Shown: one piece after another, positions 1 through 43,813 of the stretch
Layout: every line of letters starts with the position of its first letter
Numbering within the stretch: position 1 is the first letter of the stretch
Origin: Kiritimatiellia bacterium
GTDB lineage: Bacteria; Verrucomicrobiota; Kiritimatiellia; RFP12; UBA1067
Reading direction: 5' to 3'
Assembly: GCA_017628025.1 (NCBI GenBank)
Contig: JAGBZX010000027.1
Span: 1-43,813, forward strand
DNA length: 43,813 nt
Position numbers and translations under genes: made by a program
Notes under the pieces: model-generated
The model's database searches: none
Told to the model about the DNA's origin: nothing
Seen by the model: only the letters and a program-made list of their open reading frames with translations

Positions 1-1
1 G

Positions 2-127
2 CATCGTAACGGAAGAAATTGGACTCAAAACCGTGATTATGAAGCTAGTGTTGCCGCTGGGCAAATTAATACGACGCTTGGCGGTAAAATTATTTGGCCA
101 ATTGGTTTTTCAGTTAATATAAGGTAA
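2..127 (+). CDS. 3' end of an unidentified gene (partial)
   Basis: The frame is open from the window edge and ends with TAA five bases before the fucosidase start. The visible 41 residues end in ...WPIGFSVNIR, with alternating hydrophobic residues that suggest beta strands. I do not recognise the family; a beta-sandwich or outer-membrane barrel end would both fit. Its closeness to the next gene suggests one transcript. Confidence 0.5.
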   Translation, partial: HRNGRNWTQNRDYEASVAAGQINTTLGGKIIWPIGFSVNIR

Positions 128-132
128 GAATT

Positions 133-2433
133 ATGATGAGGTTAGTCTTAACGGCGGCAGTTTTATTAGTTTCATTTTTTGGTTTTTCGCAAACGCATAA
201 AATAGTATCTAATTCTGCCGCGCAGGATAATATTAAAGGTTGGGAAAATCAATCATATCCAATTGGCAATGGGTGGTTTGGCGTAAATATTTTTGGTGGC
301 GTCAAAAAAGAGCGCTTGCAGATTACCGAGAATAGTTTTTTAACGCGACGTAACTTAACAAATGCTCTTGATATAAATTTAATCATGGTTGATGACAACC
401 ATAATAAATTCACAGGATACTCCCGTTCAATTGAACTAGAGACTGGTATTGGGCGAGTCGATTATGTAGCTAACGATGTTGTATATTCTAGAGAGATATT
501 TGCATCTTATCCTGATAGAGTTATGGCGGTTAAATGTAAAGCATCTAAGAAGGGTGCTTTGAATTTTAATCTTTCTGCTAACACGCCTTTTTTGCGGCCA
601 TTCGTGAAAAAAGGCTCAAGTGTAGCATATGATTCGCGAGCTGCCAAGGTTACTGCCAGTGGTGATGAGGTGCATGTAGTTCAACATCTTCAATATTACA
701 ATGTTAAGTTTTACGGATTGTTAAAAGTTATCACTGACGGTGTTATATCTCAAAATGGGAAACTCCTCCAAGTCAGAGGAGCAACAGAGGCAGTCGTTCT
801 TTTTACTTGTGCAACCAATTATCGTCTTGAACCGGATACATTCAAGTATGAAGGCTCAAAAATGGCATTGGTTGCCGAGGTCGATAAACCCGATTCAGAA
901 ATAGCTTCTAAAGTGCGAAATATCATAGACAAAGCTTTCAATAAAGGTTATGACGCATTAAAAGCCTCGCATATTGAAGATTTTTCTTCACTCATGAATC
1001 GTGTTAAGCTCGACCTGCCAGACAATAATGACGATGCTTCGTGTAAAACAGCTGATCTTTTGTCGAGGATTAAAAAAGGCGCTCCCAGTACATACCTTGA
1101 AGAGACATTTTTCCAATTTGGTAGATACCTTTTAGTTTCATCTTCTCGTCCTGGAACGCTACCAGCCAATCTTCAAGGAATTTGGAATGCACATCACAAA
1201 TCTCCATGGGGTTCTGGATATTGGCACAATATAAACGTTCAGATGAATTATTGGCCTGCGTTTATTACTAATCTAGCTGAATGCTTTGAGCCGTATGCTG
1301 AATTTAATGAAGCCTTTAGACCGGTGACGCGCAATAATGTCCAGCAATACTTAAATCGGCATAAACTTGGTAGGTTACCATCAAAACATGAGTCTCCTGA
1401 TATTTGGTGTGTAGCAACTGCCGTTTATCCGTATCGTGAAGGCGGTGTGCCAGGGGGGCATTCAGGACCTGGAACTGGCGCGCTTACAACAAAGTTATTT
1501 GCAGATTGGTATGATTATACACTAGACGAAAAGGCTCTTAAGCGTTTCGTTTGGCCTGTTATTCATGGGATGGCTGATTTTCTTTGCCGCTGTGTAAAGG
1601 AAATAGACGGCAAATACTTATCTGCTTTTTCTGCTTCTCCTGAACAGATAAATACCCCTGGCGGAAAATGGAACTGGCGTAATGGCACTCCGCCGTATTA
1701 CATAACTGTAGGTTGCGCGTTTGACCAGCAGCTTATTTGGGAGAATAATAATGACTTATTAAGATTTGCAGAAATTCTTGGAACTAATACTCCTGTCGTA
1801 GCTCGTGTAAAGCAACAGATAGACAAGTATGATCCAGTCCAAATTGGCGAGTCTGGTCAACTTAAAGAGTTTCGTGAAGAGAAAAAGTATGGAGAAATTG
1901 GGGATCCATTGCATAGACATATTTCTCACCTAGTAGGTCTTTATCCTGGCACGTTAATCAATGCTACGAAGCCAGAGTGGATGCAAGCGGCCAAAGTTGC
2001 GCTTGATTTGCGTGGTGATAAATCAACAGGTTGGGCGTTAGCTCACAGGATGAATTGCCGCGCGCGTTTGGGAGATGGTGATCATGCTCTTAAGCTTTTA
2101 CGCATAATGTTGGCAGAGCGCGTTTATGAGAACCTTTGGGGGATGCACCCACCATATCAAATTGATGGTAATTTTGGAGCGACAAGTGCAGTAGCAGAGA
2201 TGTTATTACAAAGTCAAGCTGGATACATTGATATATTGCCTGCATTGCCAAAGGCGTGGGCTAGCGAGGGGTCGTTTAAGGGCTTATGTGCCAGAGGTAA
2301 GATGGTTGTTGATTGTAAGTGGAAGAACGCAGAGCCAATTGAAGTTATTGTATATGCTCACGACTCGTCCAAGGTCGATGTCCGTTTTAAAGGCCACAAG
2401 CTTCAAAATGAGATTCTTCGTATTATAAAATAA
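133..2433 (+). CDS. Secreted GH95 alpha-L-fucosidase
   Basis: Predicted to hydrolyse terminal alpha-L-fucose (or alpha-L-galactose) residues from glycans outside the cytoplasm. A signal peptide covers residues 1 to about 20 (ends FFGFSQ). The N-terminal beta-sandwich carries IGNGWFGVNIFGG, the usual GH95 opening. The (alpha/alpha)6 barrel has GTLPANLQGIWN and the hallmark HNINVQMNYWP, whose N366 and N368 correspond to the two asparagines that activate water in characterised GH95 enzymes. E504 (SASPEQ) fits the general acid, and D678 lies in QIDGNFG. At 766 aa the length is normal. AAGG at 121-124 is a suitable ribosome site. Neighbours downstream are sugar-metabolism genes, which fits a fucose-glycan or related catabolic locus. 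Family assignment is firm; the exact substrate is not visible. Confidence 0.95.
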   Translation: MMRLVLTAAVLLVSFFGFSQTHKIVSNSAAQDNIKGWENQSYPIGNGWFGVNIFGGVKKERLQITENSFLTRRNLTNALDINLIMVDDNHNKFTGYSRSIELETGIGRVDYVANDVVYSREIFASYPDRVMAVKCKASKKGALNFNLSANTPFLRPFVKKGSSVAYDSRAAKVTASGDEVHVVQHLQYYNVKFYGLLKVITDGVISQNGKLLQVRGATEAVVLFTCATNYRLEPDTFKYEGSKMALVAEVDKPDSEIASKVRNIIDKAFNKGYDALKASHIEDFSSLMNRVKLDLPDNNDDASCKTADLLSRIKKGAPSTYLEETFFQFGRYLLVSSSRPGTLPANLQGIWNAHHKSPWGSGYWHNINVQMNYWPAFITNLAECFEPYAEFNEAFRPVTRNNVQQYLNRHKLGRLPSKHESPDIWCVATAVYPYREGGVPGGHSGPGTGALTTKLFADWYDYTLDEKALKRFVWPVIHGMADFLCRCVKEIDGKYLSAFSASPEQINTPGGKWNWRNGTPPYYITVGCAFDQQLIWENNNDLLRFAEILGTNTPVVARVKQQIDKYDPVQIGESGQLKEFREEKKYGEIGDPLHRHISHLVGLYPGTLINATKPEWMQAAKVALDLRGDKSTGWALAHRMNCRARLGDGDHALKLLRIMLAERVYENLWGMHPPYQIDGNFGATSAVAEMLLQSQAGYIDILPALPKAWASEGSFKGLCARGKMVVDCKWKNAEPIEVIVYAHDSSKVDVRFKGHKLQNEILRIIK

Positions 2434-2546
2434 ACTAGTTAACAAAGTTTTAAAATTATCCCAAGACTTAAATAAATAGAACTTTTCGCAACTTCTTTTG
2501 GGAATATACTGTTGAAAATTTTGACAGGTGAACTTTTACAAAAATA

Positions 2547-2555
2547 TGGTATAAT
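2547..2555 (+). promoter_or_regulatory. Extended -10 promoter of the sugar isomerase gene
   Basis: TGGTATAAT is an extended -10 element. TTGACA lies at 2521-2526, but the spacer is 23 bases, too long for a standard -35, so the extended -10 probably carries recognition. The predicted leader is about 20 nt and contains AAGGAGG at 2572-2578. Confidence 0.6.
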
Positions 2556-2582
2556 ACTAAAAAAATGCAATAAGGAGGCGTA

Positions 2583-3425
2583 ATGACACGTGGAGAATTT
2601 TTAAAATCAATTGGCTTAACGACTGCGTTTGCCGCGACAGGGTGCAAATTTAACTGTATTTGCGAGGATAAAATCCGTTACGCTCTTCAGCTCTATTCCA
2701 TTCATAAAATATTTTGGAAATCTCCAGAGAAAATCCTCGCACAACTTGCCGAGGGTGGGTATGATGGCGTAGAATTTTATGATTATGGTGGGAAAAGCGC
2801 TCGTGAAATCCGCAAAATGTGTGCTGATGCGGGCATCGCGCCTATGGGCATCCATTTGAATGGTGATGTTGATCTAGTTGGCGACAAACTCTTTAAGACT
2901 CTTGATTTTGCTGCAGAGGCAGGTTTTGAGAGTATTGTCTCCCCTCACGCTCATCGTAAGACAGAAAAGGGCTATGTTGAGTTTGGGCGTGCCATGGGCA
3001 AGGCTGCTGACGCAGCTAAAGCTTATGGTATTAAAGTCGGCATTCACTCTACATATCATCATTTTACTACTAAATTCGATGGTAAATCTGCTTGGGATGT
3101 CATTTATAGCGAAGCGTCAGATTCGTTGCAACAGCAAATAGATTTAGGCAACACCTTTAACACTGGGGAAGATTTAGTCAAACTTTTGGCCAAATATAAA
3201 GGTAGGCACCATTCATTACATGCTAAAGAAAATGTTCCTACTGTTGATGGCGTGTTTGGTGTTCCTCCCACAAATGGCGGCCCAGTAGTGCCATGGGGCG
3301 ATGTCTTGAAATTTATGAAGACAGATTCGTCGCTTAAGTGGTGGATAGTTGAAGCAGAAGGTAAGCCTGCTTCGCTTGAGCCAGCACTTAAATCGCTTAA
3401 ACTTTTGCGTCAGTGGAATGCATAA
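2583..3425 (+). CDS. Exported sugar phosphate isomerase/epimerase-like TIM-barrel protein
   Basis: Xylose-isomerase-like (AP endonuclease 2) TIM barrel of the sugar isomerase/epimerase group. The N-terminus (TRGEFLKSIGLTTAFAATGC) resembles a Tat-like or lipoprotein leader with a lipobox-type FAATGC, so the protein may be exported and lipid-anchored. Barrel motifs include GGYDGVEFYDYGG, IHSTYHHF, QIDLGN and WIVEAEG, whose acidic residues and histidines fit the divalent-metal site of the family. At 280 aa it is complete. A strong AAGGAGG lies 4 bases before the ATG. It follows the fucosidase and precedes a LarA homologue and an SDR, suggesting interconversion of a sugar or keto-sugar. The substrate cannot be told from sequence. 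Confidence 0.85.
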   Translation: MTRGEFLKSIGLTTAFAATGCKFNCICEDKIRYALQLYSIHKIFWKSPEKILAQLAEGGYDGVEFYDYGGKSAREIRKMCADAGIAPMGIHLNGDVDLVGDKLFKTLDFAAEAGFESIVSPHAHRKTEKGYVEFGRAMGKAADAAKAYGIKVGIHSTYHHFTTKFDGKSAWDVIYSEASDSLQQQIDLGNTFNTGEDLVKLLAKYKGRHHSLHAKENVPTVDGVFGVPPTNGGPVVPWGDVLKFMKTDSSLKWWIVEAEGKPASLEPALKSLKLLRQWNA

Positions 3426-3445
3426 AAAAGTCCTTCTCGTTGGGA

Positions 3446-3474
3446 TTGTTTGAAGAGTGCTAATTTGGTATACT
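3446..3474 (+). promoter_or_regulatory. Promoter of the LarA-family gene, predicted leaderless
   Basis: TTGTTT (3446-3451), a 17-base spacer, then TATACT (3469-3474) preceded by TGG (extended -10). The ATG is only 7 bases after the -10 element and there is no Shine-Dalgarno sequence, so the transcript should start at or next to the start codon. Confidence 0.7.
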
Positions 3475-3481
3475 ACGACAA

Positions 3482-4786
3482 ATGAAATACGACGATATAT
3501 TTAATGTGTGCGAATGTAATGCGGGCTACTCTAATGATGAGATTGCTAGCTTTCTTTCCAAAGCCTTAGCACAGTGGGAATCGACTAAAGGGCAGATTAA
3601 AAATGCTTTAATTATTCCGCCTGACTTTACGCGTTTCCATTCCAATGCTGGTTTTATTACGGAGTTCTTCTATAACAAGCTCCTTGAAAAAGGAGCCAAT
3701 GTTGATGTTTTGCCAGCGCTTGGTACGCACGTGCCAGTTTCTGAAAAGCAATGGTCAGAGATGTTCGGATCAATTCCGTACTCAAAAATGATTGCTCATA
3801 ATTGGCGTACAGATGTTGTAAAGCTTGGCGAAGTTCCTGCTGCGGAAGTTGAAAAAATCACAGAAGGTCTCTGGAAAGATCCAGTTGATGTTGAAGTTAA
3901 TCGCCTTTTGATGGACGATAAATACGACATCGTAATTTCTCCTGGGCAGGTAGTACCGCACGAGGTTATCGGTATGGCTAACCATGCCAAGAATATTTTT
4001 GTGGGTATTGGTGGCTCTGATATGATCAACAAGTCTCACATGATTGGTGCGGTCTGCGGCATGGAAAAAGCCATGGGGCGTGACTTTACGCCTGTTAGAC
4101 TTCTTTTTGATTATGCGCTTGAGCATTATCTAGCTGACAGACCTATTCTTTGGGTTCTTACGGTAAACACTGCTCCCCAAGGTAAAATTGCCAGCCACGG
4201 GCTTTTCATTGGTCAAGGTAGAGCTTGTCTTGAAGCAGCAGTTAAACTGGCTCAAGAAAAAAACATAGATTATGTTGAGCATGGCATTAAAAAATGCGTC
4301 GTTTATCTTGAGCCTTCTGAATTTACATCAACCTGGTTAGGTAACAAATCAGTATATCGCACGCGTATGGCTATGGCTGACGGCGGAGAGCTTATCGTTT
4401 TGGCTCCTGGCGTCCATCGCTTCGGCGAAGATGATAGAGTTGATGAGTTGATTCGTAAATATGGGTATCGCGGGCGCTTGCATACATTAGAAGTTTTCAA
4501 TAAGCCAGAGGCAGAAGATTTGCGTGCTAATATGGGAGCGGCAGCTCACCTTATTCATGGTTCTTCAGATGGTCGCTTCTCAATACGATATTGCGTAAAA
4601 AATATTACTCGTCAAGAGGTTGAGTCTGTAGGCTTTCTTTCCGGAGACTATGATGAGATGGCTGCGAAATACGACCCGACAAAGCTCAAATACGGCTATA
4701 ACATAGTTGATGGTGAAGAAATTTACTTTATTCCAAATCCTGCTCTTGGGCTTTGGATTGATAAAGAGCGTTTTAATGCTTCGTAA
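3482..4786 (+). CDS. LarA-family nickel-pincer racemase/epimerase (DUF2088)
   Basis: Homologue of lactate racemase LarA, whose wider family includes 2-hydroxyacid racemases and sugar-acid 2-epimerases using the nickel-pincer nucleotide cofactor. The active-site pattern is retained: PALGTH (H83, first catalytic histidine), PHEVIGMANHAK with H160 (second catalytic histidine) and K170 (the lysine that holds the cofactor), and H186 (nickel ligand). The H160-K170-H186 spacing of 10 and 16 residues equals that of the Lactobacillus enzyme (H174-K184-H200). At 434 aa the length is usual. Cofactor genes larB, larC and larE are not in the window. The adjacent mannonate-oxidoreductase-type SDR suggests an aldonic or uronic acid rather than lactate as substrate (inference). 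Confidence 0.85.
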   Translation: MKYDDIFNVCECNAGYSNDEIASFLSKALAQWESTKGQIKNALIIPPDFTRFHSNAGFITEFFYNKLLEKGANVDVLPALGTHVPVSEKQWSEMFGSIPYSKMIAHNWRTDVVKLGEVPAAEVEKITEGLWKDPVDVEVNRLLMDDKYDIVISPGQVVPHEVIGMANHAKNIFVGIGGSDMINKSHMIGAVCGMEKAMGRDFTPVRLLFDYALEHYLADRPILWVLTVNTAPQGKIASHGLFIGQGRACLEAAVKLAQEKNIDYVEHGIKKCVVYLEPSEFTSTWLGNKSVYRTRMAMADGGELIVLAPGVHRFGEDDRVDELIRKYGYRGRLHTLEVFNKPEAEDLRANMGAAAHLIHGSSDGRFSIRYCVKNITRQEVESVGFLSGDYDEMAAKYDPTKLKYGYNIVDGEEIYFIPNPALGLWIDKERFNAS

Positions 4787-4814
4787 TTTTTAACAATCCT
4801 TAAGGAGACAAAAA

Positions 4815-5657
4815 ATGAAAATCGTTAAAGATAAAGGTGTTGAAGGAAAGGTTATTGTTTGCACCGGCGCTGCCGGTGTGCTTTGCTCTTCTATGACAGA
4901 AGATCTTCTTCGTCATGGCGCAAAGGTCGCGGTCTTAGATCTTCGTGGTGATGTTGCTGCAAAATTCTGCGCAAAACTCGCCAAGAAAGGACTTGCAAAT
5001 ACTCTCGCGCTTGAGGCTAATGTTCTTGACAAGAAGAGCCTTGAAGATGCAAAGAAAGCGATCCTTAAAAAGTGGAAGCGCATTGATGTCCTTATCAATG
5101 GTGCTGGCGGCAATCATCCCAAGGGCACGACTCCAGCAGAGCAGATGACAAAAGGCATGAATCTTGAAGATACATTCTTTGGTCTTACCGCTGAGGGCTT
5201 TGAGTTTGTTAACAAGCTTAATCTCGTCGGTACGATTCTTCCTTGTCAGGTGTTCTGCAAAGAGATGCTCAAGAAGGGCGGCAGCGTTCTTAACTTCTGC
5301 TCGATGGCTGCTTATCAGCCGCTTACTAAGGTTGCGGCATATGGCGCGGCAAAGGCTGGCATCATGAACTTTACGAGCTTCCTGGCAACTCACCTAGCTC
5401 CAATGGGAGTTAGAGTTAATGCGATTGCTCCAGGTTTCTTTATTACTGACCAGAATCGCTTCCTTATGCTTGAGAAGGATGGCAAAACGCTTACTCCTCG
5501 TGGCAATAAGGTAATTGCTAAAACTCCTATGCGTAAGTTTGGTGCGCCATCTGATCTTCACGGTGCAGCAAGGTTCCTTATTTCAGATGAAGCGTCGTTT
5601 ATTACTGGTGTAACACTTCCAGTTGACGGTGGTTTTGTCTGCTATTCTGGAGTTTAA
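4815..5657 (+). CDS. SDR oxidoreductase, D-mannonate oxidoreductase type
   Basis: NAD(P)-dependent short-chain dehydrogenase/reductase of the group annotated as D-mannonate (fructuronate) oxidoreductase. The nucleotide-binding turn reads CTGAAGVLCSS, a variant typical of this subgroup in place of TGxxxGxG. Other marks are INGAGGNHP, the catalytic serine in FCSMAAYQ, YGAAK (Tyr-xxx-Lys) and the C-terminal TGVTLPVDGG. At 280 aa it is complete. AAGGAG lies about 9 bases before the ATG. It is 28 bases after the LarA homologue and probably acts on the same sugar-acid pool: one enzyme epimerises, the other oxidises or reduces. The pairing is inference; the SDR family call is firm. Confidence 0.85.
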   Translation: MKIVKDKGVEGKVIVCTGAAGVLCSSMTEDLLRHGAKVAVLDLRGDVAAKFCAKLAKKGLANTLALEANVLDKKSLEDAKKAILKKWKRIDVLINGAGGNHPKGTTPAEQMTKGMNLEDTFFGLTAEGFEFVNKLNLVGTILPCQVFCKEMLKKGGSVLNFCSMAAYQPLTKVAAYGAAKAGIMNFTSFLATHLAPMGVRVNAIAPGFFITDQNRFLMLEKDGKTLTPRGNKVIAKTPMRKFGAPSDLHGAARFLISDEASFITGVTLPVDGGFVCYSGV

Positions 5658-5661
5658 TAAG

Positions 5662-7038
5662 TTGAACAACCCGCTGAACGTTGAGCAAGTTGTCGGACAA
5701 ATAGCAACGGCTATTAAAAAGGCTGGCGGCAGAGCCTTGATGGTTGGCGGGTGTGTGCGTGATGCTATGATGGGCATCACGCCAAAAGATATTGATATCG
5801 AGGTGTTTGGCATTGAGGCCCAACACCTCGAACGCATTGTTGGCGAAAATTTCGAATACGATAGTTGTGGCGTTTCGTTTGGTGTATTAAAACTAAAGCA
5901 TATAGATATTGATATATCGCTACCGAGACGAGAGTCTAAAATAGGATTAGGGCATAGAGCTTTTAATATTGCCTCAGATCCTTTTATGTCAGTAGAAGAG
6001 GCTTCTCTTAGGCGAGACTTTACAATAAATTCGATGTACAAAGATCCGCTTACAGGCGAGATTATAGATCCAAATGGCGGAAAGAATGATCTTGAGCAAA
6101 AAATCCTTCGTCACGTATCGCATAAGTTTTCTGAAGATCCTTTAAGAGTTCTTCGCGGTGCGCAATTTGTAGCTCGTTTTGATTTAGAAGCTCATGACAC
6201 AACTATTGATATTTGCCGCGATATTACGCCAGAGTCGTTAGCGGCAGAGCGCATTTTTGAAGAGTGGAAAAAACTCATATTAAAAGGTGTTAAAATTTCT
6301 AAAGGCCTACAATTTTTGCAAGCAACAAATTGGGTGAAGTATTTTCCTGAGTTGAACGCATTAATAGGTTGCAAGCAAGAACCAAAGTGGCACCCTGAAG
6401 GCGATGTGTGGGAACACACAAAATGTTGCTTAGATTTTTATGCGAAAAATCGTATAGGTGAGCAATATGAAGATTTGGTCGTTGGCATGGCAGTGCTTTG
6501 TCATGATTTCGGAAAACCCTCGTGCACATTTTTTGATGAGAAAGTAGGGCGCCTTCGTTCTTTGGGCCATGATGAAAAAGGTGTTGGGCCGACTTACAGT
6601 TTTTTATCGCGGATGACAAATGAAGAGAAATTTATTTCAGATGTTGTCCCTTTGGTTAAAAACCATATGCGTCCATTTTCTATGTGGCGCTCTGATGCTA
6701 GAGATGGCGCAGTAAGAAGGTTGTCATGTCAAGTAAAGCGAATTGATAGGCTTATTAGAGTTTGCTTAGCTGATGATGGCGGTAGACCTCCATTTCCTTC
6801 TGATACATCATCTTTAGATTGGCTGGCTGCCCAAGCTAAACGACTTGATGTCCAAGATAAGGCTCCTAAGCCAATTCTTATGGGCAGAGATCTTCTCAGT
6901 TTAGGGCTTAAAGCTGGGCCATTATTTAAGAAGATTCTTGATGAAGCTTATGATAATCAGATAGAAGGTGTCTTTTCTGATTTAGATGGTGCGAAGAAGT
7001 GGCTTAAAGAAAAACTTCTAACTCTCGAAAATTGCTAA
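5662..7038 (+). CDS. cca: tRNA nucleotidyltransferase (CCA-adding) with HD domain
   Basis: Adds or repairs the CCA end of tRNAs. The class II nucleotidyltransferase head has GGCVRD (29-34) and the metal-binding DID (43-45), followed by RRDFTINSM and the RNA-binding helices (DPLRVLRGAQFVARF). A C-terminal HD phosphohydrolase domain is present (EHTKCCLD, H281-D282 in CHDFGKP, KNHMRP), as in multifunctional bacterial CCA enzymes. I chose the TTG at 5662, 4 bases after the SDR stop, because GGAG (5649-5652) precedes it. An upstream in-frame TTG at 5623 would force an overlap with the SDR. A poly(A) polymerase role cannot be excluded. The gene is probably cotranscribed with the SDR although functionally unrelated. 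Confidence 0.88.
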   Translation: MNNPLNVEQVVGQIATAIKKAGGRALMVGGCVRDAMMGITPKDIDIEVFGIEAQHLERIVGENFEYDSCGVSFGVLKLKHIDIDISLPRRESKIGLGHRAFNIASDPFMSVEEASLRRDFTINSMYKDPLTGEIIDPNGGKNDLEQKILRHVSHKFSEDPLRVLRGAQFVARFDLEAHDTTIDICRDITPESLAAERIFEEWKKLILKGVKISKGLQFLQATNWVKYFPELNALIGCKQEPKWHPEGDVWEHTKCCLDFYAKNRIGEQYEDLVVGMAVLCHDFGKPSCTFFDEKVGRLRSLGHDEKGVGPTYSFLSRMTNEEKFISDVVPLVKNHMRPFSMWRSDARDGAVRRLSCQVKRIDRLIRVCLADDGGRPPFPSDTSSLDWLAAQAKRLDVQDKAPKPILMGRDLLSLGLKAGPLFKKILDEAYDNQIEGVFSDLDGAKKWLKEKLLTLENC

Positions 7039-7073
7039 ATAATGTGTTTTTACAACATTGAATAAGCGGAATT

Positions 7074-7082
7074 TGATATACT
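7074..7082 (+). promoter_or_regulatory. Extended -10 promoter of dapB
   Basis: TGATATACT is an extended -10 with the same sequence type as the other promoters here. No good -35 lies at the standard distance. The leader would be about 12 nt and contains AAAAAGG just before the ATG at 7102. Confidence 0.6.
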
Positions 7083-7101
7083 ACATAGAAAAAGGTTTTA
7101 T

Positions 7102-7824
7102 ATGAAAATTGCGATACTCGGAGCAGGCGGAAAGATGGGAGTGATGCTATGTGAGCTTTCACAGGCTCATTTATGTGAAGTTGTTTCCCGCGTCGATATT
7201 CGAGAAGGGTTTGATTTAGACATTTCTCCTGAGGTAGAGGGGGTAATTGATTTTTCTTTTCATACTGCAGTTCCAGGTTTTATAGCAAAGGCAGTTGAGA
7301 TGGAAATTCCGTATGTTCTTGGCACGACGGGACTTACCGATGAAGAGCAGAAGGCGGTTGATGAGGCTTCTTTAAAAATACCTGTCGTTCAATCTGGCAA
7401 TTATTCTTTAGGTGTTAATGTTTTATTGGGTCTTGTTCGCAAAGCTGCTCAAGCTCTAGATAAGTCTTACGATATAGAAATCGTAGAAATGCATCATCGC
7501 CATAAAAAAGACGCCCCTAGCGGAACCGCGCTAATGCTTGCAAAGGCTGCTGATGAGGCACGCGGCGGAGATAATCCTTTTGTTTACGGCAGAGTAGGTC
7601 AAACTGGTGAGCGCCCTGTAGGAGAGATAGCTCTACATTCATTGCGCGGCGGCAGTGTTATTGGCGATCATACTGTTACTTTTGCTAGTGAGCTAGAGAG
7701 AGTTGAGTTAGTTCATAAGGCGCAAAGCCGCGAAGCGTTTGCTGCCGGTGCTCTTAAAGCTCTATTATGGGCGAAAGGGCGAAAGGCTGGCAAGTATTCG
7801 ATGCTTGATGTTTTAGGTATGTAA
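7102..7824 (+). CDS. dapB: 4-hydroxy-tetrahydrodipicolinate reductase
   Basis: NAD(P)H-dependent step of lysine and meso-diaminopimelate synthesis, acting in the cytoplasm and feeding peptidoglycan. The Rossmann motif GAGGKMG is at residues 7-13. The family signature EMHHRHKKDAPSGTA at about 129-143 contains the catalytic histidine and lysine. DFSFHTA, PYVLGTTGL and QSGNYSLGVN are also typical. At 240 aa it is slightly short, with a compact N-terminal half, but all motifs are present. It has its own extended -10 promoter and lies 25 bases before gpmI. Confidence 0.95.
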   Translation: MKIAILGAGGKMGVMLCELSQAHLCEVVSRVDIREGFDLDISPEVEGVIDFSFHTAVPGFIAKAVEMEIPYVLGTTGLTDEEQKAVDEASLKIPVVQSGNYSLGVNVLLGLVRKAAQALDKSYDIEIVEMHHRHKKDAPSGTALMLAKAADEARGGDNPFVYGRVGQTGERPVGEIALHSLRGGSVIGDHTVTFASELERVELVHKAQSREAFAAGALKALLWAKGRKAGKYSMLDVLGM

Positions 7825-7849
7825 TTTAAAAATAAAATAAGGAAAAACT

Positions 7850-9436
7850 ATGAGACCAGTAGTATTTATTATTCGTGACGGTTGGGGTGTAAATGAACGC
7901 AAGGATGGCAATAGCGTGTATGGCGCAAAGACTCCAGTGATAGACCAGATTCGTGCTCGTTATCCACATTGTCTTCTTGATTGTTGTGGCCAAGCAGTAG
8001 GCTTACCTGATGGCTATCAGGGCTCTTCAGAAGTTGGTCACCTTAATATGGGTGCTGGGCGCATCGTAGTTCAGGAATTAAAGCGCATTGATGATGGATT
8101 AGCTTCTGGTGAACTTTTTAATAATGAAAAGTGGCTCAACCTCATTGAAAACTGGAAAAAGAACAATTCCCAGTTCCATTTCTTCGGCCTTCTTCAAGAC
8201 GAAGGCGTTCACGCGCATCAAGAGCATCTTTTTAAGTTAATGAAGCGCGCTCGCGCTGAGTTCCCAGAAGGCAAAATAGTTGTTCATCCATTTCTTGATG
8301 GTCGCGACACTCCGCCGCGCTCAACGCTAGAGTATATTGCACGCCTTAAACAAGAGCTTGCAACAATTGGCAATGCCGTAATTGGTACGGCTATGGGTCG
8401 TTATTATGGTATGGATAGAGCAAAGAAATATGCTCTTACCGATACAGCTTATTCTTGCATTGTCGATTGCGTGGGCGAAAAGGTCGCTTCGATTGAAGAA
8501 GCAGTTAAGCGTGAATACGAGACCGGCAAGACGCCTGATAATACGCCTATGACAGACGAGTATATTCCATGTTATACGATTGGTGATTATGCTGGTATGC
8601 AAGATGGTGACGTCGTTATGCACACAAACTATCGTCAGGATCGTGCTATTCAGCTTACGCAGGCTTTTGTTTGTGAAGACTATCCTGGTGTTCGCGCACG
8701 CCGTCCTAAGGTTACATATTTGGGCTTCTCTCGCTATTGGGATGAGTTTGAAGATTATCTTTTAGGTGCCGGTGGAGCTGGAGACAGCATGGATAATCTC
8801 CTTGGCGAGGTTATTTCAAAGTCTGGCCTTAAGCAGCTTCGTATTGCGGAAACACAAAAGTTCCGTCATGTTACGAGTTTCTTCAACGGCAAGTCAACAA
8901 CTCCTTCAGAAGGTGAAGATCAGGTTGACGTTCCTAGCCGTTTTGACCCAGCGACATTCGCTTCTCATCCAGAAATGGACGCATATACTGTTACTGATGA
9001 GCTTTTAAAGCGTCTTGAAAATAATCCATATGGTTTTATCGCTGTCAATTATGCAAACTGCGATATGGTTGGTCATACTGGTGATTTTGAGGCGGCAAAG
9101 AAGGCGGTTGAAGTTACTGATGAATGCATCGGAAAGCTTTTGCCGCGTCTTATGGAGCTTGATGCTCATGTGCTTATTTTTGCCGATCACGGTAACGCAG
9201 AGCAGATGGTTGACTATAAGTCTGGGCTTACGAAAACTTCTCACACTTTAAATCTTGTCGAGTGCTTTTATGTTGCTAATGACGCTGCTGGCGTAAGATT
9301 AACGCCATTAGCTAAACTTTCAGCAGTCGCCCCAACAGCACTTCAAATGCTTGGTATTGCTATTCCAGGAGAAATGACAACTCCATCGCTCTTGGCAGGC
9401 AAAGAACCGTGGTCGAAAAGTGCGCTTGCGGTTTAA
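7850..9436 (+). CDS. gpmI: 2,3-bisphosphoglycerate-independent phosphoglycerate mutase
   Basis: Glycolytic and gluconeogenic interconversion of 3- and 2-phosphoglycerate through a phosphoserine intermediate with two metal ions. RDGWG (9-13) begins the phosphatase-fold half. The nucleophile is S60 in SSEVGHLNMGAGR; the second serine replaces the more common asparagine before it. DGRDTPP and NYRQDRA lie in the transferase domain, and FADHGNAEQM holds C-terminal metal ligands. At 528 aa it is full length. AAGGA precedes the ATG by 8 bases. Codon use is biased as in a well-expressed gene (many CGT/CGC, GGT/GGC). Confidence 0.96.
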   Translation: MRPVVFIIRDGWGVNERKDGNSVYGAKTPVIDQIRARYPHCLLDCCGQAVGLPDGYQGSSEVGHLNMGAGRIVVQELKRIDDGLASGELFNNEKWLNLIENWKKNNSQFHFFGLLQDEGVHAHQEHLFKLMKRARAEFPEGKIVVHPFLDGRDTPPRSTLEYIARLKQELATIGNAVIGTAMGRYYGMDRAKKYALTDTAYSCIVDCVGEKVASIEEAVKREYETGKTPDNTPMTDEYIPCYTIGDYAGMQDGDVVMHTNYRQDRAIQLTQAFVCEDYPGVRARRPKVTYLGFSRYWDEFEDYLLGAGGAGDSMDNLLGEVISKSGLKQLRIAETQKFRHVTSFFNGKSTTPSEGEDQVDVPSRFDPATFASHPEMDAYTVTDELLKRLENNPYGFIAVNYANCDMVGHTGDFEAAKKAVEVTDECIGKLLPRLMELDAHVLIFADHGNAEQMVDYKSGLTKTSHTLNLVECFYVANDAAGVRLTPLAKLSAVAPTALQMLGIAIPGEMTTPSLLAGKEPWSKSALAV

Positions 9437-9439
9437 GTA

Positions 9440-9468
9440 TTGATAAGTACAAGTTAATTTGGTAAACT
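9440..9468 (+). promoter_or_regulatory. Promoter of tatA
   Basis: TTGATA (9440-9445), a 17-base spacer, then TAAACT (9463-9468) preceded by TGG. AAGGAGG follows at 9480-9486 upstream of the ATG at 9495. Confidence 0.6.
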
Positions 9469-9494
9469 AATAACAATTTAAGGAGGTAAAAAAA

Positions 9495-9704
9495 ATGGCA
9501 TTAGGTTTTATTCAGAATTGCAGCCCTTGGCAGCTCATGGTTATCGTTGTTCTTATCGTTGTGCTTTTTGGCTCGAAGAAAATTCCAGATCTTGCTCGTA
9601 GCCTTGGCAAAGCAAAGAATGAATTTAAGAAGGGTTTAGCTGAAGGCGCTAAGGATTCAGACGAGGCTGAAAAGGCTTCTGAGCCTGCAAAGGAAATAGC
9701 ATAA
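9495..9704 (+). CDS. tatA: Sec-independent protein translocase TatA/TatE
   Basis: Pore-forming subunit of the twin-arginine pathway that exports folded proteins. At 69 aa it has a short N-terminus, one transmembrane helix (about residues 12-26, LMVIVVLIVVLFG), the FGxxxxPDLARSLGKA hinge and amphipathic helix, and a charged tail. It is complete and has a strong AAGGAGG. TatC and TatB are not in the window. The pathway is probably used by local products such as the Gfo/Idh/MocA protein at 20666, which has a twin-arginine leader. Confidence 0.93.
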   Translation: MALGFIQNCSPWQLMVIVVLIVVLFGSKKIPDLARSLGKAKNEFKKGLAEGAKDSDEAEKASEPAKEIA

Positions 9705-9724
9705 CAAAAGTAAAATCTCGTCGA

Positions 9725-11185
9725 ATGGTCGGTGAGATTGTAAAAGAGCGGCTTAAAGAGCTGCCTAATCGCCCCGGGTGTTATCTTATGAGAGATCGCC
9801 GGGGCGCGATTATTTATGTCGGCAAAGCCAAGAATTTAAAGAAAAGAGTTTCTCAATATTTTAGGCCTGGCGCTCGTCATGCTCCTAAGGTTCGCTCAAT
9901 GGTTAACACCGTTTGGGACTTTGAGTTTATAATAGTCAAGAATGAGGTAGAGGCTCTTCTAACTGAATCAGAACTTATCAAAAAACATAAGCCGCGCTTT
10001 AATATCTTAATGAGAGATGATAAGCGATATCTTTCTTTAAGAGCTGATACGCTTGCAAATTGGCCTTATTTTTCTTGTTGTAGAATAATTCGAGATGACG
10101 GGGCGCTTTACTTTGGTCCATTTCCCTCTAGTCCAGTTGTCCGTATAGCAAAGGATTTTGTTGAAAAGCGTTGGGGGATAAGAGGATGTAATCATATTAC
10201 ACTAAACGAAGAGTGTCATAAGCACTGTAACGCTGATGTGATTAGATCTTGCGCGGCACCGTGTTTAGGAAAGATTTCTCTAGAAGAGTATAAATCTCGC
10301 TTCGATGAAGCGTGTGCGTTTTTGCGTGGCGATAGACCAAAGGTATTGGAGGAACTTGAAGAAAAGATGCAAGAAGCATCTGTTTCTGGCGATTTTGAAA
10401 TGGCGGCTCGTTGGCGTGATACAATTTTTGCACTTAAGGAAATGACTAAATCTCATTTCGTTAGGCGAACGCCGAAAATGCGCCAAGAAGATGCTAAACA
10501 AGGCCTTAAGGAATTAGCCTCATCAATAGGGTTAGAGAAAGAGCTGAAAATAATTGAATGTGTAGATATTTCAAACCTTTTTGGCACGCATTCAGTGGCC
10601 TCGCTAGTAGTAGCGAAAGATGGGTTGCCAGATGGTAGGTGGTATAGGTATTTTAAAATAAAAACGGTCGTTGGCGCTGATGATCCTCGTTCAATGGAAG
10701 AGGTTGTTATTCGTCGATATGGTCCAAATTCTACTCTTTTAGCAACTTCGCCCAAAGCAGATTTATTTGTTTGTGATGGTGGTATAACACAATTGCGAGC
10801 AGCTCGCCGCGCTTTCGCGTCAATTGGCTTGTCGGATATGCCTGTAATAGCGTTAGCAGAGAAGCAAGAAGAAATTGTCCTAGATGATGGTAGGGAGAAT
10901 CTAATTTTGCCGCGAGATAGCGAAGCGCTATTTGTTTTAACGAGATTACGTGACGAAGCACATCGTTTTGCTATTTCTCATCATCGCCGTTTAAGAGGCA
11001 AAACTATACGCGAGTCGATTCTTGACGAGATACCTGGTATTGGTGAGGCGAAAAAAACTAAGCTTCTTTCTAGATTTGGTTCAATTAAACAAATTGCACG
11101 CGCAAATGCTCAAGATGTCGCTCATGAGGCTTCAATAAGTCTAACTTTAGCTGAAGAAGTTATTCGAGTTGCCAAAGGTGGGTAA
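9725..11185 (+). CDS. uvrC: Compact UvrC excinuclease subunit
   Basis: Nucleotide excision repair nuclease that incises both sides of a UvrB-bound lesion. In order: GIY-YIG domain (GCY 18-20, IYVGKA 30-35), a cysteine-rich stretch (CNHITLNEECHKHC, then CAAPC) matching the cysteines of the reported iron-sulfur site, the UVR motif at about 205-240, the RNase H-like domain with the catalytic aspartate D281 in CVDISNLFGT and EAHRFAISHHRR, and a helix-hairpin-helix (EIPGIGEAKKTKLL). The length is 486 aa against about 600 in E. coli. The loss is between UVR and RNase H, where E. coli has about 118 more residues before its D399. No frameshift is visible and all catalytic motifs are present. It follows tatA by 20 bases with no clear ribosome site. 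Confidence 0.9.
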   Translation: MVGEIVKERLKELPNRPGCYLMRDRRGAIIYVGKAKNLKKRVSQYFRPGARHAPKVRSMVNTVWDFEFIIVKNEVEALLTESELIKKHKPRFNILMRDDKRYLSLRADTLANWPYFSCCRIIRDDGALYFGPFPSSPVVRIAKDFVEKRWGIRGCNHITLNEECHKHCNADVIRSCAAPCLGKISLEEYKSRFDEACAFLRGDRPKVLEELEEKMQEASVSGDFEMAARWRDTIFALKEMTKSHFVRRTPKMRQEDAKQGLKELASSIGLEKELKIIECVDISNLFGTHSVASLVVAKDGLPDGRWYRYFKIKTVVGADDPRSMEEVVIRRYGPNSTLLATSPKADLFVCDGGITQLRAARRAFASIGLSDMPVIALAEKQEEIVLDDGRENLILPRDSEALFVLTRLRDEAHRFAISHHRRLRGKTIRESILDEIPGIGEAKKTKLLSRFGSIKQIARANAQDVAHEASISLTLAEEVIRVAKGG

Positions 11186-11210
11186 TTTTGATGTCTTTTT
11201 GCTGTATTTT

Positions 11211-11219
11211 TGATATAAT
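11211..11219 (+). promoter_or_regulatory. Extended -10 promoter of purA, predicted leaderless
   Basis: TGATATAAT, with the ATG 9 bases after its end and no Shine-Dalgarno sequence between. The expected start of transcription is within about 3 bases of the ATG. Confidence 0.65.
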
Positions 11220-11228
11220 ACTCTTGTT

Positions 11229-12506
11229 ATGAATACCGTACTCGTTGGAGCCCAGTGGGGTGATGAAGGCAAAGGCAAGGTAATTGATTTCCTTACCGAA
11301 GAAGCTGATGTTGTGGTCCGCTTTCAAGGCGGTTCAAACGCCGGTCATACCGTCGTCGTCGGCGATAAGAAATATGTTCTGCATTTGGTGCCTTCGGGCA
11401 TCTTGCATGAGGGCAAGCATTGCGTCATAGGAAATGGCGTCGTGATGGACCCGTTCGACTTGATGAAAGAACTCGATCAAGTTCGTAGTTGGGGCATAGA
11501 ATTTCGCGGCCGTTTCCATGTGTCCGAGCGTGCTCATATGGTTATGCAGTGGCATCGTGCCATAGATAAGGCAGAAGAAGCTGCCCGCGCTGAAGGCGCG
11601 AAGATTGGCACTACTGGCCGCGGCATAGGTCCTGCATATGCGGCAAAAGTTGGTCGTTACGGCATGCGTGCTGGCGATATACTTAAACCTAATTTTGCAG
11701 ACCTCGTTCGTATGCAGGTTGAGGAGGCTAACCGCACTCTAGTTGCGCTTGGTGCTCATCCTCTTGACGCAGAAGAGATGGTTAAACTCTATATGCCGAT
11801 AGTGCCGGCTTTAATGCCGTTTGTGACAGATACTATCGAGTTTATGCATGAAAATCTCGAATCTGGCCGCTCGGTTCTTTTTGAAGGTGCTCAGGCTACT
11901 ATGCTTGATATTGACTTTGGCACGTATCCATTTGTTACATCTTCAAACCCGACTGCTGGTGGTGCTTGCACTGGGTGCGGTGTCTCGCCTAGGTCGATAG
12001 ACAGAGTAATTGGCGTTATTAAGCTTTACACTACACGCGTCGGTGAAGGGCCTTTCCCCACAGAGTTATTAGATGCTGATGGTGAAAAGCTTCGTGCTAG
12101 AGGTGGCGAGTTTGGAGCTACTACTGGTCGTCCTCGTCGTTGTGGTTGGTTTGACGCAGTAATTGGTCGTTATGCTCAGCGCATCAATGGTGTTGATTAC
12201 TGGGCGATGACAAAGCTTGATGTTCTTGACGAATGTCCTGTTGTTAAGATTTGCACAGGCTATAAGCGTGACGATGGTTTCGTTTATCAGACCTTCCCTG
12301 CAGATCTTTCTGTTTTAGCGCGTTGCACGCCGGTATATGAAGAAATGCCTGGTTGGTTGTGTGAGACTTCTCACATTACAGATTATAACGCCTTGCCAGA
12401 AAACGCAAAGGCTTATATCGCTCGCATTCTTGAACTTATTGGTGGCAAACTCGGCGTTCTTTCCGTCGGGCCTGCCCGTGAAACCACTTTGAGAGTGGGT
12501 ATTTGA
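11229..12506 (+). CDS. purA: Adenylosuccinate synthetase
   Basis: GTP-dependent first step from IMP to AMP. The P-loop-like GAQWGDEGKGK at residues 7-17 contains the catalytic aspartate. NAGHTVV, TTGRGIGPAY, TSSNPTAGGACTG, TTRVGEGPFPTE and TTGRPRRCGWFD are all in order. At 425 aa it is full length. Codon use is more GC-rich in the 5' half than in most neighbours, consistent with high expression. The stop overlaps the uppS start (TTGA), so it leads a long operon. Its own promoter predicts a leaderless message. Confidence 0.97.
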   Translation: MNTVLVGAQWGDEGKGKVIDFLTEEADVVVRFQGGSNAGHTVVVGDKKYVLHLVPSGILHEGKHCVIGNGVVMDPFDLMKELDQVRSWGIEFRGRFHVSERAHMVMQWHRAIDKAEEAARAEGAKIGTTGRGIGPAYAAKVGRYGMRAGDILKPNFADLVRMQVEEANRTLVALGAHPLDAEEMVKLYMPIVPALMPFVTDTIEFMHENLESGRSVLFEGAQATMLDIDFGTYPFVTSSNPTAGGACTGCGVSPRSIDRVIGVIKLYTTRVGEGPFPTELLDADGEKLRARGGEFGATTGRPRRCGWFDAVIGRYAQRINGVDYWAMTKLDVLDECPVVKICTGYKRDDGFVYQTFPADLSVLARCTPVYEEMPGWLCETSHITDYNALPENAKAYIARILELIGGKLGVLSVGPARETTLRVGI

Positions 12507-13171
12507 GACACCTTGCAATAATAATGGATGGTAATGGCCGGTGGGCGAAAGCCCGCCGGAAGCCTCGCATCAGCGGTCATAAAGAAGGTGCGTTAGCCCT
12601 CGACCGCGTGATGCATTATTGCCGCGAGGAAGGCATAGAATATCTTACAGTTTATGCTTTTTCGACAGAGAACTGGAATCGTTCGCGCGCCGAGGTTACA
12701 GCGCTAATGAATCTTCTTTCTTCTTACATAAAAGAAAAGAGTGATACATTACTAAAAAATCAAGTAAGATTCAAGGTTATCGGAAGGCGAAGCGATTTAT
12801 CGAAAAGTTTACAAAAATCAATATCTCAGCTAGAAGAAAAAACTAAAGACGGCCAGTTTACTCTTATCGTGGCTCTTTCTTATGGCGGAAGAGATGAAAT
12901 TTTGCGAGCTGCTGAGAAATATTCTGGTGGTGGAGAAGAAGCTTTTTCTAAATGTCTTGATACAGCTGATATTCCAGATCCAGATCTTATTATCCGCACG
13001 AGTGGAGAATTAAGACTTTCCAATTTTCTTCTTTGGCAGGCAGCTTATTCCGAGTTTTATTTTACCGATGTTATGTGGCCAGATTTTGGTCGCGAAGAAT
13101 TTGATAAGGCCCTTAACTCTTATAAAAATAGGGAAAGGCGAATGGGGTCTAGAAAAGGAGTGCGAAAATGA
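12503..13171 (+). CDS. uppS: Undecaprenyl diphosphate synthase (isoprenyl transferase)
   Basis: Condenses isopentenyl diphosphate onto farnesyl diphosphate to make the C55 carrier for cell-wall glycans. IMDGNGRWA with the metal-binding D9, ISGHKEGA, YAFSTENWNR and the C-terminal RTSGELRLSNFLLWQAAYSEFYF are diagnostic. At 222 aa it is slightly short but complete. The start is TTG within the purA stop (4-base overlap), immediately before the conserved MDGNGRW block, so translational coupling is likely. It is followed by cdsA, the usual order. Confidence 0.94.
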   Translation: MRHLAIIMDGNGRWAKARRKPRISGHKEGALALDRVMHYCREEGIEYLTVYAFSTENWNRSRAEVTALMNLLSSYIKEKSDTLLKNQVRFKVIGRRSDLSKSLQKSISQLEEKTKDGQFTLIVALSYGGRDEILRAAEKYSGGGEEAFSKCLDTADIPDPDLIIRTSGELRLSNFLLWQAAYSEFYFTDVMWPDFGREEFDKALNSYKNRERRMGSRKGVRK

Positions 13172-13977
13172 TATTAAGAAGAACTTGTACAGCGCTTGCA
13201 TTAGCCGCTTTAATTGTTTTCGTTTTATGCAAATCTAGTGCCGAAGTTATTAAGCCTTTTCTTATCGCGCTAATTGCTCTAGCTCATCTTGAGTATTCTC
13301 AGCTCGTAGCTAAGCGTTACCCTGTTTTAGTTTGGCCAGGAGTAATTGCTGGTATTGTTTTTATGATTTCAAAGTTTTATTTTTATGATGGTGCCTTTCA
13401 GCTTTTATTCTTTATTTTAGCAATACTTTCGTTGTTTCATGCGCCAAAGAATTCTGATGGTATTAGACAAACGTTACTTTCGTTCGCGGTTACCGCATTA
13501 GGGTTTGTATATATACCAGTGATGTTATCTTATTTAGTACAATTAACAACAGTGCCTTCGCCAGTGGGAGTGGAGTTGTTTTGGCTTCTTTATGTTATTG
13601 CGATTGTTAAAATTTCCGATATGGGTGGTTTTGCTTTTGGACTTGGTTCAGCTAAACTTTTTGGTGGCAATCACAAAATGTGTCCGCAGATATCTCCTAA
13701 CAAAAGTTGGGAGGGTATGATAGGGAGCATTGTTGGCTCTTGTATAGTTTCTTTTTCATTAATTTCAATTACAGGCTTTGGAGTTTTTAAATCATTTTTA
13801 TTCGCTCTTGCAGCAGCCGTCGCAGGCACGCTTGGCGATTTAGTTGAAAGCGGCATCAAGCGCGAATGTGGTGCAAAAGATTCTGCGACATTTATGCCTG
13901 CAGGTATGGGCGGCTTTTTAGACATGCTAGATTCTTTAGTCTTTGTGCCAGCAATATTTTATTCTTTACTTAAATGA
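13168..13977 (+). CDS. cdsA: Phosphatidate cytidylyltransferase with altered signature
   Basis: Integral membrane enzyme making CDP-diacylglycerol. Several hydrophobic helices run through 269 aa, and the C-terminal signature region is recognisable: KMCPQISPNKSWEG, then GTLGDLVESGIKR and AKDS. The usual PGHGGxLDRxDS is here PAGMGGFLDMLDS, losing the histidine and arginine but keeping the two aspartates. The start overlaps the uppS stop (ATGA), with AAAAGGAG before it. Its place after uppS supports the call. In many bacteria dxr follows; here a nucleotide-sugar gene does. Confidence 0.88.
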   Translation: MILRRTCTALALAALIVFVLCKSSAEVIKPFLIALIALAHLEYSQLVAKRYPVLVWPGVIAGIVFMISKFYFYDGAFQLLFFILAILSLFHAPKNSDGIRQTLLSFAVTALGFVYIPVMLSYLVQLTTVPSPVGVELFWLLYVIAIVKISDMGGFAFGLGSAKLFGGNHKMCPQISPNKSWEGMIGSIVGSCIVSFSLISITGFGVFKSFLFALAAAVAGTLGDLVESGIKRECGAKDSATFMPAGMGGFLDMLDSLVFVPAIFYSLLK

Positions 13978-15671
13978 CATCTCGTCCTATAACTAGTTCG
14001 ATAGTAAATTATTTCACTGGTAAGGAAGTTTTAATTACTGGTGCTGGAGGCACAGTAGGTAAAGAAGTCGTTCGTCAGCTTTCTAATGTAGGCATCTCAA
14101 AGCTTGTATTGCTAGAACGTTCTGAAAATGCGCTTTATACATTAATAAACAACTTGCCTACCAATGTAAATTTTGTCCCTGTTTTGTGCGATGTATTAGA
14201 TGAACAAGCCGTAAATCGCGTTTTTTCGTCTCATAAAATAAACATCGTAATACACGCAGCTGCTTACAAGCATATTCATATAGTTGAAGCTAATCCAGAA
14301 GAGGCATGGCGGAATAATTTTGAAGCTGTTAAGGTACTTGCGAAAATAGCAGAAAAGTTTGAGGTAGAGCGCTTTGCTCTTGTTTCAACAGATAAAGCGG
14401 CAAGCCCTAAATCGATTTTGGGTATAACAAAGTTAGAAGCAGAGAAGTTTTTGATGCAGTATAATAAATCTTCTAAAACTTCGTTTTGTGCAATACGCTT
14501 TGGTAATCTTTTTGCCGCGCCTGGGTCGGTAGTACAAATTTTCAAAGAAAAAGTAGCTAATAAAGAACCTCTTGCCGTTACTCATCGAGACATGGAGAGG
14601 TACTTTATTACAGCAAACGAAGCAGTTGAGTTGTTTTTACAAGCCGTAACTCGCGATGAGAGAGTTGTCTATTCTCTTGATATGGGTAAGTCTCAAAAGA
14701 TTCTTAATATCGCTGAGGATATTATTCGACAAGCAGGTTTTAGGCCTTATATTGATATTCCAATAGAGTTTGTAGGAATAAGACCTGGAGAGAAAATTCG
14801 CGAGCAACACGATTTATCAGAAAAGTCCGCAGAAAAAACAGATATGCCAAAAATATATATAACTAAACTTTTGCTAGCTACCGTCGCAATGGCTGCGATG
14901 TGTGTTTTCGCTGATAACTCTAGTTCAATTGATGAAGTTGCTACGTTATCTGAGAATGATAGCAAAGCGTCTACCGATAATGAGGAGGGCGCGTCAAAAC
15001 CCGGTTTTGAGCGTTATGAGCCTATTCTAAAGCGTCAAATGTTTGGTACACCGCCGCCTGGGTTCGATCCGCAGCTTTCGCCGTCGAATGTAAAGGCTTC
15101 TCGCCGCGAAGGAGAGAAAGAAGAACTTACGCCAGATCAGCAAAAGCTTCAAAAGGCCGTAAGGTTTACTGTTTTGAATCTAGACTCTAGCGGTAATGTT
15201 ATGGTCGGCTTTAGTGATCATACTGATGGTAAATTGCCAAAGCATTTTTATATGAAAGTTGGTGAAACCTTTAGAGGTTGGAAGGTTCTTGAGGCAGATG
15301 TACTTGCAGGAACTGCCGCGTTAGAGAAAGATGGTATTCGCCTTGATATGACGCTAGGAGAACAAGCTAAAGCGGCTCAACCAAATCCTAATGCTGGTGG
15401 TAATGGTGGCAGAAGTATGAGTGAGCGTCGTCTTATGCGTCAGCGTGCACGCGAAGCCGATGAGCGTGCGCGTGTAGAGAAAGAAAAGCGTGATGCTCAA
15501 GCGGCACAAGTTGCTCAAGAGCAAAGAGAACAAGAAGCTGTTGAACGCGCTGAGAATAATATGATAATTCTTGAACTGAGTGATGAGTTAAAGAAAATTA
15601 GAGCTGAGCGCGAGGCGACAGCTGCTGCAGGAAATAAAGAACAAAAGGAGTCTAGCAATGTCGAAAACTAA
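13974..15671 (+). CDS. CapD/FlaA1-type nucleotide-sugar dehydratase fused to an exported GspC-like domain
   Basis: One continuous 565-aa frame with two unlike halves. Residues 1 to about 298 form a UDP-sugar 4,6-dehydratase/epimerase-like Rossmann enzyme: ITGAGGTVGKEVV, HAAAYKHIHIVE, STDKAASPKSILGITKLEAE, IRFGNLFAAPGSVV, GIRPGEKIREQ and a terminal MPKIYITK. Directly after comes LLLATVAMAAMCVFA, which looks like a signal peptide core ending before DNSSS. A periplasmic-type region follows (ILKRQMFG, a short beta domain VRFTVLNLDSSG...DGIRLDMTLG resembling the GspC/PulC homology region), then a charged coiled coil (about 480-560). Domain 1 ends abruptly where free-standing relatives continue for a few tens of residues. 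It could be a real membrane-tethered fusion or two genes joined by a deletion. The start overlaps the cdsA stop (ATGA). Confidence 0.8.
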   Translation: MTSRPITSSIVNYFTGKEVLITGAGGTVGKEVVRQLSNVGISKLVLLERSENALYTLINNLPTNVNFVPVLCDVLDEQAVNRVFSSHKINIVIHAAAYKHIHIVEANPEEAWRNNFEAVKVLAKIAEKFEVERFALVSTDKAASPKSILGITKLEAEKFLMQYNKSSKTSFCAIRFGNLFAAPGSVVQIFKEKVANKEPLAVTHRDMERYFITANEAVELFLQAVTRDERVVYSLDMGKSQKILNIAEDIIRQAGFRPYIDIPIEFVGIRPGEKIREQHDLSEKSAEKTDMPKIYITKLLLATVAMAAMCVFADNSSSIDEVATLSENDSKASTDNEEGASKPGFERYEPILKRQMFGTPPPGFDPQLSPSNVKASRREGEKEELTPDQQKLQKAVRFTVLNLDSSGNVMVGFSDHTDGKLPKHFYMKVGETFRGWKVLEADVLAGTAALEKDGIRLDMTLGEQAKAAQPNPNAGGNGGRSMSERRLMRQRAREADERARVEKEKRDAQAAQVAQEQREQEAVERAENNMIILELSDELKKIRAEREATAAAGNKEQKESSNVEN

Positions 15672-16506
15672 AATAACTACACTAGACGCATTCCGTAAAG
15701 AGCTTTTAGAAACAGGTTCCTATAATACGGCTAATTTTAACCGCGGCATAAAAAGGGCTAATTTAGGCGCTCTTACCACGCTTAGTTTCTCGCTAAATGT
15801 CGCGAAGGTTTTCCCGATTTCTGCTATTCTTTGTCCTTTAGGGTTGCTAACGGTTGACCGCTGGACTAGGGTTTGCTTTTCCACCTTGCAAACCGCAGAG
15901 AGACTAGGGATGAATGTCGAATTAGAAGGTTGGTCAGAGAGGGCTAAATACAAAGGCCCAGTTGTTTATGTTGCTAATCATATGTCAACATATGAGACAA
16001 TATTTTTGCCGCCTGTTCTTATTACGTATGGGCCACTTAAAGTTGTTGCTAAAGCGTCATTGGCTCATTTGCCTTTCTTGGAAAAAGCCGCAGCCGACAT
16101 GGGGCTAGTTCCTATCGGGCGAAAAAATCCAAAAGAAGATTTAGTTTCGATTCTTAAGACAGGTGTTGAAAAAATCAATGAGGGGTATAGCTTTTTAATA
16201 TTCCCGCAAGGAACTCGCCAAGAAGTTTTTTCACATAGAAAATTCTCGTCGATAGGTGCAAAGTTAGCAGAAAGAGCTGGCTGTCCATTAGTTCCAATAG
16301 CGATAGATACTCGTTGTCAGCCTTGTAGAAAAGAAGGCCTTCTTAAGAAGGTTTTTCACGATTTTGGGCCAGTAGATACGTCAAAAGATATCCGCTGTGC
16401 GTGTGGCCCAGTTATACCTTGCACAAAGTCTCGTGAAATGCACGAAAAGTCTTTTGATTGGATTGCCTCAAAGCTTGAAACATGGGGCATTGAAGTTGAT
16501 AAATAA
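15658..16506 (+). CDS. plsC: 1-acyl-sn-glycerol-3-phosphate acyltransferase-like (PlsC family)
   Basis: Membrane-associated acyltransferase family that makes phosphatidic acid, the substrate of CdsA encoded in the same operon. Motif I is NHMSTYE, so HX4E instead of the usual HX4D. Motif III is FPQGTRQ instead of PEGTR. KVVAKASLAHLPFLEKAAADMGLVPIGR and PLVPIAIDT are otherwise typical. The 282 aa include an N-terminal hydrophobic stretch (about 36-62). The gene overlaps the previous stop by 14 bases and has AAAAGGAG upstream. The two changes at catalytic motifs leave the exact acyl acceptor uncertain. Confidence 0.85.
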   Translation: MSKTKITTLDAFRKELLETGSYNTANFNRGIKRANLGALTTLSFSLNVAKVFPISAILCPLGLLTVDRWTRVCFSTLQTAERLGMNVELEGWSERAKYKGPVVYVANHMSTYETIFLPPVLITYGPLKVVAKASLAHLPFLEKAAADMGLVPIGRKNPKEDLVSILKTGVEKINEGYSFLIFPQGTRQEVFSHRKFSSIGAKLAERAGCPLVPIAIDTRCQPCRKEGLLKKVFHDFGPVDTSKDIRCACGPVIPCTKSREMHEKSFDWIASKLETWGIEVDK

Positions 16507-16525
16507 TCGAATGGAGGGTAAAGAA

Positions 16526-17533
16526 ATGTTAGATTGGATGGATTCGTTAAAGGGTCGCTCTCTTTTGAGACTTGCTTCGTTTTCAGACGAGGAAATGAAA
16601 AATATTATTGATTTATCTGCACAGTTAAAAGCTCGTCGCGCCGCTGGCGTCAGAGGAGATCTTTTAAAGCGTAAAAATATTGCTCTTATATTCGAGAAAT
16701 CTTCAACTCGTACTCGCAACTCCACTTTAATTGCAGTTAGAGATGAAGGCGGTAATGGAGAATATTTGACGCGTCCTGATATCCATTTTGGCAAGAAGGA
16801 ATCTGTTAAAGATACCGCTCGAGTTCTTGGTAGAATTTACGATGGTATTCTTTTCCGTGGCTTTAAACAAAGCGACTGTGAAGAATTAGCAAAGTATGCT
16901 GGTGTGCCAGTTTGGAATGGCTTGACCGATGATTATCATCCAACTCAAATCTTTGCAGACCTACTTACCGTTAAAGAAAATTTCGGTACGTTAGATGCTA
17001 ATACCACAGTAGCATATGTTGGCGATGGCCGCAATAATGTTGCAAATTCACTTATGATGGGCTGTGCTAAATGCGGCGTAAGATATGTTTGTTGTTGTCC
17101 TTCAGAGTTAAGGCCAGACGAGGCGGTTTTGGCAGAAGCAGAAGAAGTTGCTAAGCGTAATGGCGTTGATATTCGCGTTTTTGATGATCCAAAAGAAGGT
17201 GTAAAGGGCGCAAATGTTCTTTATACAGATGTTTGGGTATCAATGGGTGAGGAATCAAAGACTGCTGAGCGTATTAAAATGCTTAAGCCATATCAAATTA
17301 ATATGGACTTAATGAAGGCTACCGGTAATATCGGTGGCAAACTTATGTTCTTGCATTGCTTACCAGCATTTCACGATTTTAATACTGAAGTTACGAAAGA
17401 CACTGGTGCGCTTGAGGTTACTGACGAAGTATTTGAGTCTCAGTATTCAAAAGTATTTGATGAGTCAGAAAATCGTATGCACACAATTAAGGCTCTTCTA
17501 GTTTCCTCTCTTACTGATAGGAGCAAAATCTAA
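16526..17533 (+). CDS. argF: Ornithine carbamoyltransferase
   Basis: Makes citrulline from ornithine and carbamoyl phosphate. The carbamoyl phosphate site reads EKSSTRTR, followed by an unusual NSTLIAV where most OTCs have CxFEV. KKESVKDTARVLGR, NGLTDDYHPTQIFADL, VAYVGDGRNNVANS, DVWVSMGEE and FLHCLPAFHD are diagnostic for OTC and resemble the E. coli type. The start was set at 16526 because GGAGGG (16513-16518) lies 7 bases before it; longer starts would run into plsC. The protein is 335 aa. It closes the overlapped block begun by purA. Confidence 0.92.
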   Translation: MLDWMDSLKGRSLLRLASFSDEEMKNIIDLSAQLKARRAAGVRGDLLKRKNIALIFEKSSTRTRNSTLIAVRDEGGNGEYLTRPDIHFGKKESVKDTARVLGRIYDGILFRGFKQSDCEELAKYAGVPVWNGLTDDYHPTQIFADLLTVKENFGTLDANTTVAYVGDGRNNVANSLMMGCAKCGVRYVCCCPSELRPDEAVLAEAEEVAKRNGVDIRVFDDPKEGVKGANVLYTDVWVSMGEESKTAERIKMLKPYQINMDLMKATGNIGGKLMFLHCLPAFHDFNTEVTKDTGALEVTDEVFESQYSKVFDESENRMHTIKALLVSSLTDRSKI

Positions 17534-17547
17534 GAAGGCATCTTGAT

Positions 17548-20500
17548 ATGAAACGTTTTTTTGGCGCGTCTTTTGTCGCCTTTTTATTGTTATTTAAGAT
17601 AGCAAATGCTACTGGGCTTTATGACGCATTTGTAAATCCGCCAGTATCTGCAGCTCCTCATGTTTGGTGGCATTGGATGAATGGCAATGTAACAAAAGAA
17701 GGAATAACAGCCGACCTAGAAGCAATGAAAAAAATAGGCTTAGCTGGCGCACAATCTTTTGACTGCGGTTGTGGTATTCCATTTGGCGGAGTTAAGTTTG
17801 CTTCTCCTCAATGGTATGAGATGATACTTCATGCTCATAATGAAGCAAAGCGTTTAGGGCTTGAGTTGTGTTTGGCTAATTGTAGCGGTTACTCTGCCTC
17901 TGGTGGGCCTTGGGTTAAGAGTGAAGACGCTATGAAGGAAGTTGTTATTGAGGAAGTAAGCGCATCGAAAGGCGAAAGTGTTTACTTACCTATCACAAGT
18001 GTTACTAATGGCTTTTATCGAGACATTGCTGTTGTCGCATTTCCGACGCCTAAAGGGATTTCGTGTCCGACTAGAAATATTACACCAAAAATTATAGTCA
18101 ATGATGATTCTCAAGTATATCTCTTTGCATTTTCAAATCTGACAGAGATTTCTGAATTAAAGTGTTCATTTAAGCCCAAAGGTATCTTGTGGGAAGACAA
18201 CGGTAGAGTTGATATTCTTATTGAAAAAAGCCTAGATGGCAATGCATGGGAGAAATGTTTTAGTTGCGTAGACAACGCTACTCCAAATTATTCAATATCA
18301 GATAAGCCACACTATCATGTTTTTGATAAAGTCAAAGCAAACTTCTATAAAGTAACTTTTAAGTATAAAGAACGTTGGTGCATGAATTCCGCTAAACTTC
18401 AAGAAGTTGAGCTAGGCACATTTATGCGCGTTGCCGGCTATGATAGTAGACTTCTTTTTACTGCACGCCAATCAGAAGATAAAATCCGTTTTAATAATGA
18501 CGGTGTTGTCGATATTTCAAGTGTGTTAGTTTTGCCGCCGAAGTTTGACGCAGCTTCAAAATTAGAGTGGCAAGTGCCTGACGGAAACTGGACTATCATG
18601 CGTGTAGGATACCGCAATAGTGGTCGCAAATGTTCGCCAGCTTCTGACTTTGGAGAGGGGTATGAAGTTGATAAGCTAGACAAAAATGCGCTTGATAGAT
18701 TCTTCGATTCATATGTTGCTAAATTAGTAAAAGTTTGCGGTATTGACCCAAAAGAAAATCCAGTTGGCAGAGCTGGTTTTAATGCTATTTTAGTTGATAG
18801 CTGGGAGGTTGGTTCTCAAAATTGGACACATGGTTTTGAGAAAACTTTTGAGAAAAAAAATGGTTATTCGCTATTGAAGTTTCTCCCATGTTTTACAGGT
18901 TTTGTTGTCGGCTCACTTGACGAGACGCTAAAGTTTTGTAAGGATTTAAGGAGTACTGTTGAAGAACTTTTTGCTGAAAATTACGCCGATAGATTAGCAG
19001 AGCGTTGTCGTCAATCGGGGTTAATGCTCTCTGTTGAGCCTTATTCTAGTCAGCCTTGTTCGTCAACTAGATATGCTCGAAATGTTCAGTTGCCAATGAC
19101 TGAATTTTGGTGTTCATCAACTCTGCCGTTGCAAACGGGTAATACTTGTAAGTATGTTTCGTCGATTGCTCATATTCATGGGCGTAAATACACAGGTGCA
19201 GAAAGTTTTACTACCCACCCAGAGGAAGCGGGTTGGCAGCAGACGCCGCGCCATTTCAAAGCAGTAGGCGATTTGACATATACTCATGGCGTAAATAGAA
19301 TAATCTATCATCGTTTTGCTCATCAGCCTTGGGTAAGTGAATATGCTAAGCCTGGCATGACGATGGGGCCTTGGGGGACGCATTTTGAGCGTACTTTGAC
19401 ATGGTGGGATTTTGCTTATGACTGGGTGAAATACCAAACTCGTTGTCAGTATATGCTCCAAGAGGGCAAGCCATCAGCTGACATCCTTTTCTATGTTGGC
19501 TCTAAAACTCCGCAAGACGCCATAGCCTCTGTTCGCGAAGGAGACAAGCCCAACTCTAATACTTACATACCTCGAGGTTATGATTATGATTTTATAGGTA
19601 CAGATTCGTTAAAGGATTTGACGGTAACAAAAGAAGGGCGCATCAAGACGCCAGGTGGTGTAGAATACGCGTTTTTAGCAATTCCTAAAGAAGAGAAGGT
19701 TTATTTAAAGGGTGCATTAATTGTTGCCCATGACGAGATTAGAGCAACTTTGAAAAACTTGAATATAATGCCGCGTTTTGAGTCATCTGATACATACTTG
19801 CATTGGATAAGTCGAGATTATTCAGAAGGCTCTGAGGCGTGGTTTATTTGTTCAGAAGATCGTCAAAATCCACACTCGGCAGAAGTCGTCTTAAGAGATA
19901 CTCAAAAATTTATTCCACAAGTTTGGAATCCTATTACAGGAGAGCGTTTTATACCTAAAAAATGGTCACGCTTAAGTGATGGTAGGGTAAAAATTTCTTT
20001 GGAGTTTGAACCTTCTGGTTCCTGTTTTGTTGTTTTTGCTCCTGATTCAAAGCTTGTTTCAAAAGAAAGAAAATATATAAATAAGCAAGATGTCATTCTT
20101 GATGGTCCATGGGATGTTTCATTTAGAGAGCCTCGTAGAGGTGCGCCTAAAGCGATAAAACTACTACAATTATGTGATTTATCTAAGCATGAAGAATCTG
20201 GAGTTAAATATTTTTCAGGCACATCTGTCTATAAGGCAAAGTTTGTAGTCCCCGAAGGAGATTGGCAAAAGGTAGTTATTGATTTAGGTAAGGTTGGTGA
20301 ATTAGCTAGAGTAAAGGTAAATGGTATTCAAGCGCCTCATCTGGTATGGATTGCTCCGTATCGAGTTGATATAACAAAATGTCTCATGGGAGCAAAAGAA
20401 GCAGATCTAGAGATTGAAGTTGTAAATACTTGGGTTAATAGAATTATCGGAGATGTTTTAGAAGACTTACCAATGGATTGGAAGTGGAAGGGGAGAAGAA

Positions 20501-20652
20501 TTGTGGAGATTCCTAAATTTGTAAAAGATGGTCAAAAATCTCCTAATGGTAGGCATACATTTTATACTTTTAGATTCTATTATAAATCAAATGCGAACAT
20601 GATACCGCCTTCTGGTCTTATGGGGCCAGTTAAAGTAACGTTCCTTAAATAG
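17548..20652 (+). CDS. Secreted GH106 alpha-L-rhamnosidase
   Basis: Predicted to release terminal alpha-L-rhamnose from pectin-like or rhamnogalacturonan chains outside the cell. Signal peptide at 1 to about 21. The GH106 opening is very clear: FVNPPVSAAPHVWWHWMNG, TADLEAMKKIGLAGAQSFD, SPQWYEMILHAHNEAKRLGL and NCSGYSASGGPW, followed later by ILVDSWEVGSQNW and AESFTTHPEEAGW with candidate catalytic glutamates. A C-terminal galactose-binding-like beta-sandwich starts near residue 850 (ILDGPWDVSF...GKVGELARVKVNG). At 1034 aa the length is normal. It lies 14 bases after argF without an evident promoter, so it may be read from the housekeeping operon. Confidence 0.93.
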   Translation: MKRFFGASFVAFLLLFKIANATGLYDAFVNPPVSAAPHVWWHWMNGNVTKEGITADLEAMKKIGLAGAQSFDCGCGIPFGGVKFASPQWYEMILHAHNEAKRLGLELCLANCSGYSASGGPWVKSEDAMKEVVIEEVSASKGESVYLPITSVTNGFYRDIAVVAFPTPKGISCPTRNITPKIIVNDDSQVYLFAFSNLTEISELKCSFKPKGILWEDNGRVDILIEKSLDGNAWEKCFSCVDNATPNYSISDKPHYHVFDKVKANFYKVTFKYKERWCMNSAKLQEVELGTFMRVAGYDSRLLFTARQSEDKIRFNNDGVVDISSVLVLPPKFDAASKLEWQVPDGNWTIMRVGYRNSGRKCSPASDFGEGYEVDKLDKNALDRFFDSYVAKLVKVCGIDPKENPVGRAGFNAILVDSWEVGSQNWTHGFEKTFEKKNGYSLLKFLPCFTGFVVGSLDETLKFCKDLRSTVEELFAENYADRLAERCRQSGLMLSVEPYSSQPCSSTRYARNVQLPMTEFWCSSTLPLQTGNTCKYVSSIAHIHGRKYTGAESFTTHPEEAGWQQTPRHFKAVGDLTYTHGVNRIIYHRFAHQPWVSEYAKPGMTMGPWGTHFERTLTWWDFAYDWVKYQTRCQYMLQEGKPSADILFYVGSKTPQDAIASVREGDKPNSNTYIPRGYDYDFIGTDSLKDLTVTKEGRIKTPGGVEYAFLAIPKEEKVYLKGALIVAHDEIRATLKNLNIMPRFESSDTYLHWISRDYSEGSEAWFICSEDRQNPHSAEVVLRDTQKFIPQVWNPITGERFIPKKWSRLSDGRVKISLEFEPSGSCFVVFAPDSKLVSKERKYINKQDVILDGPWDVSFREPRRGAPKAIKLLQLCDLSKHEESGVKYFSGTSVYKAKFVVPEGDWQKVVIDLGKVGELARVKVNGIQAPHLVWIAPYRVDITKCLMGAKEADLEIEVVNTWVNRIIGDVLEDLPMDWKWKGRRIVEIPKFVKDGQKSPNGRHTFYTFRFYYKSNANMIPPSGLMGPVKVTFLK

Positions 20653-20665
20653 AAAGGCAGCGAAT

Positions 20666-22030
20666 ATGTCTATAACACGAAGAAGTTTTATTAATGCAGC
20701 AGCATCATTTGGTGCGTTTAATATTATTCCAGCGAAGGTTATATTTGGCTCTCAGACGCCTTCAAATCAGCTCACGCGAGCACTTATTGGCTATGGTGTT
20801 ATAGCTAAGTCTGATAATCATCTTTATGACAAAAAGTCGCGTCTAGTGGGGCTTTGCGATCCGGATAAATTGCGCGTTGATAATGGCTTAGCAGACGCAG
20901 AATCTGCTGGTTGGGGTAAAATTAAGGCCTATAAAAATTTTATAGAATTAATCCAAGACCCAGGAGTTGATATCGTTCATATTTGTACGCCACCACACTG
21001 GCATGGGTGCATGAGTGTTATGGCTGCTCGCGAAGGTAAGGATATCTGGTGCGAAAAGCCCATGACAAGGACGGTCGGCGAAGGTAAGCGGGTTATGGAA
21101 TACATCAAGGCTAAAAAACGAATGTTTAGCCTTAATACATGGTTTAGATATAAAGACCCATTTTATGGTTTTGGTAAGGAAGTTAAATATGTCCGCAAAG
21201 TCGTAGAGAATGGTGTTCTTGGTGACGGGCCTGTTAGATGTGTCTTTGGTGCTGGTCAAGGATTTGCATGGAAATTCCATCATTCTGGCCGTGTTAATTT
21301 GCCAGTTCAAAAATGCCCTGAGACATTTGATTGGGACATGTGGCTGGGCCCTGCGCCTTGGAGGCCATATTCGAAGCACCGTTCTCACGGAACTTTTCGT
21401 GGGTATTGGGATTATGACGGTGGTGGAATAGGCGATATGTCGCAGCATTATCTCGATCCATTGCAGTATTTGCTTTGTAAGGACGAAACTAGTCCTGTGC
21501 GAGTGGATTATCAAGGCCCCAAACAGCACCCTGAGGTTGTTGGCAGATTTGATCGCATAACATTTAAGTATGCCGATGGAACTATAATAATCCTCGATGG
21601 CAATGAATCGCTTAAAAACGAACCTTTTATTACTGGTTCAAATGGCACAACGATTTGGCCTGTCAAAAACAAAAAAGGCGTTGTTGGGCTTTGGACAAAT
21701 CCGGGCGAAAATTCTGATAAAATGTTTGGCATGGTAGATGTTAATGGCAAGAGATTAGATTCAATGAAAATAGTTAATGACTTGCCTGATCCAGCCGCGC
21801 AGCAAACAGATTTTATTGATTCTGTTAAGAATCGCAAGCGCTTTTGCATTAACGAAGAGACGGGCTTCAGGAGTTGTACGCTAGCTAATCTTGCCATTTC
21901 TAGTGAGAGGCTTGGTCGTGGATTTGATTTTGATCCTGTAAAGCTTACTGCGAAAAATGACCCAGCTGCAGATAGATTTCTTTATCAATCAATGAGACAG
22001 CCATGGCTTGATGAATTTTTAAAAGACTAA
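20666..22030 (+). CDS. Tat-exported Gfo/Idh/MocA-family oxidoreductase
   Basis: NAD(P)-dependent sugar dehydrogenase-like protein with a twin-arginine leader (ITRRSFINAAASFGAF, residues 3-18), so it is exported folded, probably with its nucleotide. Family motifs are HICTPPHWHG, CEKPMTRTV (the EKP catalytic lysine near residue 132) and DYDGGGIGDMSQHYLDP with the conserved aspartate and histidine. At 454 aa it is typical of the large exported PVC and Bacteroidetes forms; some relatives cleave or oxidise glycosides. It lies 13 bases after the rhamnosidase, with GAAAGGCAG before the ATG, and may act on its products. Confidence 0.9.
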   Translation: MSITRRSFINAAASFGAFNIIPAKVIFGSQTPSNQLTRALIGYGVIAKSDNHLYDKKSRLVGLCDPDKLRVDNGLADAESAGWGKIKAYKNFIELIQDPGVDIVHICTPPHWHGCMSVMAAREGKDIWCEKPMTRTVGEGKRVMEYIKAKKRMFSLNTWFRYKDPFYGFGKEVKYVRKVVENGVLGDGPVRCVFGAGQGFAWKFHHSGRVNLPVQKCPETFDWDMWLGPAPWRPYSKHRSHGTFRGYWDYDGGGIGDMSQHYLDPLQYLLCKDETSPVRVDYQGPKQHPEVVGRFDRITFKYADGTIIILDGNESLKNEPFITGSNGTTIWPVKNKKGVVGLWTNPGENSDKMFGMVDVNGKRLDSMKIVNDLPDPAAQQTDFIDSVKNRKRFCINEETGFRSCTLANLAISSERLGRGFDFDPVKLTAKNDPAADRFLYQSMRQPWLDEFLKD

Positions 22031-22042
22031 AGGATATTATTT

Positions 22043-22579
22043 ATGAAACTACTGACATTTATAATTTCTATTACACTCTGTGCTATCCAGCTTTCAGCGG
22101 CGCCTAAAACTGATTACGAAAAGATGGCTCAAGCTAAGCCTGAAGAGAAGGGTGCTGCACTTCTTGGAACGAAATGGCACGCGAAAAATGCTCAACTTGT
22201 TGCGGATACTACAACAGATGAATGTCTAGAAATTTGGCTTTCATCTAAGGAAAAGTGCGATGAATTGCTTTCAAAAGTTCAAACAGGTTATCAAACAAAA
22301 CCTATTGATGCAATTTTAATTGCAGCTGTTACACAATATGTGATGAGATCTAATGTAGCTAAACGAGAACTTTGGGTAAAGTCGATAATTTCAAGATTGA
22401 ATATGACTATGGATTCTATGATTGCCCATTTTTATCTAGATCAACTTAGATGGTGTGCTAGTCAAGAGCATATTCCAGAAATTAAATCGTCAGTTTCTCG
22501 CATAAAAGATGTTGAGCTTAAAAAATTCTTGGATTTGCTTATTAGAGAAATTAAACGCGATTGTCCAGGCTTGAAATAA
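22043..22579 (+). CDS. Small secreted protein of unknown function
   Basis: No family recognised. The 178 aa have a clear signal peptide (about 1-20, KLLTFIISITLCAIQLSAA) and a mature part rich in predicted alpha helix and charged residues, with three cysteines in the mature chain. AAAGGA precedes the ATG. It starts 12 bases after the oxidoreductase and ends one base before hydF, so it is in their transcript. Confidence 0.75.
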   Translation: MKLLTFIISITLCAIQLSAAPKTDYEKMAQAKPEEKGAALLGTKWHAKNAQLVADTTTDECLEIWLSSKEKCDELLSKVQTGYQTKPIDAILIAAVTQYVMRSNVAKRELWVKSIISRLNMTMDSMIAHFYLDQLRWCASQEHIPEIKSSVSRIKDVELKKFLDLLIREIKRDCPGLK

Positions 22580-22580
22580 A

Positions 22581-23639
22581 ATGTCAACTTTAAACGAAAC
22601 ACCCTCGTCAAATAGGATTCATATTGCTTTTTTGGGTCTAAGGAATGCTGGCAAATCTACGCTCGTAAACAAATTTTGTGAGCAAGAAGTTGCGATAGTT
22701 TCCGATATTCCAGGAACTACGACAGACCCAGTGTCAAAGGCAATAGAAATACCTTTTCTTGGTCCTTGTGTAGTTATAGATACAGCAGGGTTAGATGACG
22801 ATGAAGGTGAGTTGGGTGCGCTTAGAGTTAAGCGGTCGCTTGATGTTTTATCAAAGACTGATATTGTCGTATGGGTAGGAGAAGGTCTAGAGAATTGGCG
22901 CGGTCGTATTGCCGTGCCCATAATTGAGTATAAACGCGATGATTCGGTTGAAGAATTAAGAAAGCGCATTTCGGCAGTGAGAATAGAGCGCGAGATTGGG
23001 CTACTAGAAGGTCTTGCTTTTAGCGGTGATAAGGTTGTTCTTGTTTGCCCTATTGACTCATCTGCTCCAAAGGGTCGATTAATTTTGCCGCAAGTTCAAG
23101 TATTGCGAGAATGCCTTGATAATCATATAATTGCCATGGTTTGCCAACCAGAAGAATTATCAAGGATAGTTTGTGATGCTACTTTAGTTATTACAGATGC
23201 ACAGGCATATAGTAAGGTTCGTAAAGTTCTTGAAGAAGTTAACTCAAATATTAGAGTAATATCTTTTTCTGAATTATTTGCGCGTCAAAAAGGTGATTTA
23301 GACGAATATCGCAAGGGGCTTGAGGCGATATTTAATTTAAAGGAAGGCGACAAGGTTTTAGTTGCTGAAGGGTGTACTCATCATCGTCAATGTGATGATA
23401 TAGGTTCAGTTAAAATTCCAAGAGCATTAGAGAAGCTAAGCGGAGTGAAGCTTCAATTTGTATTTGCTAGTGGCGCAGATTTTCCGATAGATAAAGATGC
23501 GTTTAAGTTGGCTGTTCATTGCGGAGGGTGTATGCTAACGGCTCGAACGGTTAAAAGTCGCATCGCAAAAGCAAAGGAAGCAAGCGTGCCAATAGTTAAT
23601 TATGGCATGGTGCTATCTACTGCCGCTACAACAGCTTAA
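22581..23639 (+). CDS. hydF: [FeFe]-hydrogenase maturation GTPase HydF
   Basis: Scaffold protein that carries and delivers the 2Fe subcluster to [FeFe] hydrogenase. The N-terminal GTPase has GLRNAGKST (P-loop), VSDIPGTTTDPV (switch I) and IDTAGLDDDEGELG (G3). The C-terminal cluster domain has EGCTHH (C265), then HCGGCM (C314, C317), matching the three cysteine ligands known in HydF, followed by VPIVNYGM. At 352 aa it is about 50 residues short, and the usual NKxD (G4) motif is not visible where expected (VPIIEYKRDDS instead). HydE, HydG and the hydrogenase are not in the window. The gene implies an anaerobic, H2-forming or H2-using lifestyle. Confidence 0.92.
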   Translation: MSTLNETPSSNRIHIAFLGLRNAGKSTLVNKFCEQEVAIVSDIPGTTTDPVSKAIEIPFLGPCVVIDTAGLDDDEGELGALRVKRSLDVLSKTDIVVWVGEGLENWRGRIAVPIIEYKRDDSVEELRKRISAVRIEREIGLLEGLAFSGDKVVLVCPIDSSAPKGRLILPQVQVLRECLDNHIIAMVCQPEELSRIVCDATLVITDAQAYSKVRKVLEEVNSNIRVISFSELFARQKGDLDEYRKGLEAIFNLKEGDKVLVAEGCTHHRQCDDIGSVKIPRALEKLSGVKLQFVFASGADFPIDKDAFKLAVHCGGCMLTARTVKSRIAKAKEASVPIVNYGMVLSTAATTA

Positions 23640-23671
23640 TCAAACATAAATTTGATGAAGTAAAAGAGCGC

Positions 23672-23696
23672 TTTGACGAAAAACCGGTGCGTCAAA
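23672..23696 (+). terminator. Possible weak hairpin after hydF
   Basis: TTTGACG and CGTCAAA pair across an 11-base loop about 32 bases after hydF. There is no U-tract, so it is at best a weak or factor-dependent terminator, or a structural repeat. Confidence 0.25.
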
Positions 23697-23806
23697 ATCG
23701 GGTCTCTTCCGCCTTTTCCTCCGCCGCTGTGAAGGCTTACGAATCATCCCCACCACCTCCGCTTGGAGATGTTTATGCGACTTATTTCTGTAGTATACTT
23801 AGAAGA

Positions 23807-23833
23807 GAGATTTTTCCGCATACAATTCTCATT
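23807..23833 (+). repeat. 27-base dispersed repeat, copy 1
   Basis: Begins GAGATTTTTCCGCA and ends AATTCTCATT. It matches copy 2 at 25 of 27 positions. The ends (GAGA/TCTC) can pair, so each copy can fold into a small imperfect hairpin. Confidence 0.7.
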
Positions 23834-23937
23834 ATTCTGATAAATTGTTGTTTTTGAGAGGTATGTTTGATTTTCTTCAAGTTTCTCCGAATCTCCTAAA
23901 CTCCAAATCTCCCAGTTAGCGTAAGCAATATTAGTAT

Positions 23938-23964
23938 GAGATTTTTCCGCAGATAATTCTCATT
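23938..23964 (+). repeat. 27-base dispersed repeat, copy 2
   Basis: Same orientation as copy 1, differing at two positions in the centre (GAT for TAC). Confidence 0.7.
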
Positions 23965-23985
23965 TTTAGCATAGGGATATTTTTA

Positions 23986-24044
23986 GACAGGATTAACAGG
24001 ATTAACAAGATTTATGCTGCGATAAGAATCCTGCCAATCCTGTC
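23986..24044. repeat. Inverted repeat of the GACAGGATT type
   Basis: Left arm 23986-24003 contains GACAGGATT and AACAGGATT in tandem. Right arm 24027-24044 is its reverse complement at 16 of 18 positions. The loop is 23 bases. Similar ACAGGATTAACAGGATT intergenic elements are scattered in many environmental genomes (recalled, not searched). Confidence 0.75.
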
Positions 24045-24114
24045 AAAACCAGTTGTGACAGAACTTATTGGTTTTAAGTTCATTCCAAGTGCTGAGAGTA
24101 TGTTGCGAATGTCT

Positions 24115-24271
24115 TCAAAGGAGCTTTGCGCGAGATTTGCCGCGCTTCTCCATCAGTTTGACGCTTTTCTTGAAGCGGGTAGTCGCCTTGACTATTCATG
24201 CCGATATCGTCGAAGAAATCTTCGGCTTCGGCTTTCAGATTCTCATCCATACGGATTGTTATGGTAGTTTT
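24115..24271 (-). pseudogene. Remnant of a RelB/DinJ antitoxin and RelE/YafQ-like toxin
   Basis: On the minus strand 24271-24194 reads KTTITIRMDENLKAEAEDFF then DDIGMN. This is the N-terminal ribbon-helix-helix part of a RelB/DinJ antitoxin, but no ATG or ribosome site precedes it. In another frame, 24195-24118 reads IVKATTRFKKSVKLMEKRGK then SRAKLL and a TGA, resembling the start of a YafQ/RelE-type toxin (TTRFKKDLK...KRG). The antitoxin's C-terminal half, the toxin start and the toxin's catalytic half are missing, so an internal deletion seems to have joined the two heads. Both pieces are short, so the toxin part is less sure than the antitoxin part. Confidence 0.65.
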
Positions 24272-24275
24272 GTAA

Positions 24276-24300
24276 AATGAGAATATTGTGCGGAAAATTC
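24276..24300 (-). repeat. Inverted copy 3 of the dispersed repeat
   Basis: The reverse complement reads GAATTTTCCGCA then a variant of ATTCTCATT, matching copies 1 and 2 with small gaps. With copy 2 it brackets the 18-base inverted repeat and the toxin-antitoxin remnant (23938-24300). Confidence 0.55.
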
Positions 24301-24334
24301 TTGTCGCGTTGTACCATTTTTATGCTCTTTTCAA

Positions 24335-24364
24335 TTGACTTTTGTCATAGTTTTTTGATATACT
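24335..24364 (+). promoter_or_regulatory. Promoter of the small basic protein-prmA operon
   Basis: TTGACT (24335-24340), an 18-base spacer, then TATACT (24359-24364) preceded by TGA. The leader would be about 38 nt and contains GAGAGGAA before the ATG at 24409. It is among the best promoters in the window. Confidence 0.75.
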
Positions 24365-24408
24365 TACGGGAAGTAACAGATAACTAGATTTCGAGAGAGG
24401 AATTGATC

Positions 24409-24621
24409 ATGGGTACAGGTCGTACATTACGTAAAGAATCTCACGTTCGTCCGTGCAAGACGCCGGCTGGTAAAGCTCGTAAGTCAAAGGCACAGCGCGC
24501 CCGTCTCGTTAAGTTCGGCATGAGCGCTGATGACGTTCAGTCTATGGGTGACGAAGAAGTTCGCGTGCTCGTTCAGCGCCCGACTGTCGTCAAGAAGCTC
24601 GTCGCAAAGAAGACGAAGTAA
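24409..24621 (+). CDS. Small highly basic protein, unknown family
   Basis: 70 aa, rich in Lys and Arg (GTGRTLRKESHVRP, KTPAGKARKSKAQRARLVKFG), followed by a helical acidic stretch (SADDVQSMGDEEVRVLV) and a VKKLVAKKTK tail. The charge pattern is that of a nucleic-acid- or ribosome-binding protein. Codon use is strongly biased to GC-ending Arg, Gly and Leu codons, unlike most neighbours, as in a highly expressed gene. It has a near-consensus promoter and GAGAGGAA 7-14 bases before the ATG at 24409; an earlier TTG at 24403 is less well placed. Its TAA shares a base with the prmA start, which suggests coupling to ribosomal-protein methylation. I cannot name the family. Confidence 0.8.
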   Translation: MGTGRTLRKESHVRPCKTPAGKARKSKAQRARLVKFGMSADDVQSMGDEEVRVLVQRPTVVKKLVAKKTK

Positions 24622-25478
24622 TGTTTTTTGCAGGCTGTTCGGTTTCCGAGCGGTACGTTAATCCCCTCTTCGAGGTGTTCGATGGAGGGGATTTAGTATT
24701 ATCTTCGTATAAAGATATCGAGAAAGATTTAACTCTTATCCGAGTTTATTTTGAGGATAAAAGTTCTGAGTATTTAGCCGTAGAAGCTCTTAAATCAGCT
24801 CTTCAAGTTCTCAATCTTGATATCCAGGTCATTACTGGTGAAATACCTGATGATGATTGGAAATTTGCTTATAGACGTCATTTTAAAATTGAAAAAATAG
24901 GTTCGCGCCTAGTTACTGTCCCTGAGTGGGAACTTGATAATTATGTTGTTGAAGAAGGGCGCGTAGGCGTCGTATTAGACCCTGGCTTGGCTTTTGGTAC
25001 TGGTAAGCACGAGACGACGCGAACGTGCTTAGAATACATTGAAGAGTTGTCTTCTCTATTAGGTCCCCAAGCTACAATGATAGATATGGGCTCTGGCTCT
25101 GGGATACTTTCAATAGCTGCCGCTAAACTTGGTTATAGTAATGTTTGCGGATTTGATATTGATCCAGAAGCAGTTCAGGCCTCAAAAGAAAACGCTGAGC
25201 GAAATTCTGTCGCAGTTGAGTATACTCGTTATGCGCTTGGTAAGCCAAATATAAAAGCTCCTAATGAGAGATACGATTTAGTAGTTGCCAATATTCTCGG
25301 GCCATTACTTATCAGGTTTGCCGCAGAGATAGATCTTTATGTAAAATCACATTTAGTTATTTCTGGTATTCTTACAGAAGTTTACGAAGAGGTACTTGCC
25401 GCGTTTACTTCTTTAGGTTATAAAGAGGTTTCTCGCAAAACATCTGGCGAGTGGTCCACAGGGCTTTTAACGAGGTAA
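24621..25478 (+). CDS. prmA: Ribosomal protein L11 methyltransferase
   Basis: SAM-dependent methylation of ribosomal protein L11. Hallmark LDPGLAFGTGKHETT, then MIDMGSGSGILSIAAAKLG (SAM site) and VVANILGPLL, the NxL/NPPF-like catalytic-side motif of PrmA. At 285 aa it is full length; the N-terminal substrate-recognition domain is divergent (DWKFAYRRHFKIEKIG is typical). The ATG overlaps the previous stop by one base (TAATG), so reinitiation is likely. Confidence 0.93.
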   Translation: MFFAGCSVSERYVNPLFEVFDGGDLVLSSYKDIEKDLTLIRVYFEDKSSEYLAVEALKSALQVLNLDIQVITGEIPDDDWKFAYRRHFKIEKIGSRLVTVPEWELDNYVVEEGRVGVVLDPGLAFGTGKHETTRTCLEYIEELSSLLGPQATMIDMGSGSGILSIAAAKLGYSNVCGFDIDPEAVQASKENAERNSVAVEYTRYALGKPNIKAPNERYDLVVANILGPLLIRFAAEIDLYVKSHLVISGILTEVYEEVLAAFTSLGYKEVSRKTSGEWSTGLLTR

Positions 25479-25480
25479 CA

Positions 25481-27142
25481 GTGAGCGATTTTTTGCTTTC
25501 GCTTCAAAATGTTAAACTCGCTTTTGGCGGGCCAAATATTCTTGATGATGTTTCGTTAGTCCTTACGCGAGGAATGCGTGCTGCTATTACTGGGCGCAAT
25601 GGTGAAGGTAAGTCGACGCTTATGAAGGTTATAGCAGGCCTAATTGAGCCAGATTCTGGCACTAGAGTAGCAGCGCCTGGTTTGAAGGTTGAGTATGTTG
25701 CTCAAGAAGTTCAAAATGAACTCTCAAATGGTCGAGCTAGATCTGGTGGTGAAATTCATAAGGAAAAACTTGAAAAGGCGCTTCTTTCTCGCCCGGATTT
25801 GTTGCTTTTAGATGAACCTACGAACCATCTTGATATTGAAGCTATAGATTGGCTTGAGGCCATGATTCGTCGGCAGCGTGATACAGCAGTTCTTATAGTT
25901 ACGCATGATAGACGCTTTTTGAAGCATGTAGCAGAGTCGATACTAGATTTAGACAGGGGCGAATTGTCTGGATGGCAATGTGATTATAATACCTTTTTAA
26001 AGCGCAAAGCCGAACTTATTCATGATGAAGAAATTTATTGGAGTAAGAAGGCTAAAGAACTAGCAAAAGAAGAAGCTTGGATACGCCGCGGCGTTAAAGC
26101 TCGCACGACGCGTAATGAAGGTAGAGTGGCTAGATTGTTGGAGCTTAGAAAAGAATTTTCTCAAAGGCGCGCTCGTCAGGGCGTTTCGTCTATGAAGCTC
26201 GATACCGAGGCGCCAGGAGGGGAAAAGGTTCTGAAAATTCGCGATATTTCATTTGGTTATCAAGATACCGATAGAGTGCTATTTGAATCTTTTACTCATG
26301 ATGTTTTGCGAGGCGAAAGAATTGGTATATTAGGGGCTAATGGTGCTGGTAAAACATCTCTTCTAAATGTTTTAACTGGTAGAGTAAAGCCTACTAAAGG
26401 TACGGTTGAGTTTGGCACGAACATTAAGATGGCCTTCCTTGATCAATTTCGCGGCGAATTAAACGGAGAGCTTTCTGTTGTCGAAAATATAGCTACCGAT
26501 AGAGATGAGGTTGTAGTCGGAGGCGTTCGCAAACATGTTTATTCGTATCTTTCTGATTTTCTTTTTTCTCCCGAGCGGTGCCGAACGCCAGTAAAGGCTC
26601 TTTCTGGCGGAGAGAGAGCTAGGTTAATGCTAGCAAGGCTATTTCTTGAGCCAGCAAATTTGCTCGTTATGGACGAGCCTACAAACGATTTAGATATTGA
26701 GACGCTTGAACTTTTAGAAGAACAACTTTTAGAGTATAAAGGGACTCTCCTTTTAGTAAGCCATGATAGAGAATTCCTAAATCATGTAGTAACATCAACG
26801 ATGGTGCTTGAAGGCGATAAGAATGTCAGACTTTATCCTGGTGGCTATGAAGATTATGAAAAGCAGCGCAAGGCTAATGTTGCCGCGGAGAAGGAGCAAC
26901 AAAAGTCATCAAAAAACGATGCAGTTGTTTCTAATAAACCTAAGCGACTTGGTTACATGGAAAAGCGTGAACTTGAAAGTATTACTAAACGCATTGATGA
27001 GCTTGAGAAGAAAATTGCTTCAATTCTAAACTCCTCTGGTAGCGTTGGTTCGTCAGAGTATGCGTTGATTCCCTCTATGCAAGAAGAACTAGATAAGCTT
27101 ATGGAGCGCTGGGCAGAATTAGAAGAACGAGCCGAAGCTTAA
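25481..27142 (+). CDS. uup: Uup-like ABC-F ATPase with a shortened first ABC domain
   Basis: Cytosolic tandem-ABC protein of the ABC-F group (ribosome or DNA-linked functions; Uup affects transposon excision in E. coli). ABC1: Walker A GRNGEGKST (38-46), Q75, SGGE signature at 88-91, Walker B LLLLDEPTNH (107-116). The linker has the Uup mark EEAWIRRGVKARTTRNEGRV. ABC2: GANGAGKTS, LSGGERARLML, LVMDEPTNDLD. The C-terminal coiled coil from about 490 is as in Uup. Only 13 residues separate Q75 from the ABC1 signature, about 65 fewer than in E. coli Uup, so the helical subdomain of ABC1 is largely absent. GTG at 25481 was chosen over an upstream GTG because GAGG precedes it. Confidence 0.9.
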   Translation: MSDFLLSLQNVKLAFGGPNILDDVSLVLTRGMRAAITGRNGEGKSTLMKVIAGLIEPDSGTRVAAPGLKVEYVAQEVQNELSNGRARSGGEIHKEKLEKALLSRPDLLLLDEPTNHLDIEAIDWLEAMIRRQRDTAVLIVTHDRRFLKHVAESILDLDRGELSGWQCDYNTFLKRKAELIHDEEIYWSKKAKELAKEEAWIRRGVKARTTRNEGRVARLLELRKEFSQRRARQGVSSMKLDTEAPGGEKVLKIRDISFGYQDTDRVLFESFTHDVLRGERIGILGANGAGKTSLLNVLTGRVKPTKGTVEFGTNIKMAFLDQFRGELNGELSVVENIATDRDEVVVGGVRKHVYSYLSDFLFSPERCRTPVKALSGGERARLMLARLFLEPANLLVMDEPTNDLDIETLELLEEQLLEYKGTLLLVSHDREFLNHVVTSTMVLEGDKNVRLYPGGYEDYEKQRKANVAAEKEQQKSSKNDAVVSNKPKRLGYMEKRELESITKRIDELEKKIASILNSSGSVGSSEYALIPSMQEELDKLMERWAELEERAEA

Positions 27143-27726
27143 TAGGCTATGATTTTATTAAGTATTATATCGTGTTCGTCAGTGTCAAAATCTTCAAGTA
27201 CTTGAAATTTGCACGCAACACCGATTTTTAAAGAACTCTGACTAGAGTTACAAAGTAGCCTATCATACCAGCCGCCGCCATAACCAATGCGCTTGCCTTC
27301 ATTTGTAAATGCTAAGCCAGGAACAACCCAAAATGTCACTTCTGCGGGATTTATTGTGTTTTGTTGTGCTGGTTCTAAAATGTGCATGGGACCAAATACT
27401 AAGTCTGTTTCGTTAAGGCTTTTAAGCACCGCTAGATCGTAAGTGTTCCCATTCCACTTCGGAGAGACTACTTTGATTTTTTTTTCTAAAAGAAACTCAA
27501 TGAAACTTAAAATATTAATTTCTTTAGAGGAAGGCAAGTAAACTGCTACGACGCAGTTTTCGTTTTTAAGTAAGTGTTTAGTAATTTCTTCCTCTAATGA
27601 TGTTGAAATCAACTTAGAAATAATCGAGAGTTCTTCTTTCTTAAGAGCATTTCTTTTTTCTTTCATAATTTGACGCAAGTCGTCCTTTGAAAGGGCGAAC
27701 TTGCCGTCATTTTTTGAAAGTGCCAT
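27139..27726 (-). CDS. 5-formyltetrahydrofolate cyclo-ligase
   Basis: ATP-dependent conversion of 5-formyl-THF to 5,10-methenyl-THF in folate one-carbon metabolism. The family pattern is present: DLRQIMKEKRNAL at the N-terminus, AVYLPSSKEIN, KVVSPKW, WVVPGLAFTNEGKRIGYGGGWYDRLL (ATP and metal site) and a terminal DEHDI. At 195 aa it is complete. It follows the esterase-rhamnosidase by 4 bases, so it is the second gene of that transcript. Its stop overlaps the uup stop on the other strand. Confidence 0.93.
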   Translation of the reverse strand: MALSKNDGKFALSKDDLRQIMKEKRNALKKEELSIISKLISTSLEEEITKHLLKNENCVVAVYLPSSKEINILSFIEFLLEKKIKVVSPKWNGNTYDLAVLKSLNETDLVFGPMHILEPAQQNTINPAEVTFWVVPGLAFTNEGKRIGYGGGWYDRLLCNSSQSSLKIGVACKFQVLEDFDTDEHDIILNKIIAY

Positions 27727-27730
27727 CTTA

Positions 27731-30700
27731 TTACTGAATTTCGTTTAAACCAACCTTAAGCTCAATAGTTTGGCCTCCGAAGACAAAGGAGCCTTCAACA
27801 GGGGTATGGATTGAGCCAGTGGCTTTATTATTCTTAAATTCTAAATCTACCTTTATCCACCCAGTAGGGTGAGGATGAGTAGCTTTAATGTATTTTAAAT
27901 CTCCTGGGCAAGGCTTAATAATAACCTTTTTAAAGAATGGTGCATCAGAGGCTATGCCAGCTAGCCCTGTTTGCATAAACCAAATTGGGTGAGCCCCCCA
28001 AGCGTGACAGTCGCTACGGGACTCGTTTTGTCCATTTTTGCCGCCATCTGGCGCTTCTTGAGTAGTAGTGAGTCCTTTTTTAACGTAGCTACGCCAAAGA
28101 TCAAGGCGCTTTAAAAACAGATCGCCGCGCCCAAACTTAAAGTATGTCTCAAAGAGATAATAAGAGAAATATACAGTGCAGCGTTTTAATGTTTTGTCCT
28201 CTATAAGATTTTTCCAAGCAAGTTGTGCCTTGTCTTTTGGTAAAACATCACCAATAAGAGCTAAGCATTGTGCGTGTTCAGAGAAATTAAGCTTATCTGG
28301 AGTATCTGAGATCATTTGCCTTTTGTCGCACCAGAATTTATTGATAATAATTGGCTTAATCTTCTCAATCTTTTCTTCCCAATGTTTTGCTTGTAATTCA
28401 TTGCCTAGGGCACGTTCGGTCTTTGCGACACTTTGCATTGCAAGAACCCAAAGTAGATTATGCACGGCATTTACACCATCACCATGCCTTCCTCCAGGTA
28501 CAGTTCCATCGCCATTCCAGCCTTGAACCCAGTCTGTAAATAGCCAACCTGGTAAATTCTCTAGTAAGCCTTCTTTGTTTTCGTAAATTTCAAAGCCCGA
28601 GATACTTCTACGCATACCAGGGACGCGAGCTTTTAGCCATTCAATGTCGTTGTGATTCATTACATAATCACCATACATTAGTAAATAGCAAAGCGTGTAA
28701 GTAGCGCCTTCTTGTGTGCCGCGAGTCGGCCAGTTGAAGGGACATTGACCATCGTCTCGTGACGAAAGATCATATAATTCAATAGCACGTTTAATAATGC
28801 GGTCATCGCGGGAAACGGCAGAAAGTACATTGAGCTGCACGCGCGTATCACCTGGATACATTTGCTGCTCATAGAAGGGGCAGTCAAAGAGCATTTCGTG
28901 ACAGCACATCTGCATTGTGCGCATTGATATTTCGCGGATTGGAGATAGAGTCTTGTCGTCAGATTCAAATGTACTTTCAAGTTCTACAGGATAACGAGTT
29001 TCAACAAGTTCTATCTGTTCTACTGTTAGAGGCTCATCCTTTGTTTCTATATCAATTCGTATCCATTTGCCGCAACGGAACCACGGCACAGAGAATTTTG
29101 CATTAGTCCTACCATCAGAGATAAATGTGTCTCCATATCCTGGTAAATAGCGGCCTACGATTATGTTTCTAGAGCCAGGTTCAGAACCTTTTTTGTTGTC
29201 AGTTGCACGATGCGCAGATTCGTGCCAATTAATCGAAAATTTCGCTTCTTTACCTCCAGAAAGAACGACCTCGGGATATGCACAGTAATATCTACCAAGA
29301 TCCCACGCAATTTGCATTTTTGTATTGGCAGGTATGATGACTTTTTTCGAGAAATCTATTGTTTTTGTAGCTTCCTCTTTTGTAAAGACGTGTCTAGCGC
29401 GCCATTTTGTGTTAGTTGCAATCGCTACGACCTTACCTGGTAAGACGGCTTTCGCTAGTTGGTCAGGCAGTTGAGAGGGGAACAACATCCAACCATGATA
29501 ACGAAGGCCATAAATGTGAGGTCCTTCACGGCCAACAAAGCCGCGCACTTTTATTGGCGTAACATACTTATCAGGCGTTGCATCTTGTATGCCGCAGCCT
29601 TTTATTGTCCATTGAGCTCCCGTGCCCCACGCCCCGCCATCAGGATTGGTAGCGGTTATTCCTTTAAGAGTGCCGACTTTCCAGTTTTGTGATGTTCCAG
29701 TAGAAAGCTTGCGGTCATACGCGCCATTAGCTTTTAGCGCAAAGCCGCCTCGCCAAGAAAGTTGAGCTAACGGGCCTTTTTCTCTAAGTTTCCAGACTGT
29801 TGCTTCCATCACATGTTTGCCAGGCTCGAGATTAATAATATAAGTATTATATTGCCAATTCTCTACTGTTGAACGGTTAGGGCCGCGAGCTATGAATTTG
29901 CCATCAATTGATAAGTAAAATCTTTCGTCAGCAGATACGTCTATAACGAGAGTGCCATCGGTCTTTTCAACAGAAAATTCGTTACGAAATTTTACGAAAA
30001 CGGGCTCTGAGAGGGGGTCGCCATTTGGAGAAATGGCAATTTCGTCTTTGATATTTTGTGATATGCCGCTACTATTAGGTGCCCAAAGCCAGCACGCAGC
30101 GTCTATCGGTTGAATGCGCAAAATATTAGTGTTACCGCGCGTTACTCTAGCGTCGCGAAATACGCGTTGAACCATTGTGTTTTTCAATGAGTTCATTGCT
30201 GCAGTTTTAAGTTCTACAGCTCTTTTTTCATCAAGCCAATCAGGGCGATATGAGCATTTTGTTACATCAACGCCAAAAAGCTTTGCTGTCCATACTAGAC
30301 CTTGGAGATATTCTCCGACGCGGTTAAAATGAAAGTCGGGTTTTGTGAAAAGTGTATTACGGTCGGGGCAGAATTCTGCCGCAGTTCCTACAGGGATAAC
30401 TTCAAGGTTGTACATCGAGGCGAATTCAGCGTAGGCGTCATGAAGCCTAGCATACATTTCAACTTGGTCAAAACCAAATTTTTTAAGCCGCTTGTACCAA
30501 GGAGGGTAACTCCAAGTTTCTTGAAGGACAATTTTTGCGTCAGGGGCGAATTGTTTTATAGTTTTTACAATGTTATCGCCAAATGGATGATATGAGGCTT
30601 TGTCACAACTATGATGGCTTGCTTGTTGGATAGTAATAATATCCCATTTGTCAGCAGAGAGCATTTCGGGAATGTTAGCATAAAATTCTTTTTTGTTATT

Positions 30701-31042
30701 TTTATTATAGCGCTCAACTAATACCGAGGCAAAAGGCACGTTGGTTGGATTTTTTAAAGACGCATAACTCCATCTAATAAGATAAGGGTTAAAAGAGTCG
30801 TCATTTGCTTTTTCGATATTTGCCCAATGCTTTTCGAGAGAGCAGCCTCCAATGTACATTGACGCTAAATCAAGCTTTAACCCCATAGACTGGGCAATTT
30901 GAGGCATTTGCTTTAAGTTGCAAATCGAAAAGCTATTGCCTATCATAAGGATCTTAAGCTCTTGTGGCGGTTTTGTTTTAGTCTCTGCACCATTTAAGAA
31001 AAGTGCTACAAATGCAAAAAGGATAGATATAGTTTTTTTCAT
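27731..31042 (-). CDS. Secreted two-enzyme protein: SGNH-type esterase plus GH78-like alpha-L-rhamnosidase
   Basis: 1103 aa with a signal peptide (about 1-19). Residues 29 to about 270 are an SGNH hydrolase domain of DUF4886 type: ILMIGNSFS with the candidate nucleophile S37, GGCSLEKHW, ITIQQASHHS and a C-terminal DFHFNRVGEYLQG containing the Asp and His. The rest is a multi-domain rhamnosidase: a beta-sandwich (FYLSIDGKFIARGPN), then the (alpha/alpha)6 barrel with DCPFYEQQMYPGDTRVQ at about 718-734, GGRHGDGVNAVHN, NFSEHAQCLAL and CHAWGAHP, and a terminal beta-sandwich (PHPTGWIKVDLEF). It would deacylate and then cut rhamnosides. Its extended -10 promoter lies 10 bases upstream and there is no Shine-Dalgarno site. 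Confidence 0.88.
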   Translation of the reverse strand: MKKTISILFAFVALFLNGAETKTKPPQELKILMIGNSFSICNLKQMPQIAQSMGLKLDLASMYIGGCSLEKHWANIEKANDDSFNPYLIRWSYASLKNPTNVPFASVLVERYNKNNKKEFYANIPEMLSADKWDIITIQQASHHSCDKASYHPFGDNIVKTIKQFAPDAKIVLQETWSYPPWYKRLKKFGFDQVEMYARLHDAYAEFASMYNLEVIPVGTAAEFCPDRNTLFTKPDFHFNRVGEYLQGLVWTAKLFGVDVTKCSYRPDWLDEKRAVELKTAAMNSLKNTMVQRVFRDARVTRGNTNILRIQPIDAACWLWAPNSSGISQNIKDEIAISPNGDPLSEPVFVKFRNEFSVEKTDGTLVIDVSADERFYLSIDGKFIARGPNRSTVENWQYNTYIINLEPGKHVMEATVWKLREKGPLAQLSWRGGFALKANGAYDRKLSTGTSQNWKVGTLKGITATNPDGGAWGTGAQWTIKGCGIQDATPDKYVTPIKVRGFVGREGPHIYGLRYHGWMLFPSQLPDQLAKAVLPGKVVAIATNTKWRARHVFTKEEATKTIDFSKKVIIPANTKMQIAWDLGRYYCAYPEVVLSGGKEAKFSINWHESAHRATDNKKGSEPGSRNIIVGRYLPGYGDTFISDGRTNAKFSVPWFRCGKWIRIDIETKDEPLTVEQIELVETRYPVELESTFESDDKTLSPIREISMRTMQMCCHEMLFDCPFYEQQMYPGDTRVQLNVLSAVSRDDRIIKRAIELYDLSSRDDGQCPFNWPTRGTQEGATYTLCYLLMYGDYVMNHNDIEWLKARVPGMRRSISGFEIYENKEGLLENLPGWLFTDWVQGWNGDGTVPGGRHGDGVNAVHNLLWVLAMQSVAKTERALGNELQAKHWEEKIEKIKPIIINKFWCDKRQMISDTPDKLNFSEHAQCLALIGDVLPKDKAQLAWKNLIEDKTLKRCTVYFSYYLFETYFKFGRGDLFLKRLDLWRSYVKKGLTTTQEAPDGGKNGQNESRSDCHAWGAHPIWFMQTGLAGIASDAPFFKKVIIKPCPGDLKYIKATHPHPTGWIKVDLEFKNNKATGSIHTPVEGSFVFGGQTIELKVGLNEIQ

Positions 31043-31052
31043 AATGTTTAGT

Positions 31053-31061
31053 ATTATACCA
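31053..31061 (-). promoter_or_regulatory. Extended -10 promoter of the esterase-rhamnosidase, predicted leaderless
   Basis: On the minus strand TGGTATAAT lies 10 bases before the ATG at 31042, with no Shine-Dalgarno site and no good -35. The predicted leader is about 3-4 nt. Confidence 0.65.
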
Positions 31062-31068
31062 AAATTTC

Positions 31069-33405
31069 TTATTTTTGCGATGATGCCGCGTTTCGAATGT
31101 GTTTTAGGGTGGTTTTTATTTCTGAGGAGTGAGGTAATATCTCCTGTGCCTTCATGGCAAGTGTCTCTGCCTCAGGATATTGACCTAAACGCAATAAAGT
31201 AATAGCTAGGTTATTTAAAACTGCTGGCTCATTAGGGGCTTTTACTAAACATTTTCTAAGATGCTTTTCCGCTCGCGCATACTGTTTATCAATAAAAAAT
31301 CCCATTCCCATAGCAAAGTTTGCTTTGACATTATCGGGATCATCATTTAGAATTCGCCACGCATATACTCTGGCTAATTTAAAATCAGCGCGTTCAAGAC
31401 TTAGCTTAAGTCCTTCTTGAGGGGTTAGGCGTAAGCCTTCTTGTTTGCCAATCCAATCCATTTTTTCTTGGATCTTACGCCACTCGGGGTTTGCTGTGTC
31501 TAGTTTGTCAGCTAAATTAGTTTCTAATTCAGAAATCTCAGTTCGTTGTTCTCTGCCAGCCTCTGTTGAACGCATTCTACACATTCTAGATAAACGCCAT
31601 TGACCAAATATAAAAAGGCGATTTAGGGAATCGTATCCATAACGAAATGCTTCCTCGTTCTTACAAACATCTAAAATGCGTTCGGCAAGTTTCCTAGATT
31701 TCCGAGCTGCATCCTCTGCCTCTTTAGGTGAAATTCCACCAGGGCGCAGTGTTAAGCCTGCAGTTTTTGGCATTGAGGTATAACGCCAAAGTTCCATCCC
31801 AACCTGAATAGCTATGTTTGACACACAAGGATTCTTTTCTTTTACCCATGTACGCAACGTCTCGGCTGTTCCGATTTCTAGAAGGGTGCGTGTTACTTCA
31901 TTAGTTTCACCACGTAGCCTAATAAGAACCTCATAAGGGCTGTTTTTAGACATCATAGAAAGAGCTTTTAATCGCCTGCCTTCCATTTTAGCGGCAAGTT
32001 CAACGCCGATATCATAAGAGCCATCAGTAAAAATCAAATTGCATCCGCTGCATTCAGCTGCAGTTTGTCGAGCAATGGCATTTACTATAGATGACATTTC
32101 GCGTATTGTTCCATCAAACTTGTAAATAAAGACTAGAGTTATTGCGACAAAAGGGACAAAGAATGCAAAAAAGCGGATATTCTTTATTAGTGTATGATAA
32201 GAGGCTATAATTCGCTTTAGAAGGCGATTCCTGGCAAGAATTGCTTCAGGGTATTTGTCTTCAAGGATTTTAATATGATCTCGGAAATATACATCTATTG
32301 CAAAAATATGTAGAGTAGACAACACTATAAGTGATGTTGCGCCAATTGCTAAAGAAAGTAGATATTGTGATTGATTTGCCGTGTCAATCCATCGCCAGAA
32401 ATGAGCTCCTTTAAAGGATGTTGACTGAATAAAAGATAGAATGCCCACTAGAGTTATGAAAACTGTGTAACGAATAGGCAGCAATTCATTTCTGTTACAA
32501 AGTTTGCCTTTGCGAACTAGAATTATTACTAGTGGTGCAATAACAAATACGCATAAAACAAAACCAAATGGCCAAAGTGCATCACGAATACTTAACAAAT
32601 AAAAGAAAAGATACTTAATGATTACAACAAATAGATTAATTTGAGTTTCAGCGCCGCCATTGTTCGAGCGGTAAAATGCGATGTTAATAGCTAGCGTTGC
32701 TACCCATGAGAGAAGAAAACACAAAACCATTCGCCGTAGGGCTACTGTGATAACGATAGCGTTGGCATAGAGTGGACGGTTGTCAAAAGGATTCGCTCCT
32801 AAATTTTTAAATCGTAGTAGAAAGACGAATAGAAGCGGCATCAAGAAGCCAATTGGCGTTTCTGCCGCCAGGATGCCAGAGGAGATACCCATTGCCAAGA
32901 GGCAATTGTAATTGAAATTGGCAGATAATGTGTGTATTAGAAGTAATAGCGTTGCCCATGTTAGTAATAACAGAAACATTTCGGGAGAAAAAACTCGCCC
33001 TAAAAGCCATACTGGTTCAGAAAAGATGAAAGCTATTGTGCTTACGAAAGAAATGACTATAACTATTATCTGGAGATATATTGAATCTGCTGTTTTTTTA
33101 TTTAGGGTAATAAAAGTAAAAAAGAAACGAAAAGTTAGTATCGCTAAAATTCCTAATGAAATTGCTCCAAATACTTTTAAAGCTTCTACACATGAGGCTA
33201 AACTACTAGTTTCAATAAAAAATGAAAGTAAATTATGCCACAGAAGTGGAAATTTATGTATAGGAGGGCGAAGTTTGGCAGCTACTGATAAATCCTGCCA
33301 TAGTTCAGGGGGAAACTCAAGATTGTTTTTTGAAAGCCATGAAAATGTAGCAATCAGAGCGCCTAGCCCTAATTGTAAGATTAGTGTTACTACACGTTTA
33401 AGCAT
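31069..33405 (-). CDS. Polytopic membrane protein with C-terminal TPR repeats
   Basis: 778 aa. The N-terminal half has about ten hydrophobic segments (for example 5-23, 75-100, 112-132, 140-165, 170-195, 225-245). A soluble part from about 430 contains NLIFTDGSYDIG, which resembles the TDGDND-type stretch of DUF2723 membrane proteins (putative glycosyltransferases with TPRs). TPR repeats occupy about 670-765 (FAMGMGFFIDKQYARAEKHL, LNNLAITLLRLGQYPEAE). It is the last gene of the surface-protein operon; its ATG abuts the PEP-CTERM stop. A role in glycosylating or sorting the secreted proteins encoded upstream is plausible but inferred. Confidence 0.75.
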   Translation of the reverse strand: MLKRVVTLILQLGLGALIATFSWLSKNNLEFPPELWQDLSVAAKLRPPIHKFPLLWHNLLSFFIETSSLASCVEALKVFGAISLGILAILTFRFFFTFITLNKKTADSIYLQIIVIVISFVSTIAFIFSEPVWLLGRVFSPEMFLLLLTWATLLLLIHTLSANFNYNCLLAMGISSGILAAETPIGFLMPLLFVFLLRFKNLGANPFDNRPLYANAIVITVALRRMVLCFLLSWVATLAINIAFYRSNNGGAETQINLFVVIIKYLFFYLLSIRDALWPFGFVLCVFVIAPLVIILVRKGKLCNRNELLPIRYTVFITLVGILSFIQSTSFKGAHFWRWIDTANQSQYLLSLAIGATSLIVLSTLHIFAIDVYFRDHIKILEDKYPEAILARNRLLKRIIASYHTLIKNIRFFAFFVPFVAITLVFIYKFDGTIREMSSIVNAIARQTAAECSGCNLIFTDGSYDIGVELAAKMEGRRLKALSMMSKNSPYEVLIRLRGETNEVTRTLLEIGTAETLRTWVKEKNPCVSNIAIQVGMELWRYTSMPKTAGLTLRPGGISPKEAEDAARKSRKLAERILDVCKNEEAFRYGYDSLNRLFIFGQWRLSRMCRMRSTEAGREQRTEISELETNLADKLDTANPEWRKIQEKMDWIGKQEGLRLTPQEGLKLSLERADFKLARVYAWRILNDDPDNVKANFAMGMGFFIDKQYARAEKHLRKCLVKAPNEPAVLNNLAITLLRLGQYPEAETLAMKAQEILPHSSEIKTTLKHIRNAASSQK

Positions 33406-34002
33406 TTAAGCTGCCTTCTTGTTATTACGCCGTCTAAGCGCAAAGAGCGCTCCGCCAAGAAGTACTAAAATAGAACTGTTTGGCTCAGGTACAACATAGT
33501 AAGAAGATGGAGCCCAGTATGTGGAATCAACTGGCGCAAGGTTATCCCAATTTGTTATGTGGTTGTCGGCAACAAGATCTCTGTAACTGACACTTTCAGA
33601 TTCCATCATGCCAGTCCAACGACCATCTGTCCAGTTGCCAAGTTCAATAACAAAACTGTAAGAAGCAGAGTTTTCAGCAAGTCCTGCTAGGCTTCCGTAA
33701 TATTCTGCTGGGAGTATGACGCCAGAGGCAGGGTTGGATTCTTGGAAAAATTCGTTGTTTTCGTCTAACCCCCAAAGAGGCAAATAACCATACTCGCCAC
33801 TTTGATTTTCATATCTGACGCGCGCTTTCTCTACTCCAAGTTCAGTAGCGTAGAAAACATTACCATCTTTGTCTTTGCCACTAATACTTTCAATATCTGA
33901 TATCATCCACCACAGCAGTTCTCCGCCTTCATCGGCAAAGGCGTTAAGTGAAGAAATTACTATTGCAGATAATAGCAAAATTTTTTTCATTATTTTCTTC
34001 AT
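33406..34002 (-). CDS. PEP-CTERM sorted secreted protein
   Basis: The C-terminus has the full sorting tag: VPEPNSS, a hydrophobic helix (ILVLLGGALFAL) and a basic RRRNNKK tail, recognised and cut by an exosortase. The start was set at the ATG at 34002, 1 base after the upstream stop, giving a signal peptide KKIMKKILLLSAIVISSLNAFA; the longer frame would place a non-signal stretch in front. The mature part (about 150 aa, rich in Trp, Tyr, Glu and Ser) matches no family I know. No exosortase gene is in the window. It is fourth in the five-gene surface operon. Confidence 0.88.
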   Translation of the reverse strand: MKKIMKKILLLSAIVISSLNAFADEGGELLWWMISDIESISGKDKDGNVFYATELGVEKARVRYENQSGEYGYLPLWGLDENNEFFQESNPASGVILPAEYYGSLAGLAENSASYSFVIELGNWTDGRWTGMMESESVSYRDLVADNHITNWDNLAPVDSTYWAPSSYYVVPEPNSSILVLLGGALFALRRRNNKKAA

Positions 34003-34003
34003 G

Positions 34004-37000
34004 CTATTCTTCAATCTCCGGAACAGGTAAAGAAATTTCAAATGCCTCGCCGCGTCTCATATACCAAAAACCAGTGCCAGCAGGTACTGTTGTGTCGTCT
34101 TTCCAAACGCCTCTTACAAATCTTCCCCAAGAGCGGCCATTCCATGTAAGATTAAGAGGAACATCTTTTTCGTTAGGTATGCGAATAACATCGCCCTTAT
34201 TGCCTGCAATTGGATTGTCTTGCCAGTTGTAGTCATTTACTTTTACTGCCTGCATATTGGGATTAGGCACTAGTGTGCAAACCATTGATTCTTCATCAGT
34301 AGTGCCTAAAATTGTTAGCGACACGGGATTCGTCGAATATTGACCAATAAGGAAAAACGGCTTTGCTAAAGGATCTTTGCGCTCAACCCATACAGCCATA
34401 TTGCGCTCAAGGCGATGCTCTACAGCAGGAACTGCCTGTTGTATAGCATCGCGAGTTACAGTTATTGCAGAGTCCCACTTTTTGCCATGTTTATCCCAAT
34501 TCCATTTTTGATAAATATGACCTTTGTTGGCAACTTGTACAGAATCTTCATGATCTAAATGTTTAGTATGCAAATATTTTGATACGGTGATTGGTTGCGA
34601 TGCGGTAGCAGGATCGTCACCCAATTGCACCCACGGTACGGCAGTAAGCGTATTTGTAAGCGAGCTTGGTATCTCGAGGACGCCAACGATGTTTGTCGAA
34701 GGGATTTCGTTGGTGATTGCATACTCTCCATCAGGAATAATTAATGTTGAAATTCTATAGAAGCCGCTAGCACCTACGGATTTTCCTTCTTCATCTAAAA
34801 GTGGAATAGAGAACGAGGGTGTTTTAACTGCCTGGCCAATGCGCTGCCAACCAGTAGAGTCATATTTGCGGATATCATACCATACGTCATAGCCTGTACT
34901 TAATGGAGGGGTCTTTTCGCTATCTTGAAGGGAGATATTAACACTTAAGCCATCCGAGCCTTCGTCTGCCATGCTCATTAATAATTGATTTTTATCAGTG
35001 CCTGTTACGATATTTTCCCATTTACGTAGACCATTTGCTTCGTAAGAATCTAGATTTTGGTTTATTTCCTCTTTGACAAAACCTTCTGCACGGTTGTATC
35101 CTAAGGCTGTTAATAAAGAATCTACAACATTGATTGGCAAGCGACTTAAATCCGCGCGTTGGGTAGCCTTGAATTCGGCCTCAGGGAAGCGAAAGTTCGC
35201 TTCATGAACAGCATTTGTTGTAATTCGACCTGATTTTTGGGTTGTTGTAATGTGAAGTAATTTAATTAGCCCATATGGCTCGGCGTCCCACTTAAAAACG
35301 TCTTCATTGCCAAAACTATTTATTGAACTATTGACATCAAGGGGCGCTATATCTGATTGTTCGTGTGTGTCAAAAAGTGATACAAAAGGATTTAATGCTC
35401 TAATATTGCCACTTTCATCTTGAATAGCAGGGGCGGCAAGTACCTGCACGCGGTAATTAGTATTTGTGTATTGCTCAAATTTCCAATCGCCAGTTGAATA
35501 TGAGATATCTCCAATATCGTAAGAACCATCTTCTTTTAAAGTGACTTCTCGAATTTCTGATGCTGCATTTTCTACAGGGGTAAGCGTAAGATCGGTAGCT
35601 AGTTGACCATCTGCGGTGGCGGCATCCCAAACCTTGATAGCAACCATATAGGGATGTTCTGTGCAATAGTTGCCGATGACAACGCAGTTTGACGCTACCC
35701 ATTCTGGTTTTGGTAATTCGTGATAAGAGCCACCTTGAAGAGAAAATGCATTTTTATAAGTAGAATCTCTAGCGCCTGTTACGGTGCCGGTCTTATTAGT
35801 AGAGCTGTCAGTTATTGTGACTCTAGCTGTGTCATTGCTAATGTGGAAGTCGCACTTGAGATTGAAACCTTTTAAATCTAAAAAAAGCTCAATATTTTCT
35901 GGTACAACTGCTGGTTGTGTCATCTTGTAGTCTTCATTAAGCTCCATATAAATAGGAGTTTCGCCGCTTTCTATAAGTTGGGCAACTTTTAAACCGTCCT
36001 TTGGAAGCTCATGAACAACATGCTTTGACCAGACAAGCGCATTGCCATCGATTTTACCGCGGTATTCATTGTCGCCATTCCAAAAGAACTGGCGAGCTTC
36101 TTCTTGGTCTCCGTCAAAATATTCCCACAAGCCGCCGAAACGCGTTTGTTGAGGTTCCTCCGAATTATCAGCTGGATATCGCACGCCGACCCAACCAGTA
36201 AAGCGTTGACCATCGTAAGTAAAGCCTTCAGGGTTGCTCTCATGGTAATTGACAAGTTTCAAGCGGTTAGCATAAGCGTTTTCTAGTAAATATGTTGATA
36301 CGTCATCTGGAATTTTAGAATTGTTGCTAGCTCTACTAAAATTATTGGAAATTACAGCCGTTCCAGTAATGTGTAGGACTGGCCCAGAATTGCCGAGATA
36401 AATGCCGCCACCGTTAAAGCCTGCGCCGCAAGTGTTGTTTGTAATGTAACCACCAGAAATATAGATATCGCCTCTTGAACTAATGCCGTAGTGGTCGGTA
36501 TTATCAACACGAGTTCCGTCAGTATGAATCGCGCCGCCCGCACCCTTGGCCACGCACCCAGCTATCGTGCCACCGGTCATAATTACAGTGCCGAAATCGC
36601 AACATATCGCGCCGCCTTTACCAGGAGAGGAGTTGTTGGTGCAATTGAGAATTGCAGCGCCGGAATTGATTCTTAATACTCCGCCTTCTTTAATATGAAT
36701 AACAGCGTTTTCATTTCTGGTGCTTGAAGCTAATGTTGCTTCTTTGATTGTTGCGCCATCATTTAGTACCATGCGCGCAATGTTCGTTGTTGAGCCGCTA
36801 ATCGTTCGTGGCATAAGTAAAAACACGTCTTCAATTTGGCTCATTTGCTGGCAATCATACGTAACATTAGTCATAGTTAATGTTCCGCCAGGGTGAATCT
36901 TTACACCATATGTGTAGCCGCGATTAGTTATTGTATATTTAGTTCCGTCTTTACTTTTGACAGTGATTTTTTTTCGAATTTCCACATCAGAGTTAACTCG

Positions 37001-37171
37001 AATATTTGCCTCGAGTTGGAGAATGTCGCCGTCTTTAGCGTAGTTTACTGCATAAGTAAATCGGTTTTTATTTGTTCCGCTTGACCAACTTTTAATTATC
37101 CATGTCTCTGCCAGAAGATCGTTAGCAATTGATAATACAGCGAAAAAGGCTAAATACTTTAAAATATTCAT
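34004..37171 (-). CDS. Large secreted parallel beta-helix protein
   Basis: 1055 aa from the ATG at 37171, which overlaps the previous stop (ATGA) and follows AAGGAGACGAG. A longer in-frame start would add MRRRRE before a good signal peptide (ILKYLAFFAVLSIANDLLA). Residues about 25-300 are a right-handed beta-helix with GGAI, GGAIHTDG and GGGIYLGNSG repeats typical of polymorphic surface proteins and pectate-lyase-like folds. The rest is beta-rich, ending in a module with GRFVRGVWKDDTTVPAGTGF then WYMRRGE. No catalytic motif is seen. Adhesin or glycan binding is the simplest guess. Confidence 0.82.
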   Translation of the reverse strand: MNILKYLAFFAVLSIANDLLAETWIIKSWSSGTNKNRFTYAVNYAKDGDILQLEANIRVNSDVEIRKKITVKSKDGTKYTITNRGYTYGVKIHPGGTLTMTNVTYDCQQMSQIEDVFLLMPRTISGSTTNIARMVLNDGATIKEATLASSTRNENAVIHIKEGGVLRINSGAAILNCTNNSSPGKGGAICCDFGTVIMTGGTIAGCVAKGAGGAIHTDGTRVDNTDHYGISSRGDIYISGGYITNNTCGAGFNGGGIYLGNSGPVLHITGTAVISNNFSRASNNSKIPDDVSTYLLENAYANRLKLVNYHESNPEGFTYDGQRFTGWVGVRYPADNSEEPQQTRFGGLWEYFDGDQEEARQFFWNGDNEYRGKIDGNALVWSKHVVHELPKDGLKVAQLIESGETPIYMELNEDYKMTQPAVVPENIELFLDLKGFNLKCDFHISNDTARVTITDSSTNKTGTVTGARDSTYKNAFSLQGGSYHELPKPEWVASNCVVIGNYCTEHPYMVAIKVWDAATADGQLATDLTLTPVENAASEIREVTLKEDGSYDIGDISYSTGDWKFEQYTNTNYRVQVLAAPAIQDESGNIRALNPFVSLFDTHEQSDIAPLDVNSSINSFGNEDVFKWDAEPYGLIKLLHITTTQKSGRITTNAVHEANFRFPEAEFKATQRADLSRLPINVVDSLLTALGYNRAEGFVKEEINQNLDSYEANGLRKWENIVTGTDKNQLLMSMADEGSDGLSVNISLQDSEKTPPLSTGYDVWYDIRKYDSTGWQRIGQAVKTPSFSIPLLDEEGKSVGASGFYRISTLIIPDGEYAITNEIPSTNIVGVLEIPSSLTNTLTAVPWVQLGDDPATASQPITVSKYLHTKHLDHEDSVQVANKGHIYQKWNWDKHGKKWDSAITVTRDAIQQAVPAVEHRLERNMAVWVERKDPLAKPFFLIGQYSTNPVSLTILGTTDEESMVCTLVPNPNMQAVKVNDYNWQDNPIAGNKGDVIRIPNEKDVPLNLTWNGRSWGRFVRGVWKDDTTVPAGTGFWYMRRGEAFEISLPVPEIEE

Positions 37172-39264
37172 CTCTCGTCTCCTTCGCATGCTAAGGCTCT
37201 ATAGTGAATTTTTTTGCCTTTTAGGTTTATACCATCAGCGGCAGAGTCCCAAGTGACGCGGTGGTCGCCAGAGCGATGTAAGTCGTGGCGATCTCCAAGG
37301 CGTTGAACTAGACTAACATTAGAATTCAAACGAAATGTTTTTAGTTGGATAGTGTTAGTTACGCCATTTTCTTCGTAACTTGCTAAAAATATTAATCTGT
37401 AATGAACGGCGTTTGTTTCTGCTACAGAGTAATCTATGTCTACAAGATTGTTCCACGGATATCGTTGTTGAGCTTTGTAAATTTGTGTTATTACTGGTTG
37501 GAAAATAGGTGTGATTACAATATTTGTTGTAACAGTAAATGAAAAAACATGTTTTTGGGCAGAGTTGGTAACTGTGTGATTATTGATTATCCAGCCGTTT
37601 AAATAGTGGGCACTTTCAGGAATGGCATGAACGGTAACAACAGAGTTAGAAATGTAGTTATCACCATATACGGTAATGCCAGAAACTTTGCCACCGGTGA
37701 AATTACCAAGACGAACCTCAAATATACCTGGAGGAAGTTCTGTATTTAAGTCTACTAGCGGCTCTATTGTCGCCGCTCCAATTGTGTTGTGCTGTACCCC
37801 ATTTTCATCAGGCAAGCGACTTGAACCATCGAATGTTACAGTTACAAGCATATTGACACTAGGGGTCAGAACATGAGGACCCAAGGGTATTATTTCTTCA
37901 CCTTTTTTATAACCCATTAGAGGAGTAGCATTCTCTGAAGGAGGATTAGCGAGAAATGCAGAATAATCAAAATAAGTGTCGACGGCAAGAGTGAAGGCGT
38001 AATGGTTTGTTTCAATAGAAGTCATTTCTGGAGCTAATCGCCAAGGTAAGGCTTCAGATTCTTTAAGTACTTTCGGATGGGAGAAATTAGAAGAATAATG
38101 AATGTCGTTTACTACATGATTGCCGCCTGCTGCGACAATGCCGTTTTCTGTGTAGCCAGCAAAGAGATTTTCGATTTTCACTGTGATGTTTGTCGCGTCA
38201 ATGCGGTCCATACCAGCGGTAGCGTCAATAGCAGTGTTGGCTAGGTGGCAGAAGTGGGCATCAGTTGAGCCTTCGTAGCGTCCCAACGAAACGCTATTAA
38301 CAAATTCTCCCGTATCGTAACCATTGTGGGCGAGGATAGAATTTGCGATATAAACGTTTCCTGCTCCACCAGCATTGCCGATAGCACCGCCAGCAGTTGT
38401 TCCGTGTTCTTTTGAAGTTGTTATGTTGCCAGTAAAGGTGGAGTTTAAGATATAAAGATTGCCGCCTTTGCAGTTGTTGATACCGCCGCCAATTTCGGTG
38501 GAGGCGTTATTTGCTACAATGCAATTGTTAAGACACATTAGTCCTTGGTTTTCCGCGGCACCTCCGCCATGAGCGGGACCTAAAGATTCGTTTTCTGTAA
38601 GCGAACAGCGATCCATAATAACCGTCCCGCTTTTATTATTTGAAGAAGAGGCGGAGTTTGCAAAATTAAGGATACCACCGCCATACCAATTGGCATTTCG
38701 AACAATATTGCAGTCAACAAGAACTGATGTAGCGCCTGGTTGATTTAAAAGCGCTGTTCCTGTGCGAGTAATATCAACTTCGTACATTACAAGGTGACCT
38801 TTGTTGTCAATTCCGCCAGTAGAGGTGCTGTCACCATCGACAATTTGTTTGCCCTCAAAACCACCCATTAAAGTTAGATTAGAAATAACAACATAAGCGT
38901 CAGCGGCGATGTTAAAAAGCTTGTAATTGCTGTATTCATCTTCGCTAGGCTCTATGATCATATCAAGAGTGTCGTTGTTGTTGCTGCTACCAAGTGTTAC
39001 ACGCCCAGATTCTGGCAAGAATGGCTTTTCTACTTGAATTATTTTCCTTTTGCCATTATCTGTGCCGTTAGCATGTAAATAGGCGTTGTTTTGAAGGGTG
39101 ATTGTCTTTGTGACTATCACTTTAGATACAGTATCATCTTCTAACGCCTGGCATAACTCGTCGTATGTTGATACTCTTACAGTTCTGTCTATTGGATCAA
39201 GTTCCTGCGCAAAGGCAAGAATTAATGAGAAGAAGCAGGAGGCTAGAAATATAATGTTTTTCAT
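37168..39264 (-). CDS. Secreted beta-helix surface protein
   Basis: 698 aa with a signal peptide (1-19, FLASCFFSLILAFAQ). Repeating Gly/Asn-rich rungs at about 170-330 (WYGGGILNFANS, HGGGAAENQG, IGGGINNCKGGN, AGGAIGNAGGAGN) define a parallel beta-helix like chlamydial Pmp or autotransporter passengers. Toward the C-terminus are a repeat domain with LNGWIINNHTVTN and a module beginning RYPWNNLVDIDYSV and ending in GDHRVTWDSAADG. No autotransporter barrel or PEP-CTERM tag is present. Second gene of the operon, 10 bases after the first. Confidence 0.82.
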   Translation of the reverse strand: MKNIIFLASCFFSLILAFAQELDPIDRTVRVSTYDELCQALEDDTVSKVIVTKTITLQNNAYLHANGTDNGKRKIIQVEKPFLPESGRVTLGSSNNNDTLDMIIEPSEDEYSNYKLFNIAADAYVVISNLTLMGGFEGKQIVDGDSTSTGGIDNKGHLVMYEVDITRTGTALLNQPGATSVLVDCNIVRNANWYGGGILNFANSASSSNNKSGTVIMDRCSLTENESLGPAHGGGAAENQGLMCLNNCIVANNASTEIGGGINNCKGGNLYILNSTFTGNITTSKEHGTTAGGAIGNAGGAGNVYIANSILAHNGYDTGEFVNSVSLGRYEGSTDAHFCHLANTAIDATAGMDRIDATNITVKIENLFAGYTENGIVAAGGNHVVNDIHYSSNFSHPKVLKESEALPWRLAPEMTSIETNHYAFTLAVDTYFDYSAFLANPPSENATPLMGYKKGEEIIPLGPHVLTPSVNMLVTVTFDGSSRLPDENGVQHNTIGAATIEPLVDLNTELPPGIFEVRLGNFTGGKVSGITVYGDNYISNSVVTVHAIPESAHYLNGWIINNHTVTNSAQKHVFSFTVTTNIVITPIFQPVITQIYKAQQRYPWNNLVDIDYSVAETNAVHYRLIFLASYEENGVTNTIQLKTFRLNSNVSLVQRLGDRHDLHRSGDHRVTWDSAADGINLKGKKIHYRALACEGDER

Positions 39265-39274
39265 AACTATACTC

Positions 39275-40021
39275 TTATTTGTTGCTTCTGATTACCTTGA
39301 AAAACCCGCTATTACCTTTTTTGCGTGTTACTAGTGTAATGTCTTCACTGTCTCCGAGAGTTTCGACGGCTGCGTCTGCAGAGTCTGAAGCAGAGACGCT
39401 TTGCCCAGAATTAACACGCATAAAGCCTTTTAGGTTTTCAACTGTTAAAAATGCATTCTCACCATCTATGCGAAGCGCTTTAATGCGTGGCTGTGCGCAA
39501 TCGGCAGGCGCGGCAGAAGGAGATGCTGTAATTGAGGTGTCTTCCAAAGTTGTTGAGTTGTTGGTCGAAGAGCGTTTTAGCGCAAGGTTAGCAGTTGCTG
39601 CGCCATATGCGTTTATCACGGCAAGCTTGCCGTTTGTTGTGCCATAAGGACGAGTGGAGTTTTGAGATGCTATTCGCGTATCAAGAAGGTAGACAGCGTA
39701 TTTGCCGCTCGAAAGTTCGTCAGCTTCTGATGCGGGAATTTGAAAAAGAACTAAAGGGCAACGGCCGTCTTTAGCGATAGGAGCGATAAGGATAATACGG
39801 TCATTTTTGTCGATACATTCACCATCGGCAGAAAAGCCTTCAAATACTCCGTCAGTGGACCAAACAAGCGCATAACATTCTCCGTCCAAAACTATTGAGC
39901 CGTCTGCGTAACAATCAGGACCGCGCGTATAGAAAGAAAGGCGAGCATCTTCAACACTATTTGCGAAAGCAAAAGCGAGGAAGTTTATACAAAACCAACT
40001 AAATAACGCGTTTTTAATCAT
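39275..40021 (-). CDS. Secreted protein, first gene of the surface operon
   Basis: The start was set at the ATG at 40021 (MIKNALFSWFCINFLAFAFA, a signal peptide). The longer frame to 40039 would begin inside the -10 element. The mature part (about 225 aa) has a beta-rich N-terminal half containing ARLSFYTRGPDCYADGS and a C-terminal GNSGFFKVIRSNK, an ending seen in other secreted PVC proteins (recalled, not searched). A Ser/Thr/Ala-rich linker lies at about 150-175. Function unknown. A near-consensus promoter directs a predicted leaderless transcript. Confidence 0.78.
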   Translation of the reverse strand: MIKNALFSWFCINFLAFAFANSVEDARLSFYTRGPDCYADGSIVLDGECYALVWSTDGVFEGFSADGECIDKNDRIILIAPIAKDGRCPLVLFQIPASEADELSSGKYAVYLLDTRIASQNSTRPYGTTNGKLAVINAYGAATANLALKRSSTNNSTTLEDTSITASPSAAPADCAQPRIKALRIDGENAFLTVENLKGFMRVNSGQSVSASDSADAAVETLGDSEDITLVTRKKGNSGFFKVIRSNK

Positions 40022-40029
40022 AATTTTAT

Positions 40030-40058
40030 AGTATATCATTTGGCATCAAAAAAGTCAA
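40030..40058 (-). promoter_or_regulatory. Strong promoter of the surface operon, predicted leaderless
   Basis: On the minus strand TTGACT (40058-40053), a 17-base spacer, then TATACT (40035-40030) preceded by TGA. The ATG at 40021 is only 8 bases downstream of the -10, and no Shine-Dalgarno site is present. It is the best -35/-10 pair in the window. Confidence 0.8.
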
Positions 40059-40183
40059 TGTTCTCGTCGATTTGGGACAAAAAAACATATTTTTGCCATA
40101 ATTTACTGCTTGACTTTTAATAGGGACAATTGATAACATTTAAACATCATCAGTTTAGGTTGTTGTAATATTAGGGTAATAAT

Positions 40184-43100
40184 ATGAAAAAAATTTCTTT
40201 TGCGATGGTCGCACTTTTGTTTGGTATTCGAGCTTTGTTTGCAGAAAGTGCTTATCCTGGCTATACGCTTTTGCAATGGGTAGAAGCTAATCGTAATCAG
40301 TATGTTGATACTGGGATAAAACCGCAATCGGGATTAACGATAACTGCTGATATGCGTCTTTTGGCTAACGATCAGCCAAGGATGGCAATATTCGGTGGTT
40401 CTAACAATGATTCCGCTAGTTCTACTACAGTTGGTGTGTCAAATCCTATTGGTATTTCTACTAGACTTTCAAGTGATAACAAAAAAGACGTTGACGATTG
40501 GTCTTTTATACGTCTTCATGGTCGAACGTATTCCTCAAATAACACGACTGCAAGAGGAACTATTTCTTGGGCTAAGCACCGTCATATTGGACAACGTGCA
40601 ACTTGGAAGTTAGATAAGGGTATATTCTCGTTTAATGGATACAAGCCGGATTTTGATGCTTATACAGATAAAAAACTTTCTGCTACAAATAATATTTATG
40701 TCTGTGCGATGGGAGGGCCCAAAGGTGCTTCATCAAGTTTTTCTCCTGCAGCGATGATTCTTTATTCGTTTCAGATTAAAAACTCATCTACCGTTTTAGT
40801 AAATTTAATACCGGCAATTCGTGATTCCGACGGGGCTATAGGTCTATTGGATACTGTAAAAGTGAAATTTCATGAGAATCTTGGACCTAAGCCTTTTATA
40901 GCAGGCCCACGAGTAATTTCTACTTACCCAACTTTAGAGCGCGTTTATAGTGGCTTTCGATCCGAACTTACTGTTTCTGGTTATACCGGAGGGGAGGCTG
41001 TACAATCTGGGCTTCCTGTCTTAGTTAGAATATCGCCAGATAAAATACCTGGCTTTAGTTATAGCTCTTGTCTTGAAGGTGGTGCTGATGTTTTCTTTGC
41101 TACAGATAAAGAAGGGCAGAGTCGTCTAGCGTGTGATATTGATACGTGGAATACTTCTGGTGAGTCGCTTGCGTGGGTGAAGCTTCCAGAGGTAACAGGA
41201 ACAGATACAAAGTTTTATATGTTTTGGGGAATAGGCGAAGAAGCTAAAAGACCATCTTCAACTGAGGTGTGGTCAGAATATATCGGTGTATGGCACATGA
41301 ATGAGTGCGATCCAGTTATGGGTGTAAGGGATGAAACAGGGCATGGCTTTAATGCAACAAACTCAACGACTAATGTTTCAACTCCAACCGAATCTCCTTT
41401 TAGTACAGGACTTAATCTTTCGCACGGTCTCTATGCGCCTAACTATGAGGCAGTTTCAACTTCATCTACAAATACAGTGCCAGATGTTTTTTCGGTATCT
41501 TTCTGGTTTAAAAAACCTGATGGTGTAGGTGCTGGCGAATACCATGATATTTTGAGAAAGTATGCTACTGTTAATAGCAAGTATAGAATAGGATACTGCA
41601 TTCAGGTCGTAAATGGTTCTACTGTTAATTTTACAGACTATGTTGCAAATGCGAAAAACGGTGGCGCCTCTGGGAAAAGCCCTGCAAATACTTCTGGTCC
41701 TGATTTTTCTCAGAATTGGTTGCATCATGTGTTTGTGACAACAGGCACAAATCATACTTCTTTTGTTAATGGTGTGCAAAAGGTTAAAAACGCTTGTGAC
41801 TCTAAGACTGACGCGGCGGGTAAATACAATTCATCATTAAGGTTTGGATTAGCATCAACGTCGATTTCGATGGACGAAGTGAGAATTACTCGCGTTCCAC
41901 GCAGTGCTTCATGGGTTAAGGCAGAGTATGAAACGATGACTAATCCTGATTTCGTTGTAGCGGCAAGTGCCGAATCGCTTCAGGCAGCAGTCCTTATTTC
42001 AGGTACGCCCTTAGAGTATGCTGAAGATGCAGTTCAGTATGGAACTGATGTTGATGTTTCTATTGGTGTTGCTAAAACATACTCAGCACCTACTATTCAT
42101 GAAATAGCTCCTTCGTATAGAGCCGTGTGCGAAGGTTGGACGCTTGCTCATTATGATACAGATTTAGGTTTTGTTACTACTAGAACATCTAAAGAGCCTA
42201 TTACAGGAGAGAATGCTACGACTTGTATATTATCCCCAACAGGATATGATTCGCTTACATGGCTTTGGCGAGAAGAGTATTTAATCGATGTTTTGCCTCA
42301 GACAGATGGGACTGGTTTAATTCATGGCGCTGGTTGGACTACAAAAAATGAAGAAGTTACTATTACGGCCGAACCGCTTGAGGGATATTATTTCTACAGT
42401 TGGGTTGGCGACACTGAAGGAAATGATATCTTTTCTCCTAGTATAACGTTGACGGCTGATTCAAGTAAAAAACTTCGTGCAATTTTCCGTCCTACAACAG
42501 ATTTTGTTTTCGAGTGCAACGAATCTGGCACAGTTAACTTTTTTGATGAGTCAAATTGGGCAAATGGCAATGTTCCTAATTCAGATGGTTCCTCAGCAGT
42601 GATTCTGCGCCGTCCACCAGCGGGAGTAGATGTTGTTTTAACGGCAGATGCTCCTCTTAATATTGCTTTACTTGATGTTTGTTATGGAACAGGAGAAGGG
42701 TCAATTACACTTGATTTTGCTTGTGGGCTAGAAATGAATCGAGTTGTAGGAGATGTAATATTAAGAGATGGCGCAGTATTGTCTCATGCGCGTCATTCTG
42801 ATACTGCAAACTCAAAAACTTATGCACTAAATCTTGAAGTTGGTGGTAATATGACTATTGAAGATGGTGCTTCGGTAGATGCCACAGCTAAGGGTTATTA
42901 TTTTAAAAAAGGTCCCATGCCATGTGACGGTTCCAATTATCAAGGCGCTGGACACGGTGGAACTTCACAAGGCGGGTATAATACTGATACATATAGAGTT
43001 TCTGCAAATAAGTGTTATGGTTCTATTCGCCGTCCAGATCAACCAGGCGGTGGTGGCGGCACAACTAATGGCACAAAAAATTACGGTGGCGGCGTTATCC

Positions 43101-43813
43101 ATTTGATAGTCAAGAATGGGACTCTTACAGTAAATGGGTCAATAGGTGCAAATGGTGGTAATACATCGCATTCTTCACCAGCTGGAGGAAGTGTATGGAT
43201 TGAATGCGGCACACTTGCTGGTACTGGCTCAATTGATGCATACTCTGGCAGAGCAAGCACTTATTCACATGGCAGCGGCGGTCGTATAGCAATAAGGCAA
43301 TATATAGCTAATGATATTTCCTCTTACACCGGTCTTATTCGAGCAGGGCGCAATCCTGTAATGAATGAAAGCTACAATACTTGCCATTCCGTAGGTTCGA
43401 TATATATAGAGAACGCGAATGACGCCGAGGATAGAGGCGAACTTGTTGTTGCAGGCTACGGTTATCTTTCGGCGCTTTCTTCAATGGCATGTCGTCTTGA
43501 TTCAACTATTGAAGATATTGACATCCCGTTTGGTAAGGTGTCGGTTAAAAACAATGCGCGTCTTGAGATCCCGACGGGCGTCACGCTTAAGGTAGAAAAA
43601 GGTATAAGCGTTACTGGTAATGGTGATTTTCATACTGTTGCTAATGGCGGTGCCATTGAAATGATGCCGGGTGAAGACGGCTCGTTCGTAGTTGAAGGGC
43701 TAGTAAAAGCATATGAGATTTATTGTACAAATTCTCCAGGCGCTACGATATCGTTTGCCCAAGGCGCAGAGCTGCGCAATTTGGAAAATGGCACAATTAA
43801 ACTTTTAGGAACA
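40184..43813 (+). CDS. Giant multidomain secreted surface protein (3' end beyond window)
   Basis: The frame is open from the ATG to the window edge (1210 codons). Signal peptide at 1 to about 20 (KKISFAMVALLFGIRALFA). Domains in order: an N-terminal module beginning YTLLQWVEANRNQYVDTG (about 28-240, concanavalin-like); a DUF2341-type domain (LPVLVRISPDKIPGFSYS, about 275-350); a LamG-like domain (IGVWHMNE...SVSFWFKK...MDEVRITRVPRSA, about 366-585); an InlB-type repeat (EGYYFYSWVGDTEG, about 700-770); then a long Gly-rich beta-solenoid (GGGVIHLIVKNGTLTVNGSI, SPAGGSVWIECG, GSGGRIAI). It is probably an adhesin or glycan-binding surface protein. It diverges from the minus-strand surface operon across a 162-base intergenic region. 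A clear promoter was not found; TTAGGGT before the ATG is a weak ribosome site. Confidence 0.85.
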   Translation, partial: MKKISFAMVALLFGIRALFAESAYPGYTLLQWVEANRNQYVDTGIKPQSGLTITADMRLLANDQPRMAIFGGSNNDSASSTTVGVSNPIGISTRLSSDNKKDVDDWSFIRLHGRTYSSNNTTARGTISWAKHRHIGQRATWKLDKGIFSFNGYKPDFDAYTDKKLSATNNIYVCAMGGPKGASSSFSPAAMILYSFQIKNSSTVLVNLIPAIRDSDGAIGLLDTVKVKFHENLGPKPFIAGPRVISTYPTLERVYSGFRSELTVSGYTGGEAVQSGLPVLVRISPDKIPGFSYSSCLEGGADVFFATDKEGQSRLACDIDTWNTSGESLAWVKLPEVTGTDTKFYMFWGIGEEAKRPSSTEVWSEYIGVWHMNECDPVMGVRDETGHGFNATNSTTNVSTPTESPFSTGLNLSHGLYAPNYEAVSTSSTNTVPDVFSVSFWFKKPDGVGAGEYHDILRKYATVNSKYRIGYCIQVVNGSTVNFTDYVANAKNGGASGKSPANTSGPDFSQNWLHHVFVTTGTNHTSFVNGVQKVKNACDSKTDAAGKYNSSLRFGLASTSISMDEVRITRVPRSASWVKAEYETMTNPDFVVAASAESLQAAVLISGTPLEYAEDAVQYGTDVDVSIGVAKTYSAPTIHEIAPSYRAVCEGWTLAHYDTDLGFVTTRTSKEPITGENATTCILSPTGYDSLTWLWREEYLIDVLPQTDGTGLIHGAGWTTKNEEVTITAEPLEGYYFYSWVGDTEGNDIFSPSITLTADSSKKLRAIFRPTTDFVFECNESGTVNFFDESNWANGNVPNSDGSSAVILRRPPAGVDVVLTADAPLNIALLDVCYGTGEGSITLDFACGLEMNRVVGDVILRDGAVLSHARHSDTANSKTYALNLEVGGNMTIEDGASVDATAKGYYFKKGPMPCDGSNYQGAGHGGTSQGGYNTDTYRVSANKCYGSIRRPDQPGGGGGTTNGTKNYGGGVIHLIVKNGTLTVNGSIGANGGNTSHSSPAGGSVWIECGTLAGTGSIDAYSGRASTYSHGSGGRIAIRQYIANDISSYTGLIRAGRNPVMNESYNTCHSVGSIYIENANDAEDRGELVVAGYGYLSALSSMACRLDSTIEDIDIPFGKVSVKNNARLEIPTGVTLKVEKGISVTGNGDFHTVANGGAIEMMPGEDGSFVVEGLVKAYEIYCTNSPGATISFAQGAELRNLENGTIKLLGT

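Follow-up and report, generated by a model that had tools for sequence, protein, structure and literature searches.

A five-gene operon of a Kiritimatiellia bacterium joins a two-repeat/PEP-CTERM gene pair to a predicted glycosyltransferase gene

PEP-CTERM proteins are diverse and of unknown function, and their genes mostly stand alone. The question raised by this locus is whether five closely packed genes, one of which encodes a PEP-CTERM protein, make up a single surface system and how their products would share the work. The 43,813-nt stretch of DNA analyzed here (the window) is contig JAGBZX010000027.1 of assembly GCA_017628025.1; the host is a gut bacterium. Reading of its open reading frames placed genes G1 to G5 on the minus strand, and re-reading of the junctions bore out the first-pass annotation, which had described five genes joined by ATGA overlap or gaps of 0 to 10 nt: G1 and G2 are 10 nt apart, G2 and G3 share an ATGA overlap, and the last two junctions measure 1 nt (G3/G4) and 0 nt (G4/G5). 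A sigma-70-like promoter, TTGACT-17-TATACT (40030..40058, minus strand), with TG before the -10 element, precedes G1, whose start was taken as the ATG at 40021; another ATG, at 40039, falls inside the -10 region. Since the start codon lies only 8 nt past the -10 element, a leaderless mRNA is plausible for the operon, and the strong leaderless promoter annotated earlier stands to the extent of these elements and this spacing. The downstream neighbor, a DUF4886 and GH78 gene on the same strand (27731-31042), begins 26 nt from G5; it has its own TGGTATAAT element right ahead of its start and lies outside the conserved gene group.

The first three genes encode putative secreted proteins. G1 (39275..40021, minus strand; 248 aa) belongs to a family without a name and returned no match in Pfam or NCBIfam. 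G2 (37168..39264, minus strand; 698 aa) combines a probable beta-helix with a divergent InlB B-repeat and passes the cut-off for PF18998 (28.4 bits). G3 (34004..37171, minus strand; 1,055 aa) has a probable beta-helix N-terminal part and ends in a two-repeat domain. Both G2 and G3 had been called beta-helix proteins, a label that proved weaker than claimed: the models of right-handed beta-helix adhesins were matched below their Pfam cut-offs (G2 with Pectate_lyase_5, 21.9 bits against 24.3; G3 with Chlam_PMP, 15.7 bits against 20.6), and a sequence search of the PDB for this assignment gave nothing of note.

The sorting signal of the fourth protein is clearer. G4 (33406..34002, minus strand; 198 aa) is a secreted protein whose tail (33427..33492, minus strand) consists of VPEP, a hydrophobic stretch, and a basic RRR end, and this tail exceeds the cut-offs of both PF07589 (22.2 bits against 20.7) and TIGR02595 (23.8 bits against 16), as expected from the earlier claim that one small protein of the operon carries the tag. 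The tail is kept across alignment A2, while the middle of the protein is poorly conserved (mean column identity, 31%). Locating the exosortase had been proposed as a check; it was found in the same genome, away from the operon (PF09721, 152.8 bits, at G000:C29:851-1600). It is the only exosortase in this genome, and an exosortase is present in 55 of 58 relatives. The tail of G4 and this single exosortase, next to which lies an EpsI-like gene, resemble the known PEP-CTERM/exosortase (EpsH) sorting system.

The C terminus of G3 (34007..34705, minus strand; 233 aa), here called G3C, is a two-repeat beta domain, as judged from an AF2 model (pLDDT 90.1, pTM 0.83) and alignments A4 and A6. By profile comparison, G3C is a member of an unnamed two-repeat family encoded directly ahead of PEP-CTERM genes, which is a new point: hhalign aligned it with other two-repeat proteins at a probability of 99.1 (E, 5.4e-18), and neither G3C nor the VGY-type two-repeat proteins have a Pfam or NCBIfam family name. 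Profiles built from three seed families converged on open reading frame sets of equal size (82, 81, and 82 of 1,640), iteration having biased them toward their own set, and gave 0 matches to reversed decoys. The A9 search at E ≤ 1e-5 did not return the window's own G3C, so the family link rests on the G3C profiles. The domain occurs either as a protein of about 250 aa (22 complete frames of ≤330 aa) or as the C terminus of proteins of up to 2,843 aa (28 of 55 frames exceed 500 aa, the longest having 2843 aa). No fold was assigned to it, as the best Foldseek match to the PDB was weak (E, 0.052), as was the best VIA-align match (Z, 4.7 over 79 residues, in the second half only); a resemblance of the A6 profile to designed kelch proteins (E, 3.9e-6 over about 40 residues, with no single stretch passing) was set aside.

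Two-repeat genes and PEP-CTERM genes are neighbors well beyond this operon. Among the TIGR02595 matches listed, 109 were used for the count, of which 108 could be placed in a genomic region; the count omits the G4 genes of four-gene modules unless they fell inside a region already taken. Within the genus, own genome included, a two-repeat gene lies directly upstream of 55 of the 59 matches listed. For the other families of the order, this held for 20 of the 49 matches listed, and 28 of those 49 PEP-CTERM genes had no two-repeat partner. In the opposite direction, a TIGR02595 match lies less than 1.1 kb downstream of 47 of the 59 two-repeat matches from genomes G000 to G014; of the remaining 12, three (loci L032, L038, and L042) precede a G4 that is absent from the TIGR02595 match list. 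In this genome, all seven PEP-CTERM genes (7/7) come right after a two-repeat domain. Haft 2006 (PMC1569441) describes more than 65% of PEP-CTERM genes as single-gene operons after large intergenic regions, whereas in this genus the PEP-CTERM gene is second in a pair for nearly all of the matches listed. A search of the CC-licensed PMC literature found no report of the pairing. The pairing supports the earlier proposal of a PEP-CTERM-anchored partner for a large surface protein, and we infer a two-part exosortase unit, composed of a partner domain and a sorted PEP-CTERM protein, which in this operon would be fused to cargo and accompanied by its own glycosyltransferase.

Two other readings of the pairing were weighed. 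The two-repeat and PEP-CTERM proteins may both be structural subunits of one fiber or coat, with no division into anchor and cargo, in which case side-by-side translation would serve stoichiometry and G5 would glycosylate the assembled coat. Each genome indeed holds several pairs, and their commonest form is two small secreted proteins, yet the two-repeat domain is often the C terminus of very large proteins, which better fits a docking domain; we consider this reading unlikely. Alternatively, G4 may be a short-lived, membrane-tethered helper in folding or processing of the preceding protein, rather than an anchor, that the exosortase releases afterwards. The invariable order of partner and then PEP-CTERM gene and the weakly conserved middle of G4 would suit such a role, but helpers are usually shared and here every client has its own G4, making this the least probable of the readings considered.

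A remote relative of the two-repeat family extends the pairing across the phylum. TIGR02597, an NCBIfam "paralog" model from Verrucomicrobiota with no function attached, aligns with the family at an hhalign probability of 97.0 (E, 1.2e-10; 134 columns), a comparison that involves only 2 sequences, and at all TIGR02597 loci across the phylum (6 of 6) the gene that comes immediately after encodes a PEP-CTERM protein, as with the two-repeat family. Membership of the two-repeat family in TIGR02597, for which more than 50 bits would be expected, was rejected, as the model had no match in the own genome at E ≤ 0.001. It likewise matched none of the VGY-type, short G3C-type, and G1-type relatives at E ≤ 0.5, nor G3 at E ≤ 1.

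The last gene, G5 (31069..33405, minus strand; 778 aa; alignment A5), encodes a membrane protein that we predict to be a GT-C glycosyltransferase with C-terminal TPRs, resembling TMTC/TMEM260. Its AF2 model (pLDDT 90.2) has the GT-C fold, matching 8agb_A, the catalytic subunit of oligosaccharyltransferase (OST) (Z, 17.0; rmsd, 5.6; 399 aligned), and Pmt1-Pmt2 6p25_B (Z, 16.4; rmsd, 5.3; 352 aligned). Helical bundles can reach Z values of about 13 without any meaning, and the 17 of G5 exceeds that. Residues Q37-D38 (33292..33297, minus strand), in the first external loop after TM1, include a candidate catalytic acid: 59 of the 60 aligned sequences have D or E at one of these two positions. The TPR domain (residues 660 to 778; 31072..31428, minus strand) passes Pfam cut-offs and matches TPR designs (Z, 17.9). 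Thus, of the DUF2723-like protein with TPRs that had been annotated, the TPRs were confirmed; PF11028 (DUF2723) gave no match to G5 up to E = 1, and no Pfam GT family matched. A one-to-one hhalign comparison with the TMEM260-like proteins of relatives reached a probability of only 87.3 (E, 3.8e-6) over 191 columns in the N-terminal membrane part, and a genuine PF11028 protein is encoded elsewhere in the genome (G000:C18). Scanning the genome contigs with the lone G5 sequence found nothing, while scanning with the G5 alignment gave matches. G5 had also been proposed as a glycosylation or export factor. The GT-C and TPR prediction favors glycosylation; an export factor or PrsT was rejected, as TIGR02917 scored 45.7 bits against a cut-off of 312 and matched the generic TPR part alone. 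The predicted GT-C membrane module, first-loop acid, and C-terminal TPRs liken G5 to TMTC1-4 and TMEM260, which are protein O-mannosyltransferases of CAZy families GT105 and GT117, as well as to bacterial DUF2723 proteins, and the beta-rich proteins encoded beside G5 are candidate substrates. For the GT-C enzymes TMTC1-4 and TMEM260, a proposed model (PMC11292533) has Ig-like beta domains chosen via the TPRs.

Conservation of the operon was followed at 67 relative loci (L072 to L138 only, since L032 to L071 overlap these and include many of the same contigs), 60 of which offer at least 700 nt upstream of G5. On the same strand beside G5, G4 was found in 51 of the 60, G3C in 50, and G1 (alignment A3) in 35. 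By these counts, G1, G3C, G4, and G5 are a recurring four-gene core whose grouping is not chance, and separation of the genes in relatives, which the first-pass annotation had named as grounds for refutation, was not the rule, the core staying together in most. The five-gene order is conserved as this core, with G2 rarely kept: its homologues occur only at L082/L036 (one and the same locus) and partly at L044, so the claim that both beta-helix proteins belong to the conserved unit found no support. On gene content, the operon is an enlarged version of the two-gene unit recurring in relatives (a two-repeat domain and then a PEP-CTERM gene), to which it adds a likely glycosyltransferase. Co-transcribed surface genes may instead have spread jointly by duplication, without shared function, and G5 may act in a general glycan pathway. 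G5 stands without G4, G3C, or G1 at 9 of the 60 loci and must therefore have other substrates too, which is compatible with this reading, as is the low distance-matrix correlation between G3C and G4 (Spearman, 0.246, against a highest value of 0.267 in 300 permutations; 0.496 for G4-G5 and 0.365 for G3C-G5). Poor correlation also means that covariation lends no support to a specific G3C-G4 contact. Nevertheless, core order and strand persist at about 30% identity over many MAGs even though G1 changes position, and we regard a neighborhood without function as quite unlikely.

We tentatively propose, at somewhat short of an even chance, that the operon makes a single complex at the cell surface. 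G3 would be secreted, as would probably G1 and G2; G4 would be secreted and then sorted via its PEP-CTERM tail by the cell's exosortase. G3C would be the partner of G4, the pair being made together and presumably binding, and the cargo held at the surface through G3C-G4 would be G3's large beta-helix portion. G5 may select the operon's own beta-rich proteins via its TPR domain and glycosylate them on the inner membrane's outer face. In cohesin-dockerin and sortase-anchored pilus systems, a constant C-terminal domain is carried on varied cargo and its receptor is anchored separately; the G3C-G4 unit, known here from its genes, is likened to these by working principle.

Elsewhere in the genome, two-repeat/PEP-CTERM pairs look like silent, recombinase-linked cassettes, with cassette contigs G000:C21, C28, and C42. 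Frames without a signal peptide number 28 of 69, an upper bound under a crude signal-peptide rule, and the split between "weaker-scoring" and Xer-like recombinases was read from scores. A broader reading, doubtful but worth stating, is that exosortase systems of the Verrucomicrobiota type have two parts, a widely reused two-repeat docking domain, by itself or ending giant surface proteins, and a dedicated PEP-CTERM receptor that would be produced along with it and hold it. The window operon would then be the fixed form, with a TMTC-like glycosyltransferase, and in a switching form a tyrosine recombinase would join silent receptor/partner pairs to an expressed signal peptide at VGY codons.

In sum, the two-repeat domain, a near-constant neighbor in one genus and recurrent in the phylum, is a testable partner for the PEP-CTERM system and could explain how large surface proteins that lack the tag are kept at the surface. 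G5 is a possible bacterial counterpart of TMTC/TMEM260 with likely substrates in its own operon, and a glycosyltransferase encoded together with its likely substrates would allow the connection of glycosylation with sorting by exosortase to be tested directly.

The first-pass annotation had described a five-gene surface operon (31069-40021; here G1 to G5, on the minus strand), which was borne out as an observation and in part only as an interpretation. The five open reading frames, their junctions, and the promoter were confirmed with corrected start positions; the PEP-CTERM tail of G4 exceeded both curated cut-offs, and TPRs were present at the C-terminal end of the membrane protein G5. The beta-helix label given to G2 and G3 found model matches only below threshold, and no Pfam DUF2723 match was seen for G5. 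The window spans one entire contig; the genome totals 1.45 Mb and is 71% complete. Directly behind G5 lies a gene for a DUF4886-GH78 rhamnosidase fusion (27731-31042, minus strand), with its own TGGTATAAT element near the start codon. Divergent to the operon, and sharing its intergenic region, is a gene for a large secreted protein (40184-43813, plus strand) that carries an InlB B-repeat domain and a LamG-like stretch (the latter under the Pfam cut-off) and runs off the contig. GH95 and GH106 glycoside hydrolase genes (133-2433 and 17548-20652) suggest the use of fucose- and rhamnose-bearing glycans.

Of 35 genomes in the genus, 29 had strong G5 matches; none of 23 genomes from elsewhere in the order had a full-length one, and near-full-length matches among 288 sampled members of the phylum were confined to the same family. 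Named relatives were Kiritimatiellae, "Verrucomicrobia," and "Lentisphaerae" MAGs, many from the guts of ruminants and other animals. An alignment-based scan gave 67 true G5 loci (L072-L138), of which the 60 whose sequence extends 700 nt or more upstream of G5 were searched with a separate profile for each protein. G4 lay on the same strand as G5 in 51 (no more than 300 nt upstream in 46), the C-terminal two-repeat domain of G3 (G3C) was near G5 in 50, and G1 in 35; all three were present in 35 loci and none in 9. The G3C-G4-G5 order was kept in most loci, while the position of G1 varied (ahead of the others, between G4 and G5, or behind G5). Conservation of G2 was limited to one locus (listed as both L082 and L036), with L044 a partial case. 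Since G2 is rarely kept, the conserved unit has four genes rather than the five proposed; its age has been sufficient for G5 identity to the window protein to drop to about 25-44%.

The ~233 C-terminal residues of G3 were predicted with confidence as beta structure (pLDDT 90.1), and from the strands of the model and the alignment we read G3C as two similar halves; no clear fold match was found in the PDB. Six further PEP-CTERM genes of this genome lie on three short contigs, each 11-70 nt after a gene for a two-repeat protein of ~200-240 aa with a VGY motif. In profile comparison, 35 such VGY-type sequences matched the alignment of G3C relatives (A4; prob 99.1, E 5.4e-18, 211 columns), and by sequence the two groups are one family, with the TIGR02597-model proteins of Verrucomicrobiota as remote relatives. 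Seeds from all three groups converged on equal-sized sets, with no reversed decoys matched. The domain occurs as a free protein or forms the C-terminal end of a large one; the longest of 55 frames had 2843 aa, and some frames elsewhere were longer still.

Forty regions of the genus contained 56 PEP-CTERM-like frames, and 54 of these had a two-repeat gene immediately upstream. Among the TIGR02595 (PEP-CTERM tail) matches listed, a two-repeat partner gene was present for 55 of 59 in the genus (3 unpaired, 1 without a usable frame), compared with 20 of 49 in other families of the order (28 unpaired, 1 without a frame). Conversely, genomes G000-G014 gave 59 two-repeat matches, 47 of which had a TIGR02595 match close downstream, and a PEP-CTERM gene followed immediately at 6 of 6 TIGR02597 loci. 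The account of Haft 2006 (PMC1569441) describes PEP-CTERM genes as mostly single-gene operons behind large intergenic regions; the paired arrangement thus departs from the norm described there.

The AlphaFold2 model of G5, built from the window and relative sequences (pLDDT 90.2), resembled the oligosaccharyltransferase catalytic subunit 8agb_A (residues 1-556; Z 17.0, rmsd 5.6, 399 aligned) and the Pmt1-Pmt2 O-mannosyltransferase 6p25_B (residues 1-434; Z 16.4, rmsd 5.3, 352 aligned), and its TPR part resembled designed TPRs (Z 17.9). In 59 of 60 sequences, residue 37 or 38, in the loop after the first helix, was acidic, and this loop was aligned in a one-to-one profile comparison with TMEM260-like proteins of relatives (prob 87.3, E 3.8e-6). 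Human TMTC1-4 and TMEM260 are described as GT-C enzymes, and the role proposed for their TPRs is to select Ig-like beta domains (PMC11292533); G5 is likewise predicted to combine an oligosaccharyltransferase- or Pmt-like membrane part with TPRs. From the fold matches, the loop acid, and this comparison, we read G5 as a predicted dedicated protein glycosyltransferase. A second, longer G5-related membrane/TPR protein (1042 aa; L154:2768-5893, minus strand, contig C11) is encoded outside the operon; G5-profile matches of similar length in other families gave weak PF11028 matches.

Silent-looking two-repeat/PEP-CTERM cassettes on contigs C21 (L167), C42 (L168), and C28 (L169) of the same genome share a VGY junction. 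Five of the six VGY genes on the short contigs lacked an in-frame signal peptide; their reading frames open a short distance ahead of the VGY codons, and an upstream non-coding block is common to four of the five. An intact copy with a signal peptide lies at L167:2414-3139 (minus strand). Across the six copies compared in relative G002, identity reached 98% over the 15 nt at VGY, dropping to 66% in the preceding bin and to about 36-53% beyond, a pattern that is not uniform, the peak being lower or shifted in G001, G009, G016, and G017. Tail-to-tail two-repeat genes carried inverted repeats at their starts, at the VGY codons in L240 (1-35/3558-3592; 97% over 35 nt) and L243 (1134-1177/3886-3929; 91% over 44 nt), and also in L239 (922-1021/3652-3751). 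Contig ends fell inside these repeats; of the 23 contig ends that were compared, however, only 9 shared an 18-mer with another cassette locus. A phage-integrase-type recombinase gene on C42 (L168:3233-4093, plus strand) starts close to a VGY junction in divergent orientation; here and in relatives (G001:C27, G002:C14, G009:C255) such genes lie no more than about 1.9 kb from two-repeat genes. Over 8 genomes, this distance held for 4 of the 8 integrase genes in the weaker-scoring class (class read from scores). The recombinase, inverted repeats, and VGY junction make it look as if partner/PEP-CTERM pairs may be exchanged in a shufflon-like manner. Promoter invertons near PEP-CTERM genes have been reported in Akkermansia (PMC11892184). 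The window operon showed no sign of a part in switching. Toxin-antitoxin genes of AbiEii/AbiEi type are located between and alongside the PEP-CTERM cassettes of L169 (1455-2781 and 4349-5218, both minus strand).

In the simplest reading, each pair would comprise a PEP-CTERM protein sorted by exosortase and a two-repeat partner possibly carrying cargo. Several results count against this model: many PEP-CTERM genes in the order's other families lack a partner, G5 copies stand alone in some loci, and a covariation test gave no support for G3C-G4 contact. The window operon would be an enlarged pair, in which the partner domain bears a fused beta-helix cargo and to which G1, a small secreted protein that is conserved, and a glycosyltransferase of its own have been added. 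Beyond the operon, the main result is the recurring two-repeat/PEP-CTERM pair.
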